Assembly: GCF_014701195.1 (NCBI RefSeq) | Contig: NZ_AP018712.1 | Location: 2,064,501 to 2,128,500, forward strand | DNA from: Tepiditoga spiralis | Lineage (GTDB): Bacteria; Thermotogota; Thermotogae; Petrotogales; Petrotogaceae | Direction of reading: 5' to 3' | Length of the DNA stretch: 64,000 nucleotides | In this document: positions 1-64,000 of the stretch, piece by piece | How the letters are laid out: each line of letters begins with the position of its first letter | Position numbering within the stretch: the stretch's first letter is position 1 | Notes under the pieces: generated by a model | The model's input: the letters and a program-made list of their open reading frames with translations, nothing else | Database searches by the model: none | What the model was told of the DNA's origin: nothing | Program-made: the position numbers and the translations under genes

Positions 1-212
1 AAGATAAAAAAGATAAAAAAATTTCTTTAGATGAATTCATTAAATTACTTTCAAATTGGATATTTTTTGAAGATAAAGAAGAAGATAATATAAGAAAGAA
101 AAAAGCCAAAGAAAAAAAAGCAAAAAAACTAGAACTTGATATAAAAGATTATAGTGAATCTAAAGTTGTATTAAATACATTAAACGAATATATGATTTTA
201 GGAGGATTTTAA
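1..212 (+). CDS. C-terminal end of an unknown protein (partial)
   Basis: An open frame enters from the left edge and runs about 69 codons to a TAA at 210-212 that overlaps the next start codon (TAATG). The visible tail is Lys/Glu-rich and probably helical, ending in NTLNEYMILGGF. I recognise no domain. The AGGAGG that serves the next gene lies inside its last codons, so the two genes are translationally coupled and very likely co-transcribed. Its identity would help decide whether the AAA+ gene that follows belongs to a CRISPR-associated operon. Confidence 0.6.
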   Translation, partial: DKKDKKISLDEFIKLLSNWIFFEDKEEDNIRKKKAKEKKAKKLELDIKDYSESKVVLNTLNEYMILGGF

Positions 213-1510
213 TGATATATATAGAAGAAGAATACGAAGATTTAATAAAACCAATAAAAAATTATTTAAAAAAACAATTTAAATCAAAAGAAGAAAATAT
301 AGATATTAGCAAATTTTTTACAAAAGAGTTTAATAAATGTACAATTTATATTGGAAATATAGATAAATATAACAAATACAAAGAAGAATTTAAAGAGATT
401 GAACCTAAAAAAATAATTTTAATCATAGATAAATATTTAGAAAAAAATATTTTAGAAAATTTTTTTAATTATAATATTATAGGAGTATTTAGAAAAAATA
501 AATTAAATACTGAATATGAAGAAATAGGTAAACTTGAAAAATTATTAAAAAATGAAATTAGAAAGCTAACTTATACAAAATTAGAAAAAGAAGATAAGTT
601 TTATATTAAAAGAATTGCTTATAAAAATATTAAAAATTGGAAATTCAATCCAGAATTCGATAATATAGAAGAATTTTATAGAAAAAGAAAATATATTTCT
701 ATATTTTTAGACATAACTATGCAAAAATTTTCAAGACAAATAAGAACTATTTTAAATGATTTTTATGAATTTAAAGAAAACTATGAAAATACTAAAGAAA
801 AAACTTTTAATGTTTTTCCTACTCTTTTAATAGAAGGAGAAACAGGAACTGGAAAATCATTAATTGCTGATATTATTTCTGATAACCTTCTTTTTGGAGA
901 AACAGCATACAAATTTTCACTTGTAAATATAGAAAAAAATTTAATTGACTCAGAATTATTTGGATATAAAAAAGGCGCTTTTACTGGAGCAGATAAAGAT
1001 AAACCTGGAAGAATAGTTTCTCATAAAGAAGAATTAATATTCTTAGATGAAATATCAGAAATACCCATAGAAACACAAACTAAATTATTATTATACTTTG
1101 ATGATAATAAAGTTTTACCAGAAGGATCCGATGGAGAACCAGAATACGCACCAGCTTTTATAATATGTGCAACAAACAAAAATATAAAAGAAGAAATAAA
1201 CAAAGGTAATTTTAGAAGCGATTTATACCACAGATTTAAATATAAAATAAAAATACCATCATTAAGAGAAAGAAAAGAAGATATAAGATTTTTAATAAAT
1301 TTTATACTATTAAATCCATTCATTAATAAATATGATAAAGAAAATAAAATTTATAAAGTAGATAAAATCTCGCTAGAAGCCATTGAAAAACTAGAAAATT
1401 ATGACTATCCAGGAAACTTTAGAGAACTAGAAAGTATATTAAGAGAAGCCTTGAATATTGCATATTTTGAAAAACAAGATATAATCTTACCAAAACATAT
1501 AAATATATAA
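212..1510 (+). CDS. sigma54-type AAA+ activator lacking a DNA-binding domain
   Basis: This 432-residue protein has a sigma54-activator ATPase core. Walker A is GETGTGKS near residue 210, the sigma54-contacting loop GAFTGAD is near 256, and Walker B LIFLDEIS is near 276, with sensor and arginine-finger regions after it (RSDLYHRF, PSLRERKEDIRF). The first 130 or so residues are not a clear receiver domain, although a strand rich in Ile/Leu (KKIILIIDKYLE) suggests a degenerate Rossmann or sensory fold. The protein stops at LPKHINI, where Fis-type helix-turn-helix domains normally begin, so it has no DNA-binding domain. It is coupled to the upstream partial gene and ends only 3 bp before the conserved CRISPR leader. 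By family it should remodel sigma54 RNA polymerase; its signal and target are unknown. RtcR-like or CRISPR-associated regulators are possible relatives. Confidence 0.8.
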   Translation: MIYIEEEYEDLIKPIKNYLKKQFKSKEENIDISKFFTKEFNKCTIYIGNIDKYNKYKEEFKEIEPKKIILIIDKYLEKNILENFFNYNIIGVFRKNKLNTEYEEIGKLEKLLKNEIRKLTYTKLEKEDKFYIKRIAYKNIKNWKFNPEFDNIEEFYRKRKYISIFLDITMQKFSRQIRTILNDFYEFKENYENTKEKTFNVFPTLLIEGETGTGKSLIADIISDNLLFGETAYKFSLVNIEKNLIDSELFGYKKGAFTGADKDKPGRIVSHKEELIFLDEISEIPIETQTKLLLYFDDNKVLPEGSDGEPEYAPAFIICATNKNIKEEINKGNFRSDLYHRFKYKIKIPSLRERKEDIRFLINFILLNPFINKYDKENKIYKVDKISLEAIEKLENYDYPGNFRELESILREALNIAYFEKQDIILPKHINI

Positions 1511-1513
1511 ACA

Positions 1514-1743
1514 AATAAAAATAAATGTGTTATAATAAACACGAATGTAAAGTTTCCGGAACATTGGCAAAAATAAAAAATCGCATAAATAAAGGATTTG
1601 AGCAAAACAGGTTTGGAACTAAGTAATAATAGGTATTACAGACGAAATGGTGGTAGAAAATGAAGATAAGAAAAATATCACAAAGAGGGTTTGGAAAATA
1701 CGGTATTGAAAGGTACTAATAAATAGGCATTCAAATGCTAGCA
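1514..1743 (+). promoter_or_regulatory. CRISPR array 1 leader
   Basis: About 230 bp that recur almost base for base (about five mismatches seen) before the second array at 8790-9020. The -10 box TATAAT lies at 1531-1536, 17 bp after TAAACA. The leader ends with a small hairpin, GCAT-TCAA-ATGC, just before the first repeat. Its conservation and position put the leader on the left, so transcription runs left to right. Confidence 0.8.
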
Positions 1744-2672
1744 GTCTGAAAGATACTCTTCCCTGAAAGGGATAATAACTTTTCACCTTCATTCATTGCT
1801 TCTACTATGACTTCTAAGTCTGAAAGATACTCTTCCCTGAAAGGGATAATAACTTGGATCTCTTCGAGATATATATTACCATGTTTTCACCTGTCTGAAA
1901 GATACTCTTCCCTGAAAGGGATAATAACGGGTTCTTTGACATATTAAGAACCCTAATAAGGTCTGAAAGATACTCTTCCCTGAAAGGGATAATAACATCC
2001 AACCATTTCTGTCTATTGTTATTTCTTTTTCATCTAGTCTGAAAGATACTCTTCCCTGAAAGGGATAATAACGGGTTCTTTGACATATTAAGAACCCTTA
2101 CCAATTTTACTGTCTGAAAGATACTCTTCCCTGAAAGGGATAATAACCATTAATGCTATAGCATTTACAAGTAGATCGATTACTCGTCTGAAAGATACTC
2201 TTCCCTGAAAGGGATAATAACAAGTTTGGATAGAGCTATTTTTAAAATTTCTTTATCCATTGTCTGAAAGATACTCTTCCCTGAAAGGGATAATAACTGC
2301 ATCTGCTTCCATTTCTTCTACTACTTCTTTCATTTCATGTCTGAAAGATACTCTTCCCTGAAAGGGATAATAACACTTCATGTTCATCCATAACTTCTGC
2401 TATGACTTCTAAATGTCTGAAAGATACTCTTCCCTGAAAGGGATAATAACTTAGTAATAAGTTTGTTGCTATGAAAGTTAGTACTCCAGGTCTGAAAGAT
2501 ACTCTTCCCTGAAAGGGATAATAACGCCATAACGCCAACAACAACTAAACTACCAACAATAACAGGTCTGAAAGATACTCTTCCCTGAAAGGGATAATAA
2601 CAAAACATTATCAGCTGGTGTTAATGTTCTTACTAATTCTTGTCTGAAAGATACTCTTCCCTGAAAGGGATA
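1744..2672 (+). CRISPR. CRISPR array 1: 13 repeats, 12 spacers
   Basis: Repeats are 36 nt, starting GTCTGAAAGATACTC, carrying the stem TCCCT-GAA-AGGGA and ending ATAATAAC. Starts are at 1744, 1818, 1893, 1961, 2037, 2112, 2186, 2262, 2339, 2415, 2490, 2566 and 2642. The last copy loses its 3' end after about 31 nt, marking the leader-distal end. Spacers are 37-40 nt except spacer 3 (1929-1960), which is 32 nt. Spacers 3 and 5 share their first 26 nt, including the hairpin arms GGGTTCTT and AAGAACCC. No cas genes are visible, so the type cannot be read from the locus itself. Confidence 0.97.
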
Positions 2673-2849
2673 AGCATTTTCTTCAACAACTTTATGGAAT
2701 TTTATTTTTTTATTCTTTTCTTTTTCTTACGATCATTGATCCTTTCAAAATTCTTTTATTCTTCTTTTCTAAATTTATCCTTTAATCTTTTTTATAAAAT
2801 ATTTTTAATATACTAAATAAAAGAAAGATAAATCTTTATTTAGTATATT
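2673..2849. other. array 1 trailer, no gene seen
   Basis: AT-rich, T-rich stretch. Positions about 2725-2750 (CTTACGATCATTGATCC...) resemble a decayed copy of the 23-bp units found after array 2 at 10543-10611, so the two arrays seem to share trailing DNA as well as leaders. No ORF is supported. Confidence 0.4.
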
Positions 2850-2860
2850 AATGTCGAATA
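2850..2860 (+). promoter_or_regulatory. AATGTCGAATA motif, copy 1
   Basis: Exact AATGTCGAATA, preceded by TTAGTATATT, 40 nt before the zinc-ribbon gene. It is one of six near-identical intergenic copies in the first 16.3 kb, always upstream of an accessory gene in the same orientation. Function (operator, promoter or cassette boundary) is inferred only. Confidence 0.55.
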
Positions 2861-2900
2861 ACAATATGGATAGTACATAAATAAAAAGTGAGGTGAGAAA

Positions 2901-3248
2901 ATGACTTCAGGTTGGAAAAAATGTCCTAATTGTGGGGAAGAAGTACGAGATTATAACAGAAAATGCTTTAATTGTGGATGGATTTTTTATAAAAAAAAAT
3001 GTCCTAGATGTGGAAAATATATGGATGATAGTACAAAAGAATGTCCTAAATGTGGATGGTATTTTTATTGGAATGAATATATCGGAGAAGATGATGGTTG
3101 TTATGAAAATTATGAAGATGATAATGATTACGAAGAAAATTATGAAAATGATTGGGATTTTTTAACTGATTTAGCTAGTGATGTTTCTGGTATAGATTCA
3201 GATTACATTGGAAATGCTGGAGACATTCTTGATGATTATGGATATTAA
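2901..3248 (+). CDS. small double zinc-ribbon protein
   Basis: This 115-residue protein starts after GAGGTGAG. Four CxxC knuckles are visible (CPNC, CFNC, CPRC, CPKC), forming two zinc ribbons each with an aromatic GWxFY strand, within residues 8-53. The remaining half is very acidic (EDD, NYEDDNDYEENYEN) and ends in DDYGY. Zinc-ribbon plus acidic tail proteins usually act as adaptors for nucleic-acid or protein binding; no enzyme motif is present. It sits between array 1 and the TerB/HNH pair, under motif copy 1, and is probably expressed alone since motif copy 2 follows. Function is unknown. Confidence 0.75.
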   Translation: MTSGWKKCPNCGEEVRDYNRKCFNCGWIFYKKKCPRCGKYMDDSTKECPKCGWYFYWNEYIGEDDGCYENYEDDNDYEENYENDWDFLTDLASDVSGIDSDYIGNAGDILDDYGY

Positions 3249-3286
3249 TATTCTTTTTATTCTACCTTTCTAAATAAATCTAAACT

Positions 3287-3297
3287 AATGTCGAATA
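3287..3297 (+). promoter_or_regulatory. AATGTCGAATA motif, copy 2
   Basis: Exact motif, followed by TTAACTTAGGAAAC, a downstream context shared with copy 3 (TTAATTTAGAAAC). It lies 100 nt before the next gene, further than the other copies (35-44 nt). Confidence 0.5.
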
Positions 3298-3397
3298 TTA
3301 ACTTAGGAAACACTAAATTTATACTAATTTATAAAAAAGATAAAAAATAATTTAAAGATATAAAAAAATATCAAAAAAAATAAGGAGGCGATTTTTT

Positions 3398-4069
3398 ATG
3401 AGTTTATTTAAAGTTTTAGGAGGTATTGTAATTGGAGCAGGCGCAGTAGCTATAGCACCATTTACTGGTGGCGGTTCTGTTTTAGTAGCAGGAATAACTT
3501 TAGCTAAATCACTTGCAGGTGCAGAGGCAGTAGCTGTTGGTGCTGCTGTTATTGGTGCTGCTGGTGCTGTAATTTCTGATATGGACAACGATAATAAAAT
3601 AAATTCAGCTTATAAGAAAGGCATCGAACAAGGAAAATCAGAAAATCTTAGTGAAATGGAAAATTTAAAAAGCAAACTTAAAAAAGCATCTAAAAGATTT
3701 AAAGAATACAAAGAATTTGAAAACTATTTGTTAGCTTGTTATGCAGTAGGAATATCTGTAGCTTGCTGTGATGGGGATTTTTCAGATGCAAAAAAAAATA
3801 CTTTAGAAGAATTTATACAAGGAGTATCATTTAAAAATTATCCTATAACCTTTGAAAAAACTATTCAAATTTTATATAATAACCCTCCAACTTTTGATGA
3901 AGCAATGACATTTGTAAAAAAATCGAATGCAACTGACTTGTGTGTTTTTACAGATATTATTGATATTATTATTGCTTCTGATAATGTTGATAGATATAAA
4001 GAAAGAAAATATAGAGAAGACTGGGAAAACTTTATTTCTGCATATATAAGGAGTGATTGTAATGAGTAA
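3398..4069 (+). CDS. Gly-zipper membrane protein with TerB-like domain
   Basis: 223 residues. The first 60 are extremely Gly/Ala/Val-rich (GGIVIGAGAVAIAPF, AVGAAVIGAAGAVI) and look like one or two glycine-zipper membrane helices. A Lys-rich linker follows. Residues 105-200 resemble the TerB/tellurite-resistance helical fold, with the typical pattern of a hydrophobic helix then an acidic loop (VACCDGDFSDAKKNTLEEF). It starts after AAGGAGG and overlaps the next gene by 8 bp (ATGAGTAA), so the two are made together. TerB domains recur in metal, stress and phage-conflict systems. My reading is a membrane-anchored partner of the HNH protein that follows; no function is demonstrated. Confidence 0.6.
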   Translation: MSLFKVLGGIVIGAGAVAIAPFTGGGSVLVAGITLAKSLAGAEAVAVGAAVIGAAGAVISDMDNDNKINSAYKKGIEQGKSENLSEMENLKSKLKKASKRFKEYKEFENYLLACYAVGISVACCDGDFSDAKKNTLEEFIQGVSFKNYPITFEKTIQILYNNPPTFDEAMTFVKKSNATDLCVFTDIIDIIIASDNVDRYKERKYREDWENFISAYIRSDCNE

Positions 4070-5642
4070 TCGAACAGATAGATTTTTTAAACGAAAAGAA
4101 AAATTACAAAATAAAAAAGAATTATATATCCCTACAGATAGAGAATTAGTTATTCAATTAAAAAATTCTAATGTAGATACTGAAAAAGTAAATAAAATAT
4201 TTGAAATGCAAAATGAAAAGTTTGATTTTTCCTCTAATGATGAAATGAAAAGTTCTGCTAATGAAATACTTGCAGAAATAAGAGGTAATTTTGATCAAGA
4301 AAAATTTGATAATTTAATATTTAGTTTGAAAGAAAAAGTTTTAGATTCAATTATTAAACCATTTGGATTAGAAAAAATATTGTTTGAAGATAAAGATGGT
4401 GGAAATATTACAACAGAACACAATTTTAAAAAAGGTATCACTTCTACAGAATTTGATAATAAAAAATATAACGAATGGCAAAAAAACAAAAATAATAAAT
4501 TTGATAGAAAGCCTTATGAAAAAGATTTTTCAAACAAAAGAAAAGAAATATTTAACTCTGTAAACAAATTAAAAGATGGCTATACTGGAAAAGAAATACC
4601 AAAAGATGGAAGAAGTCATTTAGATCATATTACTTCGGCACATGAAATAGAAATAACATCAACTAATAATCTTTATCTTACAAAAGAAAAACGAATTGAT
4701 ATGGCTAATTCAAATAAAAATCTTACAATGACAGATTCTTCTTTAAATCAATCAAAAAATAATCATGATTTAATGGTTTGGTCTACTAAAACGAACTCAA
4801 AAAATAATAAAATAACAAATACAGAAAAATATGATTTAGATATAGAATTAGTAAATAAAAATTATAATGAATCAAAAAAACACATTAATAAGACTGTTAG
4901 AAATGCAAAAATAAAAAAAAATGGAACTGAATTATTAACAACTGGTGGAAGAGAAGGTATAAAAATGGGACTCCAACAATCATTGGGAATTTTGATCAAA
5001 GAATTTACAGAAGCACTTTTTGTTGAAATTAAGGATATTTATAGAAATGGATTAAAAAATGGTAGATTAGATAAAACTTTTTTAGAAGCAATTAAAGATA
5101 GATTGCAACGAATTTCTAAAAAAGTATTATCTAAGTGGAAAGATCTTGTTAGTACTTTTAAAGATGGTGTAATTAGTGGATTTTTCTCAAATCTAATTAC
5201 TTATATAATTAATACATTTTTAAGTACAGGAAAAAGATTTGTTAGGATTATTAGAGAAGGATTTTTTTCATTATTAAAGGCAATAAAAATTTTAATAATG
5301 CCACCAAAAGGCTTTACATTTAAACAAGCTGCTCATGAAGCAACAAAATTAATATCAACAGGAGTTATTGTATCAGGAGGAATTTTAATTGAAGAGGGAG
5401 TCGAAAAATTTTTACAAACTATTCCTGGTTTAAATATCTTTGCACAAATAATTTCACCTGTTATTATTGGAATTATTACAGGACTTTTATCTGTTTTAAC
5501 TATTTATTTTCTTGATAAAATTGATCTCTTTAAAGTGAACGAAGAAGCAAAACATGAATTCGTTATGAATAAATTGGAAAAAAGGATTGAAGAAGTTTTA
5601 GAGGAATCAGATAATCTTTATAGTGTATTTGAAGTTTCATAA
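4062..5642 (+). CDS. HNH-like nuclease fused to C-terminal membrane segments
   Basis: ATG at 4062 is chosen because AAGGAG lies 9 nt upstream; a GTG at 4053 is too close. The 526-residue protein begins with a charged region. Around residues 170-236 it has an HNH/endonuclease-like signature: GYTGKEIPKDGRSHLDHIT, then ANSNKNL and TDSSLNQSKNNHD, with the expected Asp-His and downstream Asn/His residues. Residues about 425-490 contain two hydrophobic segments (LISTGVIVSGGILIEEG and IISPVIIGIITGLLSVLTIY), so the C-terminus is probably in the membrane. Its partner is the Gly-zipper/TerB-like protein, and the two-gene unit has its own upstream motif. A nuclease tethered to the membrane next to CRISPR arrays suggests a defence effector, which is inference. 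Colicin-like or phage-derived alternatives exist. Confidence 0.6.
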   Translation: MSNRTDRFFKRKEKLQNKKELYIPTDRELVIQLKNSNVDTEKVNKIFEMQNEKFDFSSNDEMKSSANEILAEIRGNFDQEKFDNLIFSLKEKVLDSIIKPFGLEKILFEDKDGGNITTEHNFKKGITSTEFDNKKYNEWQKNKNNKFDRKPYEKDFSNKRKEIFNSVNKLKDGYTGKEIPKDGRSHLDHITSAHEIEITSTNNLYLTKEKRIDMANSNKNLTMTDSSLNQSKNNHDLMVWSTKTNSKNNKITNTEKYDLDIELVNKNYNESKKHINKTVRNAKIKKNGTELLTTGGREGIKMGLQQSLGILIKEFTEALFVEIKDIYRNGLKNGRLDKTFLEAIKDRLQRISKKVLSKWKDLVSTFKDGVISGFFSNLITYIINTFLSTGKRFVRIIREGFFSLLKAIKILIMPPKGFTFKQAAHEATKLISTGVIVSGGILIEEGVEKFLQTIPGLNIFAQIISPVIIGIITGLLSVLTIYFLDKIDLFKVNEEAKHEFVMNKLEKRIEEVLEESDNLYSVFEVS

Positions 5643-6016
5643 TTAACATAGAAGATTTAAAAACTGATCTTTTTATCCGATTTTTAGCATACTTCTAAAA
5701 TAATAAAAAGACCATGCTGTCAACTAAATATAATAGAGGATACATACGAAATCCACTGGCTAACCGCAGTAGAATAATTTTGTACCAAGTGCAAACTACT
5801 AAGAATCAAAATACTCTTGTAAAGTTGGAAAATTTTACATATTTTAATAACCTAAAAAAGTTTTAAATAATGATTTATTAAATAAAAAATTAAGAATGTA
5901 TAAAGATGATTTCTATATTGAACAGGAGTCATTTTTTAATCTTTATTGAGGTCTAAAATTATTGTAATAAAAGATTTAATCTGCAAAGAACTATTTTTAT
6001 AAAGTATTTTATTAAT
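5643..6016. other. gene-free stretch with a GC-richer core
   Basis: No convincing ORF. Positions about 5705-5835 (for example CCACTGGCTAACCGCAGTAG and ACCAAGTGCAAACTACTAAG) are less AT-rich than the surroundings and could be a decayed mobile-element end or a small RNA; I cannot tell which. A weak T-rich site near 5660-5705 (ATCTTTTTATCCGATTTTT) may end the HNH transcript. Confidence 0.3.
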
Positions 6017-6027
6017 AATGTCGAATA
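6017..6027 (+). promoter_or_regulatory. AATGTCGAATA motif, copy 3
   Basis: Exact motif with TTAATTTAGAAAC after it, 41 nt before the Card1-like nuclease gene. Confidence 0.55.
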
Positions 6028-6068
6028 TTAATTTAGAAACACAAAAATAAAAAATAGGGGGAAAAAGT

Positions 6069-6983
6069 ATGAAAAAATTAGAAAATGTTTTAGAAAGAAT
6101 AGCTAACTCATTAGAAGAAATTTCTAATTCATTAAAAATTACGAGTAATTACAATACTCAAAATATTATTTTGAAAAAAGAAATAATAAAAAATGAAGAA
6201 AATATAATAGAAATACCAAGAAAAAATGAAATAGAAGAATTTTTAAACTCTAAAAATATTCAAATAAAGACTTTAAAACCAGAAAAAAATGAAGAAATAT
6301 TAGATAACATAGCATATTTTATGGGTGAAAATTTTGAAAGTATAGAACCTATACTTAAATTATTAAAAAGAAATATAAATAGTTCTAATTATATAAATCT
6401 TGATATGAAAGATTTTACTCAAAGATCTATATCTGATATAACAAATTTATGTAATAGATTATATGAACTTACCTTTTTAAGTTCTTACATATATAAAAAA
6501 TCTCCAAAGTATAATCTTACAGCAAAAGTTAATAAGATACCAGAAGCAATAAATTTTTTAAATGGAGAATGGTTTGAACGTTATTTAAAATTAAAAGTTA
6601 TAAAAAGTTTAGAAATGAACAAACAAAACAAAAAGATAAAATATTCATATATAAAAAATCCACAAATAATATTGCCAAATGGTGATGATTTTGAATTAGA
6701 TTTAATGTTTAAAATTGATGATGAAATATTTTGGATAGAAGCAAAAACTGGTGAATATCAAAATTCTTTAAAAAAATATTCCAAAATAAAAAAAATGTTA
6801 AATTTAAAAAGAAAAAATGTTTTTGTTGTTTTGACAAAAAATTTAGAAGATAGAATGAAAAGTGCTTTAAGCACTATGTTTGATATGAATGTAATAAACA
6901 TTAAAGAATTTGAAAATAAATTTTTAAATAATGTTCTAAACTTAAATGAACATGTAATAGATGAAAAAATAATAAATATTTAA
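6069..6983 (+). CDS. Card1/Can2-like PD-(D/E)XK nuclease without evident CARF
   Basis: 304 residues, starting after a GGGGGAAA site. Residues 1-60 are a predicted coiled coil followed by a charged linker; 60-160 are helical. From about residue 160 the protein matches the nuclease half of the Card1/Can2/DUF1887 family: FLNGEWFERYL (Glu/Trp of the first helix), FELDLMF (metal-binding Asp near 208) and FWIEAKTG (E-x-K near 222-225), then a Lys-rich stretch and VFVVLTKN. In Card1/Can2 this domain is activated by cyclic oligoadenylate bound to an N-terminal CARF domain. Here the N-terminus is too short and too helical to be a normal CARF, so activation must differ. Position between two CRISPR arrays supports a defence role. 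Confidence 0.65.
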   Translation: MKKLENVLERIANSLEEISNSLKITSNYNTQNIILKKEIIKNEENIIEIPRKNEIEEFLNSKNIQIKTLKPEKNEEILDNIAYFMGENFESIEPILKLLKRNINSSNYINLDMKDFTQRSISDITNLCNRLYELTFLSSYIYKKSPKYNLTAKVNKIPEAINFLNGEWFERYLKLKVIKSLEMNKQNKKIKYSYIKNPQIILPNGDDFELDLMFKIDDEIFWIEAKTGEYQNSLKKYSKIKKMLNLKRKNVFVVLTKNLEDRMKSALSTMFDMNVINIKEFENKFLNNVLNLNEHVIDEKIINI

Positions 6984-7095
6984 TAAATAAAATAAAGTAA
7001 ATAGATGAAAAAATATTGGTAATAGGAGTAAGTATAACAAAGAAACCTAATTAGCAAGAACATTTGATAAAAAATAATAAAGGTGGTGATTTTTT

Positions 7096-7524
7096 ATGAA
7101 TTTTAAAAAAAATAAAAAAACTAACTTACCAACAAAAACATCAAAGAATATATCAGTAGGAATACCATTAAATTTTACACAAGTAATTACAGAAATAATT
7201 AATGCTTCATTAGATTATCAAAAAATTAAAGAAGAAGAAAAAACTAAAAGATATATGATTGAAAATCAAACAAAAATAAAAATCGAAGAAATTAGAGCAA
7301 AAAGAGATATATTTATGAAGTACATAGAAGAAAATTATAAAGAAAGATATAGAGTTTATGATAAATTTTTTAATATTTTAGAACTCGGTTTAGAAAAAAA
7401 CAATACACAAGCAATTGAAGCAGCTTTGAATGGAATAATTGCTCAAATAAGAACTAATCCTTTTGAAGGTTTTCATGATTTCAAAAATAAATTGAGTGAT
7501 GAAAATTATACAGCAGAATTTTAA
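7096..7524 (+). CDS. helical protein of unknown function
   Basis: 142 residues after GGTGGTGATTTTTT. Residues 45-110 are a long charged helix or coiled coil (KIKEEEKTKRYMIENQTK, EEIRAKRDIFMKYIEENYK), followed by LGLEKNNTQAIEAALNGIIAQIRTNP. I do not recognise a function. Its 5' untranslated sequence (AATAATAAAGGTGGTGATT) is repeated before the lipoprotein gene at 16300, showing that upstream modules are reused in this island. The next gene begins 26 nt downstream with an AGGAGGGG site, so the two are probably one operon. Codon use matches the neighbours. Confidence 0.6.
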   Translation: MNFKKNKKTNLPTKTSKNISVGIPLNFTQVITEIINASLDYQKIKEEEKTKRYMIENQTKIKIEEIRAKRDIFMKYIEENYKERYRVYDKFFNILELGLEKNNTQAIEAALNGIIAQIRTNPFEGFHDFKNKLSDENYTAEF

Positions 7525-7550
7525 AAAAATAAAAAAGGAGGGGAATAAAT

Positions 7551-8717
7551 ATGCCATTACCTTTTATTTTAGCTGCATTAGGTATAACTGGTTTTAGTGT
7601 TGGAGTGGCTAGCTTAGACGAAATGGAGGAAGCAAAAAAAAAAAAAGAACAAGCAAGTAATTCGTATGAAGATAAAAAAAAACATTTTCATAAAGTTGAA
7701 AATAAAATAGATAGAAAAGCAAATAGGCTTACAAATTTAAAACGTGGTGTATATAAAAATAGCATATCAAGATTTTTAAGACTATATAGTTATTTTCAAA
7801 ACATAAATGAAAATAAGCCAAACTTAAATAATAAAATACCAACTTTCAGAGAAATAAACGAACTAGATTATCAAAGAAAAACTTTTATAAATGAAACAGA
7901 TGCAATAATAAAAGCAATAAATGGAGGAGCATTAGTTAGTTTAGGAACATATGGAATAATGAACATTATGGGAACAGAAACATTAAGCATTTTATCAGGC
8001 GCAGCTATTGGAGAATCTATCGCTGGTACAATAGGATCGGTATTGTTAGGAAGTGTTTTACTTGGACCAGCACTTGCAATAGGTGGAATCATTTTGAGTT
8101 CAGAATCATCAAAAGCAATGACTGAAGCAATAGAATATGAAAATAACGTTAAAAAAGCAAATGAAAAAATAAATAATTCTATTGAATTTTTGTATGCAAT
8201 TGGTAGAAGAATAAAAGAATTTAATTATGTAATAAATAAATTAAACGAAAGTTTAATAAAAAGTATGAATGAAGTTGAAAATATCCATCAAAAACTTTCA
8301 AATAAATATAAATATAAAAATATACCTATAAGATATAAAGAATATGACTTAACAGAAGTTGAAAAAATAAAAATATATAACATGTTTATAATAGCTAAAG
8401 CTTTAAAAGAAGTTTTAGAAACACCTATAATAAATAAATCTGGAAATATAAGTAAAAAATCTAAAAAAGTAGTTTCAAACATGAAATCTGCTTTAAATAC
8501 TACAATTAATAATTATAAAAGAATTAATAATACTACAATAAAAAAAACTAATAATAATAATAATAATTATAATAAATCATTCGAAAAAAAACCAACAATA
8601 GTAAAATCAATGTCAATAAAAGACAAAAATAAAAATAATCTCATTATCAAAAAAAATAACAAGAATACTTTACAAACAAATTCAAATACACACATCATAA
8701 GTTATACAAAATTATAA
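7551..8717 (+). CDS. coiled-coil protein with central Gly/Ala-rich hydrophobic segment
   Basis: 388 residues. The start has a short hydrophobic segment (PFILAALGITGFSVGVASL), followed by a long Lys/Glu coiled coil. The centre (about 125-185) is a run of Gly-rich hydrophobic helices (GGALVSLGTYGIMNIMG, LSGAAIGESIAGTIGSVLLG, LAIGGIILSS) like a pore-forming or glycine-zipper hairpin. A second helical region follows. The last 80 residues are Asn/Lys-rich low complexity. The layout of helices flanking a hydrophobic hairpin is seen in pore-forming toxins and phage tail-associated membrane proteins, but I recognise no family. It probably works with the helical protein encoded 26 nt upstream. A strong terminator follows. 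Confidence 0.6.
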   Translation: MPLPFILAALGITGFSVGVASLDEMEEAKKKKEQASNSYEDKKKHFHKVENKIDRKANRLTNLKRGVYKNSISRFLRLYSYFQNINENKPNLNNKIPTFREINELDYQRKTFINETDAIIKAINGGALVSLGTYGIMNIMGTETLSILSGAAIGESIAGTIGSVLLGSVLLGPALAIGGIILSSESSKAMTEAIEYENNVKKANEKINNSIEFLYAIGRRIKEFNYVINKLNESLIKSMNEVENIHQKLSNKYKYKNIPIRYKEYDLTEVEKIKIYNMFIIAKALKEVLETPIINKSGNISKKSKKVVSNMKSALNTTINNYKRINNTTIKKTNNNNNNYNKSFEKKPTIVKSMSIKDKNKNNLIIKKNNKNTLQTNSNTHIISYTKL

Positions 8718-8731
8718 AAAATAATTAATTA

Positions 8732-8764
8732 AAAATATCTCTTTCGTTGAAAGAGATATTTTTA
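8732..8764 (+). terminator. rho-independent terminator
   Basis: 13-bp stem AAATATCTCTTTC / GAAAGAGATATTT with a GTT loop and trailing T residues, just after the 388-residue gene and before leader 2. Confidence 0.8.
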
Positions 8765-8784
8765 TTAAAAAAACAAAAAAACAC

Positions 8785-9020
8785 TTGCAAAATAAAAATA
8801 AATGTGTTATAATAAACATGAATGTAAAGTTTCCGGAACATTGGCAAAAATAAAAAATCGCATAAATAAAGGGTTTGAGCAAAATAGGTTTGGAACTAAG
8901 TAATAATAAGCATTACAGACGAAATGGTGGTAGAAAATGAAGATAAGAAAAATATCACAAAGAGGGTTTGGAAAATACGGTATTGAAAGGTACTAATAAA
9001 TAGGCATTCAAATGCTAGCA
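8785..9020 (+). promoter_or_regulatory. CRISPR array 2 promoter and leader
   Basis: Promoter TTGCAA (8785-8790), a 17-bp spacer and TATAAT (8808-8813), then about 230 bp almost identical to leader 1. The match to leader 1 begins in the promoter spacer and runs to the first repeat, so the leader has been copied as a unit. The terminal GCAT-TCAA-ATGC hairpin is kept. Confidence 0.85.
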
Positions 9021-10482
9021 GTCTGAATGCTACTCTTCCCTGAAAGGGATAATAACTTTTCTGTTTGAACTAAAATTAAAACCATATTTTTTGTTGTCTG
9101 AATGCTACTCTTCCCTGAAAGGGATAATAACTTAGCTAAGCTAAGAACCTTAATTAGCTTAATCAATTCGTCTGAATGCTACTCTTCCCTGAAAGGGATA
9201 ATAACGTATAATTGGCAACCTCCATGTCATTTACTTTGGGTAGAGTCTGAATGCTACTCTTCCCTGAAAGGGATAATAACTACTTGCCCCTTATCTCATT
9301 GTTGTCCAACCATTTCTGTCGTCTGAATGCTACTCTTCCCTGAAAGGGATAATAACACCCTTATTAACTTAGTTACTTCATGTTCATCCATAACTGTCTG
9401 AATGCTACTCTTCCCTGAAAGGGATAATAACTACTTGCCCCTTATCTCATTGTTGTCCAACCATTTCTGTCGTCTGAATGCTACTCTTCCCTGAAAGGGA
9501 TAATAACACCCTTATTAACTTAGTTACTTCATGTTCATCCATAACTGTCTGAATGCTACTCTTCCCTGAAAGGGATAATAACACTATTCTACTCTTTTTT
9601 TCTGGAAGAAATATATCTCTATGTCTGAATGCTACTCTTCCCTGAAAGGGATAATAACTAGATATGAAACATTTCTAAGTGATTGAATTTGAATCCTGTC
9701 TGAATGCTACTCTTCCCTGAAAGGGATAATAACCTGGGTCAATGAAACTAACTAGACCCAAAAAACTTCCAGATGTCTGAATGCTACTCTTCCCTGAAAG
9801 GGATAATAACTTTTTCTTCATCATAATATCTATTAACATATTATAGTCGTCTGAATGCTACTCTTCCCTGAAAGGGATAATAACATCTTCCTCCCAAAAT
9901 AAATCATAAATTTCTTCTCTAATGTCTGAATGCTACTCTTCCCTGAAAGGGATAATAACTAATTTGAGAACAAGCCTTTCGGGCTTGCTCGAAAATATGT
10001 CTGAATGCTACTCTTCCCTGAAAGGGATAATAACTTGCTATCTTAATTTTATTTGTAAGTTCTTCAGATAATTGTCTGAATGCTACTCTTCCCTGAAAGG
10101 GATAATAACATAAATAATTAAAATGTATACTTTGTCGAATAGTTCGAAGTCTGAATGCTACTCTTCCCTGAAAGGGATAATAACTGTATACATATCCTTC
10201 ATTTACTTTAATTACAAACTTTGTCTGAATGCTACTCTTCCCTGAAAGGGATAATAACTTCAAATGTTTCACTGAAATACATATAACCATCAATAGCGTC
10301 TGAATGCTACTCTTCCCTGAAAGGGATAATAACTAATTTGAGAACAAGCCTTTCGGGCTTGCTCGAAAATATGTCTGAATGCTACTCTTCCCTGAAAGGG
10401 ATAATAACACTTACATAAACTTTATTATCTATTATTCTCATACCTTGTCTGAATGCTACTCTTCCCTGAAAGGGATAATAAC
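9021..10482 (+). CRISPR. CRISPR array 2: 20 repeats, 19 spacers
   Basis: 36-nt repeats starting GTCTGAATGCTACTC; they differ from array 1 only at repeat positions 8 and 10, and the stem-loop and ATAATAAC end are the same. Starts: 9021, 9096, 9170, 9245, 9321, 9396, 9472, 9547, 9623, 9698, 9775, 9849, 9924, 9999, 10074, 10149, 10223, 10298, 10373, 10447. Two consecutive spacers (9281-9320 and 9357-9395) are repeated at once as 9432-9471 and 9508-9546, a 151-bp tandem duplication. The spacer at 9960-9998 recurs at 10334-10372. The last repeat here is intact, and the degenerate true end of the array lies at 15451. Confidence 0.97.
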
Positions 10483-10484
10483 GT

Positions 10485-10611
10485 GCCCTTCGACAAGCTC
10501 AGGAAACGTTTATTTTTTTTTTAATACTTCTACTTTTCTTACGGTCATTGAGCTTGTCGAAATGTGGTCATTGAGCTTGTCGAAATGTGGTCATTGAACA
10601 TATCAAAATGA
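10485..10611. repeat. TTCGACAAGCTCA-type dispersed repeat, inverted and tandem
   Basis: CCCTTCGACAAGCTCAGG at 10486-10503 faces three tandem 23-bp units beginning GGTCATTGAGCTTGTCGAAA at 10543, 10566 and 10589 (the third diverged). The arms are inverted copies of a short palindromic sequence common between bacterial genes. It lies directly after the last intact repeat of array 2. Confidence 0.6.
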
Positions 10612-10677
10612 CCTTTTTTTTATTTTAAAGAAGATTTGATATAATAACATGTAAGGATATAAAAAGAGGTGATAAAA

Positions 10678-12465
10678 ATGAAAAAAAGGCTTCCAATAGG
10701 AAGAAGTGACTTCAAATCTTTAATTGAAGATAATATGTATTTTGTAGATAAAAGCTTGTTAATAAAAGAAGTTATTGAAAGTGGCGATGTTTTATTAATA
10801 ACAAGGCCAAGAAGGTTTGGGAAAACTCTCAGTCAATCTATGATGAAGTACTTTTTTGATATTACTCAAAATAACGAACACCTCTTTAAAGCTTTAAAAA
10901 TATATAAAGAAAAGAACATAATAGAAAAACATTTAAATAAACATCCTGTTATATACATCACCTTTAAAGATTTAAAGTCCAACAACTTAAAAAAGATGCA
11001 TGATTTATTAATTTCTGAACTTTCAACTTTGTATATAGATCATAAGTATGTTTTAGATGTATTAGATGAAGAAGAAAAATCAGTATATAAATCAATAACC
11101 TCAAAAAAAGCAAATGATTCTGAATATGAAAATTCTATAAGAAACTTATCAAAGTATATGGAAAGATATTATGGTAAAAAGGTAATAATATTAATAGATG
11201 AATACGATACTCCTATTCAACAAGCTTACTTACACGGATACTATGATGAAATAATATCTTTAATTGGTAACTTATTTGGCATGGCATTAAAAGATAACGT
11301 ATATCTTGAAAAAGCAGTTCTTACTGGTATAACAAGAGTTTCTAAAGAAAGTATCTTTACTGGTGTGAATAACTTAAAGGTTTCTACTGTATTGAATGAA
11401 CTATTCAATGATAAGTATGGTTTAACTAAAGAAGAAGTAGAAGAAACATTGAAGTATTATGATCTTGAATATGAAGAAAGTGAAGTTATAGATTGGTACA
11501 ACGGTTATAACTTTGGTGGTGTTGAAATTTACAATCCTTTTTCTATTATAAACTTAGTAGATGAGAAAAAGATAGGACCATATTGGATGAATACGAGTGG
11601 GAATTATTTAATAAGAAAGTTAATAAAAGAAGGAACTGTTAATATAAAAGATAGTATAGAAAAACTTTTGAATGGAGAAAAGGTTGAAAGTAAAATAAAT
11701 GAAACTATGGTTTATGGTGATTTGCACATAAATTCAAATGAATCAATATGGACATTGTTTTTATTTAGCGGTTACTTAAAATGGATTAAAGAAACAAAAG
11801 AAGGTTATAGAAGATACACACTTGCTATTCCAAATAAAGAAGTAAGAATGTTTTATGAAGATACAGTGTTATTAATGCTTGAAGAAGAAAATATACAATT
11901 AGATAATATACTAATAAACTTAATAAATGGACATATAGAAGAGTTTAAAGAAGACTTTCAAAAACTAACAATGAATACATTGAGTTATTTTGATGTTAGT
12001 GGAGAAGAACCAGAAAGGTTTTATCATGGATTAATACTTGGAATGAGCGTTGGATTAAAAGAAAAGTACATAATAAAGAGTAATAGAGAAACATGGCTTG
12101 GAAGAGCTGATGTTATATTAATTCCAAAAGATAAAACAGATAAAGGAATAATAATAGAGTTTAAAAAGTTTTATAAAAACGAAAAAACACTATTAAATAG
12201 CGCTCAAAATGGATTAAAACAAATAAATGAAAAGAAGTATGAAGAAGAGATAAAAAATTATGGTATAAATGACATAATAAAAGTTTCAATAGCTTTTGAC
12301 AAAAAAGAGGTTGAAATTGTTAGTAATTTGGATAAAGATACTGAATTAACAGAAATGGAAAAAGTAGCAAAAGGAATGTTAGAAAAAAAGTTAGATATAA
12401 ATATGATTTCTGAATTAACTGGTATTCCAATAGAAAAATTAAAAAATATGTATAATCATTTATAA
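10678..12465 (+). CDS. AAA-ATPase-like/PDDEXK_9 fusion protein
   Basis: ATG at 10678 (MKKRLPIGRSDFKSL) is preferred over GTG 10669 because GAGGTG lies 6-7 nt before it. The 595-residue protein has the AAA-ATPase_like layout: FVDKSLLI, a variant Walker A TRPRRFGKTL near residue 40 and Walker B VIILIDEYDTPI near 175. The C-terminal half has a PDDEXK_9 nuclease-like core (WLGRADVILIPKD, then IIIEFKKF) and ends in a short helical motif (MISELTGIPIEKLKNMY). It is a divergent relative of the two genes at 45208 and 56583. Such proteins are abundant and mobile in anaerobes; their role is unproven, perhaps phage defence. It has its own promoter-like TATAAT near 10640 and a terminator. Confidence 0.85.
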   Translation: MKKRLPIGRSDFKSLIEDNMYFVDKSLLIKEVIESGDVLLITRPRRFGKTLSQSMMKYFFDITQNNEHLFKALKIYKEKNIIEKHLNKHPVIYITFKDLKSNNLKKMHDLLISELSTLYIDHKYVLDVLDEEEKSVYKSITSKKANDSEYENSIRNLSKYMERYYGKKVIILIDEYDTPIQQAYLHGYYDEIISLIGNLFGMALKDNVYLEKAVLTGITRVSKESIFTGVNNLKVSTVLNELFNDKYGLTKEEVEETLKYYDLEYEESEVIDWYNGYNFGGVEIYNPFSIINLVDEKKIGPYWMNTSGNYLIRKLIKEGTVNIKDSIEKLLNGEKVESKINETMVYGDLHINSNESIWTLFLFSGYLKWIKETKEGYRRYTLAIPNKEVRMFYEDTVLLMLEEENIQLDNILINLINGHIEEFKEDFQKLTMNTLSYFDVSGEEPERFYHGLILGMSVGLKEKYIIKSNRETWLGRADVILIPKDKTDKGIIIEFKKFYKNEKTLLNSAQNGLKQINEKKYEEEIKNYGINDIIKVSIAFDKKEVEIVSNLDKDTELTEMEKVAKGMLEKKLDINMISELTGIPIEKLKNMYNHL

Positions 12466-12486
12466 AATAAACTTGAAAAAGATAAA

Positions 12487-12518
12487 GATGCATTTTCAAA
12501 TGAAAATGCATCTTTTTT
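12487..12518 (+). terminator. rho-independent terminator, duplicated module
   Basis: Stem GATGCATTTTC / GAAAATGCATC followed by TTTTTT. The same hairpin together with the next motif copy recurs at 15547-15600. Confidence 0.8.
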
Positions 12519-12534
12519 ATTTATTTATTTGTTT

Positions 12535-12545
12535 AATGTCGAATA
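12535..12545 (+). promoter_or_regulatory. AATGTCGAATA motif, copy 4
   Basis: Exact motif preceded by TTTATTTGTTT, 35 nt before a 34-codon membrane-protein ORF. The terminator-plus-motif block is duplicated before 15645. Confidence 0.55.
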
Positions 12546-12580
12546 ACACTTTGAAAATATAATTTGGAGGTGTATTAAAA

Positions 12581-12685
12581 ATGTTTGAATTTTTTATTGG
12601 TATAGCATTAGGAACATTGTTTTCAGAAAATTTAAAAATATTTATAAAAAAAATATCAACTTCTAATGATGAAAAAAGTAATTAA
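12581..12685 (+). CDS. 34-residue single-pass membrane peptide
   Basis: A 34-codon ORF with a strong TTGGAGGTG site. The N-terminus MFEFFIGIALGTLFSE is one short hydrophobic helix with a GxxxG step, followed by a Lys-rich tail ending in SNDEKSN. It is clearly paralogous to the 44-residue ORF at 16063 (MLEFIIGIVIGTLFSE), and that conservation is the main reason to believe it is expressed. The position under motif copy 4 matches the other island genes. Small phage-type holins, toxin peptides or membrane anchors are possible; no function is known. Confidence 0.55.
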   Translation: MFEFFIGIALGTLFSENLKIFIKKISTSNDEKSN

Positions 12686-12713
12686 TTAAAAAATCTTGAA
12701 GGGAGGAGGAAAT

Positions 12714-12740
12714 ATGAAAGTATTAAACATTTTGTTTTAA
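12714..12740 (+). other. eight-codon ORF with a strong ribosome binding site
   Basis: GGGAGGAGG precedes ATG and only eight codons (MKVLNILF, then TAA). It may be the truncated start of a gene lost when the IS21-family element arrived 80 bp downstream. Confidence 0.25.
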
Positions 12741-12928
12741 TAATATACATAAGTTTATATCCTTTAAATACTACTAAAACATATAAAAATTAAACTAAAA
12801 TATTTCCAAAAATGCAACAATGTTTAATGTATAATAAAAGTAAGCCAGGAATACAATTGAAAAATGGGCCAGGAAGGAAAAAATATGATAAACTCTTCTC
12901 AGAGAACAAGAGAGGAGTTGAAGGAAGG

Positions 12929-14473
12929 ATGATAAGATTGGGCCAAAAAAGAGAAATAATAATATTATATTTTAGAGAAAACAAATCAGAGATAAGCAGA
13001 AAAACAGGAATTAACAGAAAAACAGTAAATAAATATATAAATGAATATGAAGATGCATTAAAAGAATTTGAAAAGGTAGAAAGTAAAAAGAGTAAAGAAG
13101 AAATAATAGAAATTATAACAGGTAAACCAAAATATAAAGTTTCAAATAGAAAACCCAGAAAAGTCACAGAAGAATTAAGAATTAAAATAGAAGAGTTAGT
13201 TAAAGCAAATGAATTAAAAAGGCAAAAAGGGTTGAGAAAACAAACTATGCCAGTTACTCAAATGTATGAAATTATTCGAGATGAAGGGTATGAGATTAGT
13301 ATAGGAACAATATATAATATTGTAAAGAAATTTAATACAAAAAGAACTAAAGAGGCTTATATAAAACAAAGATATAATCCTGGAGAAATTGTTGAATTCG
13401 ATTGGGGAGAAGTTAAGTTAGAAATAAATGGAATCAATAAAAAGTTTCAAATGGCAGTATTTACTTTTGCATATAGTAATTATAGATATGCGTTATTGTA
13501 TGAAAAACAAAATATGGAGAGTTTTATAGATTCACACGTAAGGTTTTTTGAACATATTGGTGGTATTAATAAAACTATTGTATATGACAATATGAAAGTT
13601 GCAATAAGAAAATTTGTAGGGCATAACGATAGAGAGTTGACAGATGATTTAACTAAATTATCATTATATTATAAATTCGATATAAGGTTTTGTAATGTGA
13701 GAAAACCAAATGAAAAAGGTCATGTAGAAAAGAGTGTCAATGTATTGAAACAAAGAGCATTTTCAATAAAAGATAAATTTAAAAATATAGATGATGCAAA
13801 TGAATTTTTGAGTTCAAGAGTCAAATATTTAAATGAAAATATGAAAAACACATCAAACATTAGCCCTTTAAAGTTGTTAAAAGAAGAAAAAGAATATTTA
13901 ATATGCAAACCACCAAAATATGAATATTCAATAATAAAAGAAGTTTATGTAGATAAATATTCAACTATAACTTTAAATAACTGTCATTACTCGGTACCAG
14001 TAGAATATACTAATAAATGGTTAAAGGTTAAGTTATATCCAGAAAAGATAATAATATATGATGAAAAACCTATTGCTACTCATAAAAGGTTATATGGTAA
14101 TAATATGTGGAAAATAGAAATAAATCATTATTTATCATTATTAAAAAGAAAACCTGGTGCATTGCATAGTAGTTTAGCTCTGCATCAGGTCCCACAAAAA
14201 ATAAAAAAAATCTACAATAACTATTTTACCACAAAACCAAAAGAATTCATAAACTTATTAGAGTATATGTATAAAAATAATTTAAGAATAAATGATATTG
14301 AAGAAACAATTGAAAAGTTAGAACGTATAAGTCCAAAAGATATAAGCGCTACAAAAATAAAGATACTCTATGAAAATAAAATTAATAATAATCAAAAAAA
14401 TAAATATCAAGGAACAATAGAAGAATATTCAAGAAAACAATTGTTGCATTTAAAAGAGCTGATCAAATCATGA
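12929..14473 (+). CDS. istA: IS21-family transposase IstA
   Basis: ATG at 12929 (MIRLGQKREII) follows AAGGA and lies inside the element; an in-frame ATG at 12812 would start outside it. The 514-residue protein has an N-terminal helix-turn-helix (ISRKTGINRKTVNKYI), a second DNA-binding region, and an rve integrase core with EFDWGEVKL (first Asp), YDNMKVAI (second Asp) and NEKGHVEKSV (Glu). The end is a C-terminal binding domain. Its stop overlaps the istB start (ATGA), the usual IS21 arrangement. The gene looks intact. Confidence 0.93.
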   Translation: MIRLGQKREIIILYFRENKSEISRKTGINRKTVNKYINEYEDALKEFEKVESKKSKEEIIEIITGKPKYKVSNRKPRKVTEELRIKIEELVKANELKRQKGLRKQTMPVTQMYEIIRDEGYEISIGTIYNIVKKFNTKRTKEAYIKQRYNPGEIVEFDWGEVKLEINGINKKFQMAVFTFAYSNYRYALLYEKQNMESFIDSHVRFFEHIGGINKTIVYDNMKVAIRKFVGHNDRELTDDLTKLSLYYKFDIRFCNVRKPNEKGHVEKSVNVLKQRAFSIKDKFKNIDDANEFLSSRVKYLNENMKNTSNISPLKLLKEEKEYLICKPPKYEYSIIKEVYVDKYSTITLNNCHYSVPVEYTNKWLKVKLYPEKIIIYDEKPIATHKRLYGNNMWKIEINHYLSLLKRKPGALHSSLALHQVPQKIKKIYNNYFTTKPKEFINLLEYMYKNNLRINDIEETIEKLERISPKDISATKIKILYENKINNNQKNKYQGTIEEYSRKQLLHLKELIKS

Positions 14474-15236
14474 AAAATAACAAAAATAAAATATATGAAG
14501 AAATAGAGTTTTATTCAAAAGAATTAAAGTTATCAAAATTAAAAATACATTTTAAAGAATATATAAAAGATGCAAATAATACAGAGATAAGTTATGAATC
14601 ATTTTTGTATGAGATATTAAAAAAAGAATATGAAAGATTATTAGATTCAAGATTAAAAAGCAGGATAAGAACAGCAAATTTCTCACAAAAAAAATATATA
14701 GAAGATTTAGAAAAAGAATATTTACCAGAAGATGCAAGAAAAAAATTAAAAGTATTATCTACATTAGAATTTATACAAACAAATCAGAATGTAATATTAT
14801 CTGGTAATCCTGGAACAGGGAAAACTCATATAGCAATAGGACTTGGTATGAAAGCTTGTATGAAAGGATTTAAAGTATTATTTACAACAATTCCATTATT
14901 AATAACTCAATTAAAAGAATCTAGATCAAATAAAACTTTGAGAGCTTTTCAAAGTAAATTTGGAAAATATGACCTTGTAATATGTGATGAATTAGGATAC
15001 ATATCTTTTGACAAAGAAGGTGCTGAATTATTATTTTCTTTATTATCTCTAAGAGCAACAAGAAAATCTACTGTAATAACAACTAATTTATCCTTTGATA
15101 GATGGGAAGAAATATTTAATGATCCTGTATTATCTGCAGCTATGATCGATAGATTAACTCATAGAGCTTATATGGCCAATATGAACATAGTTATAGATTA
15201 AAAGAAACAGAAGAATTTATAAAATCTTTGGATTGA
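14470..15236 (+). pseudogene. istB: IS21-family helper ATPase IstB, C-terminus frameshifted
   Basis: DnaA/IstB-like AAA+ protein with Walker A SGNPGTGKTHIA near residue 115 and Walker B DLVICDELGY near 170, then TTNLSFDRW. The frame stops at 15201 after NIVID. The expected family ending is visible just downstream in another frame (LKETEEFIKSLD, stop at 15236), so about 10-13 bases have been lost, probably between the nearby direct repeats TATAGAT. Only the last dozen residues are affected, so partial activity is possible, but the element may be immobile. Confidence 0.8.
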
Positions 15237-15381
15237 TTGGAGGGATGCTTATAGAAAGATTGGTGAGATTATAATATTAACAAACTCTTAATGTTTCCTG
15301 AAACGTGGTTTTATTCAGCGTTTTATTTTTTTGGCCCATTTTTCAATTGTAATTTGGCTTATTCTTCACTTGCAAAATACA

Positions 15382-15480
15382 GAATGCTACTCTTCCCTGA
15401 AAGGGATAATAACATGTATTCGACCCCACTTTTTCTCAAGATAACTTTAAGTCTGAATGCTACTCTTCCCTGAAAGGGAT
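15382..15480 (+). CRISPR. displaced terminal fragment of array 2
   Basis: A repeat lacking its first four bases (15382-15413), one 37-nt spacer (15414-15450) and a final repeat starting at 15451 that degenerates after 30 nt. The repeats carry the array 2 version (GAATGCTACTC). The degenerate end and following CATATTCTTCAGCAA resemble the end of array 1 (GCATTTTCTTCAACAA), so this is the real leader-distal end of array 2. Confidence 0.9.
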
Positions 15481-15546
15481 TAATCATATTCTTCAGCAAG
15501 TTCTGAAAATACTTTATTTTTTTATTTAAAGTATCATAAATTAGAA

Positions 15547-15577
15547 GATGCATTTTCAATGAAAATGCATCTTTTTT
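15547..15577 (+). terminator. rho-independent terminator, duplicated module
   Basis: GATGCATTTTC-AAT-GAAAATGCATC plus TTTTTT; a near copy of the hairpin at 12487. Confidence 0.75.
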
Positions 15578-15589
15578 ATTTATTTGTTT

Positions 15590-15600
15590 AATGTCGAATA
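15590..15600 (+). promoter_or_regulatory. AATGTCGAATA motif, copy 5
   Basis: Exact motif preceded by ATTTATTTGTTT, as in copy 4, and followed by ATAACATAGAGAAAC; 44 nt before the start codon of the next gene. Confidence 0.55.
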
Positions 15601-15644
15601 ATAACATAGAGAAACAAAAAATATAAAAAAGGATGGTGAAAATC

Positions 15645-15986
15645 ATGGATGTAATAGTAAAATTAGCTTCGTTTGGTGTATTGGGTATGGTAATTTTAGC
15701 AATGTTAGCAACATCAGGTTTAGCTGGTGCTGCTGCTATATCTACAACCTTATCAACACTTGGTGGTCCTGCTGGTATGGCTGGTGGAATGCTTGTTTTA
15801 GCTTCTGCTCCTGTTATAGTCAATTATTTAGATAATTATGGAATTGATTATGCAATGAAAAAATTAATGCGTGAATACAAAAAGAAAGGTTATTCAAAAT
15901 ATGAATTAAGACATGAAATTTCTAAACTTTGGATTACTAAAGGTTTTAAGGAAAAATTGTATTATTATGTTGATACTTTATATTAA
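15645..15986 (+). CDS. Gly/Ala-rich membrane protein of unknown function
   Basis: ATG at 15645 has AAGGATGG upstream; the in-frame ATG at 15633 overlaps that site and is rejected. 113 residues: the first 65 form two hydrophobic Gly/Ala-rich helices (LASFGVLGMVILAMLATSG and GGPAGMAGGMLVLASAPVI). The remainder is basic and aromatic (MREYKKKGYSKYELRHE, KLYYYVDTLY). Composition of the hydrophobic part resembles the starts of the proteins at 3398 and 7551, so the island has several glycine-zipper proteins. Bacteriocin-like, pore-forming or anchor functions are all possible. A clear terminator follows. Confidence 0.6.
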   Translation: MDVIVKLASFGVLGMVILAMLATSGLAGAAAISTTLSTLGGPAGMAGGMLVLASAPVIVNYLDNYGIDYAMKKLMREYKKKGYSKYELRHEISKLWITKGFKEKLYYYVDTLY

Positions 15987-15991
15987 TTCTT

Positions 15992-16018
15992 GGGAGCTTT
16001 TGCTCCCTATTTTTTATT
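15992..16018 (+). terminator. rho-independent terminator
   Basis: GGGAGC-TTTT-GCTCCC followed by TATTTTTTATTT. Confidence 0.85.
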
Positions 16019-16062
16019 TGTTTTATAAAAGTATTTAAAAAAATTCGAAAGGAGGAGTAAAC

Positions 16063-16197
16063 ATGTTAGAATTTATAATTGGTATAGTAATTGGAACATT
16101 ATTTTCAGAACAAATAAAAGAATTAACTAAGCATTTTTTTAAGTATTATGATAAAAAAATAAATGAAAAGAAAAATGAAGAAAAAAAAGAAGATTAA
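16063..16197 (+). CDS. 44-residue single-pass membrane peptide
   Basis: Excellent GGAGGAG site, then MLEFIIGIVIGTLFSE (membrane helix with GxxxG) and a Lys/Glu tail ending EEKKED. It is a paralogue of the 34-residue ORF at 12581; the sequence is shared over the first 16 residues while the tails differ. It lies between two terminators and so is its own transcription unit or is read from copy 5. Function unknown. Confidence 0.6.
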   Translation: MLEFIIGIVIGTLFSEQIKELTKHFFKYYDKKINEKKNEEKKED

Positions 16198-16205
16198 ATC
16201 TCTTT

Positions 16206-16236
16206 GAGGAGCTTTGCTCCTCTTTATTTATTTTTA
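16206..16236 (+). terminator. rho-independent terminator
   Basis: GAGGAGC-TTT-GCTCCTC followed by TTTATTTATTTTT. Confidence 0.8.
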
Positions 16237-16244
16237 CAATTAAT

Positions 16245-16255
16245 AATGTCGAATC
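16245..16255 (+). promoter_or_regulatory. AATGTCGAATC motif, copy 6
   Basis: Ten of eleven bases of the island motif (last base C), 44 nt before the lipoprotein gene. Confidence 0.5.
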
Positions 16256-16299
16256 ATAATTTGATAAAAGATAAAAAATAATAAAGGTGGTGATTTTTT

Positions 16300-16569
16300 A
16301 TGAAAAAAGTATTTATAATTATTTCAACGATTATATTAATGTTATTTTCATCATGCACAAATTTATATTTAGCAGAAACCACTAAAAATCAAAGTATAGT
16401 AATAGAAAACCAAACAAAAATGATAGAAAGTTTATTGATATTTTTAATTTTAGCATTATTTATAATAATATTTCTTATAGTTAGTTTAAAAATAATAAAA
16501 GGTGAAAAAAGCAATGAAATACAAAAAAATTCTACCAATGAAAAAGAAATTTATAAAAAAAATAATTAA
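16300..16569 (+). CDS. small lipoprotein with one membrane segment
   Basis: 89 residues. The N-terminus MKKVFIIISTIILMLFSSCTN is a lipoprotein signal with Cys after LFSS. A second hydrophobic helix (LLIFLILALFIIIFLIVSL, about residues 45-65) and a Lys/Asn-rich tail follow. Phage Rz1-like or entry-exclusion lipoproteins are comparable in size, but I see no diagnostic motif. The ribosome-binding region GGTGGTGATTTTTT is the same as that of the gene at 7096. It precedes a 42-codon ORF by 40 nt, probably as one operon. Confidence 0.55.
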   Translation: MKKVFIIISTIILMLFSSCTNLYLAETTKNQSIVIENQTKMIESLLIFLILALFIIIFLIVSLKIIKGEKSNEIQKNSTNEKEIYKKNN

Positions 16570-16609
16570 AATTAATACTATTTATAAAAAAGTATTGGAG
16601 GTGAAATAA

Positions 16610-16738
16610 ATGAAATTAATAGAAATAGATGTATATATGATGATGTTATTATTAACTGGAAAAACTAAGGAAGAAGCTATAAAAATTACAGCCAAACATT
16701 TTAATGTATCTGAAAATTTCATTATTGAAAATGAATAG
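16610..16738 (+). CDS. 42-residue protein of unknown function
   Basis: 42 codons after TTGGAGGTG. Sequence starts MKLIEIDVYMMMLLLTGKTK and continues EEAIKITAKHFNVSENFI, a helix-turn-helix-like amphipathic pattern typical of short phage or plasmid proteins. The good ribosome site and tight position after the lipoprotein gene support expression. It could be an XRE-like fragment or an antitoxin-like peptide; neither is shown. A bidirectional terminator separates it from the convergent CYTH-HD gene. Confidence 0.45.
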   Translation: MKLIEIDVYMMMLLLTGKTKEEAIKITAKHFNVSENFIIENE

Positions 16739-16774
16739 CACAAAATTATAATAACTCAAATTCAAAAAATATAA

Positions 16775-16806
16775 AAAATAAAGGTGAATAATTCACCTTT
16801 ATTTTA
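16775..16806. terminator. bidirectional terminator
   Basis: AATAAAGGTGAA-TAA-TTCACCTTTATT, flanked by A and T tracts, between convergent genes. Confidence 0.75.
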
Positions 16807-16811
16807 AATTA

Positions 16812-19544
16812 TTAATCAAATTCTATTTTTAATTTTTTATTATTAATAGTAATATTAGCATTTTCAAGTTCATCAGTTATATCTTTTTTAACTTCGTTAG
16901 TTATATCATTTTTTATATATTTTTTTTCCCCTTCAAATTCTGGATTTTTAATCAATTTAAAATGTATTGTCATTACATCTTTTTTATCTGACCATTCAAA
17001 CCAAGTTGGAAATACTGAATTAACAGCAAAATGTTTATCAAAATGTGGAAATTGTCTTGCTTTAAATAAAATTTTATTAACTTGCCCTAATCTATTTAAG
17101 TTAATTTCATTTTTATCTTTTATATATTCTTTTAATTTATTGTATAATTTCTTTTCTAACGATTTTGCTTTTTCTTCTATTTCTTTATAATTTTTATTTT
17201 TTAATTTTAAATTTTCATTCATCAATTTAAAATTAGTTTCAAATTCTTCATAAATAGTATCTATATTTTTAGAATCATTTAAAAATCTATTTATATTAAT
17301 CATAATATCAAAAGCAGTTCTTTGTTTTTTCATTTCATGATAGCTTTTTGTAACTATTCTATCGTTTTGAACGTCTGTTCCATCTATAAACTTAATCCAT
17401 CTTGCTGAATGAATAATAATTTTTTTTAAGTTATCATCTTTTATATTTTCAACTACTTTAGCTAAAGGAGAATAATCAATATCAAAAATTTTTACATACT
17501 CCTTATCGCATTTTTCTAATTTATCATCAATTGGTAGATAACCTCTATGATATTTACAAATATATTTAATTGCGTTTATAATTTCTTTTGATTTATTGCC
17601 AAATAAATCCTGTAAAGTTTTTGATTTATCAGAAAATTTATTATTAATAGCTAAAATATCAAACGATTCATCATCTATTAAATTTAATGTTAATTCATTG
17701 TGTAAATCTCTAACTAAAGAAGGAAAAGCATCCACATAAAAATCTTCTCTAGACTTTAATTTAAACTTTGAATATGTATGTCCTAAATCATGAACATTTA
17801 AAGCTACTCCAAACAAAAAGTAAAATAAGTCTCTATAATTTATACCTTCAACATACTCTTTATCTAATTCTACTTTGGGTAAGAAGTTCCTTTCTCCAAT
17901 AACTCTTATAATTTTTACAGTCATTTCCATTAATCTTTTACTATGTCTTTGTGAATGTTCTACGGTTTCTGGAATTAAGTCTCCTATCCACATATGAGTC
18001 CATTTATTAAATATTCCATATTTAATATAATCATATAATTCATTATTTTTAATAAATTTTAAATAAGATTCTCCATATCCAAATGGCATATTTCTTCTTT
18101 CTTTATAACTTTTCAATATCAATTCTACTGGAAAAAACTCTTTTAATTCTTCTCTGTTTTTATAATACAAAGATTGAATATTTTTGGGTAAGTACTTATA
18201 AATTTTATTAAATTCTTCTTTATTTCTATAATTATTTATTATATTGTATAATTCATCAAGATATTGATAATCCCAATCTATTCCTATTTCAGGAAATTTA
18301 AAAATATCTCCAGTTTCAAACTTATAATAAAATTCTTTTTTATTAAATAACGCATACAAAGAAACTATTATTGAAAACAACTTATTACCTGGTCCTATAT
18401 CAAATATTAAGTTGTTAGAACTTTGATATAATTTATTTAAAACATCCCAAGTATCTACAAATAAAGTTTTTGACTTATTGCTATCATTAGAATCATAATC
18501 ATTAGATATATATTCAATATTTTTAATATTTAATATATCTTTACATATTTTGTAGAAAAATGGATAAACACTTGGAAATCTTCTTCTGTTTTCATTAAAA
18601 AAATATTCTTTTTGATTAAAATCATTAATTTCCGTATCAAAAAAAGATGAATAATTTTTTCTAAAATTTTTATCAGTATTTTCTAAATATTCAACATCAA
18701 ATTTTTCATCTATAAAAGGATTTGAAACATAAGTATATACGGTATTTATATCAAATCCACTCTCTTTAAGTGATATTAAAGTTCCTATCTCTGCAGAACT
18801 TTCAATTAAAGCTTCTCTATTGTAATAATTTTTATCTTTAAACATCTTTTTTATTTCATCAAATATATTTTTTTTAGGATTATTAATATTACTTTTCAAT
18901 GATAATCCAAGTGATAAAAATACATCAACTTTTCCTTTTAATCTATTTTCTATAAAAAATTTGATATCAGTTATATTCAAAATCTTTTTTTCTTTATCAA
19001 ACTTAAAAATATTAGCAATGCTTTTATTCTTTAGTTTTTCTTCATCATTTTTGTCTATTAATTTTAATTTTTTTCCAAAAATTTTTTTTGCTTCATTATC
19101 TAAGTCAATATTTTTTTTTGATTTTTCTTCAACTTCAACAATATAAATTTTATTTAAATCATATTTATCTACAACATTATAATTAATATTATCTTGAAAT
19201 AAATATTCATCAATGATAATTTCTGGGTCTTTTTTTACTACATATCTTATTTTAGCAATACATGGTTTATCCATTAAATCTTTCTCAAGACTATAATCAA
19301 TTGATTCTTCAATTTCTTCTCTTTCATTAAGTTTATTTGTTTCCTTCTTAATTGTTTTTATCCATTCATAAGAATAACCATCATTTAATAATCTTATATT
19401 TAATCTTATTCTTTCTTCAAATTCATCTTTAATTTTTGTATACCATTGAATAATCCCTACTTTTTCTATACAATTATCTTTTAAATTATCAATAATAGAC
19501 GTATTTTTTAATATATAAAACTTTTTTTCTCTTTCAATACTCAT
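16812..19544 (-). CDS. CYTH domain - Rossmann/CARF-like region - HD phosphohydrolase fusion
   Basis: 910 residues. Residues 1-150 carry nearly all CYTH (triphosphate tunnel) signatures in order: EREKKF, RIRLNIR, WIKTIKKE, REEIEES, AKIRY, IIIDEYL and IYIVEVEEKS. Residues about 200-450 look like a nucleotide-binding fold: DVFLSLGLSL near 206 and NLIFDIGPGNKLFSI near 383, the latter resembling the Gly-rich DxTGGTK loop of CARF proteins. From about 525 an HD hydrolase follows: VEHSQRHSK, LNVHDLGHT near 583, DLHNELT, KYHRGY near 666 and FIDGTDVQ near 720. CYTH proteins bind or cleave nucleoside or inorganic triphosphates, and HD domains hydrolyse phosphoesters including cyclic nucleotides. The fusion suggests nucleotide-signal sensing or destruction beside CRISPR arrays. 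It is transcribed alone, toward the island. Confidence 0.75.
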   Translation of the reverse strand: MSIEREKKFYILKNTSIIDNLKDNCIEKVGIIQWYTKIKDEFEERIRLNIRLLNDGYSYEWIKTIKKETNKLNEREEIEESIDYSLEKDLMDKPCIAKIRYVVKKDPEIIIDEYLFQDNINYNVVDKYDLNKIYIVEVEEKSKKNIDLDNEAKKIFGKKLKLIDKNDEEKLKNKSIANIFKFDKEKKILNITDIKFFIENRLKGKVDVFLSLGLSLKSNINNPKKNIFDEIKKMFKDKNYYNREALIESSAEIGTLISLKESGFDINTVYTYVSNPFIDEKFDVEYLENTDKNFRKNYSSFFDTEINDFNQKEYFFNENRRRFPSVYPFFYKICKDILNIKNIEYISNDYDSNDSNKSKTLFVDTWDVLNKLYQSSNNLIFDIGPGNKLFSIIVSLYALFNKKEFYYKFETGDIFKFPEIGIDWDYQYLDELYNIINNYRNKEEFNKIYKYLPKNIQSLYYKNREELKEFFPVELILKSYKERRNMPFGYGESYLKFIKNNELYDYIKYGIFNKWTHMWIGDLIPETVEHSQRHSKRLMEMTVKIIRVIGERNFLPKVELDKEYVEGINYRDLFYFLFGVALNVHDLGHTYSKFKLKSREDFYVDAFPSLVRDLHNELTLNLIDDESFDILAINNKFSDKSKTLQDLFGNKSKEIINAIKYICKYHRGYLPIDDKLEKCDKEYVKIFDIDYSPLAKVVENIKDDNLKKIIIHSARWIKFIDGTDVQNDRIVTKSYHEMKKQRTAFDIMININRFLNDSKNIDTIYEEFETNFKLMNENLKLKNKNYKEIEEKAKSLEKKLYNKLKEYIKDKNEINLNRLGQVNKILFKARQFPHFDKHFAVNSVFPTWFEWSDKKDVMTIHFKLIKNPEFEGEKKYIKNDITNEVKKDITDELENANITINNKKLKIEFD

Positions 19545-19612
19545 AATATCCCCCTTTTCAATTAAGTTTTATAAATAAATTATAACATAAAAGTTTATGT
19601 TTTTTGATAAAT

Positions 19613-19642
19613 AAAAATCCTCTTTTAAAAAGAGGATTTTTT
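19613..19642. terminator. bidirectional terminator
   Basis: AAAATCCTCTTTT / AAAAGAGGATTTT palindrome with T tracts on both sides; it ends the alcohol dehydrogenase transcript. Confidence 0.8.
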
Positions 19643-19665
19643 ATAATTTTAATAATTTATATTTA

Positions 19666-20814
19666 TTATAATGCTTCTTTATATATGTTCATTATTTCTT
19701 CAAGTGTTGCTTGTTTTGGATTTGTAAAACCACATGCATCTTTCAAAGCATTTTCTGAAAGTGTTTTTATATCTTTTTCTTTAACTCCTATTTCTTTTAA
19801 ACCAGATGGAATTCCAACTGATTTTGATAATTTTTTAATTTCTTCTAAAGCTTTTTTTGCACCTTCTTCTGCATTTAAATTAGAAACATCGACTCCCATT
19901 GCTTTTGCCACGTCTTTTAATCTGTTAGCAGATACTTGGGAATTATACTTTTGAACATGTGGTAAAAGTATTGCATTACAAACTCCGTGTGGCAAATCAT
20001 AAAATCCCCCAAGTTGGTGTGCCATTGCATGTACATAACCTAATGATGCATTGTTAAATGCCATACCAGCTAAAAATTCTGCATATGCCATTTTATCTCT
20101 TGCTTCAACATCTTGTCCATTGTCAACAGCTTTTTTTAAGTATTTTGAAATCAATGTAATTGCATGAAGTGCACTTGCATCTGTTACTGGTGTTGCTGCT
20201 GTTGAAACATAAGCTTCTATTGCATGAGTTAATGCATCCATTCCTGTTGCTGCCGTTAAAGATTTTGGCATTTCCATCATTAATTCAGGATCATTTACAG
20301 CTATTATTGGAGTAGTATGTTTATCAACTATTGCCATTTTAACATGTCTTTCTTCGTCTGTTATAATTGCAAACATAGTCATTTCACTTGCTGTACCAGC
20401 TGTTGTATTAACTGCAATTAATGGAAGTTGTGGTAATTTAGATTTATTTACTCCTTCATAATCTTTTATGCTACCTCCATTTTTAGCAACAAGTGCTATT
20501 CCTTTTGCACAATCGTGTGGTGATCCTCCTCCAAAAGACATTACAAAATCACAATTATTTTCTTTTAACATTTTTAATCCATTTTCTACATTTGAAATAG
20601 TTGGATTAGGTTGTGCTCCAGAATAAACAACATAGTCAATCTTTTTACCTTCAAGCATATCTGTTAATTTATTTACTAATTTTATTTCTTCCAAAACTTT
20701 ATCAGTAACTATAAGAGCTTTTTTAAATCCATTTTCTACTATTGCATCTCCTGCTTCATTCAAACATCCTTTTCCCATTAAACTCATCGTTGGCATAAAA
20801 AATTTATAACCCAT
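19666..20814 (-). CDS. iron-containing alcohol dehydrogenase
   Basis: ATG at 20814 is taken because GAGGTG lies six bases before it; the two upstream starts overlap that site. About 382 residues of the Fe-ADH family: the NAD-binding motif is [15 protein letters not shown] near residue 95. Metal ligands fit Asp/His in [25 protein letters not shown] and [10 protein letters not shown]. The N-terminus [16 protein letters not shown] is typical. It should interconvert an alcohol and an aldehyde or ketone in the cytoplasm using NAD(P)H, as in fermentation. The divergent AraC-type gene 150 bp away is the obvious regulator. Confidence 0.95.
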
Positions 20815-20964
20815 TTTCATCACCTCTTTAAATTATTATTTTCACATTAAAAGTATATTCTTTTGTTAAAAAAAAAACTAACACTTTTTTCATAAAAATA
20901 TTCTATTTTTTTAATTTTAAAATGTTATAATTTTAACAAGGAAAATAATAAAGAGGTGTTTTTA

Positions 20965-21798
20965 ATGAATTCATTTAACAGAAAACTTGAAATGAATGAT
21001 GGTTTAGAAACAAAATATATGAAAGTTTTATACTATGATTTTAATAGTTATTATAAAGGATCTTATAAATCTTATGAATATCCAAGATTGTGTACTATTT
21101 TAGAAGGAGAAAAAAGAGTTACTATCAATTCAAATGAAAAATTTATTTATAATAAAGATCAATTTATTTTATTACCTTCAAATTCTTCTGTTGAAATGGA
21201 AATACAAAAACCAACAAAGGCTTTTGTTTTAGAGATAAGTAATGAATTAATACACAATATATCAAATCAAATTTCAATAAAATTTAATGTTGAACAAAAA
21301 GAAGTTTCTCTTTTTAAGAGCAAAGTTAATTTAATAGATGATGTACTTAATAAAATACACAATGTCTTTTTACAAAATACTAAAAACAAAGAATTTTTAT
21401 TAGATTTATATGCTCAAGAAATAACTTATTCTTTATTAACAAATGAATTATCTAATTCATTACTATGTCATGAAAACACATTAATTCAAAAAGCTATTTC
21501 AAAGATGAAAAATGATTTTTTAAACAATTTAACAGTAAATGATTTAGCAAATTATTTAAGCATGTCCACTTCAAATTTTTCTACATATTTTAAAAAGTGT
21601 ACAGGAATTTCTCCAAATAATTATTTAAAAAATTTAAAATTAAATGAAGCAAAAAAAAGATTATTAAATGAGAGTGTAACCGATGTAGCCTATGATTTAG
21701 GTTATGAAAATATTTCTTATTTTATAAAAATTTTTAAAGAAAAATTTGGAATAACACCAAAACAATTCCAATTAAAAGATTTTAATTTAAAATTTTAA
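20965..21798 (+). CDS. AraC-family transcriptional regulator
   Basis: ATG at 20965 follows AAGAGGTG. 277 residues: an N-terminal cupin-like sensor (YPRLCTILEGEKRVTIN, FILLPSN) and a C-terminal pair of helix-turn-helix motifs (LTVNDLANYLSMSTSNFSTY and VTDVAYDLGYENISYFIKIF) ending GITPKQF. A TATAAT box lies at 20926-20931. Divergence from the iron alcohol dehydrogenase suggests it senses an alcohol, an aldehyde or a sugar and controls that gene. The 3' end overlaps the convergent DUF1175 gene by 17 bp. Confidence 0.93.
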   Translation: MNSFNRKLEMNDGLETKYMKVLYYDFNSYYKGSYKSYEYPRLCTILEGEKRVTINSNEKFIYNKDQFILLPSNSSVEMEIQKPTKAFVLEISNELIHNISNQISIKFNVEQKEVSLFKSKVNLIDDVLNKIHNVFLQNTKNKEFLLDLYAQEITYSLLTNELSNSLLCHENTLIQKAISKMKNDFLNNLTVNDLANYLSMSTSNFSTYFKKCTGISPNNYLKNLKLNEAKKRLLNESVTDVAYDLGYENISYFIKIFKEKFGITPKQFQLKDFNLKF

Positions 21799-22525
21799 AT
21801 TTATAAATACCTAAAAAATATTTATTATCTTTATTTACTCGCCAAGTTGGATCAACTAAAGATAAATCATTTATTTTTACTACTCTAATTTCACCTTTAT
21901 TGTTTGAATTTATTGGTCCTGTATGGTATATTACATACTTATTTTTTGTATTTTTAAAATATATCATTAAATGATATGGAAAATCTGTATCTTCTGGATG
22001 AAAAAATGCTAATATATCTCCATTTTTAGCAAATATTATATCTTTTGAAACATAATTCATATTAAATTCTATTATATACCTTGCAGAAGCATAAGTTGAA
22101 AAATTATTTGTTTTTAATTCTTCTTTTATTTTAAATAATTTTGATTTTATATAAGGAATATCTGGATAATTATATTTCTTTATGTCATTAAAAATTGGTC
22201 CTTTATAATTACTTTGATTTATCCAATCATTATTGTGTTTTTTTAGTGTTTCTTTATATACAAAACGAACTAATCCTGCACAATCCTGATAATTTTTAGG
22301 AAGTTTTATATCTTTTTTTAAAATAGCAATTAATATCGATGAATACCATAATCTAAAGTTATTTGAATCTTTATAATCTAGTTCTAATATATCTGGATAA
22401 TTATTATTGTTATTATCCATGTTGAAAAAAGAAACATTTTTAACATTTTTTTTATTAATGTTAATGAATAAAAAAAATAAAAATGCTATAATAAAGAAAA
22501 CAATGATAATTACACTTTTTTTCAC
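21782..22525 (-). CDS. DUF1175 (YfaT-like) exported protein
   Basis: GTG at 22525 is the better start, six bases after GAGGTG. About 247 residues with an N-terminal signal or anchor (SVIIIVFFIIAFLFFLFI). Conserved features of the DUF1175 family: CAGLVRFVYKETLKKH, then GDILAFFHPEDTDFPYHLMIYF, YVIYHTGP, and near the end VDPTWRVNKDNKYFLGIYKF. The Cys/His pattern resembles NlpC/P60-like papain folds, so it may be a periplasmic peptidase or amidase; this is inference. In E. coli the family member YfaT is encoded with an alpha-2-macroglobulin protein, which is absent here. Confidence 0.8.
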   Translation of the reverse strand: MKKSVIIIVFFIIAFLFFLFININKKNVKNVSFFNMDNNNNNYPDILELDYKDSNNFRLWYSSILIAILKKDIKLPKNYQDCAGLVRFVYKETLKKHNNDWINQSNYKGPIFNDIKKYNYPDIPYIKSKLFKIKEELKTNNFSTYASARYIIEFNMNYVSKDIIFAKNGDILAFFHPEDTDFPYHLMIYFKNTKNKYVIYHTGPINSNNKGEIRVVKINDLSLVDPTWRVNKDNKYFLGIYKFKILN

Positions 22526-22580
22526 TTTAATCACCTCATTTTAATTATACTATAAAGTTTAAATCTTTAGGAGTGATAAT

Positions 22581-22634
22581 ATGCATAAAACAAAATTACG
22601 GCAAAATATACAAAATATAAAATACAAAATATAA
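22581..22634 (+). CDS. possible 17-codon leader peptide upstream of argS
   Basis: TTAGGAGTGATAAT gives a good ribosome site to ATG at 22581. The frame MHKTKLRQNIQNIKYKI ends at 22634, 13 nt before the annotated argS start. It contains one arginine, encoded by CGG, a codon that looks rare here. A leader peptide coupling argS translation to charged tRNA-Arg is possible, but a single Arg codon is thin evidence, and the low-complexity ACAAAATATAAAAT repeats could make it chance. Confidence 0.3.
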   Translation: MHKTKLRQNIQNIKYKI

Positions 22635-22647
22635 AAATTTAAGGAGC

Positions 22648-24348
22648 GTGATTAATATTAAATTAATTGAAAATATACTTCAAGAAATATTGGTAGAAAC
22701 TGTTTCAAAACTTTATGGAAAAGAAAATGCAGAAAAATTATTTATACAAGAAACAAATAATCCAACTTTTGGAGATTATCAAACTAATTATGCTATGATA
22801 AATGCAAAGGTATTTAAAAAGAACCCAAGGCTTATAGCTCAAGAAATAGTAGATAATCTTGAAAAAAATGATGTAATTGAAAAAGTTGAAATAGCCGGTC
22901 CTGGATTTATAAATATTTTTTTAAAAAAATCTTTTATTGAAAATTATGTTCTTTCTACTGGAAAAGAAAAGATTGACTTCAATAGAGATATTTCTGGAGA
23001 CATAGTCATAGATTATTCTTCTCCAAACATTGCAAAGCCAATGCATATTGGACATTTAAGAAGTACTGTTATTGGAGATGCTATTAAAAGAATCTATACA
23101 TTCGTAGGATACAATGTTATTGGAGATAATCACCTTGGAGATTGGGGAACTCAATTTGGTAAGTTAATTGTTGCTTATGAAAGATGGTTAGACAAAGAAA
23201 ATTATGAAAAAAATCCTATAAATGAATTAGAAAGAATATATGTTGAATTTGAAAAAAAATCTGCTGAAAACCCTGAACTTCTTGATATTGCAAGAGCTGA
23301 ATTAAAAAAACTTCAAGATGGGGATGAAAAAAACAGAAAACTTTGGAAAGAATTTATTGATGTCTCCATGAGTGAGTACAATAAAATATACGACAGAATG
23401 TACATAAAATTTGATACATATTATGGTGAATCATTTTATCATGACAAGATGGGAAAAATAATAGAATTATTAAAGGAAAAAAATATTGCTGAAAAAGACC
23501 AAGGGGCTCTTGTAGTAAAATTTCCTGAAGAATCTCATATACCAGTAGCTTTAGTTCAAAAAAGTGATGGTGCCTTTTTATACACAACATCAGATCTTGC
23601 ATGTATAGATTTTAGAAGAAAAAAATATAATGTAGATAGACTAATTTATGTAACTGATGATAGACAACAACTTCATTTTAAACAAGTTTTTGCAATAACT
23701 GATATGCTCGGTTGGGATGTAAAAAAAGAACATGTTTACTTTGGATTAATGAGATTTGCTGATGGAGTATTTTCAACAAGAAAAGGTAATGTTATAAAAT
23801 TACAAGACTTACTCGATAGAGCTAAAGAAAAGGTATTAGACATTTTAAAAGAAAGAAATCCAAATGATGAAAATATAGATGAAAAAGCTGAAATAATAGC
23901 AATTGGAGCTGTAAAATATGGTGATCTAAGTCAAAATAGAACCAGTGAAGTTATCTTTGATTGGAATAAAACCTTGAGTTTTAATGCAAATTCATCAGTT
24001 TATCTTCAATATACATATGCAAGAATACAATCTATTTTTAGAAAAGCAAATATAGATAAGCTTTCAAATAATTTATCTTTAACAACTGAAGCTGAAGAAA
24101 AATTAGCAAAAACCTTAATTAAATTCCCTGAAGCTGTTTTAAGAGCTGCAGATGCTTATAAACCTAATCTTTTAACGGATTATTTATTTGACTTAGCTCA
24201 AACTTTTAATTCTTTTTATAGTTCAACACCTATATTAAAATCAACTGATATTGAATTAAATTCAAGACTAATTTTGTGTGAAAAAACAGCTCATATATTA
24301 AAAGAAGGATTAAACCTTCTTGGAATTAAAGTTCTTAATGAAATGTAA
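22648..24348 (+). CDS. argS: arginyl-tRNA synthetase
   Basis: Class I synthetase, about 566 residues. The HIGH motif is visible as NIAKPMHIGHLRSTVIGDA near residue 130, preceded by the Add-1 N-terminal domain, with the KMSKS-like segment replaced by FSTRKGNVI near 378. The C-terminal DALR anticodon domain begins near VYLQYTYARIQSI. It charges tRNA-Arg with arginine in the cytoplasm. The start is uncertain: GTG at 22648 is only one base from AAGGAG, and a rare ATT start at 22657 would be better spaced. A short ORF precedes it and a strong terminator follows. Confidence 0.97.
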   Translation: MINIKLIENILQEILVETVSKLYGKENAEKLFIQETNNPTFGDYQTNYAMINAKVFKKNPRLIAQEIVDNLEKNDVIEKVEIAGPGFINIFLKKSFIENYVLSTGKEKIDFNRDISGDIVIDYSSPNIAKPMHIGHLRSTVIGDAIKRIYTFVGYNVIGDNHLGDWGTQFGKLIVAYERWLDKENYEKNPINELERIYVEFEKKSAENPELLDIARAELKKLQDGDEKNRKLWKEFIDVSMSEYNKIYDRMYIKFDTYYGESFYHDKMGKIIELLKEKNIAEKDQGALVVKFPEESHIPVALVQKSDGAFLYTTSDLACIDFRRKKYNVDRLIYVTDDRQQLHFKQVFAITDMLGWDVKKEHVYFGLMRFADGVFSTRKGNVIKLQDLLDRAKEKVLDILKERNPNDENIDEKAEIIAIGAVKYGDLSQNRTSEVIFDWNKTLSFNANSSVYLQYTYARIQSIFRKANIDKLSNNLSLTTEAEEKLAKTLIKFPEAVLRAADAYKPNLLTDYLFDLAQTFNSFYSSTPILKSTDIELNSRLILCEKTAHILKEGLNLLGIKVLNEM

Positions 24349-24360
24349 TTATTGAAATAA

Positions 24361-24399
24361 AAAAATAGTAAAACTCAAAAAAGAGTTTTACTATTTTTT
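24361..24399. terminator. bidirectional terminator
   Basis: AAAAATAGTAAAACTC / GAGTTTTACTATTTTT with an A6 loop, between convergent argS and the sugar permease gene. Confidence 0.85.
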
Positions 24400-24425
24400 A
24401 TATACTTATATATAAAGGGGAGATA

Positions 24426-25595
24426 TTATGATGCTTTACTTCTGGTTTTAATATCAAATATAACTGCTGCAACAAGGACTGCTCCACGAATAATGTATTG
24501 ATAAGATATACCAACACCTATTAAATTCATACCATTAATAAGTGATGCCATAACAATGGCTCCTACTATAGAGTTAGTAACTTTACCAACGCCTCCTGCA
24601 GCTGAAGCTCCTCCAACAAATGCAGCTGCTATAGCATCAAGTTCAAAAGATGCTCCAGCAGTAGGTGTTGCTGATTGAAATCTTGATGCATATAAAATTC
24701 CTGATAATGCTGTCAAAAATCCCATTGATCCAAAAACAAATAAAGTAATTTTATTTAAACTAATACCACTAAGTTTAGCTGCTTCTGGATTTCCTCCAAC
24801 AGCATAAATATGTCTTCCTAAAGCTGTTTTTGTAGTAAAAATATGATAAATAAGAGTAACAATTAAAACTATTACAACTGTCCATGATAAACCATTATAA
24901 TTTGCTAAAATCCAAAAAACATACATTATTATTGAAGACATTAATATTAATTTAACTATAAATACTGGAACAGATAATACCTCAAAGTTATATTTCATTT
25001 TATTATTTCTGCTTTTTATATCTGAATAAATATAAAATAATACAATAAGTACACCTATTAACAATGTCGTTATATGAATATATTCACCGTGAAAAAAATC
25101 TGGAATATAGCCATTACCAATAATATTAAATGTATCATTTAATATTATAATTGTCCCACTTTTTTCAGTAGAAACTAATAATGCTCCTCTAAACACCATC
25201 ATTCCTGCCAAAGTAACAACAAATGAAGGTATACCTATATATGATACTAAAAATCCTATAACAAGCCACATGGCAATACCTAATAAAGTTACAATTATTA
25301 CTGTTGGAAGAACTGGGACATTATGATTCATCAATAATATTGCTGCAGCTGCACCTAAAAATCCAGAACCAAATCCAACAGAAAGATCGATATGTCTTAT
25401 AACAATTACTAATGTCATACCAACTGCCAATACAGCAATATAACCCATTTGATTAAATAAATTACTTATATTTCTTGCAGAAAGAAATAATCCATTTGTT
25501 AATACAGAAAAAATCAACATAATGATTGCAAGAGCTATATACATTCCATATTCTCTTATATTTTTTTTGAGTAATGTTCCTATTTCATTAAACAT
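24426..25595 (-). CDS. gguB: sugar ABC transporter permease (GguB/XylH type)
   Basis: 389 residues with about ten hydrophobic segments, the BPD_transp_2 layout of ribose/xylose/ChvE-type permeases. Diagnostic stretches include LAVGMTLVIVIRHIDLSVG, FVVTLAGMMVFRG, AVGGNPEAAKLSGI (the ATPase-contact loop) and ELDAIAAAFVGGASAAGGVG. It forms the inner-membrane channel with the ATPase encoded 12 bp upstream and the ChvE-like binding protein. It starts after AGGAGGAAGAG. The gene order chvE-gguA-gguB and a single downstream terminator make this one operon. Confidence 0.95.
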   Translation of the reverse strand: MFNEIGTLLKKNIREYGMYIALAIIMLIFSVLTNGLFLSARNISNLFNQMGYIAVLAVGMTLVIVIRHIDLSVGFGSGFLGAAAAILLMNHNVPVLPTVIIVTLLGIAMWLVIGFLVSYIGIPSFVVTLAGMMVFRGALLVSTEKSGTIIILNDTFNIIGNGYIPDFFHGEYIHITTLLIGVLIVLFYIYSDIKSRNNKMKYNFEVLSVPVFIVKLILMSSIIMYVFWILANYNGLSWTVVIVLIVTLIYHIFTTKTALGRHIYAVGGNPEAAKLSGISLNKITLFVFGSMGFLTALSGILYASRFQSATPTAGASFELDAIAAAFVGGASAAGGVGKVTNSIVGAIVMASLINGMNLIGVGISYQYIIRGAVLVAAVIFDIKTRSKAS

Positions 25596-25607
25596 GCTCT
25601 CTTCCTC

Positions 25608-27128
25608 CTAATAATCTACAGCTAATACCATTATTTTTTCTTGAGTTGCTTCTTCTTTACTGAGTTCACCAGTTATCTTTCCACCAGACATTACATATAC
25701 TCTATCGCTCATTCCTAAAACTTCTGGTAGTTCTGAAGAAATCATTATTATACTCATACCTTCTTTAACTAATTCATTCATAATACTATATATTTCATGT
25801 TTTGCCCCAACATCTATACCTCTTGTTGGTTCATCTAATATCAATAATTTTGGTGATACAAAAAGCCATTTTGCTAAAGATACTTTTTGTTGATTACCTC
25901 CACTAAGATTTAAAACTTTTTGTTCTATACTGTAAGATTTAATTTTTAATGATTTTCTATAATCTTGAGCTACTATAACTTCCTCATTCTCATTTACAAA
26001 CATTTTATTTTTTATTATTTTTTTCAAGTTTGCAACTGTAATATTAGTTTTTATATCAAAGTCTAAAATAAGTCCATTCCCTTTTCTATCTTCTGAAACA
26101 TATGCAATACCAGTTTTTATTGCATCTGATGTTGATTTAAAATTTCGTTTTTCACCCTCAAAATATAATTCACCACTTATCTTATAATCATCTGGATTTC
26201 CAAAAATACTGTGTGCAAGTTCTGTTCTACCTGCACCAATTAATCCAGCAATACCAACTATTTCTCCTTTTTTTACATTAAAATTAGCAGATTTCACAAC
26301 ATATCTTTCATTTTTTGTATCAAAAGCTTTCCAATTTTTTACTTCAAATAATTTTTCTCCAATATTGCTATCTCTTTTTGGATAAATATCAGTAATTTCT
26401 CTCCCAACCATATGCTTAATAATTTCATTTTCAGTTATATTTTCATTATTTTCAATTGTTTTTATGGTTAATCCATCTCTTAAAATTGTTATCGTATCAG
26501 CAACTTCTAAAATTTCGTTTAATTTATGAGATATTAAAATAGAAGTAATACCTTGTTTTTTTAATTCTTTTACTATTCTTAATAAATTTTCACTATCAGT
26601 TTCATTCAACGATGAAGTTGGTTCATCTAAAACTAATAATTTAACATTTTTACTAAGAGCTTTAGCTATTTCAATAATTTGCTGTATTCCAACACCAAAA
26701 TCTTTTATTTTTTTTGATGTATCCAATTCATATCCAAGTTTTTTTAAAACTTTTTCAGATTCAGATGTAGTTTTATTCCAATCTATCATACCTTTGTTTT
26801 TAATTTCATGACCCAAAAAAATATTTTCATATATAGTTAGTTCTGGTATCAAAGCTAATTCTTGATAAATTGTTATAATACCAATTTTTTCACTATCATA
26901 TATGCTATTAAATTGTTGCTTTTCACCCTCAAAAATTATTTCACCATCATAACTTCCATACTTATGAAATCCACTAAGAACCTTCATTAGTGTTGATTTA
27001 CCTGATCCATTTTCACCAATTAAACAATGTATTTCACCTTTTTTTACTTTAAAATTAACTTTGTCTAAAGCTTTTACTCCCGGGAATTCTTTAGTTATAT
27101 TTTTCATTTCAAGAATATATTCACTCAA
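25608..27128 (-). CDS. gguA: sugar ABC transporter ATP-binding protein (GguA/MglA type)
   Basis: Tandem-ATPase subunit of about 506 residues. The first domain has Walker A IGENGSGKSTLM and Walker B LLVLDEPTSSLN; the second has a degenerate A site GLIGAGRTELA, the signature LSGGNQQKVSLAK and LILDEPTRGIDVGAKHEIY. The start is probably TTG at 27128, seven bases after AGGGGTG; the ATG and GTG upstream overlap the ribosome site. It powers sugar uptake with the GguB-type permease. A hairpin terminator sits between chvE and this gene, so it should be expressed less than the binding protein. Confidence 0.95.
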   Translation of the reverse strand: MSEYILEMKNITKEFPGVKALDKVNFKVKKGEIHCLIGENGSGKSTLMKVLSGFHKYGSYDGEIIFEGEKQQFNSIYDSEKIGIITIYQELALIPELTIYENIFLGHEIKNKGMIDWNKTTSESEKVLKKLGYELDTSKKIKDFGVGIQQIIEIAKALSKNVKLLVLDEPTSSLNETDSENLLRIVKELKKQGITSILISHKLNEILEVADTITILRDGLTIKTIENNENITENEIIKHMVGREITDIYPKRDSNIGEKLFEVKNWKAFDTKNERYVVKSANFNVKKGEIVGIAGLIGAGRTELAHSIFGNPDDYKISGELYFEGEKRNFKSTSDAIKTGIAYVSEDRKGNGLILDFDIKTNITVANLKKIIKNKMFVNENEEVIVAQDYRKSLKIKSYSIEQKVLNLSGGNQQKVSLAKWLFVSPKLLILDEPTRGIDVGAKHEIYSIMNELVKEGMSIIMISSELPEVLGMSDRVYVMSGGKITGELSKEEATQEKIMVLAVDY

Positions 27129-27146
27129 TAACATCACCCCTTACTT

Positions 27147-27175
27147 TAAAAAAGGGTAGTGGTTTTTCACTACCC
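27147..27175 (-). terminator. intra-operon terminator or attenuator
   Basis: On the minus strand, GGGTAGTG-AAAAAC-CACTACCC is followed by TTTTTT, between chvE and gguA. It likely ends most transcripts after the binding-protein gene and lets some through. Confidence 0.8.
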
Positions 27176-27185
27176 CTTTAGAAAT

Positions 27186-28247
27186 TTACCATCTAAAATC
27201 TGAATCTTTATAATATTTAGAATCTATTAAGATCTTTTTTACATTATCTTTTGTAACAACTTGAATTTCTGATTGAATTGCAGGAACCATTTTTGATCCA
27301 TTGTCATATGCTTGTGGTGTTATCAACTTTACTCCTTTTAATAAGAATTGAGCAACATTTATAGCATCTTTTACTAACAATCTAACATCTTTAAATACTG
27401 TCATAGATTGTTTTCCACTAATAATATACTGAATAGAAGCTTTTTCAGCATCTTGACCTGTAACATAATAGCTTTTAACATCTCTATCTTGTTTAAATGC
27501 ATCTGCTATAGCTCTTGCTGTACCATCATTTGGTGCTAAAATAAATACATTTCCTTTATCTGTTCTTCTTGCTCTTGTTAAATTATCTTCAGCTTTTCTT
27601 CTTGCTACTGTAAAACTCCAATCTGTTGTAATTTGATTTATTATTTTAGATGTTTCTTCTCTACTTAAATTCTTTTTATTTTTTAAATTTTGTGCTTCTG
27701 TAGAATTAATAATTCTAAATGTACCATCAGCAATTTTTGGTTGTAAAACTTCCCATGCACCTTGGAAAAATAAAAATGCGTTGTTGTCTGATAATGCTCC
27801 AGCATATAAGTATAATGGATTATTTTTTCCACTTGCATGATCAACTAAAAATCTACCTTGTGCTCTTCCAACTTCAACACTGTCAAAGGTTACATAATAA
27901 TCAACAGAATTTGTGTTAGTTACTAGTCTATCATAAGAAATTACCTCTACTCCAGCTTTTTTTGCTAAGTTTACTGTACCAGCAGCTGCTACAGCATCTT
28001 GTGGACAAATGATTAATACTTTAATCCCTTTTGAAAGTAATGCTTCAACATTTTGTCTTTCTTTTGCAGAACTACCTTGACTGAATAAAACTTCAACAGA
28101 ATAGTTAGTGTCATTTAATGCACTCTTAAATCTTGCTTCATCTTGTACCCATCTTGGTTCATCTTTTGTAGGTAAAACAATTCCTACATCAACAGAAAAA
28201 ATAGTAACTGCAAAAATAGCCAACAATGCCAACAAAACTTTTTTCAT
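27186..28247 (-). CDS. chvE: ChvE-like periplasmic sugar-binding protein
   Basis: 353 residues with a signal peptide (KKVLLALLAIFAVTIFS). The mature protein is a two-lobed periplasmic-binding-protein type 1 fold very like ChvE/XylF: VGIVLPTKDEPRWVQDE, EVISYDRLV, YYVTFDSVEVG, SDNNAFLFFQGA, ILAPNDGTARAI, YVTGQDAEKAS and YDNGSKMVP. ChvE binds several aldoses, so the substrate is a sugar such as xylose, glucose or galactose. It starts after GGAGGTGG. A sigma54-like site lies about 45-55 bp upstream, and a two-component system is divergently encoded. Confidence 0.95.
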   Translation of the reverse strand: MKKVLLALLAIFAVTIFSVDVGIVLPTKDEPRWVQDEARFKSALNDTNYSVEVLFSQGSSAKERQNVEALLSKGIKVLIICPQDAVAAAGTVNLAKKAGVEVISYDRLVTNTNSVDYYVTFDSVEVGRAQGRFLVDHASGKNNPLYLYAGALSDNNAFLFFQGAWEVLQPKIADGTFRIINSTEAQNLKNKKNLSREETSKIINQITTDWSFTVARRKAEDNLTRARRTDKGNVFILAPNDGTARAIADAFKQDRDVKSYYVTGQDAEKASIQYIISGKQSMTVFKDVRLLVKDAINVAQFLLKGVKLITPQAYDNGSKMVPAIQSEIQVVTKDNVKKILIDSKYYKDSDFRW

Positions 28248-28290
28248 AACTCCACCTCCAAATTATAAAAACTCATACATATATACTTTA

Positions 28291-28304
28291 GCAACACTGT
28301 GCCA
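28291..28304 (-). promoter_or_regulatory. candidate sigma54-like promoter of chvE
   Basis: On the minus strand TGGCACAGTGTTGC resembles TGGCAC-N5-TTGC but with a spacer one base short, which normally weakens or kills sigma54 promoters. It is interesting only because the divergent operon encodes an NtrC-type sigma54 activator. Confidence 0.3.
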
Positions 28305-28414
28305 CCTCTTATTTAACTTGTTAAGTTTATATTTATATTTTTTACAAAATAAAAGATTTATTACTACAATTAAATTTAATTTGAGTTAATTCTCTTTTAT
28401 AGTAATATGAATAA

Positions 28415-28475
28415 TTTGCATACTTTTAAAATAAATAATATAATCGCAGTGCAAAAATTGCATGTAGTATGCAAA
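28415..28475. promoter_or_regulatory. operator-like inverted repeats before the kinase operon
   Basis: TTTGCATAC (28415-28423) is repeated inverted as GTATGCAAA (28467-28475), and between them TGCAA-AAA-TTGCA (28450-28462) is another palindrome. The spaced 9-bp arms and inner dyad, 20-80 bp before the kinase start codon, look like binding sites of the co-encoded response regulator. Confidence 0.5.
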
Positions 28476-28494
28476 AATATCTGGGGGAAAACTT

Positions 28495-30471
28495 ATGACC
28501 TTAAAAAAAAGATTTATTTTAATAATTATTATTTTTGTTATTTTGCCTACAATACTCACAATTTTCAATAAAACTTACATTACAAAGTATATTTTTAATG
28601 AATTATCTGGATATACAAAAGAAAAAATAGATGATTTTGGCTTTGAACTCGTTAATAAAATATATCCAACTGCATTAAATAATTTTTTTGAATACAATAA
28701 TTCTTTAAAATCATTTTCAAAAAATATATTGAACAATCAACGACTTATAGATTATGCAACATATGGATTAATAAACACCTTAAACATACACATTAATGAA
28801 CTATTAACTTCTTCTTCTGCAGATGGGATTATAATCATTATTGACAATAAAAAAAGAATTAAAGTAGGTAATTTTCCAGAAATAAATGTTATAGAAAATG
28901 GTTACTTTGAAGACAATGAAAATATATATATGATATCTGGAACATCAAAAAATAATGTTCAAGTCTATGCTTCAATGAAATTAGATAAATACTTTTTAAA
29001 TTCATTGAATTTATCTTCTATTTCAATAATTTCAATAATTGGTAAAAAACACAAAATTTTTCAAAATGATAATTTTTATATAGATTTTAAATTAAATAAT
29101 AATTATGTAAATTCAGGAAAATACAAATATCCTTCAAAATCAGAAAAATTATCAAAAGATATTACTTTTGTTTTATCATTCAATGTTTCTCAATTAAATT
29201 TAATTCAAAATAAAATAAAAGATGTTTTTTTTCAAAATATATCTTCAAATTTAAATACTTCTTTATTGATCTGGATTCTTATATCTCCACTTTTAATTTA
29301 TTTTGCACTATTTTATTTTGGAAAAAATATAGAAACTGTTGAACTATCTATAAAATCAATTAAAAAAATTGCTAAAGGAAATTTTAATGTGAAAATAAAT
29401 GTTAAAAATTTAGAAAACAATCGTTATAAAGACTTAGTTAACTCCATAAATACTTTATCTAAGAATTTAAATTATATGCACAAAGAATTAGAAAAAAATA
29501 TAGATACCCTTAAAAATGAAAAAAACACTTTAAAATATTTGGTTAATAACTTACATGAAGGCATTATTTTTTTTGATTTAGATGGAAGCATAAAAGTAAA
29601 AAATAAATTTGGTGAAGAAGTTTTAAATAAAATTGGAAAAGAAGAACTAAAAAAATCCACTAATAAAATATATTCATTAAAAATTAAAAATGAACAAAAA
29701 TTAATTGAAGTAAGTAGAAATTTTTTAGATGCAGCACTATTAATTTTAATAAGAGATATTTCATTAGAAAAAGAAATGAATGATTTATATTCATTAAATG
29801 AAAAATTAGTAGAAAAAGAAAAGTTTGGTAGAATTGCTGCTCATGAAATAAGAAATCCATTAAACTCAATGTATCTTAACTTACAATATTTAAACTTAGA
29901 ATTTGAAGAAAATAAAAAAATAAGTGAAATCAGTAATTTAATAATAGAACAAATAAAAATTATAGATTCTGTTGTTGAGGAATGGTCTTCAAGAGCTATC
30001 ATGGAATCAGAAGAAAAAGAAATAAATATAAACAGTGTTATATCTCAAATATTAAATCTTTTAAAATATAAACTCTTAGAAAATTCTATAGAAGTTGTTT
30101 TTTCTAAGTCAAACAAAAATATTTTAATAAAAGCAAATCCACAAAGATTAAATCAATTATTTTATAATATAATAAACAATGCCGTTGAAGCTTTGGAAAA
30201 TAAAAATAATTCAAAAAAAATACTTATAAATGTATCTAATGTTAAAAATAAAATTTTAATTGATGTAGAAGATAATGGAATTGGAATACCAAAAGAATAT
30301 CAAAAAAATTTATTTAAAAAACCTTTTACAACTAAAAAATACGGAAATGGAATTGGATTATTTATCGTACATTCAATAGTAAAAGAGTTAAATGGAGATA
30401 TAAAAATTATTAGTTCAAAAAAAGGTACAAAAGTAACTCTAAACTTTGAAAATAAGGAGAAAACTTTATGA
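28495..30471 (+). CDS. membrane sensor histidine kinase
   Basis: 658 residues, start after TGGGGGAAA. Helix 1 (FILIIIIFVILPTILTIF) and helix 2 near residue 260 (LLIWILISPLLIYFALFYFG) enclose an external sensor of about 220 residues. A HAMP-like region, a coiled coil and a small PAS-like segment follow. The phospho-acceptor His is in RIAAHEIRNPLNSM, and the ATPase has NIINNAVEALE (N box), VEDNGIGIPKEY (G1) and GNGIGLFIVHSIVKEL (G2). It is the NtrB-like partner of the overlapping sigma54 regulator. Co-transcription with a solute-binding protein suggests that protein presents the ligand. Confidence 0.93.
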   Translation: MTLKKRFILIIIIFVILPTILTIFNKTYITKYIFNELSGYTKEKIDDFGFELVNKIYPTALNNFFEYNNSLKSFSKNILNNQRLIDYATYGLINTLNIHINELLTSSSADGIIIIIDNKKRIKVGNFPEINVIENGYFEDNENIYMISGTSKNNVQVYASMKLDKYFLNSLNLSSISIISIIGKKHKIFQNDNFYIDFKLNNNYVNSGKYKYPSKSEKLSKDITFVLSFNVSQLNLIQNKIKDVFFQNISSNLNTSLLIWILISPLLIYFALFYFGKNIETVELSIKSIKKIAKGNFNVKINVKNLENNRYKDLVNSINTLSKNLNYMHKELEKNIDTLKNEKNTLKYLVNNLHEGIIFFDLDGSIKVKNKFGEEVLNKIGKEELKKSTNKIYSLKIKNEQKLIEVSRNFLDAALLILIRDISLEKEMNDLYSLNEKLVEKEKFGRIAAHEIRNPLNSMYLNLQYLNLEFEENKKISEISNLIIEQIKIIDSVVEEWSSRAIMESEEKEININSVISQILNLLKYKLLENSIEVVFSKSNKNILIKANPQRLNQLFYNIINNAVEALENKNNSKKILINVSNVKNKILIDVEDNGIGIPKEYQKNLFKKPFTTKKYGNGIGLFIVHSIVKELNGDIKIISSKKGTKVTLNFENKEKTL

Positions 30472-31844
30472 AAAATATTTTAATAATTGAAGATGATAAA
30501 AATAGTGCACAAATACTAAAACAATTTTTAGAAAAAAAGGAATATAATGTAAATGCCTTTCATAATTTAAAAAGTTTAGAAAAAGTAGATTTGAATAATT
30601 ATGACTTAATATTATTAGATATGATACTTCCAGATGGTAAAGGAACAGAAAAAATAAAAGATTTAATAAACTTAAATCCCTATTTAAAAATTATAATTAT
30701 GACTGGTTTTGGTGATGTAAAAGATGCAGTATACTCTATGAAAAGCGGAGCATTTGACTTTATAAAAAAACCAATTGATTTAAAAAGATTGATGTTCTTA
30801 ATTGAAAAAGCTTATGAAGAAATTTCATTAGAAAAAGAAAATAAAAAATTAAGATACATTGTTCAAGAAAGTATAAAAAAAGATTTTGTTATTGGAAAGT
30901 CTGATATAATGAAAAATATTATTTATATAGTAAACAAAGTAACAGAAACTGATGCTAATTTGTTGATTACAGGTGAAACTGGTGTTGGAAAGGAAGTGTT
31001 TACAAGATATATTCAAAAGTTTAGCCAAAGAAAAGATAAACCATTCATCACTATTAATTGTGCTGCTATACCAAAGGATTTAGTTGAATCTGAATTATTT
31101 GGATATGAAAAGGGAGCTTTTACAGGAGCTGATAAATTTAAACTTGGTAAATTTGAACTTGCAGACAAAGGAACATTATTTTTAGATGAAATTGGTGAAC
31201 TTCCACTTCAAATGCAAAGCAAATTATTAAGAGTTTTAGAAAATGGAGTATTTGAAAGAGTTGGCGGTACAAAAGAAATAAAAACAGATGTTAGAATAAT
31301 TGCTGCAACAAACAGGAATTTAGAAGAAGAAGTAAAAAAAGGAAATTTTAGAATGGATTTATTTTATAGATTAAATATAATAAATATTGTTATTCCACCT
31401 TTAAGAGAAAGAAAACAAGATATACCTATATTCATTGAATTTTTTAATAAAAAATATTCTCAAAAGTATAATAAACCAGAAATTTCATTTTCTAAAGATT
31501 CATATAATATATTAAACTCATATGATTGGCCAGGAAATATTAGAGAGGTTAGAAACTTTATGGAAAGAATTTTTATAATTTTTGATACAAGTAAACAAAT
31601 AAAAAAACAAGAAATTGAAAGTTTATTAGCAAAAAAATTAAAAGCAAAAAATTCTAAAGAAGAACTTTTAAAATCAGATAATTTTTCATTAATGAAATTA
31701 GAAGAAATTGAAAAAAATGTAATTTTAAAAACATTAGAAATATTTTCTGGAAACAAAACAAAAACAGCTAAATCATTAGGAATTAGTTTAAGAACATTAC
31801 AGTATAAATTAAAAAAATATGAAAATACTTTAGGAGAAAAATAA
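30468..31844 (+). CDS. NtrC-family sigma54 response regulator
   Basis: 458 residues, overlapping the kinase by ATGA. Domains: a receiver with acidic pocket IEDDKN, phospho-acceptor Asp in YDLILLDMILPDG and the conserved Thr and Lys (MTGFGDV, FIKKPID); a sigma54 AAA+ core with GETGVGKE, the contact loop GAFTGADK and GTLFLDEIGELP; and a Fis-type helix-turn-helix (NKTKTAKSLGISLRTLQYKL). All three domains are intact, unlike the activator at 212. It should turn on sigma54 promoters, plausibly chvE-gguAB and its own operon. The next gene overlaps by TAATG. Confidence 0.95.
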   Translation: MKNILIIEDDKNSAQILKQFLEKKEYNVNAFHNLKSLEKVDLNNYDLILLDMILPDGKGTEKIKDLINLNPYLKIIIMTGFGDVKDAVYSMKSGAFDFIKKPIDLKRLMFLIEKAYEEISLEKENKKLRYIVQESIKKDFVIGKSDIMKNIIYIVNKVTETDANLLITGETGVGKEVFTRYIQKFSQRKDKPFITINCAAIPKDLVESELFGYEKGAFTGADKFKLGKFELADKGTLFLDEIGELPLQMQSKLLRVLENGVFERVGGTKEIKTDVRIIAATNRNLEEEVKKGNFRMDLFYRLNIINIVIPPLRERKQDIPIFIEFFNKKYSQKYNKPEISFSKDSYNILNSYDWPGNIREVRNFMERIFIIFDTSKQIKKQEIESLLAKKLKAKNSKEELLKSDNFSLMKLEEIEKNVILKTLEIFSGNKTKTAKSLGISLRTLQYKLKKYENTLGEK

Positions 31845-33043
31845 TGAAAAAATACATTTTTATATTGATTATAATAATATCATATTCAATAATATTCAGT
31901 GTTAATTTTTTGTACATGTATCAAGCAGGATATCAGCCAGAAGACTTAATAAATTATTTAAATTCACAAAATGCAACTAATATAAATATTACTTTTAAAA
32001 TTTATGAAGAAATGCACGAAAACATCAAAATTTCTGAAAATTTAGATTCTCCATTATATGATGTTGCTCTAGTTGATTTAATATGGATACCAGAATTAGC
32101 AAAAAATCATATGTTATACCCTCTTGATAACTTAATAAATAAAAAATATTTAGAAGATATTCCCAAAAATATATTTAATCAATTTAAATATAATAATAAG
32201 ATATGGGCTTTTCCATATTTAACTAATATACAACATTTTTTTGTGAATAAAGAAATATTAAAAAAAGCTGGATTCAATGAAGCTCCAAAAACATTAGAAG
32301 AAATGGAACATCAAGCAAAAGTAATTAAAGAAAAAGGGATTTTAGAATATCCAATTGTTGATTCTTGGACAAATGAAGAAGTTTTGATGTGTGAATTCAC
32401 TTGGTTATTGGGAGCTTTTGGAGGTAAATACTATGAAAATAATTCTTTAAAAGTAAATACAAAAGAAGCAATAAATGCTCTATCTTTCATGAAAAGGTTA
32501 TTAGATGAAAAATTAATAAATCCACTATCTCTTGAATTTAAAGAAGATGATGTTTTAAATGTATTTATTAATGGTGATGCTGCTTTTACCACTAATTGGA
32601 CATATCAATCAAGATATATGGAAGATTCAAGATATTCAAAAATAATTAAAAAGGGTAGTCTTGAATTAATTCCTGTTTCCAATAAAACTAATAAAAAAAC
32701 TGTTTCAGTAAGTGGTTTTCAAGGATTAGCTATATTAAAAAATTCTAAAAATATTAAAGGTTCAATTGAAGCTATAAAACTTTTTACTAAAAAAGAATTT
32801 TTTAAAAAGTTTAATTATGAAATCCCGCTGTATAAGAGCATGTATACAGATTATTCTAAAGAAAAATATTACAATGAAAAAAAATTAACAGAATTACAAA
32901 ATATAGTAAATAGACCTTCTTTGGTAAAATATAATGAATTTTCAAAGATATTAAGAAGATATATTTATATGGCTTTAAAAGGATTAATAAGTCCAAAAGA
33001 AGCTTTAAATAAAGCTCAAAAAGAAATTGAAGGTATGAATTAA
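31844..33043 (+). CDS. extracellular solute-binding protein, family 1
   Basis: 399 residues with an N-terminal export signal (FILIIIISYSIIFSVNF). Family 1 features include YDVALVDLIWIPELAK, IWAFPYLTNIQHFFVNKEIL, PKTLEEMEHQA, INGDAAFTTNWTYQSRYM and VSGFQGLAILKNSK. No transport permease or ATPase follows, and its gene is coupled to the kinase and regulator. It therefore more likely acts as the periplasmic sensor subunit of this two-component system, as ChvE does for VirA, than in transport. Ligand is unknown, probably an oligosaccharide. Confidence 0.88.
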   Translation: MKKYIFILIIIISYSIIFSVNFLYMYQAGYQPEDLINYLNSQNATNINITFKIYEEMHENIKISENLDSPLYDVALVDLIWIPELAKNHMLYPLDNLINKKYLEDIPKNIFNQFKYNNKIWAFPYLTNIQHFFVNKEILKKAGFNEAPKTLEEMEHQAKVIKEKGILEYPIVDSWTNEEVLMCEFTWLLGAFGGKYYENNSLKVNTKEAINALSFMKRLLDEKLINPLSLEFKEDDVLNVFINGDAAFTTNWTYQSRYMEDSRYSKIIKKGSLELIPVSNKTNKKTVSVSGFQGLAILKNSKNIKGSIEAIKLFTKKEFFKKFNYEIPLYKSMYTDYSKEKYYNEKKLTELQNIVNRPSLVKYNEFSKILRRYIYMALKGLISPKEALNKAQKEIEGMN

Positions 33044-33047
33044 AAAT

Positions 33048-33078
33048 AAACTCTTTGCAATGCAAAGAGTTTATTTTT
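33048..33078 (+). terminator. rho-independent terminator
   Basis: AAACTCTTTGC-AAT-GCAAAGAGTTT followed by ATTTTT; it ends the kinase operon. Confidence 0.85.
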
Positions 33079-33133
33079 ACCAATTTTTATTTATTTAATT
33101 CATACTATTAAGGAACATTTTTTCATTTTCAAA

Positions 33134-34731
33134 GAGACCATAAAAAAATTTGTGTAAATAAAAAAATAAAACCTTCTTCTTGGGATGGTAAAATAAAACC
33201 AGGAAGGAGGTTTTTAAAATGGCAAGAAGGAAAAAAGAAGAAAAAGAAGAAAGCAACATTGAAAAATTAGCAAGATTAATAGCAAGAGATCCAGAGGTAA
33301 ACACAATAAAAGATGTATATGAAAAGATAAAAGAATTAGTGGGACCGTTAATACAAGGGATGTTAGAAGCAGAATTAGAAGATGAATTAGGTTATGGGAA
33401 ATACGATAAAGAAAACAAGAAAACAGATAATTCTAGAAATGGGTACAGTTCAAAAAGAGTAAGAACAAGTGTTGGAGAAATGGAATTAAAAATACCTAGA
33501 GATAGAAAAGGTGAATATGAGCCATAGTACCAAAGTATAAAAAAGATATCTCAGATATTGAAGGTAGAATAATAGGTATGTACGGTTTAGGATTAAGCAC
33601 AAAAGATATAGTAAAGAACGTAGAGGACATATATGGTGTAGAATTATCAGCGGAAATGATAAGTAAAATAACTAATAAAATATTACCTGAAATCAGAGAA
33701 TGGCAAAGCAGACCTTTAGAAGAAATATACACTTTTATGTTTATGGATGGAATAGTGTTTAAAGTAAAAGATGATGGAGAAATAATAAAAAAGACTGCAT
33801 ATGTAGTACTTGGTGTAAATATAGATGGATTTAAAGAAGTACTTGGTATATATATAGGTGAAATAGAATCATCAAAATTTTGGTTAAGAGTATTAAATGA
33901 TTTAAAAAATAGAGGAATAAAAGATATATTAATAGCTTCTGTAGATGGATTAACAGGTTTCCCACAAGCAATAAAAACTGCTTTCCCAGATACTATAGTA
34001 CAAAGATGTATAATACATCAAATAAGAAATACATTAAAATATGTTAGTTACAAAGATAGAAAAGAACTTGTTAATGATTTAAAAAAAGTATATAAAGCAC
34101 CAAATAAAGATATTGCTTATTCAAACTTACAAGATTTGAAAGAAAATAAATGGACTAAATACAAATTAGCATTAGAAAGTTGGGAAAAACATTGGGAAAC
34201 AATATCTCCTTATTTCGATTATGGCGATGATGTAAGAAAAATAATGTACACAACAAATGTAATAGAATCATTAAATAGACAATATAGAAAAGCTACAAAA
34301 AATAAAACATCATTTCCAAATGACGATGCATTATTGAAAATGCTTTATTTAGCAACAATAAATGCAACAAAAAGATGGACAGCTCGTTATAGAAACTGGA
34401 GCAATGTCCTAAACGAATTATCCATCTTTTTTAATGAAAGAATTACAAAATATATCTATAATTCCTAACATAAATATACTTTGTAACTTAACAAAAAATA
34501 CCTATAACACACAAAAATGAATATTAAATATTATAATGCTATACCTTGCAATAAAAAGTTGCAAAAGGCTATTTATTACAAAAAATTATACTAAAAACTT
34601 CTAAAATTTACTCTTAAAGCTTATTTCTTTATAGTCGATAATTCTTATGGAAATACTTTAAAAATAATAACTAATTTTATTTATTTTTACCTTCCAAGAA
34701 GAGCCGTTTACACAAAAGTTTTTATGCTACC
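33134..34731 (+). mobile_element. IS256-family element with 8-bp target duplication
   Basis: Flanked by direct TTTTCAAA at 33126-33133 and 34732-34739. Terminal inverted repeats pair CATAAAAAAATTTGTGTAAA (left) with CATAAAAACTTTTGTGTAAA (right end, inverted). It carries a broken transposase. About 260 bp of T-rich DNA follows the transposase without a gene. Confidence 0.9.
33219..34468 (+). pseudogene. IS256-family transposase, frameshifted
   Basis: It starts after GGAGG with MARRKKEEKEESN and reads to GEYEP at 33527, then hits TAG. Compared with the intact copy at 43330 (GEYEPKIVPKY), four bases are missing here. The rest continues in another frame (SDIEGRIIGMYGLG onward) through the catalytic region: MFMDGIVFKV, ASVDGLTGFPQAI, RCIIHQIRNTLKYV and TTNVIESLNRQYRK. 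IS256 transposases are not made by programmed frameshifting, so this copy is inactive. It is AT-rich like the host, unlike the second IS256-family element. Confidence 0.9.
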
Positions 34732-34827
34732 TTTTCAAATAACTACATTTTTTAAGATTTTTGTCGTTGTTTTTCAATATTTATATGCTAACAGATATAT
34801 CTAATACACACTAATCTTTACAGACTC

Positions 34828-35511
34828 ATTCTTTTTTCTAATAGGACAAAATAAGCCAAATTTTTTCATAAGTCTTCTAATCTTTTTAAGATTAAAAATT
34901 GTATCAAAAAAAGATTTTAAAGTCATTTTTATTTGTCTAGCTCCTTTGTGTCTTTTAAAAGAAATATTATAATTAAAATGATTATAATAACCACTCTTAG
35001 AAACTTTATCAAAATCATATAAATGTTTAATATGCTTTTTTCCATGTTTATTAATTAATATATTTATTAACTCAAATCTATCTGATTTTGATAACTCTCA
35101 CAATCTTTCCATCTTTTATAATTTTTTTAAAAGTTCATTTTCCATTTTCAAATATTCTAATTCAACCTTTAAATTTTCATATTTTTCTTCTAAAGTCAAT
35201 TCTCTTGATTTTGACCTACCTTGATTCAATTCTTTTTCTTCCAAATATTTTTATACTTAATCCATTTTCTTCAAATATTTTTAGCGCTGTTTTTCCTTTT
35301 AAATATCCTTCTATTAATTTTTTTGAATTTTTCTTTGTATGTTATTCCTTTATTTGATACTGTTTTTACATTTTTATTATTTTCTAATATTTTTATTTCT
35401 TCTTCACTAAATTTTTTTCACTCATTTTTTCACCTTCTTTTTATTCTATTATATAACAAAAGTGTTCCCTGTTCTTTTCTGACACTTTTTTATTTCGTGT
35501 CTATTTTACAG
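34828..35511 (-). pseudogene. IS3-family (IS150-like) remnant
   Basis: Reading the minus strand from about 35430 gives a decayed OrfA (SEEEIKILENNKNVKTVS, then after a frameshift KGKTALKIFEENG, and ENLKVELEYLKMENELLKKL). After stops comes the start of OrfB (DKVSKSGYYNHFNY, IRRLMKKFGLFCPIRKK). The whole DDE catalytic part is missing where the inverted repeat begins. The left end near 35455-35511 (AGTGTTCCCTG..., CTATTTTACAGGGAA) recurs at 47300-47360. Confidence 0.75.
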
Positions 35512-35519
35512 GGAATACT

Positions 35520-35837
35520 TTAATTTAATAATTCTTCTATTTCATTATCTATTTTATTTATATTAAATTTATTCTTTACATATAGTAAGATGTTTATTCA
35601 TACGATTACTGTAGTAGTTGCTATTATACTAAACAATACTATTCCTAAAATATAAAACTTATTCCATTTTGTATCTTTTTTTAAAACTTTATTTTCAATA
35701 ATACATATCAACAAAAATACTGAAAATAATAAAAATCTTTGATATAAAACTACTGATGGAACTATGAATACTGATAAAAATTTTAAAACAATAAAAATAA
35801 TTTTCTTTATAGATAATTTTTTTATGACAATCCCATC
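35520..35837 (-). pseudogene. small membrane-protein ORF with in-frame TGA
   Basis: Directly after, and slightly overlapping, the ABC permease the minus strand reads KKLSIKKIIFIVLKFLSVF, VVLYQRFLLFSVFLL and YILGIVLFSIIATTTVIV, then TGA at 35598-35600. The same frame continues INILLYVKNKFNINKID to TAA at 35520. No ATG is present; the ribosome-like AAGGATGG precedes an ATT. Probably the degraded last gene of the operon, cut short by the adjacent IS3 remnant. Confidence 0.4.
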
Positions 35838-36547
35838 CTTTCTAAAATACTCTTAATTTTAAGATTAAAGGAACTTTTAATACTATCCTTATTAGATTTA
35901 CTAATAAAATATTTACTAGATAACTTATATGATATTAAAAACAGAACTAACGACATTAAAATTACTATATATATTAAATCAATTCGTAAAATACCTACCA
36001 AATGGATTTTAGCTTTATTTTTAAAAAATTTCAGAATAATAAACATTAATATAAAAACTATTAGTACAGTATTTTGTGCACTAGAATAATTATATTTAAA
36101 GAAGATGAATAAATAAATTGAACAATACAATATATAAATGCTAATTAGCAATATTGATAAATTTAAACCTATCATCAATGAATTTATTCCAAATAATGGA
36201 AGTATGATAGAAGCCAAGAAATATAGTAAAAAAGTTATAAGAATAACTAATATGCTGTTCAAATATTTAGCAAGAACAATATCCGTTTTTCTAATAGGAA
36301 TTGCTTTCAAATAATTATAAATATTATCTTTCTCTTCTGATGAACACGATTTTCCAATAAAATTTGTGAATAAAACCATCAAGCTCATATACAATGCCAA
36401 AGTTGGATTTGGATCTGAATCAAACTGAAATGCTATACAAGCAAATAAAGAAAAAGCTATACCTAACATAAAAGGTTTTTGATTAAATATTATATCTTTC
36501 AACATTAAATTTTTAATGTTTATAATTCTATTAAAATTATCTTTCAT
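35822..36547 (-). CDS. ABC-2 type membrane protein
   Basis: 241 residues with six hydrophobic segments (for example FMLGIAFSLFACIAF, ILVILITFLLYFLASIILPL, TVLIVFILMFIILKFF). The cytoplasmic loop SSEEKDNIYNYLKAIPIRKTD IVLAKY matches ABC-2_membrane_5-type permeases paired with BcrA/YtrB ATPases. It is encoded 49 bp after the ATPase, after AAGGAGAA. In this operon (radical SAM enzyme, S41 peptidase, ATPase, permease) it likely exports a modified peptide or gives immunity to it. Confidence 0.8.
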   Translation of the reverse strand: MKDNFNRIINIKNLMLKDIIFNQKPFMLGIAFSLFACIAFQFDSDPNPTLALYMSLMVLFTNFIGKSCSSEEKDNIYNYLKAIPIRKTDIVLAKYLNSILVILITFLLYFLASIILPLFGINSLMIGLNLSILLISIYILYCSIYLFIFFKYNYSSAQNTVLIVFILMFIILKFFKNKAKIHLVGILRIDLIYIVILMSLVLFLISYKLSSKYFISKSNKDSIKSSFNLKIKSILERMGLS

Positions 36548-36596
36548 ATAAATTCTCCTTTACTTATTTATATTAAAAATATTATTATACAATAAT

Positions 36597-37472
36597 TTAA
36601 TTTTGTTTCTTGATTAAGTTTAATAATATTTCATCTAGTAAAGGAGTAGTAAACTCTATTTTCCTAGAATCAATATTATAACTTTTAGCCAAATTTATTA
36701 CTTCTTCTATTTTTGATTTATGTATAATCAATTTCTTATTTCTATAAAAAGTAAGCTTTTTTTCAAATTCACAAGAAATATCTTGATTAAAATCAACTTG
36801 TTTATAATTAGATAATATATTAACCTTTTTATCAGATAGGAGTATATTTCCGTTATTTATATATGTAACACTATCTGCAATTTTTTGTATATCTTCTGTT
36901 ATATGTGAAGAGAAAAACACTGAAGCACCTTCTTCCTTTACCGTATTAAAAATAATATCCAATATTTCAGCTCTAATAACAGGATCTAATCCTGAGGTAG
37001 GTTCATCTAATATAAATAGTTTTGCATGATGTGAAAGTGATAATGCAAGCATAAACTGTGCTTTCATCCCTTTGGAAAACTCTTTAACTTTTTTATCTAA
37101 ATTTAAATTAAATTTCCTAATCAAGCTATTAAATACTTCATCATCCCAATTTTTGTAAAACCTTCTTATAAACTTATATACACTTTTCGCATAGTTTTGA
37201 GAATACAAGCTTGTTTCATCTCCAACATATCCTATAATTTCCTTTGTAGATACTTCATTATCTTTAGAATTTATCCCATTAATAATTATCTCTCCACTAT
37301 CATAAGAAATAATATTCAATATTGATTTTATAGTAGTACTTTTTCCTGCACCATTTGGTCCAATAAAACCCATAATAGACCCTTTTTCAAGTTCTACATT
37401 TATATTATTTAGTGTAAACTTAGAGTACTCTTTTCTTAATCCTTTAATCTCTAATATATAGCTCTGATTCAT
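36597..37472 (-). CDS. ABC transporter ATP-binding protein (BcrA/YtrB type)
   Basis: 291 residues. Walker A GFIGPNGAGKSTTIKS near residue 37, Q-loop region YVGDETSLYSQ, signature VKEFSKGMKAQFMLALSL, Walker B LFILDEPTSGLDPV and the switch His in SSHITEDIQ. The last 80 residues are a typical C-terminal extension. It starts after AGGAGGTG and pairs with the ABC-2 permease downstream. The combination fits antimicrobial-peptide export or immunity; the cargo is unknown. Confidence 0.93.
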   Translation of the reverse strand: MNQSYILEIKGLRKEYSKFTLNNINVELEKGSIMGFIGPNGAGKSTTIKSILNIISYDSGEIIINGINSKDNEVSTKEIIGYVGDETSLYSQNYAKSVYKFIRRFYKNWDDEVFNSLIRKFNLNLDKKVKEFSKGMKAQFMLALSLSHHAKLFILDEPTSGLDPVIRAEILDIIFNTVKEEGASVFFSSHITEDIQKIADSVTYINNGNILLSDKKVNILSNYKQVDFNQDISCEFEKKLTFYRNKKLIIHKSKIEEVINLAKSYNIDSRKIEFTTPLLDEILLNLIKKQN

Positions 37473-37631
37473 ATTACACCTCCTTTTTTGTTAATAATAA
37501 TTTTATTTAGACAAAATTTTATAAAATGTCTGTATTTTAAATTACTAGTCATATTTGTATTATATACATTTTAACTATAATAAAAATACTTTTAATATCT
37601 ATTCATAAATTCACAATATATACTCCAACTA

Positions 37632-38843
37632 TCACTTTGTACAAAATTCTATTGCACAATCTAAGACGGTATCTCTACCCTTTATCAGATCATCTATTGA
37701 AATTTTTACTATATAATCAGGAGATATTCCATCTTCTTTTAAAAGCACTTTATTCTTATCTAGATACTTACTAGTAGTTACTTGTAATATTGACTTATCA
37801 AAAAGAGTATACCTAGTCGCTTCGTGAGCAAAACCTGCTGTTTTTGTTCCAAATACTTTTATGTTATTACTTGAATGAATCAATGTATTCAACAATATAT
37901 ATTCAGCAGAACTAGAAGTTTTTTCATTGCAAAGTATTGCTAATTTTTTGTATTTAATTGAATTTTTAGGACGTATTACTATGGGCTTAGGTTTTTCATA
38001 CTTATATCCTTTCACATTTTTCTTCCTTGAAATCTTATATAGTATAACTTTTTCTTGCATAGAAAGCATTGATGTTATTTCTTTTGCAACATCTATTAAT
38101 CCACCACTATTAGACCTAATATCTATAATAAAAGAAGCACACCCTTTACACTTGTAAACTTCTTCTTGAAAATCAGAAATCACTTTTTTATTAGAAAAAT
38201 TATGGATTTTTATATATCCAATATTATCAATAATTCTAGAATTACAATATTTTATTTCTAAGGTACTGATATTATTACTTAATTTTTTATTGACTAATAT
38301 AGGATTGTCTATAGGAGATATATTGTGAATACTAGCTTTATCGTTATGTCCTATCACTTCAATATTAACTGATTTAGACTTAATATACTTTATCAATTCA
38401 CTTTCAAATGCATTGTTTCTCATGTTTAATGATGTAAAGTTAATTTTATATCTCATTTTTTCCATATGTTTTTCTATACTTAATCCATCAATTTTAGAAA
38501 CCTTCATTCCAGGTTTAATAGTTGGACTATTGTTTAATGTATAATAAACATATAAATCATTTTCCTTAAAGGTAAATATAAGAGGTGGTAATTTTTCGTT
38601 ATTAGTATAGGAACTATATATTTTTGTATGAGGATCTCTAAGTTGCAAAAGCATATTATTTAATATATCATATAAATCTGGAAAAGAATTAACGTTATTA
38701 ATTTTTTCTTTATATCTATTTCGTATTTCATGCCAATTTATTTTTCTTTCATAAAAAAGAGGATATACATCATTAACTTTTTCCCATACTGTTGTAAATA
38801 TATCCTTTTTTAAGTTATGAACATTAAAATTATTATTGATCAT
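37632..38843 (-). CDS. S41-family peptidase
   Basis: ATG at 38843 is chosen because AAGGTG lies seven bases upstream. About 403 residues. The N-terminus is helical (tricorn/IRBP-like), the middle has a PDZ-like stretch (KPGMKVSKIDGLSIEKHM), and the C-terminal core has FIIDIRSNSGGLIDVA, catalytic Ser in EKTSSSAEYIL and Lys-region GTKTAGFAHEATRY, plus VLLKEDGISPDYIV. There is no export signal, so it is cytoplasmic. It lies 15 bp after a radical SAM gene and before an ABC exporter, so it probably cleaves a leader from a modified peptide. Confidence 0.9.
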   Translation of the reverse strand: MINNNFNVHNLKKDIFTTVWEKVNDVYPLFYERKINWHEIRNRYKEKINNVNSFPDLYDILNNMLLQLRDPHTKIYSSYTNNEKLPPLIFTFKENDLYVYYTLNNSPTIKPGMKVSKIDGLSIEKHMEKMRYKINFTSLNMRNNAFESELIKYIKSKSVNIEVIGHNDKASIHNISPIDNPILVNKKLSNNISTLEIKYCNSRIIDNIGYIKIHNFSNKKVISDFQEEVYKCKGCASFIIDIRSNSGGLIDVAKEITSMLSMQEKVILYKISRKKNVKGYKYEKPKPIVIRPKNSIKYKKLAILCNEKTSSSAEYILLNTLIHSSNNIKVFGTKTAGFAHEATRYTLFDKSILQVTTSKYLDKNKVLLKEDGISPDYIVKISIDDLIKGRDTVLDCAIEFCTK

Positions 38844-38858
38844 TCTAATCACACCTTA

Positions 38859-40145
38859 TTAATAATTGTCTGCATATTTGCAATATTTTATACCTAATAA
38901 ATTATTATCTGCATTACTTTCAAGTGCACGACAATCAAAACATCCATACCTTAATTCACAATTCTTGCACTTGTCTATTTTATCTTTTGTTAACTTATAC
39001 AATTCCTTATAATTACTATTTCTCAAAATATTTACTAATTTATTTTCTCTTATGTTTCCTAAAACAAGTTTCCTAGACATTATACATGGAATTACTTCTC
39101 CATCACCTGTAATAGCTATTTGATTTCCATAGCAATTATGCTTATATCTATTTGTTAAGAACTGAATCAATGAAATTTTAGATAAAGTCTTTTCCTTACT
39201 ATACATCAATTCTTTATATTTTTCAGAATGATATTTATTTGATTTATTAGGATATATATAATCAATTCTTATCTTTGTTCTATCTATTACTGAATTATAT
39301 TTTTTTATAATTTCTTCTATCTCATTTTCATTAAAAGAATTAATTAAAATACTTAATGAATAATTTATATTATTCTTTGCTAAAGAAATAACATTATCAT
39401 ATATTTTAGATGCTAATTTTTCTTTCTTTGTTATTGCTTTATAAACATTATCACTACTCCCTAAAATCTGTACAATTAGATTTACATTATTTTTTTTCAA
39501 AAAAGCTAATATATTATCATCAAGAATAGTTCCATTTGTAAATATTGTTATATTATTGATTCCAATACTATGTGAATAATTTGTTATTTTTTTTATTTTA
39601 TTTATAAACATAAAGGGTTCACCACCAATTAAATACAAACTCTCACAGCCTAACTTTTTAGCTTGTGATATTATATCTAATATTTTATCTATATCTATAA
39701 TCTCTCCTTTTAATTTCCATTTTTTACATCCAGTTTTCCTAAATACTACCTCATCATCCTCGTTGCAAAATTTACATTCAAGATTACATCTATTAGTAAA
39801 TTCTATAAATAAATTTTTTATTATATAACTATATTTTGAAAACCTTTCTTTAACCCCATCATCATAAATTGACAACTTTTCAATATAAATAGGCTTACTA
39901 TAAAACATACCTACATTTAATTCATATAACTTCTCTAAAAACAAAAAATCCTCTTTATTAAGTTCATCAATATCATTATTATTCTCACAACTTTCTAACA
40001 CCTCATAATTATGTTTTGTTATGCGAATAATATTACCAGTTAAAGTATCATATATGGCTCCATATTCTTTTCCTTTAATTAAAAAACTTCCCATATTTAA
40101 TCTGAAATATCTCATTATTTCCTCCCTCGTGTATAATGTTTTCAT
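38859..40145 (-). CDS. radical SAM/SPASM peptide-modifying enzyme
   Basis: 428 residues. The first 95 resemble the PqqD-like peptide-recognition region of such enzymes (GAIYDTLTGNIIRITKHNYE). The radical SAM cluster motif is TNRCNLECKFC near residue 117, followed by LYLIGGEPFMF and ITIFTNGTILDD. The C-terminal SPASM domain has CYGNQIAITGDGEVIPC and CKNCELRYGCFDCRALE...KYC, which bind extra 4Fe-4S clusters. Such enzymes form thioether or C-C links in ribosomal peptides. No precursor is visible upstream because IS110 begins about 50 bp away. Confidence 0.9.
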   Translation of the reverse strand: MKTLYTREEIMRYFRLNMGSFLIKGKEYGAIYDTLTGNIIRITKHNYEVLESCENNNDIDELNKEDFLFLEKLYELNVGMFYSKPIYIEKLSIYDDGVKERFSKYSYIIKNLFIEFTNRCNLECKFCNEDDEVVFRKTGCKKWKLKGEIIDIDKILDIISQAKKLGCESLYLIGGEPFMFINKIKKITNYSHSIGINNITIFTNGTILDDNILAFLKKNNVNLIVQILGSSDNVYKAITKKEKLASKIYDNVISLAKNNINYSLSILINSFNENEIEEIIKKYNSVIDRTKIRIDYIYPNKSNKYHSEKYKELMYSKEKTLSKISLIQFLTNRYKHNCYGNQIAITGDGEVIPCIMSRKLVLGNIRENKLVNILRNSNYKELYKLTKDKIDKCKNCELRYGCFDCRALESNADNNLLGIKYCKYADNY

Positions 40146-40189
40146 ACAGTTAATAATTTTTTAAAAAACATTCTAACTTTGAATTATTA

Positions 40190-41700
40190 TTTAACTATAG
40201 TAATTCTGTTCCTCCTTGCATTTTCAAATGCTCTAATAATTCTGACTAACTTTGGTATATAAGTTGAATTGCCATGAACACTAGTTCCTACCTATAACTA
40301 GGCTTTTTTCTTATATACCCATAATTAGAATCTTAATTAGAAAGGATGTGTTTCTATATTGTTTGTTGGTATCGATGTTTCTAAAGATAAGCTTGATTAT
40401 TTTCTTGAAAATTCTATCAAAGGTATTGTTGATAATTCTATTGATGGTTATGAGAAACTTGTTTCTATTTTCAAAGATAAAGATGTTGCTTTTGCTTTGG
40501 AGTCTACAGGAATTTATTCTAAAAATATCTTCATTTTTCTTAAGTCTCATGGCTTTAATGATTTATTCTTTGTTGCTCCAGCTAATGTTTCTAATACCAG
40601 AAAGATTCTTAATTGGGCTAAAACTGACAAGCTAGATTCTAAAATTATTCAAAAAACTGCTCTTAAATTCCCTGAGAATCTCACTCCTTTTGTTTCTAAA
40701 GATTCTTTTTTTGAATCTCTTAGAGAACTTACTCGTTCTAGATACCATATTTCTCATCAATTAGTGCAGAAAAAACTTATCTTGCTGAACTAATTTCTGC
40801 GTATTTTCCTAGTTTATCTAAGCAACTTAATTTATTTAAAACTCTTTTAACTATTTTATCTGATTATTCTGCTGATGATATTGTTAATATGTCTATTGAT
40901 GATTTATTTAATTTAGTTGCTTTTTTATCCAAGAGAAAATTAGGTATTGATTTCGCTAAAAAACTCAAATCTATTGTTACTAAAATTTATCGTTCTATTT
41001 TAAATGATTTTAATACAGCCAATTTTAATATTGCTTTAGCTTTTGATAGAGTTAAACTTTTAAATTCTCAAATCAAGCGTATTGATAAACAGCTAGAAAA
41101 TTTTTTTAATCGTATTAATACTACCTTGATACTATCCCAGGTGTTTCTGTTGTTTTATCTGTTTCTATTATTTCTGAAATTGTTAATATTAATAATTTTT
41201 CTTCAGATTCCAAACTTTCTTCTTACGCAGGGTTACGTTGGGATTTAAATGATTCTGGTAAAAATACCAACAATCACAAAGGGTTATCTAAAAAAGGTAA
41301 TAAATATTTGCGTTATTACTTTTATCAGGCTTCTTCTTTAGCCATTATTCATGACCCTGTCCTTAAGTCTTATTACAAAATGAAGAGAGCTCAAGGAAAA
41401 TCTCATAAAGCTGCTGTTGTTTTATCTGCTAGAAAACTTCTTAGAAGTATTTTCTTTATGCTAAAAAAAATGTCCCTTATATTCTTTTTGAATTATCTCA
41501 ATCTTTTAAGAAGACCGTCCTTTTTAAAGATTTTTCATAGTAGTAACATTTTTACATTTTAATATTCTTTATTCTATCTGCACTTTGTGCATATCTTTTT
41601 TGCACCTTTTTTTATTTTATTTTTATTTGTTTTTCTTTTTGGTTAATTTACTGTTGCTTTTTCTACCTCCCTCTTGACTTAATACCAGAGACTCTATAAT
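40190..41700 (+). mobile_element. IS110-family element, decayed
   Basis: A decayed IS110-type transposase with about 170 bp of gene-free DNA before it and 140 bp after it, where IS110 elements encode their bridge RNA. The right end CTCTTGACTTAATACCAGAG (near 41672-41691) recurs alone at 47250-47270. The left boundary is approximate. It splits a radical SAM operon. Confidence 0.7.
40359..41562 (+). pseudogene. IS110-family transposase with two frameshifts
   Basis: The N-terminal DEDD domain is clear (MFVGIDVSKDKLDYF from a TTG start, FALESTGIYSKN, ILNWAKTDKLDSKII). The frame shifts near 40765, continues as YLAELISAYFPSLSKQL and LGIDFAKKLKSIV, and shifts again near 41125. The C-terminal Transposase_20 part follows: TIPGVSVVLSVSIISEI, SSYAGLRWDLNDSGKN, LRYYFYQASSLAI and the serine-containing SHKAAVVLSARKLLRSIF. 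Two shifts make it inactive. Confidence 0.85.
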
Positions 41701-41710
41701 CTTCAATTTA

Positions 41711-43080
41711 CTATAATTCTAATAAAGTAAAGTCTTTACTTAAATTTGCTTTTTCATTATCATTGAATGATAATGCATTAGGTATTTTTTCAAGTAATGA
41801 ATATAAAGTCTTTAACATTAAAGGGATTCCCTCTTTATTTTCTTTACAAAATTCTTTGTTAAATTTGAATACTCCATCGCCATTCATATTTAGATGCACA
41901 TAGCAACATTCACAAAGTCGTTTTACATTACAATTACTACAATTCTTTTCTATGATTTCTAAGTAGTCTTTTATAATTTTTTGTATTTTATACCATTCTA
42001 ATCCATCATTTACATTCCCAATAGGATGTGTTTCATTCATTTTCTCGCACAAATAATAATTTCCATCTGGTGCAACTGCTATTTTACTCCCTGGTATACA
42101 AGCATTTCCTAATGGTCCTTGTTGCCCCCTTGGAGCATTTTTAATATAAAACATAGAAGTAAATAAAAATTTTAATGGTTCTGGAACTTTTTCATTTTTA
42201 GATAGTTTTTCTTTATATTCTTCAAGAAGTTTCTTTATACTCTGATTCTTAGTATCAATATTCTCTTTTATAAAACCTTTTTTATTTAAATCGTCACAAT
42301 GATCATAGTAACTTGTGTCATAAGGACTTATTTGAGCATAGAATGTAGCAGCCCCACCTAGTCGTGCATGTGAGAAGAAATCCACAACCTTTACCATGTC
42401 AGTATAATTATCATAACAACAATTAAATGAAATTGGCTGATTACTACCTCTTTTTTCCTTTTCTTCTTGTAGTTTTGTAAGGTTTTTAATTATAACATCA
42501 AAAGATCTCTTATTATTTATAAAAACCCTGTTTCTATCATGATTTTCTTTATATCCATCTAAGCTCACAGTTATCTTAACACTATTGCTTATAAGAAAGT
42601 TAATAATTTCATCATTCATAATAGTTCCATTAGTTGTAATATAAAATTCGAAATTGTCATTTAATTCCTTAGCATACTTAACTATTTCTTTAATTAAATT
42701 AAATTCTAGTAATGGTTCTCCTCCATAAAAACTTATAACAGGATTACTTCCCAACCCATAGGCTTGCTTCTCTTTATATAAATCTAGATAATAATCTATT
42801 GCCTTCTTTGCTATTTCAAATGTCATTTTTTGTGATGAATATCCATGAGTATGTGGATAATTATCAGAAAATATGCAGTATTTACATCTTAAATTGCAAT
42901 CTTCAGTTACAATTATATATAATTGAGAAATAGATGTTCTCATCAACATATCATTAAATACATTTTCACTAGTTGGTAACAGCATAGATCTTGGTATAAA
43001 CATTCCATTATTGACTAACTTCGTAACATACTCATACTTTTTATCAAAATCTGTTTCTATAATTCTACCATCAAATAACC
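41711..43080 (-). pseudogene. radical SAM/SPASM enzyme with truncated N-terminus
   Basis: An ATG-started frame covers 41711-43003 (430 residues) but the coding frame continues upstream without ATG (LFDGRIIETDFDKKYEYVTK) to 43080, where the 146-bp repeat begins. The peptide-recognition N-terminus has therefore been cut off. The rest is intact: TEDCNLRCKYCIF, ISFYGGEPLLEF, FYITTNGTIMND, and SPASM cysteines in GNACIPGSKIAVAPDGNYYLC and CSNCNVKRLCECC. It may still be translated from MFIPRSMLLP. Before IS110 arrived it probably headed the operon at 40145-35822. Confidence 0.75.
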
Positions 43081-43226
43081 GAGTCTGTAAAGATTAGTGT
43101 GTATTAGATATATCTGGTAGCATATAAATATTGGAAAACAACGACAAAAATCTTAAAAAAATGTAGTTATTAGAAAATGAAAAAAATGTTCCTGAATAGT
43201 ATGAATTAAATAAGGCAAAATTGGTA
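43081..43226 (-). repeat. 146-bp inverted duplication, copy B
   Basis: Uninterrupted copy of the sequence split by IS256 at 33078-34827, in opposite orientation, 8.3 kb away. One end joins the truncated radical SAM gene. The other follows a hairpin-like GTAAAAGGGTGGTTTTAC. It proves the IS256 target site. Confidence 0.8.
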
Positions 43227-43287
43227 AAACCACCCTTTTACAGTAAAAAACTGCAATGACTGAAAGGGCGACAACCCATCTCCCGGT

Positions 43288-44626
43288 GAGAGTGTAAAAT
43301 ATTAAGTTTTTTAGGGTTACAAGCTACTTTCAGAGGTAGTCTTTAAGACGATCCTCGAAAAGGATGGCCAGTTCGGAAATAACAGCGTTCCAGTTGTGAA
43401 ACCGTGCTGTCCATTTTTTTGTCACGTTTTTGGTAGTAAGGTATAAACTTTTAAGGACAGCATCGTCATTAGGGAATATTGATTTGGTCTTGGTAGCCTT
43501 CCTGAATTGCCTGTTAAGTGACTCTATGATGTTCGTGGTGTACATAATCTTCCTTACCCCGTCTGAGAACTGAAAGAAGGTGGATAATAGGTGCCAATTT
43601 TTCTCCCAGCTCCTCAATGAAGCGTAATACTTGTCTCCCCATTTGTTTATTACATTGGTTAGATTATCATAGCCCGTCTTTTCATCCAGTGCTGTATAGA
43701 TTGTCTTTAAGTCCTTTGCAAACTCTTTCCTATCCTTGTGAGGAACATATTTCAGGGTGTTTCTAATCTGGTGGATTATGCACCTTTGTATCATAGTTTG
43801 CGGGAAGGTTGCATTTATAGCCTGCTCGAATCCAGAAAGACCATCTATTGAAGCTACAAGTATGTCCTTAACTCCTCTGTTTTTGAGGTTGTTAAGTACT
43901 CCCATCCAAAACTTGGCACTTTCTACTTCACCAACATATATCCCGAGCACATCTTTAATTCCGTCTATGTCAACACCTATTATTACATAAGCAGCCTTCT
44001 TTCCTATCCTTCCGTCCTCTCTAACGTTGAAGTATATTGCATCCAAGAAAACGAAGGTGTATATTTCGTGTAATGGTCTTTCCTGCCAGTCTTTTATTAA
44101 TGGCATAAGCTTATTTGTTATCTTGCTCACCAGTTCAGCTGATACTTCAAATCCGTACAAATCCATTATCTGATCAGATATATCCCTGGTGGTCATTCCT
44201 CTTGCGTACAAACTTATTATTTTTTCCTCTATCTCTGAAATATCATTCGAATACTTTGGAACTATTTTGGGTTCATATTCTCCCTTCCTGTCTCGAGGTA
44301 CCATTAATTCTATCATACCGCTACTACTCTTTAAATTCTTCTTCCTGTAGCCATTTCTTGAATTTTCTGTATTTTTCTTTTCTCTGTCATACTTGCCATA
44401 GCCCAGCTCGTCTTCGAGTTCCGCTTCCAGTACTTCCTGGATCAGATTTCCTGTCAGTGATTTTGTTAACTCCTTTATATCCTTTATTGTTCGGATTTCT
44501 CCTTTCCTTACCATTTCCTTTATTATTTCCTGTAGTACATTTCCCATTTTTCGTACCTCCTCTGGTTTTATTTTACCACCAGATCTGTATCTTTTTTTCC
44601 TTATACACTTAATATTTTACACTCTC
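43288..44626 (-). mobile_element. IS256-family element, intact, GC-richer
   Basis: Terminal inverted repeats GAGAGTGTAAAATATTAAGT at both ends. No target duplication is visible (left flank CTCCCGGT, right flank ATTTTACT). Together with the intron fragment to its right it is clearly less AT-rich than the host, suggesting recent transfer from another genome. Confidence 0.85.
43330..44547 (-). CDS. IS256-family (Mutator-type) transposase
   Basis: 405 residues, full length for the family, starting after AGGAGGT with MGNVLQEIIKEMVRK. The DDE residues lie in VFLDAIYFNV, ASIDGLSGFEQAI and, after RCIIHQIRNTLKYVPHK, TTNIIESLNRQFRK. The zinc-like N-terminal region has ELEDELGYGKYDR and SRNGYRKK. It is homologous to the broken transposase at 33219 but has a different base composition, so it was acquired separately. 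It appears functional. Confidence 0.95.
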   Translation of the reverse strand: MGNVLQEIIKEMVRKGEIRTIKDIKELTKSLTGNLIQEVLEAELEDELGYGKYDREKKNTENSRNGYRKKNLKSSSGMIELMVPRDRKGEYEPKIVPKYSNDISEIEEKIISLYARGMTTRDISDQIMDLYGFEVSAELVSKITNKLMPLIKDWQERPLHEIYTFVFLDAIYFNVREDGRIGKKAAYVIIGVDIDGIKDVLGIYVGEVESAKFWMGVLNNLKNRGVKDILVASIDGLSGFEQAINATFPQTMIQRCIIHQIRNTLKYVPHKDRKEFAKDLKTIYTALDEKTGYDNLTNVINKWGDKYYASLRSWEKNWHLLSTFFQFSDGVRKIMYTTNIIESLNRQFRKATKTKSIFPNDDAVLKSLYLTTKNVTKKWTARFHNWNAVISELAILFEDRLKDYL

Positions 44627-45177
44627 ATTTTACTTGACATTCCCCACGCTTTCCTGTTTATTTCAGACTTCCAGCCTTAATTCTTCAGGTTTAGCTTTTT
44701 TTTTTTTTTCTGTGCTATTCGCTTTGCGGGAATCCTCAGCGGTTTCACCACTCAATGTTCGGCCCTTCCCTTACGCATTATTGAAACTTACTCCCTTCAG
44801 TTTCATCACCTTTCGGTACTATGACCTCTGCTGACTTCTGGCAGTTTTCGGTTTAATGTCTCCATTATTCCTGTCGGTGTAGTCTTCTGCTTCCTGACAG
44901 CTGCCAGACCTCCCCGGGTAAGAACACGTTCTTTCATTCCATATATCCGCCACATATACTTCCGGCTCTTTCGGAGGATACGGACTTCGTTTTGTTATGC
45001 AAACTCATCCAGAGTTCGGCAGCCTCTTATGTGATTTGTGTCCCTCGGATCGGAACTTTGCCTTAGGCTTCCTTCAGATTTCACCTCACGATGAACACCC
45101 TTGCCCTCAACTAACGCCTATATCCTCTTCGGCGTTCGGGACTTTCACCCTATAGAACGGGCCCATGCCGGGCACAC
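44627..45177 (-). mobile_element. 5' part of a group II intron, truncated
   Basis: Minus strand from 45177 begins GTGTGCCCGGCATGGGC, the group II GUGYG start. It continues with GTGAAAGTCCCGAACGCC, GAGGTGAAATCTGAAGGAAG, GCAAAGTTCCGATCCGAGG, TTACCCGGGGAGGTCTGGCA and CCAGAAGTCAGCAGAGGTCA, which are domain I elements of a widespread bacterial intron family. The reverse-transcriptase ORF is cut after ATGTCAAGTAAAAT by the IS256 end; domains V and VI are absent. It sits right behind a terminator hairpin. Confidence 0.85.
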
Positions 45178-45180
45178 ATA

Positions 45181-45208
45181 AAAAAATAATCCCAGCACCC
45201 GCTGGGAT
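45181..45208 (-). terminator. terminator hairpin of the AAA-ATPase gene
   Basis: ATCCCAGCACCCGCTGGGAT (45189-45208) with T residues downstream on the minus strand, overlapping the stop codon. Identical hairpins occur at 56564 and 58187. The group II intron is inserted immediately behind it. Confidence 0.85.
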
Positions 45209-46743
45209 TATATCTTTTCTATTTTGTATTCGTCTATGTTTCTCTTTTCTGAGTTTATGTTTATTCCTACTATATAAATTTCTTTCCCTTTGTATTTTTC
45301 ATAGTACTTCATTTCTTTTATTTGGGTTAAGGCTTTTTCTGCACTTTTATCTATCTTTATTTCCATTATGTATATGATGTCTTCCTCTATTACTATATCG
45401 CTTCTTCCTAAGTTCGTTAATTCTTCTGCTGTTACGTTCAGTCCTGCTGATGCTATTATTGTGTATATCAATGAATGATAGTAACTTTCTTCTTTTTTGT
45501 GCAAGTTGTATGGTATTGCACTTATTATTCTTTTTATTTCTTTTATTATTCCTTCTATGTCTTTTTCTTTTATTGCTTTCCATATCGTTTTATTTATTTC
45601 TTTTATTTTTCCTCTTTCAAGTTCATAGTTTGCTTCTAATATCATCTTTGAAAAACTGTTCTTTACTTCTATGTTTGGATAGTCTAATAGATATTCATAT
45701 TCCATTCCATATTGTTCTTTTCCTTTAAAGGTTAAGTATCCTGATTGTGTAAAGAATATGCTTGCATTTGCTTCTTCTATTTCTCGGGTTGAAAAATCGA
45801 GTTCGCTCACTGGATACTTCACTAAGTCTTCGTATCTTATCTTCTTCCCTTTTATGTATTCATACAAGAATGATGGTGATCCACTTTCAAACCAATAGTT
45901 TTGAAACTTTCTTTCATTAAAAAATCTTAATATTGAAAATGGATTGTATACACTATCTTCTCCATCAAATGAAAATCCATTGTAGTACATCTTTAAGTTT
46001 TTTAATAACTCTTTTTCTTTCATATTCATTTCAAGTGCTGTTTCTTTTATGTGTTCTTTAAAGTTTCTTTCTAACTCTTCTTGTGTGTATCCCAACATCT
46101 GCGCGTATTTTTTATTCAATGATATATCATTTAAGTTGTTCAATGCTGAAAATACTCCTGTTTTTGTGAACTTTGTTATTCCTGTCATAAATACAAACTT
46201 TATGTATTCATCTTTTGATTTTATACTCACATAAAAGTCTTTCAATATTTCTCTATACTTTTCTGCTTTTTCTTTGTTGTTTATATTGTCTAATATTGGT
46301 TTTTCATATTCATCTACTAATATTACTACTCTTTCTTTTTTTGATAGTTTTATTATCAGTTCATTGAATGCAAACTTGTAGTCTGTTTCTGTTATTTCTA
46401 TTCCATTTCGCTTTCCTTCTAATTTTATTATCTTTGTTAAACTTTCTTTCATTCTTTCCACATTATCTGTTGCTACATCTAAAAGGTTTATCCTTATTAC
46501 TGGATATTCTTTGAACTCCCATTTGTCGTATATGTATGTTTCTTTAAATAGGTCTTTTTCTCCTTTAAATAGATAGTAAAGTGTTGATATCGTTAAACTC
46601 TTTCCAAATCTTCTTGGGCGAGATAAAAAGATTGGTGCTTCTGAACTTATTAATTCTAATATATACTTTGTTTTATCTATATATGTATAGTTTCCTTCTT
46701 TTATTTTTTTATAGTCTTGTACTCCTATTGGTAGTTTTTTCAT
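45208..46743 (-). CDS. AAA-ATPase-like/PDDEXK_9 protein, copy 2
   Basis: ATG at 46743 (MKKLPIGVQDYKKI) follows GAGGTG; the upstream in-frame start is rejected. 511 residues: IDKTKYILELI, variant Walker A LSRPRRFGKSLTI near 45, Walker B VVILVDEYEKPIL near 150, FMTGITKFTKTGVFS, a middle helical region, then a PDDEXK_9 nuclease-like end (LNVTAEELTNLGRSDIV, YIMEIKIDKSAEKAL). It is almost identical to the gene at 56583, more distant from that at 10678. The family is widespread, often multi-copy and associated with horizontal transfer; the physiological role is unknown. Confidence 0.88.
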   Translation of the reverse strand: MKKLPIGVQDYKKIKEGNYTYIDKTKYILELISSEAPIFLSRPRRFGKSLTISTLYYLFKGEKDLFKETYIYDKWEFKEYPVIRINLLDVATDNVERMKESLTKIIKLEGKRNGIEITETDYKFAFNELIIKLSKKERVVILVDEYEKPILDNINNKEKAEKYREILKDFYVSIKSKDEYIKFVFMTGITKFTKTGVFSALNNLNDISLNKKYAQMLGYTQEELERNFKEHIKETALEMNMKEKELLKNLKMYYNGFSFDGEDSVYNPFSILRFFNERKFQNYWFESGSPSFLYEYIKGKKIRYEDLVKYPVSELDFSTREIEEANASIFFTQSGYLTFKGKEQYGMEYEYLLDYPNIEVKNSFSKMILEANYELERGKIKEINKTIWKAIKEKDIEGIIKEIKRIISAIPYNLHKKEESYYHSLIYTIIASAGLNVTAEELTNLGRSDIVIEEDIIYIMEIKIDKSAEKALTQIKEMKYYEKYKGKEIYIVGININSEKRNIDEYKIEKI

Positions 46744-46904
46744 TTTTATCACCTCTAATTTCATTATACCATATGTTCTCATCACTTTCTTATGAAGCTA
46801 TATGATTTTTTATTGTTTTAGGAAAAAAATATTTATTTTATTTTCTGTCCTCTCACATCACCGTAAGTGCCGTTTGATATATAGCGGTTCATTATGTAAT
46901 ATAA

Positions 46905-47050
46905 CATTTCATAATTTTTTTCCTATGTTTATCAGTACTTTCATTACTTTATCTATTTTTGAATCATTTATTGTTACTTCGTTTTTTTCAAACCTGGTCC
47001 ATTTTTCAATTGTATTCCTGCCTTACTTTTTTTATACTTTAAACAATTGT
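46905..47050 (-). mobile_element. IS21-like left-end remnant
   Basis: On the minus strand TTTAAAGTATAAAAAAAGTA, then GCAGGAATACAATTGAAAAATG, matches the left end of the IS21-family element at 12821. The attached fragment (decoding to ITSNDSKIDKV-like sequence and TCATAATTTTTTTCCTATG on the plus strand) recurs at 55945-56025. No transposase remains. Confidence 0.6.
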
Positions 47051-47164
47051 TTTAACTACTAGAAAATTGGTTAGAAGCATTTATTATATGATTAAAAACA
47101 TTATCCCTTATAATCCTAATGTAATATCTAATAATTTATTATTAATTTAATAATTTTAATTTTT

Positions 47165-47275
47165 GTACGCTGTGCATAATGTTTTTTTACTTTTTTTATT
47201 CTTATTCCTTTTTGTTTTACTTCTCTGTTAATTATTATTGTTTTTTTTATTTTCCTCTTGACTTAATACCAGAGA
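47165..47275 (+). mobile_element. IS110 right-end remnant
   Basis: TGTACGCTGTGCATAATG and later CCTCTTGACTTAATACCAGA followed by GACT match the right end of the IS110 element (41590-41694). No transposase is attached. Confidence 0.6.
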
Positions 47276-47294
47276 CTTTCTTTTTATTCTTACT

Positions 47295-47365
47295 TATATA
47301 GCAAAAGTGTTCCCTGTTCTTTTATGGCACTTTTTTATTTCATGTCTATTTCCCAGGGAAAACTT
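47295..47365 (-). mobile_element. IS3 left-end remnant
   Basis: AAAAGTGTTCCCTGTTCTTT, then GGCACTTTTTTATTTCATGT and CCAGGGAAAAC match the left end of the IS3 remnant at 35455-35515. Between here and 47632 there is only AT-rich DNA with no supported gene. Confidence 0.6.
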
Positions 47366-47632
47366 CAGATATGCCTCCTCAAAATTACCAAGCTCCATAA
47401 TTATTATCTAATAATTCTGAGCCATCATTAATTTTTTTAATATTTTTAGGTCTTTTAATAATTTTAATTTTTTCCATATATAAAATGTTATTTTATAATT
47501 ACAAAAATATTATATCAAAAAAATCAACTTTTTTACTGAAAAAATAATATTTCTTGATTATTTTATATTTTTTATATTATTTGTTGTTTATTAATCAAAA
47601 AATGTGAAATTTTACCCGTTATTTGTATTTTT

Positions 47633-48370
47633 TTATTCCCATTTATAATTTATATTTTCAATATCTACCAAAGATCCCCATTTTATAATTTCTAAAAATA
47701 ATTTTCTAAATTTATTTTCTACAATATCATAATTTCTTTTATTCATTATTCCAGGATTATTTTGTTGATCATTTATAGGTAGATCACTAACAACACATAA
47801 TGAACCTGTAGGAATTTTTTTATCTAATCCAACTCCAAATATAGCTGCTGTTTCCATTTCAATACCTATTACATTATATTGCACTACTTTTTTCAAATAT
47901 TCAATATTTTCTTTAAATCTAGCAGCAGTAGTAAATACAATGCCTTCAACTATTGTTAATTTTGATTCTAAATAAGAACTCAAACTTTTAAATAATTTAA
48001 TATTTGCCATTGCTGGAATTTGATCTGGAAGATAATATTTGGTTACTCCGTCACCTTTGATTCCAGCAATAATATTTACAACATCACCTATTTTTAATGT
48101 ATTTGTTAGTGCACCAACAGTTCCAATACGTAATAATACATCAATATTAAAGTTTATTAAAAATTCTGAATTTGATGCTGCATTTGAAGCACCAGAACCA
48201 GTTATAACATAAAATTCACATATATCCTTATATTTTATCCTTAGAATTTTTTGATAATCATAATATAGGGTAAATTCTTTAATTTCATAATTTAAGTCTG
48301 AATTAAACAATTTTATAACGTTTTTATACCAACTAGTGTTTTCTAAAACAATTCCATATTTAATTTTCAT
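47633..48370 (-). CDS. nucleoside phosphorylase family protein
   Basis: ATG at 48370 follows GAGGTGAC. 245 residues of the PNP/UDP phosphorylase fold: YVITGSGASNAASNSEF (phosphate site), VLLRIGTVGALTNTLKIGDVV, and the base/ribose-binding VIGIEMETAAIFGVG with SLCVVSDLP near the C-terminus. It should split a nucleoside with phosphate to base plus ribose 1-phosphate, probably uridine or a purine nucleoside. It lies 180 bp downstream of the peptide-modification cluster on the same strand; whether it belongs to it or is a passenger cannot be told. Confidence 0.85.
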   Translation of the reverse strand: MKIKYGIVLENTSWYKNVIKLFNSDLNYEIKEFTLYYDYQKILRIKYKDICEFYVITGSGASNAASNSEFLINFNIDVLLRIGTVGALTNTLKIGDVVNIIAGIKGDGVTKYYLPDQIPAMANIKLFKSLSSYLESKLTIVEGIVFTTAARFKENIEYLKKVVQYNVIGIEMETAAIFGVGLDKKIPTGSLCVVSDLPINDQQNNPGIMNKRNYDIVENKFRKLFLEIIKWGSLVDIENINYKWE

Positions 48371-48550
48371 AATGTCACCTCTCATGTATATTTTTTTATA
48401 TAACTATAGAGTTAACCAAATCCAAATTCTTGTATAAAATCTACTTAACTCTAAAATACAAATTAATTACCCCAAAAATTAGAAATGCTTTCTTACATAA
48501 AAATGTTATTTTTATTATAATAATGGGTTGATTTTATCTACAATAGTAAA

Positions 48551-49057
48551 TTAATTTATTAATGATTTTTTATATAATTTGGTTATAATCTTTTGTAAAA
48601 AAAATATTATATTATTTTTTATTTTTTGATACAAATTTATATATTGTTTTTTTGTAATTTTTAATTTTGATAACACTACCATAATTATATTTAATAAGCA
48701 ATTCCTACTATTTTCCATATCTAAATAATAAGAATCATAAAAAATCTTTTTTACTTTTCCAACTAAATCCTTTTTATATGTTGCCCAATCATAATGTAAT
48801 CCATTATCTCCTTTTGTAACAATTTGATTTTCACTACAAAAAATTATTCTGTGGCATACTAACTCTCCTGTATCAAATATAATTACACAAATATCTCCTA
48901 TTTTTAAATCACTCATTCTGCAATTTGATACAATTAATTTAACTTTTCCAACAATAAAAGGATTCATGCTTGTAGTATTCTCATCTGAAAAAACAGTAAT
49001 ATCTTTATTATTAATAATATTTTTTATAAAATAGCTATAATTCACTCTCAATCTCAA
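48551..49057 (-). CDS. signal-peptidase-like S26 protein
   Basis: Start is a TTG (49057 or 49051) near GAGGAG; exact choice uncertain. About 168 residues. The S26 catalytic Ser is in TTSMNPFIVG (SMxP motif), followed by LKIGDICVIIF, ELVCHRII, where the usual Lys is His as in SipW/ER-type enzymes, and QIVTKGDNGLHYD. The C-terminus is hydrophobic and basic and may be membrane-associated. Signal-peptidase-like proteins of this type recur in radical SAM peptide clusters and may process the product during export. Confidence 0.75.
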   Translation of the reverse strand: MRLRVNYSYFIKNIINNKDITVFSDENTTSMNPFIVGKVKLIVSNCRMSDLKIGDICVIIFDTGELVCHRIIFCSENQIVTKGDNGLHYDWATYKKDLVGKVKKIFYDSYYLDMENSRNCLLNIIMVVLSKLKITKKQYINLYQKIKNNIIFFLQKIITKLYKKSLIN

Positions 49058-49123
49058 TACTCCTCACGCAATAATTTGAAATTTTATCATTTTTTATTAA
49101 AAAACTTTCTAAAAACTCTAAAA

Positions 49124-49285
49124 TCATTTATCTTTTATCTTTTCTAAAATTTCTCTAAATATTACAATAGAACCTATAATTTGTTTAATATCCATTATTA
49201 TTTCATTGTTATTCTTTAATAGAATAGCTTTTTTATCTTTTTCATCAAATTTTATTATCATATCAAGATTTTTATATTCCAACAT
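49124..49285 (-). CDS. 53-residue protein in the peptide cluster
   Basis: ATG at 49285 follows GGAGTAGGTGATA and overlaps the end of the nitroreductase gene by 14 bp, a coupled arrangement. MLEYKNLDMIIKFDEKDKKA continues with ILLKNNNEI and a helix REILEKIKDK. The strand-strand-helix pattern recalls a shortened PqqD-like peptide chaperone, but the similarity is weak. The coupling is the best evidence that it is real. Confidence 0.5.
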   Translation of the reverse strand: MLEYKNLDMIIKFDEKDKKAILLKNNNEIIMDIKQIIGSIVIFREILEKIKDK

Positions 49286-49760
49286 TATCACCTACTCCTA
49301 AACATAATATACACCACGGATTATAGCCTTTTTCTAATTTTAAATATTTTATTATTATATTCTTCCTAATAGAACCAATAAAACATGTTCCCAATTCTAT
49401 TTCATGAGCAGCCATAATAATATTCTGAGCAGCAACAACTGAATTTTGACAACTAAATGTACTTACATATTCTCCACTATACTTACTTTCAATAATTGAA
49501 TCATCACATCCAATTAAAAAAATATGTGGAGCCTCCAAAACATGCTTTTGATAATAAGTTCCTTTATAACAAATATGTTTTTCTTCAATATTGTTTATTT
49601 CTTTTATAAAAACACATTTTAATCCGCCTGAAACAGGGCCACTAAACCCTATATCAATTAATATGTTAATCATCTCTTGGCTTAGTTTGAAATTTAAATA
49701 ATTTCTAATACTTTTTCTTGAATAAAATTTATTCCTTACATCATATAAATTGTTCCACAT
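49272..49760 (-). CDS. nitroreductase-family flavoprotein
   Basis: 162 residues, start after GAAGGG, overlapping the permease gene by 25 bp. RKSIRNYLNFKLSQEMINIL is the family FMN-binding start. SGPVSGGLKCVFI, NSVVAAQNIIMAAHEIELGTCFIGSIRK and YNPWCILCLGVGD are typical later segments. It should bind FMN and reduce or dehydrogenate a substrate. In ribosomal peptide clusters, relatives oxidise azolines or reduce dehydro-residues, so it may be a tailoring enzyme here. It is short for the family. Confidence 0.82.
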   Translation of the reverse strand: MWNNLYDVRNKFYSRKSIRNYLNFKLSQEMINILIDIGFSGPVSGGLKCVFIKEINNIEEKHICYKGTYYQKHVLEAPHIFLIGCDDSIIESKYSGEYVSTFSCQNSVVAAQNIIMAAHEIELGTCFIGSIRKNIIIKYLKLEKGYNPWCILCLGVGDNVGI

Positions 49761-50557
49761 TTTTCAACCCTTCTTTTTAATAGTTTAAAAATAATAACAG
49801 ATACAATCATCAAAATAATTATAAAAAATAAAACCAAAATTAATTCCTCAATTGGTTCAAATATAGTATTACTTTTTAAAATAGAATATCTAATCAAATC
49901 AAACACATAAGTTGTTGGTAAAATTTTTGAAATTATCTGTATTTTAGGAGGTAAAACTGAAATTGGAAACGTAATACCGCTTAATAACGGTATAACTCCA
50001 GTTATTAAAAACACAAAAGAATCCACTTGTTTTATGCTAAGAGTAATACTACACATAATTATTCCACCACAAATTGAAGTAGCCAATAATAAAAGTACAG
50101 ATAAAATAAATAATGGTAAATTATAGACATTAAAATTTATATTTAAGTATATAAATATAAATTTTAATATTATTGCTGAACTGATAGTATATAATAGTGC
50201 TTTTATAAAACTAAAAAATATCCAGCCTAATATTAAATTAATTTTTTTTATTGGAGTAATCCAAATTTGTTCTAAAGTTCCCATCCACATTTCTTTAGAT
50301 AATTGATATCCTGTTTGTTCTTGTATTGAATTAAATATAGAAAAAACAATTCCTATACTAATAAAAACAAAATAATTTTTTGTTCCCGTTGATTTTTCAA
50401 AACTTTGAATATGATTAGAAGACATTAAATATATTGACAAAAATATTGCTGGCAACATATTAATTACTGGTAATATTATTTCAAATATAAATTGCATTGG
50501 ATATCTAATAAGAAAAAGTAATTCTTTTTTTAAAAAAATATAAATTTTACTAAACAT
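49736..50557 (-). CDS. ABC-2 type permease B
   Basis: ATG at 50557 overlaps the preceding stop (ATGTTTAG). About 273 residues, six hydrophobic segments (LPVINMLPAIFLSIYLM, YFVFISIGIVFSIFN, LPLFILSVLLLLATSICGGI, VFLITGVIPLLSGITFPISVLP). The cytoplasmic patch MWMGTLEQIWITPIKKIN LILGW is typical of ABC-2 exporters. It forms the channel together with permease A and the ATPase encoded before it. The probable cargo is the modified peptide of this cluster. Confidence 0.85.
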   Translation of the reverse strand: MFSKIYIFLKKELLFLIRYPMQFIFEIILPVINMLPAIFLSIYLMSSNHIQSFEKSTGTKNYFVFISIGIVFSIFNSIQEQTGYQLSKEMWMGTLEQIWITPIKKINLILGWIFFSFIKALLYTISSAIILKFIFIYLNINFNVYNLPLFILSVLLLLATSICGGIIMCSITLSIKQVDSFVFLITGVIPLLSGITFPISVLPPKIQIISKILPTTYVFDLIRYSILKSNTIFEPIEELILVLFFIIILMIVSVIIFKLLKRRVEKCGTIYMM

Positions 50558-51317
50558 ATAAACCATCCCCATTTTTCAACACTCTTTTTCTAAAATAATA
50601 AAATATGAAAATAGCAATTATGTTTAATATTAAACCATAAACCCCTATATAAATTAAATCATTAGAAATCTCTGAAAATGTTGGTGAATCAATTATGGCT
50701 TGTCTAAATATATAAATCATTTTTTCAAAAACTATAAATTTACTTATTCCTCCTAACTTATATGGAAGAAATTTTATTGGTTGACTTATACCACTAAAAA
50801 TAAATAGCAAACCAACTAAAACCTGTAAAAATGCAAATATTTCTTTAAATTTAATTACCATACCAGATATTATATATGCAAAACCAAAAATAGCTGGAAT
50901 ACTAATTATTGGAATAATAAATATTATTAAAAAATTAATATGACAATTAAAAATATATTTAATCAATAGTACTCCAATAGACAAAGTTAAACTATTAATT
51001 CCAAGCGTAATTAAACTTTTTCCTATCATTATAAAAATTAAATTTGTAGGCGATAAAAATATTTGTTCTAATGTTCCTATTTCTTGTTCCTTTCTAAGCG
51101 ACAAACCAATAACCCACAATGCTTGGGATATATACATCCAAAATACTCCACCAGACAACATCCACAAATATTGCTGTTGTTCAACATTGTATGTTTTAGT
51201 AATATAAAATAATGGCAATAAGAAAAAAAGAGTGGCAATTATAGTATAAAATAAATTCAAAGGATATCTTTTTAAAATAAGAAATTCTGACTTTGCTGCT
51301 ATCAATATATGTTTCAT
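50550..51317 (-). CDS. ABC-2 type permease A
   Basis: ATG at 51317 lies nine bases after AAGGAG; the TTG upstream is less well spaced. About 255 residues, six hydrophobic segments. KEQEIGTLEQIFLSPTNLIFI is the ABC-2 cytoplasmic patch that is also present in permease B, so the two permeases form a heterodimer. It starts 17 bp after the ATPase gene. Confidence 0.85.
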   Translation of the reverse strand: MKHILIAAKSEFLILKRYPLNLFYTIIATLFFLLPLFYITKTYNVEQQQYLWMLSGGVFWMYISQALWVIGLSLRKEQEIGTLEQIFLSPTNLIFIMIGKSLITLGINSLTLSIGVLLIKYIFNCHINFLIIFIIPIISIPAIFGFAYIISGMVIKFKEIFAFLQVLVGLLFIFSGISQPIKFLPYKLGGISKFIVFEKMIYIFRQAIIDSPTFSEISNDLIYIGVYGLILNIIAIFIFYYFRKRVLKNGDGLYV

Positions 51318-51333
51318 AATGAACAACTCCTTC

Positions 51334-52284
51334 TTAAAAATAATTGGAAACTATATCCTCCAAAGTAATTCCTTTTACTTCTAAATAAAGTAACTTACCT
51401 TGAGAACTCAATAAATCAATGATTTGTTCTACATATAAACTACTAGTTTTTACTCGATATGAAAAAGAATTATCAACAATTAATTCTTTTATTACACCTA
51501 TATTTGAAATTTTCTTTTTTAAATTATATTCTATTTTAGATTTTAATTTAAATTCTATTATTTCTTCCATTTTATTTCTTTTTTTTAAATAATCAATTGT
51601 TCCTTCTTCAATAATGCTTCCACCTTTTAATATACCAACTCTAGAACATAGTTCCTCAGCTTCATGTAAATAATGAGTCGTTAATAATATTGTTAAATTT
51701 AAATCTTCATTTAGTTTTTTTAATAAATTTCTATACTCAAATGCTACTTGTATATCTAAGCCAACTGTTGGTTCATCTAAAATTAAAACTTCAGGATCAC
51801 TTATTAAAGATTTAGCTATTAATAATCTTTGTTTCATTCCTTTAGAATAAGTTTCAACTAAATTTTTCTTATATTTACTCAATCCCACATAATCTAAATA
51901 TAATTGTATATTTTCTTTAAGTTTTTTCTTTGGTACATTATATAAAGTACCAAAAAATTCTAAGTTTTCCTCGGCCGAAAGCTTCCAATATAGCGATCTA
52001 TCACCTCCCATAACAACTCCCAATTTAGATTTAATTTCTTTTTCAGATTCATTATAAGTCATTTTAAATAATTCAACAGTCCCATTATCTGGTACTAAAA
52101 TACCTGTAATTATTCTAATTAAGGTAGTTTTTCCTGCTCCATTTAATCCAAGTAATCCATAAACTTCTCCTTTTTTTATTTTAATATTTAAATTTTTTAG
52201 CACATTATTTCTTTTCACAGTTTTAAACCATTTTTTTTTAATATAAGATTTATGAATATTCTTACAACTAATTATATCTTCCAT
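51334..52284 (-). CDS. ABC exporter ATP-binding protein
   Basis: 316 residues. Walker A GLLGLNGAGKTTLIRI near 46, signature VETYSKGMKQRLLIAKSL, Walker B VLILDEPTVGLDIQ and switch His TTHYLHEAEEL. The C-terminal 90 residues are the DUF4162-like tail of ABC-2 exporters. It drives the two permeases encoded after it. The 272 bp before its start (52285-52555) are AT-rich and hold no supported gene, so it may have its own promoter. Confidence 0.93.
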   Translation of the reverse strand: MEDIISCKNIHKSYIKKKWFKTVKRNNVLKNLNIKIKKGEVYGLLGLNGAGKTTLIRIITGILVPDNGTVELFKMTYNESEKEIKSKLGVVMGGDRSLYWKLSAEENLEFFGTLYNVPKKKLKENIQLYLDYVGLSKYKKNLVETYSKGMKQRLLIAKSLISDPEVLILDEPTVGLDIQVAFEYRNLLKKLNEDLNLTILLTTHYLHEAEELCSRVGILKGGSIIEEGTIDYLKKRNKMEEIIEFKLKSKIEYNLKKKISNIGVIKELIVDNSFSYRVKTSSLYVEQIIDLLSSQGKLLYLEVKGITLEDIVSNYF

Positions 52285-52555
52285 TTTTCCCTCCTAAAAT
52301 AGCTATAGTATCTTTTTCTAAATTTAATTTATAAAACTATTTATTTAAAGTAACTACAAGAAAATATTTCTCTACAACAGTTATAATTTTTTATCCAATG
52401 TCCATTTCATTAAAAAATATTATGAATAGTTGCGAGTAGTTATTATCAAAATTTTTGTGTAACCCATCATTTATTAGTATAACCTTAATAAATAAATTAA
52501 TATTTTATTTAAAATTTAACTCTATATATTTATAGAAAATTATATATTATACAAA

Positions 52556-53389
52556 TCAAAACTTTTTTATGGTTTCATTTATTTGCATTCTAAAACTTTC
52601 ATCATTTTCATATATTTCAGCCAAACACCCTGAATCTTTACTACACATTCTTAACATTGGATTATTTTTCCAAATTTTAACTAAATTATCTTTAAATATA
52701 TTACCTAATTTTATTTTAAATTCTCCACAAGGTTGTATATCTCCATTAACTGCTATTGCAAAAAAATAACCACATCTTTTATTATTTTTTTCTATTTTAA
52801 TTTTTTTACTTATATTTAACTCTTTTTCAATTAAAGCAGCCCTACCTACTAACATTTGTTTTCTTATAATGTGTGGTATATTTTCACGTTTTAATTCCTC
52901 ATGTAATTTTTTTATCGATATTTTATTTTCAGTTGTCATAACTGAAGCTACAGAGATTCCAATATTGCTTTGTTTTATCAATTCTATATTCTTTTTAATA
53001 GTGTTATATACGTTTTTTCCCATTATTTTATCATTTACATTTGCTTGATTTCCATGTAAACTAATTTGAATCCACTTAACTTTCAATTTTTCAAGTTTTT
53101 TAATATTATATGAATTAATAAGAGTTCCATTAGTTGATATAGTAACTTCAAGATTCTTTTTTCTAAGCTCTTTGATAATATCAAAAAACATAGGATGACT
53201 CATCGGTTCTCCACCACTTAATGAAACATATAAACATCCAACTTCTTTTATTTTTTTTGCAACTTCTTTTATTTTTATAGTATTTAAATTTTCAAAATCC
53301 TTATAATGCTCAGAATTCATACTACAAAATGAGCATTTTAAATTACAATAATTCGTTATATTCCATTCGCAACTAACAGGTTGTTTCAT
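52556..53389 (-). CDS. radical SAM enzyme with short SPASM-like tail
   Basis: 277 residues. Cluster motif ITNYCNLKCSFC near residue 12, then VSLSGGEPMSHPMFF, VTISTNGTLIN and IQISLHGNQANVND. The C-terminus has CGYFFAIAVNGDIQPCGEF and later CSKDSGC, enough for one auxiliary cluster. It overlaps the previous radical SAM gene by 17 bp, so the two are made together. One may install the cross-link and the other a second modification, or act as partner. It lacks an N-terminal recognition domain and so may depend on the PqqD-like protein. Confidence 0.88.
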   Translation of the reverse strand: MKQPVSCEWNITNYCNLKCSFCSMNSEHYKDFENLNTIKIKEVAKKIKEVGCLYVSLSGGEPMSHPMFFDIIKELRKKNLEVTISTNGTLINSYNIKKLEKLKVKWIQISLHGNQANVNDKIMGKNVYNTIKKNIELIKQSNIGISVASVMTTENKISIKKLHEELKRENIPHIIRKQMLVGRAALIEKELNISKKIKIEKNNKRCGYFFAIAVNGDIQPCGEFKIKLGNIFKDNLVKIWKNNPMLRMCSKDSGCLAEIYENDESFRMQINETIKKF

Positions 53390-54425
53390 TTAAATTTACT
53401 CCTTTCCAGCATAATGGGTCAGATGCATTTATATCTCCAGTCGAAAGATAGGCACTAGCTCTACACCCCCCTTTACAATCATCCAATAAATCACAATAAT
53501 TACATTTACCATTTAATTTTATATCTTTTCTCCATATGGAAAAGCCATCACTTTTACTCCAAATATTTTTTAAAGTATTTTCTCTAATATTTCCACATAT
53601 CCATTTTTCATCAGTTAGAATACCACAAGCTGTAACATCACCAAAAGGATTAATATTTACATTACACGTTCCAGCACCACAATTATTGGTTAAAAATAAA
53701 CTTTTATTAGTCTTAATTTGTTTTGTTCCAATTATGCTCGGAACAAAACAAGGTAATATCAAATTGAATTTATTTTGAACTACAAGAGGATGGTTATAAA
53801 GTTTTTCAATTATTTCTTTTATCTTATTTGGACTAATAAATAGCTCTTTTAAATTATTAATTGCATTTCCTTGTGGTAATAAAAATTGCAATCTCATGTT
53901 TTTTACTCCAATACTATTAAGAAAATTAATTAATTTATAAATATCTTCAATATTTTTTTTATATACTAAAGTAGCTACTGAAACTGGTATCTTAACTCTT
54001 ACTAAATGTTTAATTGCTTCTATAGTTCTAGAAAATGTGTTTTTGCCTCTAATATACTCATGATTCTTTTCATTAACTCCATCTAGGCTAATTTGAATTC
54101 CCTGTATTCCTATATTTTTCATTTTTTTAGAAGTGATTTTATCTATATATAAGCCATTTGTTGCTACAGTTGTGATAATATTTTTTTTGCATATATATTC
54201 TGCCAATTCAAAAAAATCTTTTCTAATCATTGGTTCTCCACCAGCAAATTGAAAAGATATGACCTTTAAATCTGATAATTCGTCAAACATTTTTTTAGCC
54301 TCTAGTGTTGTAAGTTCATTATTCTTTTTATTATTGCTTCCAAAACAACAATGTAAACAGTTTAAATTACATTTATAAGTAGCATCCCAACAAACAAATA
54401 ATGGACTAGAAAAAATTTTATTCAT
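53373..54425 (-). CDS. radical SAM/SPASM peptide-modifying enzyme
   Basis: ATG at 54425 (MNKIFSSPLFVCWDATY) follows AAGAAGG; a longer frame to 54491 is the shifted reading of the PqqD gene and is rejected. 350 residues. TYKCNLNCLHCC binds the catalytic cluster, followed by FQFAGGEPMIRKDF, TTVATNGLYID and IQISLDGVNEKNH. The SPASM part has CGAGTCNVNINPFGDVTACG and CNYCDLLDDCKGGCRASAY...PLCW, giving two auxiliary clusters. It probably forms sulfur-to-carbon bonds at the Cys residues of the small peptide encoded 400 bp upstream. The start overlaps the PqqD frame end. Confidence 0.9.
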   Translation of the reverse strand: MNKIFSSPLFVCWDATYKCNLNCLHCCFGSNNKKNNELTTLEAKKMFDELSDLKVISFQFAGGEPMIRKDFFELAEYICKKNIITTVATNGLYIDKITSKKMKNIGIQGIQISLDGVNEKNHEYIRGKNTFSRTIEAIKHLVRVKIPVSVATLVYKKNIEDIYKLINFLNSIGVKNMRLQFLLPQGNAINNLKELFISPNKIKEIIEKLYNHPLVVQNKFNLILPCFVPSIIGTKQIKTNKSLFLTNNCGAGTCNVNINPFGDVTACGILTDEKWICGNIRENTLKNIWSKSDGFSIWRKDIKLNGKCNYCDLLDDCKGGCRASAYLSTGDINASDPLCWKGVNLNETTC

Positions 54426-54659
54426 ATAAAATACCTTCTTTTTGAAATTTAAAAATAAATTCATAAAAAAATTGTTTAATTTCTTCCTCATTGGTATCTG
54501 GATATATATACTTTAAATCCTCTATAATTTTTTTTCCGTTTTATTTAAACGTTTTATTATTTCGTTAGCAGATTCATTTAACTCAATCAATATTCCCTTT
54601 TCTGTATCAAAAATAACAGCATCATCTTCTCTATAAATTAAGTTATCCTTTAATTTCAT
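54418..54659 (-). pseudogene. PqqD-like peptide carrier with one-base frameshift
   Basis: From ATG 54659 (after GGAGGG) the frame reads NLIYREDDAVIFDTEKGILI, then ELNESANEIIKRLNKTEKK, a clear PqqD/RRE strand-strand-helix. It stops at TAG 54522 because an A tract after ACGG has eight As. One extra A restores IIEDLKYIYPDTNEEEIKQF and FQKEGILYE, stopping at 54418. PqqD-like proteins deliver precursor peptides to radical SAM enzymes. The shift is in a homopolymer, so sequencing error, phase variation or slippage are all possible. Confidence 0.7.
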
Positions 54660-54774
54660 TTTTTCCCTCCATTAAATATGATTCGATAAACTAATTTGTT
54701 TTTTTATTTACACAAAATACATATTATTTTGTACTAACAAATCAAACAGTAAATACTGTTTATTAATATTTAAT

Positions 54775-54805
54775 AGTAGCAGATTAATTTTTTTAATCCG
54801 CTACT
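54775..54805. promoter_or_regulatory. hairpin between precursor and modification genes
   Basis: AGTAGCAGATTAA / TTAATCCGCTACT (one mismatch). The T tract is on the plus-strand side, so on the transcribed minus strand it may stabilise the short precursor mRNA or attenuate rather than fully terminate. A second dyad, AAACAGTA-AA-TACTGTTT, lies at about 54745-54762. Confidence 0.5.
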
Positions 54806-54820
54806 ATTTTATTTTTACAT

Positions 54821-54916
54821 TCAATCAACTACTGATGAACAACCTGTCTTACTCATACATACAGTAATTTCCACTATTGTATATTCTGGTTGTTGCATTT
54901 TTTTATCTTTTTTCAT
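54821..54916 (-). CDS. candidate radical-SAM precursor peptide (31 residues)
   Basis: ATG at 54916 with a strong GAGGTGAG. The charged start MKKDKKMQQPEYTIVEIT looks like a leader, and the end VCMSKTGCSSVVD has two Cys six residues apart amid Thr/Ser/Gly, as in sactipeptide or ranthipeptide cores. It is immediately upstream of the PqqD-like and radical SAM genes and too short for usual gene callers. The hairpin after it fits higher expression of precursor than enzymes. The role is inferred from position and composition, not from homology. Confidence 0.6.
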   Translation of the reverse strand: MKKDKKMQQPEYTIVEITVCMSKTGCSSVVD

Positions 54917-55420
54917 CTTTTTCTCACCTCTTTTTTTAATTTAATTTGTGCGCACAAATATTTAATTTTAATTACAAAAATAAAATTAACCTTAATTTTT
55001 AAAAAAATTTTATGATTATTGTATAACCATATATCTCTGAAGTTTTTTTCTCTAATATTTCCATGTTTTAATTTTTCATTAATAAGTAAATTACATGGAT
55101 AGACACCTCCATCTGAATTAATATATACCGTTCGATTATCAATCCCACAACATTTTTTCTTAATTTGACTTATTAACGAATCTAAAATCATCCTTGCTGA
55201 GTCTTTTTGTAAAATATTTTTATATTTTTCATCATATTTTTTTTAAATTTTTATAGTTTTAATAACCTTATCAAATGTATTTCTATCTCTGTTGAATTCA
55301 TGTAATTCTTTGGTAATTCCATCCAAAGAAATTTGGAGAGTTAATTTTTTTATTTTTGAAAGTCTCTTGGCATCATTTTTGCTTTGTGAAAATAATCTTT
55401 AATAACTTTAAAACAATACT
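54913..55420 (-). pseudogene. decayed radical SAM/SPASM gene
   Basis: Minus-strand fragments of another radical SAM enzyme: around 55300, LTLQISLDGITKELHEFNRD and NTFDKVIKTIK, then after stops and shifts CCGIDNRTVYINSDGGVYPC, followed by NLLINEKLKHGNI and REKNFRDIW. The catalytic CxxxCxxC part is missing. It ends against the precursor start, so the precursor may once have had a different or additional partner enzyme. Confidence 0.75.
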
Positions 55421-55848
55421 TTAAGTTGTTTTATTTATATTTTTAATATTACAAGAAAAACCTTTATATGTAATTAGCGTATCTTTATGTTTGCTTTTTG
55501 TAAACTAACACAAGCATTATATCACTTTTAATGTTAAATAAATGTTTCGTTTTTTTTTTTTTTTTTTTTGCAGAAAGGTTATTTTTTTGTAAATTTTCCA
55601 AAAGAAATATCTTTTGTCTTTTTTCATATTTTTTATACAAAGAAAACTATATCTCCAATATTTTTTATATTTCTCTTTAATCTTATTTATCTTCCTCAAA
55701 AATTTAATATATTTCATTATAACATATTTCATTTGATTTCACTTTTTTGCGTGTGCTATAAGATGATTTTAGACGACGATTTTTCTTAAAAATTGTAACA
55801 TTGAATTTTTTTGTTTATAACGTCCCATTTTATAAAAAATATAAAAAA
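55421..55848. other. gene-free AT-rich stretch
   Basis: Long T tracts (55548-55569) and no frame that looks coding on either strand. Probably decayed DNA between the peptide cluster and IS debris. Confidence 0.5.
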
Positions 55849-55876
55849 AGTATCCTGTAAAATTTTACAGGATACT
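55849..55876. terminator. 28-bp perfect palindrome
   Basis: AGTATCCTGTAAAA followed by its exact complement TTTTACAGGATACT. It is preceded by A residues and could stop transcription in either direction or be a leftover mobile-element end. Confidence 0.5.
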
Positions 55877-55939
55877 GGGTATTGTACTATATATTCCATT
55901 CCTTGTGGTGTATCTTTTAATATAATTCCACCTTTTTTA

Positions 55940-56200
55940 TTATGAAATCTGACATTTCATAATTTTTTTTCCTATGTTTATCAGTACTTTATCTATTTTT
56001 GAATCATTTGATGTTACTTCGTTTAAATATTCCTAATACTGATCTCATTTCATTTTTTATTAAATGGTAGTTTTTTTGTTGTTCATTTTTTTTGTTATTG
56101 CTTTGTTTAAATTTTTTTGATACTTCTTTTTTTCTTCTTGACCCATTTTTCTTTTTTATTCCTGGCTTAATTTTTTTATACATTAAACAGTTCCATGTGT
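55940..56200 (-). mobile_element. IS21-like left-end remnant, second copy
   Basis: On the minus strand GGAACTGTTTAATGTATAAA and TAAGCCAGGAAT, then AAAAATGGG, match the left end of the IS21-family element. The attached segment near 55945-56025 is the same as at 46905-46985. A short frame MGQEEKKKYQKNLNKAITKK is present but unconvincing. Confidence 0.55.
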
Positions 56201-56235
56201 GGAAGCGTATATTATGTCTTAATATTTTCGGTTTA

Positions 56236-56374
56236 TAAATGTCCCCTTGAGGGGACGAGGTTTTCTCGGAGGGATGTTTGGATTTCTAATTTTCTATATA
56301 ATAATAAACAGCGAATATACCAATAAACAACATCCCTCCGTCCTGCGGACACGCCCCTTCAAAGGGGCAGTTTT
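56236..56374. repeat. GC-rich MITE-like element
   Basis: GTCCCCTTGAGGGGACGAGG, then GGAGGGATGTTT, is answered by AACATCCCTCC, GTCCTGCGGACACGCCCC and TTCAAAGGGGCAG, forming imperfect inverted arms around an AT-rich centre. This class of short palindromic repeat is common in bacterial intergenic DNA and is far more GC-rich than the surroundings. Confidence 0.6.
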
Positions 56375-56419
56375 CCATGGAATCCTCTCATCTTTTAAAA
56401 GGAGTCTTTTTCCCTTCAT

Positions 56420-56468
56420 GGCCCATTTTTCAATTGTAATTTGGCTTATTCTTCACTTGCAAAATACA
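56420..56468 (+). mobile_element. solo IS21 right end
   Basis: From GGCCCATTTTTCAATTG to ACTTGCAAAATACA, identical to the right end of the IS21-family element (15332-15381), with no element attached. It marks a past excision or recombination. Confidence 0.75.
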
Positions 56469-56563
56469 AGTTTTTTTTAAGGTCTATTTTGCCACTCTTG
56501 TAATTTTGGTAAAATGTTATCAGTTATTTTACACTCCCTTTTATATATTCTTTATAAAAAAAT

Positions 56564-56583
56564 ATCCCAGCACCCGCTGGGAT
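56564..56583 (-). terminator. terminator hairpin of AAA-ATPase copy 3
   Basis: ATCCCAGCACCCGCTGGGAT followed on the minus strand by ATTTTTTTATA; identical to 45189-45208. Confidence 0.85.
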
Positions 56584-58118
56584 TATATCTTTTCTATTTT
56601 GTATTCGTCTATGTTCCTTTTTTCTGAGTTTATGTTTATTCCTATTATATAAATTTCTTTTTCTTTGTACTTTTCATAGTACTTCATTTCTTTTATTTGA
56701 TTTAAAGCTTTTTCTGCACTTTTGTCTATCTTTATTTCCATTATGTATATAGTGTCTTCCTCTATTACTATATCGCTTCTTCCTAAGTTCGTTAATTCTT
56801 CTGCTGTTACGTTCAGTCCTGCTGATGCTATTATTGTGTATATCAATGAATGATAGTAGCTTTCTTCTTTTTTGTGCAAGTTGTATGGGATTGCACTTAT
56901 TATTCTTTTTATTTCTTTTATTATTTCTTCTATGTCTTTTTCTTTTATTGCTTTCCATATCGTTTTGTTTATTTCTTTTATTTTTCCCCTTTCAAGTTCA
57001 TAGTTTGCTTCTAATATCATCTTTGAAAAGCTGTTCTTTACTTCTATATTTGGATAGTCTAATAGGTATTCATATTCCATTCCATATTGTTCTTTTCCTT
57101 TAAAAGTTAAGTATCCTGCTTGTGTAAAGAATATGCTTGCATTTGCTTCTTCTATTTCTCGGGTTGAAAAATCGAGTTTGCTCACTGGATACTTTACTAA
57201 GTCTTCGTATCTTATCTTCTTCCCTTTTATGTATTCGTACAAAAATGATGGTGATCCACTTTCAAACCAATAGTTTTCAAATTCTCTTTTTTTAAAAAAT
57301 TGTAGTATTGAAAATGGATTGTATACAGAATTTTTTCCATCAAATGAAAATCCATTGTAGTACATCTTTAAGTTTTTTAATAACTCTTTTTCTTCCATCT
57401 TCATTTCAAGTGCTGTTTCTTTTATGTGCTCTTTAAAGTTACTTTCCAACTCTTCTTGTGTGTATCCCAACATCTGTGCATATGCTTTATCCAATGATAT
57501 ATCGTTTAAGTTGTTCAATGCTGAAAATACTCCTGTTTTTGTGAACTTTGTTATTCCTGTCATGAATACAAACTTTATGTATTCGTCTTTTGATTTTATA
57601 CTCACATAAAAGTCTCTCAATATTTCTCTATACTTTTCTGCTTTTTCTTTGTTGTTTATATTGTCTAATATTGGTTTTTCATATTCATCTACTAATATTA
57701 CTACTCTTTCTTTTTTTGATAGTTTTATTATCAGTTCATTGAATGCAAACTTGTAGTCTGTTTCTGTTATTTCTATTCCATTTCGCTTTCCTTCTAATTT
57801 TATTATCTTTGTTAAACTTTCTTTCATTCTTTCCACATTATCTGTTGCTACATCTAAAAGGTTTATCCTTATTACTGGATATTCTTTGAACTCCCATTTG
57901 TCGTATATGTATGTTTCTTTAAATAGGTCTTTTTCTCCTTTAAATAGATAGTAAAGTGTTGATATCGTTAAACTCTTTCCAAATCTTCTTGGGCGAGATA
58001 AAAAAATAGGTGCTTCTGAACTTATTAAATCTAATATATACTTCGTTTTATCTATATATGTATAATTTCCTTCTTTTATTTTTTTATAGTCTTGTACTCC
58101 TATTGGTAGTTTTTTCAT
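56583..58118 (-). CDS. AAA-ATPase-like/PDDEXK_9 protein, copy 3
   Basis: 511 residues, nearly identical to the gene at 45208 (the differences are scattered conservative changes such as LDLISS for LELISS). Same Walker A variant RPRRFGKS, VILVDEYEKP, and nuclease-like NLGRSDIVIEED with YIMEIKID. It starts after GAGGTGATAAAAA. The high identity with the copy 11 kb away implies recent duplication or gene conversion. It is flanked on both sides by the same 20-bp hairpin, consistent with movement as a gene-plus-terminator unit. Confidence 0.88.
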   Translation of the reverse strand: MKKLPIGVQDYKKIKEGNYTYIDKTKYILDLISSEAPIFLSRPRRFGKSLTISTLYYLFKGEKDLFKETYIYDKWEFKEYPVIRINLLDVATDNVERMKESLTKIIKLEGKRNGIEITETDYKFAFNELIIKLSKKERVVILVDEYEKPILDNINNKEKAEKYREILRDFYVSIKSKDEYIKFVFMTGITKFTKTGVFSALNNLNDISLDKAYAQMLGYTQEELESNFKEHIKETALEMKMEEKELLKNLKMYYNGFSFDGKNSVYNPFSILQFFKKREFENYWFESGSPSFLYEYIKGKKIRYEDLVKYPVSKLDFSTREIEEANASIFFTQAGYLTFKGKEQYGMEYEYLLDYPNIEVKNSFSKMILEANYELERGKIKEINKTIWKAIKEKDIEEIIKEIKRIISAIPYNLHKKEESYYHSLIYTIIASAGLNVTAEELTNLGRSDIVIEEDTIYIMEIKIDKSAEKALNQIKEMKYYEKYKEKEIYIIGININSEKRNIDEYKIEKI

Positions 58119-58186
58119 TTTTTATCACCTCTAATTTTTATTATACCATATGTATTTTTTAAAATTGAATTTTTTTATATAAAAAT

Positions 58187-58206
58187 ATCCCAGCACCCGC
58201 TGGGAT
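58187..58206. terminator. third copy of the ATCCCAGC hairpin
   Basis: ATCCCAGCACCCGCTGGGAT again, upstream of AAA-ATPase copy 3 and downstream of the convergently oriented side of the S9 gene. From 58207 to 58383 no gene is seen. Confidence 0.75.
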
Positions 58207-58383
58207 TTTATTTTTTGAATACTTCCTTGAGAGTTATAATCGTACCATGCTACATCAATGGATATTTCACTAACCGACCATGTATAATTTTTAGAATAAA
58301 TATCTTCCTCTCCTCTTTTTTATTTAAAACTTTTCTAGTATAAAACCTATTTTTTATCTTTTAACTTTAAAAATTTCAGAGAT

Positions 58384-60288
58384 TTATTTTTTTAAATATT
58401 TGTCCATCCATTCAGTTATTTCTTTTAGTCTTCTTATTCTATGTTCTGGTTTTCCACCTCTACTCAATTCATGATTTTCTCCATGGAATAAAACGAATTT
58501 TGATTCCACACCATGATACTTTAATGCTGTAAACATTTGTATTGCTTCAGGCATATAACATCTATAATCTTCATCAGAATGTATGAATAAAGTTGGTGTT
58601 TTTGCTTTATCTGCAAACTTTAATGGTGATTGATTCCACATTTTTTCAAAACCATTCCATGGATTTGTATCCATTTGATCTTCTGCAAAATAATATCCTA
58701 TATCTGTAGTCATTCCCATTGATATCCAATTTGAAATACTTCTTTGTGAAGCTGCAGCTTTAAAAAAATCAGTATTACCTATTATCCAATTTGTCATGAA
58801 CCCACCATAAGATCCACCAGTTACTCCAATTTTTTCTTTATCTATAAAAGTATATTTTTCTACAACATATTTTGTAAAGTTCATTATATCTTCAAAGTCT
58901 ATAGTTCCATATTTTCCTCTTATATCTGCAAATTCATTTCCTCGTCCATCGCTTCCATGTGGATTACAATAAAATACAACATAATCTCTATTAGTCCAAT
59001 ATTGCATTTCATGATAATAAATATCAGAATAAACTGTTTTTGGACCACCATGAATATCCAGTATTGCTGAATATTTTTTATTTTCATCAAAATCAATAGG
59101 TTTCATAATCCATCCAACTATTTTATCTCCATTACTCTCTATTTCAATTTTTTCAGGAATAGAAAGAGATTTTTCTAAAACCCATGTATTAAAAGAAGTT
59201 ATTTGTTTTCCATTTAAATACAATTCTTGAAGTTTTAATCCTTTTAATCCTGTAAATACAACTTTTTCATCAAAGATATCATATCCATCAACTGTACCTT
59301 CTTCATCTATTACTTTTTCTATTTTTCCTTCTTTATTTATCTTAAAGAGTTTAGAATAATACTCTTGTGTAGAAACAAAATAAATATGTTCATTCTTTTT
59401 TATCATCATTTCATTTCCACCAAATCTACTATCTGTTCCAACAGAGTTCCAAAGAGATGCATCAAAATTTGGAGTTATGCACTTTATATCTTTAGTTTTT
59501 ATATTTATTTTATAAAACTTTTTATTTTCATTTATTCCATATAGTTTCATATCTGAAGCAGGAACTATTATTGTTTCATCATCAATCAAAAATGGTTTTG
59601 AAAAATTTAATTTATTTGATACTGAAATTATAGTTTCTATTTTTTTATTTTTTATATCATACAACTTTATTTCATTATACTTTTCCATTTTATTTTCATA
59701 AGTATTAGATACAAAAACTATTTTTTCATTTAAAATATCATATCCACCTACATTTTCATATCTTTCTGTTATTTTTTCTATTTTAGAAGTTTTTTTATCA
59801 TAAATACACAAAGTATTTCTTTTTTTATTAGAAAAACCTTGTCCATTAATCCAAAACGGTATTTCATCAAAAACTTTATAATCTTTTTCACTTTCTTCTT
59901 CCATTATTACAGTAATTAAAAACTTATCATCATTAATTCTTTTTATTCCGGTTATTTTTTCTTCCACTTCAAAGTCTTTAATTGCTTCTCCACCATTTAC
60001 ATTTATCTTATAAAAAATAGTTCTTTTTTTATCTTTATCATTATTTTCTTCGCGCATAGATGGAAAGAGTATATTTTCATCATCCAACCATAAATAGTTC
60101 TTTTCTTTTCCAAAAGATGTTAATTTATACAATCTTTCATTATTATAAATCCATAAATATGAATTGTATCCATTTTTTTTCATATCTGCTTCATGTTGAA
60201 CAAAACATATTTTTTCTCCATCTGGAGAAAATTTTAAAGTCGATATATACTTAAACTTAGTAAATTCATCTAAAGTTAATTTTTCCAT
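58384..60288 (-). CDS. S9-family prolyl-oligopeptidase-like peptidase
   Basis: 634 residues, cytoplasmic (no signal). The first 370 form WD40/beta-propeller-like repeats (YISTLKFSPDGEKICFVQHE, YLWLDDENILFPSM). The last 260 are an alpha/beta hydrolase with ILDIHGGPKTVYSD (oxyanion), catalytic Ser in GVTGGSYGGFMTNW near 494, Asp in FIHSDEDYRCY near 568 and His in HGENHELSRGG near 604. It should cleave short peptides, as acylaminoacyl peptidases do. It is a single-gene unit. Confidence 0.93.
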   Translation of the reverse strand: MEKLTLDEFTKFKYISTLKFSPDGEKICFVQHEADMKKNGYNSYLWIYNNERLYKLTSFGKEKNYLWLDDENILFPSMREENNDKDKKRTIFYKINVNGGEAIKDFEVEEKITGIKRINDDKFLITVIMEEESEKDYKVFDEIPFWINGQGFSNKKRNTLCIYDKKTSKIEKITERYENVGGYDILNEKIVFVSNTYENKMEKYNEIKLYDIKNKKIETIISVSNKLNFSKPFLIDDETIIVPASDMKLYGINENKKFYKINIKTKDIKCITPNFDASLWNSVGTDSRFGGNEMMIKKNEHIYFVSTQEYYSKLFKINKEGKIEKVIDEEGTVDGYDIFDEKVVFTGLKGLKLQELYLNGKQITSFNTWVLEKSLSIPEKIEIESNGDKIVGWIMKPIDFDENKKYSAILDIHGGPKTVYSDIYYHEMQYWTNRDYVVFYCNPHGSDGRGNEFADIRGKYGTIDFEDIMNFTKYVVEKYTFIDKEKIGVTGGSYGGFMTNWIIGNTDFFKAAASQRSISNWISMGMTTDIGYYFAEDQMDTNPWNGFEKMWNQSPLKFADKAKTPTLFIHSDEDYRCYMPEAIQMFTALKYHGVESKFVLFHGENHELSRGGKPEHRIRRLKEITEWMDKYLKK

Positions 60289-60473
60289 TTTTATTCCCCC
60301 TTTTTTATTTTAAAAATAATTAGCTATATTAACTATTATACCACTTTAATTTTAATTTTTTACAAATTATAAAAAAACATTCTCATACATTTTTAAATAA
60401 TTATTTTTTCATCAAAAAACCCTCATATTAAATGTGTAAAATAATTTAGAATTTAAAAAATGGAGGTTATACA

Positions 60474-62738
60474 ATGAAAAAAACTATTTTATTCTTCTTT
60501 TTACTCATTTCTGCTTTCGTGTTTTCAAAGGTTTATATTTTACAAAATTCTCATTTAAAGTTTAGTATAAACACTAATAATATGGAAATAACAGCAGAAA
60601 AAAATGGTAATTATGAAATTATTTCATCAGGTAAAACAAATTTTATTCCACAAAAATTACTTGTTTCAAAGAATAAGCTTTCTTTTGAAACAAAAAATGA
60701 AAAAATTATTTTTGAACTAAAAGATTCTTATTTATCTGTTTTAATAGAAGCAAATAAAGTAGAAACTTATGAATTTTTAAAACTAAATGGAAATGCTTAC
60801 ACACTCCCAATGCAAGAAGGTAAGTATATACCAGCTTATGATTCTGATTGGATTAAATTCCTTGATGGAAATATAGAAAAGGGATCTGAATTTTTATCAA
60901 TGCAATTTCTTGCATCAAATTATAAAAATTTTTCTTCATTATTTATAATAGAAAATATATTTAATAACAATATAAAGTTTTATAATGAAAATAAAAAATT
61001 AAAAATAAGCGTATCTCATGATTTCACTTCATTAAATATAAAAGATAAATTACAGTATAGAATATATATATTAGAGAATTCTTCAGAAAAAATAGCTAAA
61101 ACATACAAAAAGTATATTTTAGAAAAAAATAAATTTATTTCTCTTAATAAAAAAATTGAAAATAATAAAAATATAAAAAAAATGTTTGGAGCTCCACACA
61201 TATACTTATGGTCAGATGAAATCTTAATTCCACAAAATATAAAAAATTGGAAATTATTTAAACAAAAAGTAAAAGATGATTTAAACTCAAAAGATTATAA
61301 TCTAACTAAACATTTATTGAATATTTTTAAAAAAAATAAAATTGAAGATTCTAAAGAAGCCTTAAACAATTTTAATTTACTTTTAAAAGAAAAATGGATA
61401 TATACTTATTTAAAAAATACAATTTGTACAAGTATAAATAAAGCTCTTTATTTAAGAGATTTTTATAATGATAAATTATCTAAATATATGAATGAAGAAG
61501 TTAAAAATATAAATTCTATGTCTTTAACTCAAATATATAAAATAAATAAAGAGATTTTATACAATGCTTATAAAGAATATCTTTATCCAATAAAAAATTG
61601 GGGAAATGGTGCATCAGATTATATTTTAAATGAACTTTGGAATTCTGGTATAAAAAAAGCATGGTTTGGTTTAAGCGATTGGAAAACTGGAATAATGAAT
61701 TCTGAATTTATTAAAAATGCTGTTGATAAAGGATATGTAATTGGAACTTATGATTCATATCATTCAATTCATGAACCAGGGAAAGAACTATGGAATACGG
61801 CAAAATTTGAAGACAAAACCCTTTATTATAAGGCTACTATACAAAATAAAGAAGGAAAATATTTAACTGGATTTTTAAAAAAAGGTAGAAAATTAAATCC
61901 AACACTTGCATTAAATGCAGTAAAAAATAGGGTTGACAAAATTTTAAATACTGGAGTCAAATTTAATTCTTGGTTTCTTGATTGTGATGGAGCTGGTGAA
62001 TTTTTTGAAGATTATGCTCATAACACATCCGAAAAAATGGATATGGATGCAAGACTTAAAAGAATTGACCTCCTTTCAAAAAAAGGTTTAATAGTTGGAA
62101 CAGAAAAAGGTAATGATTATTCTTCAAAAAATATTATTTTTTCTCATGGAATGGAATCTTTTGTAATGGATTGGTCAGATAAAGATTTAAGAAAAAATCA
62201 AAAATCAAAATATTATCTTGGCAAATATTGGGCAGCAATTGGTACACCTTTTAGATATTCAAAAGAAGTTCCATTAAAACCTATTCATAAAAAAATATAC
62301 TATAATCAAAAATACAATTTACCTTTATTTCAATTAGTTTATCATGATTCAGTGATTTCTTCATATCACTGGGAAATGGGAAGCTTAAAAGCACCAGAAG
62401 AAGATATTAATAACATGCTTCGTGAAATGCTTTATTGTATTCCTCCACTTTATCATTTAGATAGAGTTTTGTGGAAAAAATACAAAAATACTATTATCAA
62501 TCATATAAATGTGTGGTCAAAATTACATAAAAAATTAGCAAATGTTGAAATGACTAACTTTAAAATTTTGAGTAATGATAAATTAGTTCAAATGACTGAA
62601 TTTAAAGATAAAACAAAAATTATTGCAAATTTTTCATTAAAAAATTATATATATAAAGATACAAAAATTCCTCCAAAATCAGTTTTATTATGTATTGAAA
62701 ATAATAAAGTTTTATATTCACCAAAATTATATTTTTAA
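60474..62738 (+). CDS. exported glycoside hydrolase related to GH101/GH129
   Basis: 754 residues with a signal peptide (TILFFFLLISAFVFSKV). The middle contains a TIM-barrel-like region: NWGNGASDYILNELWNSGI, KKAWFGLSDWKTG, VIGTYDSYHSIHEP, WFLDCDGAGEFFEDY near residue 500 (probable catalytic acid residues) and LIVGTEKGNDY. These resemble the GH101/GH129 group of alpha-N-acetylgalactosaminidases. It starts after GGAGG. It may process host or algal glycans outside the cytoplasm. The substrate assignment is only by family resemblance. Confidence 0.65.
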   Translation: MKKTILFFFLLISAFVFSKVYILQNSHLKFSINTNNMEITAEKNGNYEIISSGKTNFIPQKLLVSKNKLSFETKNEKIIFELKDSYLSVLIEANKVETYEFLKLNGNAYTLPMQEGKYIPAYDSDWIKFLDGNIEKGSEFLSMQFLASNYKNFSSLFIIENIFNNNIKFYNENKKLKISVSHDFTSLNIKDKLQYRIYILENSSEKIAKTYKKYILEKNKFISLNKKIENNKNIKKMFGAPHIYLWSDEILIPQNIKNWKLFKQKVKDDLNSKDYNLTKHLLNIFKKNKIEDSKEALNNFNLLLKEKWIYTYLKNTICTSINKALYLRDFYNDKLSKYMNEEVKNINSMSLTQIYKINKEILYNAYKEYLYPIKNWGNGASDYILNELWNSGIKKAWFGLSDWKTGIMNSEFIKNAVDKGYVIGTYDSYHSIHEPGKELWNTAKFEDKTLYYKATIQNKEGKYLTGFLKKGRKLNPTLALNAVKNRVDKILNTGVKFNSWFLDCDGAGEFFEDYAHNTSEKMDMDARLKRIDLLSKKGLIVGTEKGNDYSSKNIIFSHGMESFVMDWSDKDLRKNQKSKYYLGKYWAAIGTPFRYSKEVPLKPIHKKIYYNQKYNLPLFQLVYHDSVISSYHWEMGSLKAPEEDINNMLREMLYCIPPLYHLDRVLWKKYKNTIINHINVWSKLHKKLANVEMTNFKILSNDKLVQMTEFKDKTKIIANFSLKNYIYKDTKIPPKSVLLCIENNKVLYSPKLYF

Positions 62739-62802
62739 TGAAATTTAATTGAAATTTTCTTGATGTATCATTATAATGAAAATATTAAAAGGAGGGGATA
62801 TT

Positions 62803-63237
62803 ATGAAAAAGTTTATCTTTTTTATTATAATTTTATTATTTTTATCATTAAATTTTTCATACACAATAAAAGCTGGTATTGAAATCAGTGGTCATATTTT
62901 TCCTTATATTGGTATCTCATATAAATTAAATAATTTTGAAGTTGAAGGAGATTTTGCAACTATTGCCGCACCTTATGAAAATGGTATTATTGTTTTGTAT
63001 GAGCCAATTTTAAAATTAAAATATTATACTGATTTTGCAATTAATCTTGAAGGAAATTTTAGAATAATAAATGTTTCTATAGAAAACAGAAGATTATTTT
63101 TAACTGGCGGAGGTTTAGGTTGTAATCTTTTTGATGGAAAATTCAACCTATCGATTTTAACAGAGTTAATACTTCCATTTTCTGCCAGCAAAGAATTTAA
63201 ACCCGTTCCATTTTTAAGCCTTGATTATACTTTTTAG
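62803..63237 (+). CDS. small exported beta-barrel-like protein
   Basis: ATG at 62803 follows AGGAGGGG; an ATG at 62776 overlaps no site. 144 residues with a signal peptide (KFIFFIIILLFLSLNFSY). The mature part alternates hydrophobic and polar residues in short strands (IKAGIEISGHIFPYIGISYK, LKYYTDFAINLEGNFRI) and ends in Phe (SLDYTF), the signature of an outer-membrane beta-barrel. It lies 9 bp before the response-regulator gene, so it may be part of that operon, perhaps as an envelope stress output. Confidence 0.6.
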   Translation: MKKFIFFIIILLFLSLNFSYTIKAGIEISGHIFPYIGISYKLNNFEVEGDFATIAAPYENGIIVLYEPILKLKYYTDFAINLEGNFRIINVSIENRRLFLTGGGLGCNLFDGKFNLSILTELILPFSASKEFKPVPFLSLDYTF

Positions 63238-63246
63238 GAGGAATAA

Positions 63247-63900
63247 ATGAAAGTATTAATAGTAGAAGATGAAGAAAAAATAAGATGGATAATAAAAGAT
63301 TATCTCATAGAAGAAAACTTTGAGATAAGTGAAGCTAATGATGGTGAACAAGCACTCGATTTATTTTATAAAAATAAATATAATTTAATAATATTAGATT
63401 GGATGCTGCCAAAAATAGAGGGAATTGATGTGTGTAAAGAAATACGAAAAAGTTCTAATGTACCAATAATAATGTTGACTGCTAAAAATTTAGACAATGA
63501 TCAAATTAAAGGCTTTAAAAATGGTGCAGATGAATACATAACCAAACCATTCAATCCTAATTTATTAGTTTTAAGAGTTAAAAATTTGATTAAAAGATGC
63601 TATGGAGAAGAATTAATAAAAATCAAAAATTTAATGATAGATTTTAATTCAAAAAAAATATTCAAAGATAAAGTTGAAATAAAATTAGCTCCAAAAGAAT
63701 TTTTGCTTTTATGGTATTTTTATAAAAATAAAAATATAACTCTTTCAAGAGAAAAAATTTTAAATGATGTTTGGGGTTTTGATTATTTTGGAGATGAAAG
63801 AACTGTTGATTATCATGTAAAAGAATTAAGAAAAAAATTGGGAAAAGAGTTAATTAAAACAAGAAGAAATTTCGGATATATATTTGAGGTATCTAAATGA
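63247..63900 (+). CDS. OmpR/PhoB-family response regulator
   Basis: 217 residues. Receiver with VEDEEKIR, phospho-acceptor Asp in LIILDWMLPKIEG near 50, MLTAKN and YITKPFNP (Thr and Lys), followed by a winged helix (KLAPKEFLLLWYFYKN, ILNDVWGFDYFGDERTVDYH, IKTRRNFGYIFEV). It starts after TAGGAGGAA and overlaps the next gene by ATGA. It controls transcription in response to the kinase that follows. Confidence 0.95.
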   Translation: MKVLIVEDEEKIRWIIKDYLIEENFEISEANDGEQALDLFYKNKYNLIILDWMLPKIEGIDVCKEIRKSSNVPIIMLTAKNLDNDQIKGFKNGADEYITKPFNPNLLVLRVKNLIKRCYGEELIKIKNLMIDFNSKKIFKDKVEIKLAPKEFLLLWYFYKNKNITLSREKILNDVWGFDYFGDERTVDYHVKELRKKLGKELIKTRRNFGYIFEVSK

Positions 63901-64000
63901 AATTAAAAACAAAAAATTTTCTTTTAATAAATTTTTTATTAATTTTTATATTTTTTTCAATATATTTTTTTATAAATATTTTTTTGGAAAAATACTATAT
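63897..64000 (+). CDS. sensor histidine kinase, N-terminus only
   Basis: The gene starts in the regulator stop codon (ATGA) and runs off the right edge after about 34 codons. The visible part is a basic start and one long hydrophobic helix (FLLINFLLIFIFFSIYFFI), the first membrane segment expected of a sensor kinase. Identity rests on position after an OmpR-type regulator. Confidence 0.65.
   Translation, partial: MKLKTKNFLLINFLLIFIFFSIYFFINIFLEKYY

Follow-up and report, generated by a model that had tools for sequence, protein, structure and literature searches.

A TerB-like protein and a predicted membrane-anchored HNH nuclease form a conserved gene pair with a putative role in anti-phage defence

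The window analysed here—a stretch of 64,000 nucleotides of the Tepiditoga spiralis genome—carries two overlapping genes: the upstream one encodes a glycine-zipper TerB protein (P0001) and the downstream one an HNH protein whose C-terminal helices are hydrophobic (P0002). With a probability of about one half, this TerB–HNH pair is a two-component membrane-associated anti-phage unit consisting of a TerB sensor or adaptor and a membrane-anchored HNH DNase. This reading is based on the conserved pairing, the invariant active site, and the fusions in which a TerB partner is joined to JukA or BnzA, and, in addition, on the WYL and PADLOC neighbours, the near-absence from viral contigs, and the location between type III-B arrays.

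The overlapping gene pair

P0001 (positions 3398–4069) and P0002 (positions 4062–5642) are both encoded on the forward strand. The end of P0001, with the stop codon TAA at 4067–4069, and the start of P0002 overlap by exactly 8 bp, so that the two-gene unit described in the initial annotation is reproduced in its reading frames and its overlap. The ATG at 4062 is preceded by the Shine–Dalgarno sequence AAGGAG and is most plausibly the start of P0002; the list of open reading frames holds, in addition, a longer alternative from a GTG at 4053. Both genes are single-copy in this 2.5-Mb genome. Sequence conservation and the repeated adjacency of the two genes exclude a chance arrangement. A homologue of P0002 is absent from the 60 Thermotogota relatives searched, suggesting that the gene was acquired horizontally; on the tree of the HNH family, the closest row belongs to Alicyclobacillus (46% identity) and the next to a Paraclostridium plasmid.

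The HNH protein P0002

P0002 consists of 526 aa counted from the ATG and features an HNH domain (residues ∼150–280), long helices, and hydrophobic C-terminal helices. Residues 78–507 match the PADLOC candidate family PDC-M40B with an E-value of 3e-108. In the alignments, the HNH core covers residues ∼170–234 (positions 4569–4764, forward strand) with the segments DGYTGKE, LDHI, NLTMT, and LNQSK. H189, N220, and N229 are unchanged in 91 of 91 aligned homologues, and D188 is either D or E; hence, the HNH residues, on whose conservation the initial annotation had made its reading depend, are invariant. G113, G114, T118, and N121 are also unchanged across the 91 homologues, and the motif GGN(V/I)-T--N constitutes a second invariant region of the family.

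The model of residues ∼150–280 features a β–β–α arrangement at a pLDDT above 90. This part aligns with Vvn/EndoI at Z values of 6.5 to 6.9 and with Cas9 HNH domains at 4.5 to 6.0—modest values, reached by several different HNH/EndoI structures on one and the same region. Model and conservation together bear out the HNH-like centre that had been read from the sequence. P0002 resembles the Cas9-type HNH domains in the layout of the active site, D-H...N...N/K, and in the fold; in contrast to Cas9, it lacks the RNA-guided parts and is fused to hydrophobic helices. Going by the modelled HNH fold, the substrate is assumed to be DNA.

The helices of the model span residues 261–524, and the helices 420–452 and 458–487 form a hairpin-like pair. 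By hydropathy, the strongest hydrophobic stretch comprises residues 453–490 and a weaker one residues 369–388. Two C-terminal membrane helices, as initially claimed, are a fair reading of the hydrophobic stretches and the hairpin-like pair, with the topology being a predicted one. Foldseek searches with the whole models gave no significant match; the rows in which VIA-align placed the C-terminal helices on GPCRs and further helical proteins, at Z values of 5 to 7, were judged uninformative and speak neither for nor against a JukB-like or pore-forming structure.

These helices, making up half of P0002 and including both hydrophobic stretches, are also the starting point of the main rival explanation. 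It regards P0002 as an abortive effector—a membrane-disrupting toxin acting through its C-terminal helices or a degrader of the host chromosome—that TerB restrains until infection. Overlapping genes are likewise seen in toxin–antitoxin pairs, and a precedent is Juk, in which JukA, a sensor of early phage proteins at the EPI vesicle, recruits the pore-forming JukB (PMC13282480). However, the HNH triad is invariant, which argues that catalysis matters; the PADLOC profile of JukB finds no match in P0002; and some loci feature quite different partners, namely M40C or a glycine-zipper protein, so that TerB is no obligatory antitoxin. An abortive effector is judged rather unlikely.

The TerB protein P0001

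P0001 consists of 223 aa and is composed of a glycine zipper (residues 1–63), a helical linker, and a C-terminal TerB domain (residues ∼104–219), as delineated from the reading frame, the Pfam matches of the family, the fold, and hydropathy. Residues 1–63 form a Gly/Ala-rich hydrophobic run without a break, in keeping with the zipper claimed earlier. By itself, P0001 stays below the Pfam cut-off for TerB (PF05099). The family is recognisable from the genes that adjoin HNH homologues, and 10 of its 17 members match PF05099 (E-values up to 0.1; best 5.9e-7). The AlphaFold model, built from a 17-row alignment, leaves the N terminus unmodelled (pLDDT below 50 for residues 7–63). Its residues 104–219 align with the tellurite-resistance protein 2ou3 at a Z value of 9.4 (108 residues, rmsd 3.9) and with 2h5n at 8.1, the following row reaching only 4.7. 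Through its relatives and its modelled fold, P0001 is classed as a TerB protein, and the earlier claim of a TerB-like domain stands. Convincing matches of P0001 to JukA, BnzA, or any PADLOC family are lacking, and tblastn with its sequence alone yielded zero plasmid relatives.

TerB was first described in tellurite and stress operons, and this origin favours another explanation: a membrane stress or conflict system—an interbacterial toxin with its immunity protein or a Ter-type stress response—instead of phage defence. In line with this, PDC-M40A, which partners the HNH protein in a related clade, carries the annotation SMI1/KNR4, and this domain is frequent in immunity proteins. Yet P0002 shows no sign of an export signal, a variable toxin tip, or a domain for secretion or delivery, and TerB partners are fused to the known defence proteins JukA and BnzA. 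A stress or conflict system is considered improbable.

Distribution and partners of the HNH family

Relatives of the HNH protein were sought with an alignment profile in ∼85,000 genomes: 231 candidates yielded 207 relatives, and 80 loci were kept. Single-sequence scans of genomes and viral contigs with P0002 found no relatives, whereas the alignment query did. In contrast to the 207 relatives in genomes, 2.9 million viral contigs (IMG/VR) yielded only two. The family is further represented in 72 plasmid records and seven Aeromonas phage records. In the Aeromonas jumbo phage LAh10 (L012, positions 4934–7530), the HNH gene adjoins a gene for a glycine-zipper partner; the module is, hence, not exclusively host defence. 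The LAh10 HNH protein is annotated as a cobalamin adenosyltransferase, and the same name is widespread for the family in plasmid records (L011, positions 5968–7539; L013, positions 6004–7575; and similar ones). This name looks wrong since the alignment shows an HNH nuclease.

The partner census covers 90 readable HNH loci, one of which (L004) was counted from its annotation. The TerB family adjoins the HNH gene in 38 of the 90, mostly directly upstream and with short gaps or overlaps. Beside the HNH gene, 26 loci feature the coiled-coil protein PDC-M40C, and 11 feature a PDC-M09A-like glycine-zipper protein, or 12 if one case that is not immediately adjacent is counted; the partners in the remaining ∼15 are other proteins. 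At L005, the one PDC-M40C locus checked, the SMI1-like PDC-M40A precedes the HNH gene. The TerB-partnered loci are distributed over five phyla: Bacillota, Campylobacterota, Pseudomonadota, Thermodesulfobacteriota, and that of the window.

The usual layout of the TerB partner is a glycine zipper followed by TerB, with three variations. In Pseudomonas, the partners carry an additional N-terminal repeat region that looks amphipathic from its sequence. In seven loci (L008, L088, L089, L092, L094, L097, and L098), the partner is fused to a JukA domain, as judged from profile matches at L008, L097, and L098 and, at the other four, from a sequence nearly identical to that of L008. At L056, the partner comprises 776 aa, of which residues 1–526 match BnzA (E-value of 6e-115) and the end is a glycine-zipper–TerB module.

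A tree of 89 HNH proteins was calculated with a quick method and midpoint rooting (25 of 83 branches weakly supported). Partner labels change 11 times on this tree, compared with a mean of 42.5 for shuffled labels, which indicates an evolutionary stability of the partners. TerB is found as a label on either deep side of the tree, and PDC-M40C is limited to one subtree. This distribution suggests that TerB–HNH is the ancestral arrangement and PDC-M40 a derived one. The PDC-M40 database entry, judging from the tree, seems to cover the derived branch only, so that current annotation may miss TerB–HNH pairs.

Genomic neighbours and defence context

WYL regulators, whose domains are predicted to sense ligands and to regulate defence (PMC4012209), occur in the neighbourhood of 26 of the 90 HNH loci (raw count). 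Among the 106 genes neighbouring TerB–HNH pairs, WYL is matched 12 times (raw count), and MADS, Lamassu (LmuB), PDC, and other PADLOC families are each matched once or twice. The PHROG matches near these pairs are integrases at a few loci, transporters, and regulators; head or tail families are absent from the matches listed. A role as a prophage or conjugative structural gene, raised in the initial annotation, was rejected: homologues are mostly chromosomal or plasmid-borne, with integrases in few loci and no head or tail families among the PHROGs listed.

Relation to known systems

Relatives of each part of the TerB–HNH pair belong to defence systems that are either candidates or validated. 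The pair is akin to PDC-M40 via the homology of P0002 to PDC-M40B. However, PDC-M40 loci contain an A (SMI1-like) and a C (coiled-coil) gene, in place of which the pair of the window has the TerB protein; neither PDC-M40A nor PDC-M40C was found among the scanned neighbours in the window, whereas both are present at L005. With Juk, the pair would share the plan of a sensor and a membrane-active effector, and some TerB partners of the HNH family start with JukA; P0001 is devoid of a JukA domain, and P0002 is an HNH nuclease by its predicted fold and gives no match to the JukB profile.

Shango and Bunzi are defence systems with TerB domains (PMC10952713); Shango was tested in PMC10250203. Bunzi (BnzA/BnzB) resembles the pair by its TerB content and by the L056 fusion of BnzA with a glycine-zipper–TerB module beside an HNH gene, but BnzA matches neither P0001 nor P0002. 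Shango uses an ATPase and a helicase, whereas the pair has a putative membrane HNH nuclease and no directly adjoining ATPase or helicase gene. Dionysus, a defence system of Pseudomonas aeruginosa, reportedly contains a TerB homologue (PMC12926258) and is described as preventing EPI vesicle formation (PMC13282480); the comparison with the TerB–HNH pair covers the presence of TerB.

No description of the TerB–HNH pair as such, or of PDC-M40 by name, was found in the searchable literature. The initial annotation could name no such defence system, which holds for the pair as a whole; the nuclease, in turn, belongs to PDC-M40B of PADLOC, and TerB partners fuse to JukA or BnzA. Likewise, of its proposal of a defence unit joining a membrane nuclease and TerB, the domain reading (by sequence and model) and the conserved pairing hold, whereas the unit is not without kin—PDC-M40B, Shango, and Bunzi.

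Proposed mechanism

As an anti-phage unit, the pair could operate as follows. P0001 would insert into or lie on the inner membrane via its glycine zipper and would sense, or serve as an adaptor for, an early phage protein or a membrane event associated with infection. It would then recruit or release the HNH protein. P0002, anchored by its C-terminal hydrophobic helices, would cut DNA near the membrane, the target being presumably phage DNA on entry and less likely host DNA.

The type III-B CRISPR island

In a type III-B island, the pair is located between two CRISPR arrays: the upstream array at positions 1756–2601 with 12 exact matches of the 24-mer repeat and the downstream one at positions 9033–10482 with 20. 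Upstream in the genome lie Cmr genes and Cas10—both named from sequence reading—and CARF proteins. An Argonaute–Cas1–Cas2–primase cluster, also upstream, resembles by sequence that of Marinitoga piezophila (PMC8211822).

A 23-bp element, AATGTCGAATAaTAaTTTaGAAA (also given as AATGTCGAATA), occurs in 19 copies, all within the CRISPR island and on the gene strand, and not all of them independent because some lie in duplicated genes. Six are found in the window (2850, 3287, 6017, 12535, 15590, and 16245) and 13 more at genome positions 2021112–2058201. All 13 exact 12-mer matches of the genome fall within 59 kb, compared with none for the reversed control. The element commonly lies 44 to 55 nt before gene starts; the copy of the TerB gene, AATGTCGAATATTAACTTAGGAA (positions 3287–3309, forward strand), lies 111 nt before the start of P0001. 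ATG TCG is invariant, and the codons after it differ mostly by synonymous changes (MSN[N/I]NLE), so that the element may act as a promoter, as a leaderless start or mini-ORF, or as a leader peptide.

This setting leads to a further explanation, in which the pair is an ancillary effector of type III CRISPR that the Cmr complex of the island activates via cyclic oligoadenylate or via island-specific transcription. The position between the arrays, beside the Cmr operon and CARF proteins, and the island-only element upstream of the pair would fit. Nevertheless, neither P0001 nor P0002 has a CARF or SAVED domain detectable with Pfam and PADLOC models, and the other HNH loci are without a CRISPR-like array—one Photobacterium locus has an annotated csm6. 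A recurrent CRISPR linkage of TerB–HNH was, hence, rejected; the linkage is particular to this genome. Only transcription or an unseen signal could place the pair under the direct control of type III CRISPR, and the ancillary effector as a whole is judged improbable.

Two further genes of the window follow the pair on the forward strand. A PD-(D/E)XK protein (positions 6069–6983) shows weak matches to CARF-PDDEXK/Csx1 models and has a AATGTCGAATAaTAaTTTaGAAA element upstream. A glycine-zipper protein of 388 aa (positions 7551–8717) is PDC-M09A-like (“chemotaxis”; phmmer E-value of 1e-9, hmmsearch 1e-10 in a small database) and, being related by sequence to the alternative HNH partner, is a possible second partner of P0002.

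Several other genes of the island were observed. A CARF–CYTH–HD protein (positions 16812–19544, reverse strand) matches CARF7 of PADLOC with an E-value of 2e-192, and a similar-looking gene lies at genome positions 2022712–2025273. Island genes at positions 2901–3248, 6069–6983, 10669–12465, and 15633–15986 exist in at least two near-identical copies each and comprise a zinc ribbon, the PD-(D/E)XK protein, an AAA-type protein of 598 aa, and a glycine-rich membrane protein of 117 aa; each is near a AATGTCGAATAaTAaTTTaGAAA copy or an array. VWA-like proteins, recognised by sequence reading (genome positions 2034550–2035233, 2046478–2047257, and 2030691–2031470), together with a PP2C-phosphatase-like gene (2035264–2036283), resemble parts of TerY/Ter-type signalling.

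A divergent fused β–β′ RNA polymerase of 1414 aa with the catalytic motif NADFDGD (L002, positions 13673–18713) follows the Cmr genes. It forms a cassette (genome positions 2059672–2066010) with a 275-aa gene and, as the third gene, an RtcR-like sigma-54 activator ATPase with a GAFTGA loop (window positions 212–1510, forward strand). The polymerase is present in 18 of 61 genomes searched, and a three-gene order recurs in the 11 loci of relatives that were inspected, most of them with Cas6, Cas3, CARF, or Cas10 nearby. No description of the cassette was found in the literature searched, and it may be more novel than the TerB–HNH pair. The AATGTCGAATAaTAaTTTaGAAA element as promoter of this polymerase is unsupported outside this genome: polymerase-bearing relatives show scattered single matches only.

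A more far-reaching version of the anti-phage reading, to which we give a slim chance, sees TerB–HNH as the original form of a widespread nuclease system for membrane surveillance, whose HNH effector docks interchangeable membrane sensors—glycine zipper, JukA, BnzA, or amphipathic repeats—and which is here wired into a type III CRISPR island with a fused RNA polymerase and an island-only element of its own, so that CRISPR recognition would activate an innate nuclease via dedicated transcription.

Implications

The TerB–HNH pair, apparently undescribed so far, links the PDC-M40 candidates, the sensors of Juk and Bunzi, and TerB proteins, and it offers concrete residues and partners for testing. 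If the pair protects, it would help to explain the role of TerB domains in immunity.

Follow-up and report, generated by a model that had tools for sequence, protein, structure and literature searches.

What does a 910-residue protein that joins a CYTH domain, a CARF domain, and an HD domain do beside the CRISPR arrays of Tepiditoga spiralis? The gene in question lies on the minus strand at positions 16812..19544 of the window, by which we mean the whole 64,000-nucleotide stretch that was analyzed (C1:2064501-2128500 of a genome consisting of a 2.5-Mb contig). It is a single intact open reading frame (ORF) with an ATG start and zero internal stops, and a purine-rich, ribosome-binding-like AAAAGGGGG is found directly 5' of the ATG. 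Terminator-like stems on either side, one separating it from the upstream gene (19613-19641) and a second just 3' of it (16805-16775), suggest that it is probably a single-gene unit, i.e., monocistronic. The protein matches the PADLOC model CARF7--CARF_CYTH_HD over residues 120-905 with E = 2.3e-192, while the second-ranked model is CARF7--CARF_HD (E = 1e-50, matching the CARF and HD parts). Its AlphaFold2 model, produced from a 20-sequence alignment, has a mean pLDDT of 81 and a pTM of 0.80. When this model was compared to the PDB using Foldseek, there were two matches below 0.001, one to Cami1 (cA4-bound, CARF7 family) and one to the CYTH protein PH1819. The next matches were to the Sis0811 ring nuclease, Csa3, VTC polyphosphate polymerase, and vaccinia capping enzyme. 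Relatives of the protein include loci labeled Athalassotoga, Kosmotogaceae, and Thermotogae bacterium.

The center of the protein, which the initial annotation had described as nucleotide-fold-like, is a genuine CARF domain of the CARF7/APE2256 family by both profile and fold (residues about 190-430, minus strand 18255..18977, with FDIGPGNKLFSI at 381-392). Pfam Cas_APE2256 (CARF) is matched by 18/20 aligned relatives, the best at 7.8e-18, and the family profile matches the CARF chains of 3qyf, Cami1, and Sis0811 in the PDB at 5.6e-14, 2e-9, and 3e-8, respectively. Structure prediction, which had been put forward as a check on this region, returned a CARF and not an unrelated fold, with Foldseek probabilities of 1.00 to Cami1, Sis0811, and Csa3. 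The CARF family is therefore common to our protein, to the cA4-activated CARF-RelE protein Cami1, and to Sis0811, with significant profile and fold matches to both. The rest of the architecture differs since the effector part is RelE in Cami1 and a ring nuclease in Sis0811, whereas here the CARF stands between CYTH and HD. By family, cA4 is probably the ligand. In the alignment, S215 and K388 fall opposite S12 and K169 of Sis0811, the residues that are mutated in its PDB entries, and the first position is Ser in 17/20 relatives, while the second is Lys in 18/20 and Arg in 2. Since this Ser and Lys are retained, the CARF could be self-limiting, cleaving its own activator. Three of the relatives (L014, L015, and L017) have an extra C-terminal stretch of ~140 residues with the CARF-like motifs TPLGTSPGVLYTL and NLAGGTSFLQY, which makes them CYTH-CARF-HD-CARF proteins.

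The HD domain (residues about 501-860, minus strand 16965..18044) is strictly kept. The motifs picked out from the letters, HDLGH (585-589), KYHRGY (around 664-669), and FIDGTDVQ (719-726), are present, and the metal ligands, which were to be checked on alignment, are all there: H530, H534, H585, D586, H615, H666, D721, and D724 are unchanged in 27/27 relatives, which are drawn from Thermotogota, Synergistota, and a single Omnitrophota genome. Pfam HD-CE is matched by 20/20 aligned relatives and by 27/27 in the wider HD alignment. Our protein scores 26.9 bits when searched whole, just under the cut-off of 27, and 29.4 bits with the HD part alone. Compared to the PDB, the HD profile gave insignificant matches only, to the HD protein 2o6i (E 0.09) and to cyclic nucleotide phosphodiesterases (E 0.4), so homology does not set the substrate class.

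The N-terminal 180 residues (minus strand 19005..19544) form a CYTH, or triphosphate-tunnel, domain with a complete tunnel set, as judged from the AlphaFold2 model, a fold match, and the alignment. The CYTH signatures claimed at the outset are indeed there (EREKKF at residues 4-9 and IYIVEVEEK from 132) and correspond to ExExK near the N-terminus (E4, E6, and K8) and ExE near the end of the barrel (E137 and E139), both invariant in the 11 intact members. The entire tunnel set (E4, E6, K8, R45, R47, K66, R75, E77, K98, R100, D112, E137, and E139) is common to these 11/11 members, and the strands of the model together with a match to PDB 2een (E 6e-4, probability 1.00), the nearest solved fold, point to a tunnel. 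Pfam CYTH (PF01928) has zero matches in the entire genome and none above cut-off in the 20 relatives, so the assignment depends on motifs and fold rather than on Pfam; the CYTH profile likewise has no significant match in the PDB.

We considered which kind of CYTH enzyme this might be using published criteria, according to which thiamine triphosphatases display W/YxRxR, and class IV adenylate cyclases display HFxxxxExExK, a small residue for the first Arg of RxR, and Ala for the second Glu of ExE (PMC8233210). A thiamine triphosphatase was rejected because the 11 intact members have Glu or Gln in place of W/Y. A class IV adenylate cyclase, as the source of a second messenger, might be entertained since these cyclases belong to the CYTH family and 2een is an archaeal CYTH protein, but we find it highly improbable: HF is absent, and the first Arg of RxR (R45) and the second Glu of ExE (E139) are retained in 11/11 intact members, the opposite of true class IV cyclases at each site (PMC8233210). 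With no HF, both Arg, a nonaromatic residue two positions ahead of the first Arg, and both Glu of ExE, the domain fits, by its motifs, a TTM-type triphosphatase. It shares with SaTTM-like triphosphate tunnel enzymes the ExExK, RxR, and ExE signatures as well as the tunnel charge set, and differs from them in being fused to CARF and HD and in going unmatched by PF01928.

This CYTH domain is often lost. Among the 20 aligned relatives, 11 have it complete, 3 have it in degenerate form, and 6 lack it, and in one further relative (L013, genome G015 C1:252255-254528), there is a frameshift within CYTH while the CARF and HD frame remains open. With the HD invariant and CYTH eroded, interrupted, or missing in many relatives, CARF and HD form the fixed core of the family, to which CYTH is an optional addition. 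Both versions occur in our genome, where a second copy (C1:2022742-2025060) also matches PADLOC CARF7--CARF_CYTH_HD. Its CYTH is degenerate, with E6 replaced by Lys, R45 by Asn, R47 by Lys, D112 by Tyr, and both K66 and R75 deleted; in its CARF, the Ser is replaced by Ala, and K388 and every HD ligand are retained. Identity between the two copies is 50% in the HD part and 31-38% across CARF and CYTH. Repeated decay of CYTH beside strict retention of CARF and HD amounts to a natural test of which domain is the working one.

The two copies mark opposite edges of a ~60-kb type III-B island. It encodes a III-B operon (Cmr1, Cas10, and Cmr3-6), Cas6, a PrimPol/RT-like protein, Cas1, a CRISPR-type Argonaute, and candidate effectors, both of CARF7-RelE type and, with two proteins, CARF4-PDDEXK-like. 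The Cas10 has an intact GGDD at 554-557 and should therefore make cyclic oligoadenylate (cOA); with no HD dipeptide, it is without the usual DNA-cutting domain. The island has five CRISPR arrays or array remnants, whose repeats all belong to a single family. Those in the window, all on the plus strand, include arrays at 1744..2680 and 9021..10480 and a two-repeat remnant at 15378..15487, the CRISPR element nearest to our gene at ~1.3 kb past its 3' end, which bears out the CRISPR neighborhood reported initially. Within the second array, two spacer-repeat units are duplicated in tandem (9245-9546), and a spacer of the first array (1997-2035) has TCCAACCATTTCTGTC in common with these units; both arrays may thus target the same element. 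The two CARF4--CARF_PDDEXK-like proteins (window 6069-6983 and L005:4057-5091) are close relatives of each other with weak matches to that model and are possible Can2/Card1-like nuclease effectors of the island's type III system. The PIWI/Argonaute protein (L004:15374-17305, C1 about 2040373-2042304, E 1e-242) adjoins Cas1, the PrimPol/RT-like protein, and Cas6. A separate Cas10-like locus with an 832-residue open frame is found outside the island, at C1:802720-803421.

In such an island, the protein might act as an off-switch, degrading cOA through a ring nuclease CARF and/or an HD phosphodiesterase and so ending signaling to the other effectors. The retained CARF Ser and Lys, the cyclic nucleotide phosphodiesterases among HD enzymes (weak matches, as seen above), and the presence of other candidate effectors are consistent with this role, which we nevertheless consider doubtful. 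The CARF Ser is replaced in the paralog and in two other relatives (by Ala, Gly, or Asn) that still retain HD, degradation of cOA needs no CYTH, and the separate ring nucleases surveyed are limited to 250 residues (PMC12409355), unlike this 910-residue protein.

We favor instead, with a probability of roughly 55%, that the protein serves the resident type III-B system as an ancillary factor: a cOA-activated nucleotide hydrolase, with HD as the main effector and CYTH as an accessory triphosphatase. This is in line with the suggestion in the initial annotation that it could sense a cyclic nucleotide and hydrolyze a nucleotide. The domain identities, the conserved active-site residues, and the linkage both to a GGDD-intact Cas10 and to the RNA polymerase cassette described below are established here, while cA4 as the ligand, the activation, the substrates, and the division of labor between HD and CYTH are inferred. 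The Cas10 complex would detect foreign RNA and make a cOA, probably cA4, which would bind the CARF of a dimer and switch on the HD phosphohydrolase. HD would then destroy nucleotides or a nucleotide-derived molecule, halting the phage or the cell, with CYTH assisting. Inorganic triphosphate is both the product set free by HD-type dNTP triphosphohydrolases and a compound that TTM enzymes cleave. Specifically, we propose that HD might free inorganic triphosphate from (d)NTPs and that the CYTH tunnel might cleave this triphosphate, a relay that would explain both the fusion and the dispensability of CYTH. The HD profile, for its part, matches no dNTPase significantly (2o6i at E 0.09). The CARF may slowly cleave its own activator, limiting the response. 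The list of cOA-gated type III enzymes is growing, but to our knowledge none of them flanks a single CARF with two metal-dependent phosphohydrolase domains. A precedent for depletion of the nucleotide pool is offered by Cad1, a cOA-gated CARF enzyme that converts ATP to ITP (PMC12669630).

The neighborhood holds a second unusual element. Between the cas operon and the start of the window, there is a 1,414-residue fused RpoB-RpoC RNA polymerase (RNAP; C1:2059672-2063916, L005:14673-18917), with matches to RpoB domain 6 (E 4e-36) and RpoC domain 2 (E 2e-22) and an intact catalytic NADFDGD. Downstream are a middle ORF of ~275 residues, with its end at window 1-213, and, as third gene of the cassette, an NtrC/FleQ-type AAA ATPase of 432 residues with no C-terminal DNA-binding domain (window 212..1510, plus strand). 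The cassette recurs in CRISPR loci of Thermotogota and Synergistota. The AAA gene is 3' of RNAP at every Thermotogota RNAP locus with a mapped downstream flank and likewise at the Synergistota loci, and the middle ORF was checked at eleven Thermotogota loci. The fused RNAP is not the housekeeping polymerase because the ordinary rpoB is elsewhere (C1:2462802-2464025), and its family scores hundreds to thousands of bits versus about 140-150 for ordinary RpoB. We also considered the N-terminus of the AAA protein as a possible CARF, which is not supported: the best matches are receiver + AAA regulators such as NtrC1. Both the paralog and the linked fused RNAP lie mostly outside the window and are absent from the initial annotation.

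We therefore determined how often the RNAP and our protein family occur together, in 103 Thermotogota genomes, counting as carriers (CARF..HD) those whose match to CARF_(CYTH_)HD includes the HD part. The RNAP is present in 20/20 carriers versus 7/83 other genomes and, among the 49 genomes with a confident Cas10, in 18/18 with CARF..HD versus 1/31 without (Fisher p 9e-16 and p 1.6e-12, respectively, both overstated since genomes were treated as independent, with carriers spanning eight family-level groups). None of the seven genomes in which the CARF_CYTH_HD match covers the CARF part only has it (0/7). Cas10 is found in 18/20 carriers. We rejected the link as a by-product of type III presence because RNAP tracks CARF..HD among Cas10-positive genomes as well. 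CARF..HD is tied more tightly to this RNA polymerase than to type III systems generally, which makes a simple stand-alone toxin insufficient as an explanation and raises the question of what use a CRISPR system has for its own RNA polymerase.

One possible answer, although we hold it to be on the unlikely side, is that the protein is part or regulator of the RNAP cassette, acting as the cOA-gated entry point to a transcription machine that is dedicated to CRISPR and composed of the fused RNAP, the middle protein, and the AAA protein. The cOA-bound CARF would let HD or CYTH take away a nucleotide or 5'-triphosphate by which the polymerase is controlled, or else RNAP and AAA would act downstream in CRISPR-triggered transcription. 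If so, type III signaling would govern an RNA polymerase of its own by way of nucleotide or triphosphate chemistry. The above counts speak for this reading, as does the fact that the CARF-HD gene directly adjoins the RNAP gene at several loci in Thermotogota and at most of those sampled in Synergistota. Moreover, an RNA triphosphatase was the protein in which the TTM fold was discovered (PMC8233210), and our fold matches include viral capping enzymes. However, CYTH-less CARF-HD proteins also adjoin RNAP, so CYTH is not needed for the link. Each partner also occurs without the other: four Synergistota loci, three of them beside Cas10, have CARF-HD without RNAP in the flanks examined, and the cassette is found without CARF..HD in 7 Thermotogota genomes. 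In one of these (L095, genome G046 C17), it adjoins the type I-B genes for Cas3, Cas8b, and Cas1 and is thus not restricted to type III. An incomplete Omnitrophota genome has CARF-HD and no RNAP above threshold.

The search for homologs and their neighbors placed them in type III loci and not only in housekeeping operons. A housekeeping origin was rejected because the mapped homologs are in CRISPR or RNAP-cassette neighborhoods, and a phage or plasmid origin because there are no CARF..HD relatives in viral contigs or plasmids. RNAP matches among the listed phage and plasmid records have about 34% identity or less, and many are ordinary RpoB/RpoC.

The initial annotation knew of no characterized protein with this layout. 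This holds in that we found no experiment on a CARF_CYTH_HD protein in the literature searched, but the layout itself had already been cataloged, both as a PADLOC model and in a 2023 survey. The protein is thus a well-conserved member of a cataloged but uncharacterized type. In architecture and family, it is identical to PADLOC CARF7--CARF_CYTH_HD, with no essential difference, although the best-scoring relatives for this model (L042 and L043) have a decayed CYTH, whereas the copy here is complete. PADLOC CARF7--CARF_HD has the same CARF and HD parts and invariant residues, lacks CYTH, and occurs in Synergistota as well as in other Thermotogota. The name CARF7--CARF_CYTH_HD reportedly goes back to the CARF classification of Makarova et al. 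2020.

Altae-Tran et al. 2023 describe the candidate system UAS-58, a two-component RNAPol and CARF association near type III loci, the panel legend of which names CYTH, HD, and FleQ (PMC10910872). As in our locus, an RNA polymerase is genetically linked to a CARF protein, and we take UAS-58, from this text and legend, to be the same association as that of CARF..HD and RNAP. The linkage to RNAP is therefore not a wholly new discovery. That paper's text does not give the three-gene order, co-occurrence counts, CYTH decay, or a residue analysis (PMC10910872). What is new here is the Cami1/Sis0811-like CARF, the triphosphatase motifs of CYTH, the invariance of HD versus the decay of CYTH, and the figures for co-occurrence with RNAP.

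Several other features of the region deserve mention. Within the island, the protein encoded at window 4053-5642 matches the PADLOC candidate defense family PDC-M40B (E 3e-108), and a protein with AAA-ATPase_like and PDDEXK_9 domains is found in repeated copies among the arrays (window 10669-12465, L003:14246-16045, and L005:30-1265). An IS21-type transposase and IstB pair (window 12812-15201) is inserted after the second array and before the two-repeat remnant. Finally, two 300-nt direct repeats that are 95% identical and 11.4 kb apart (window 45181-45480 and 56556-56855) are located where two minus-strand genes of similar size end.
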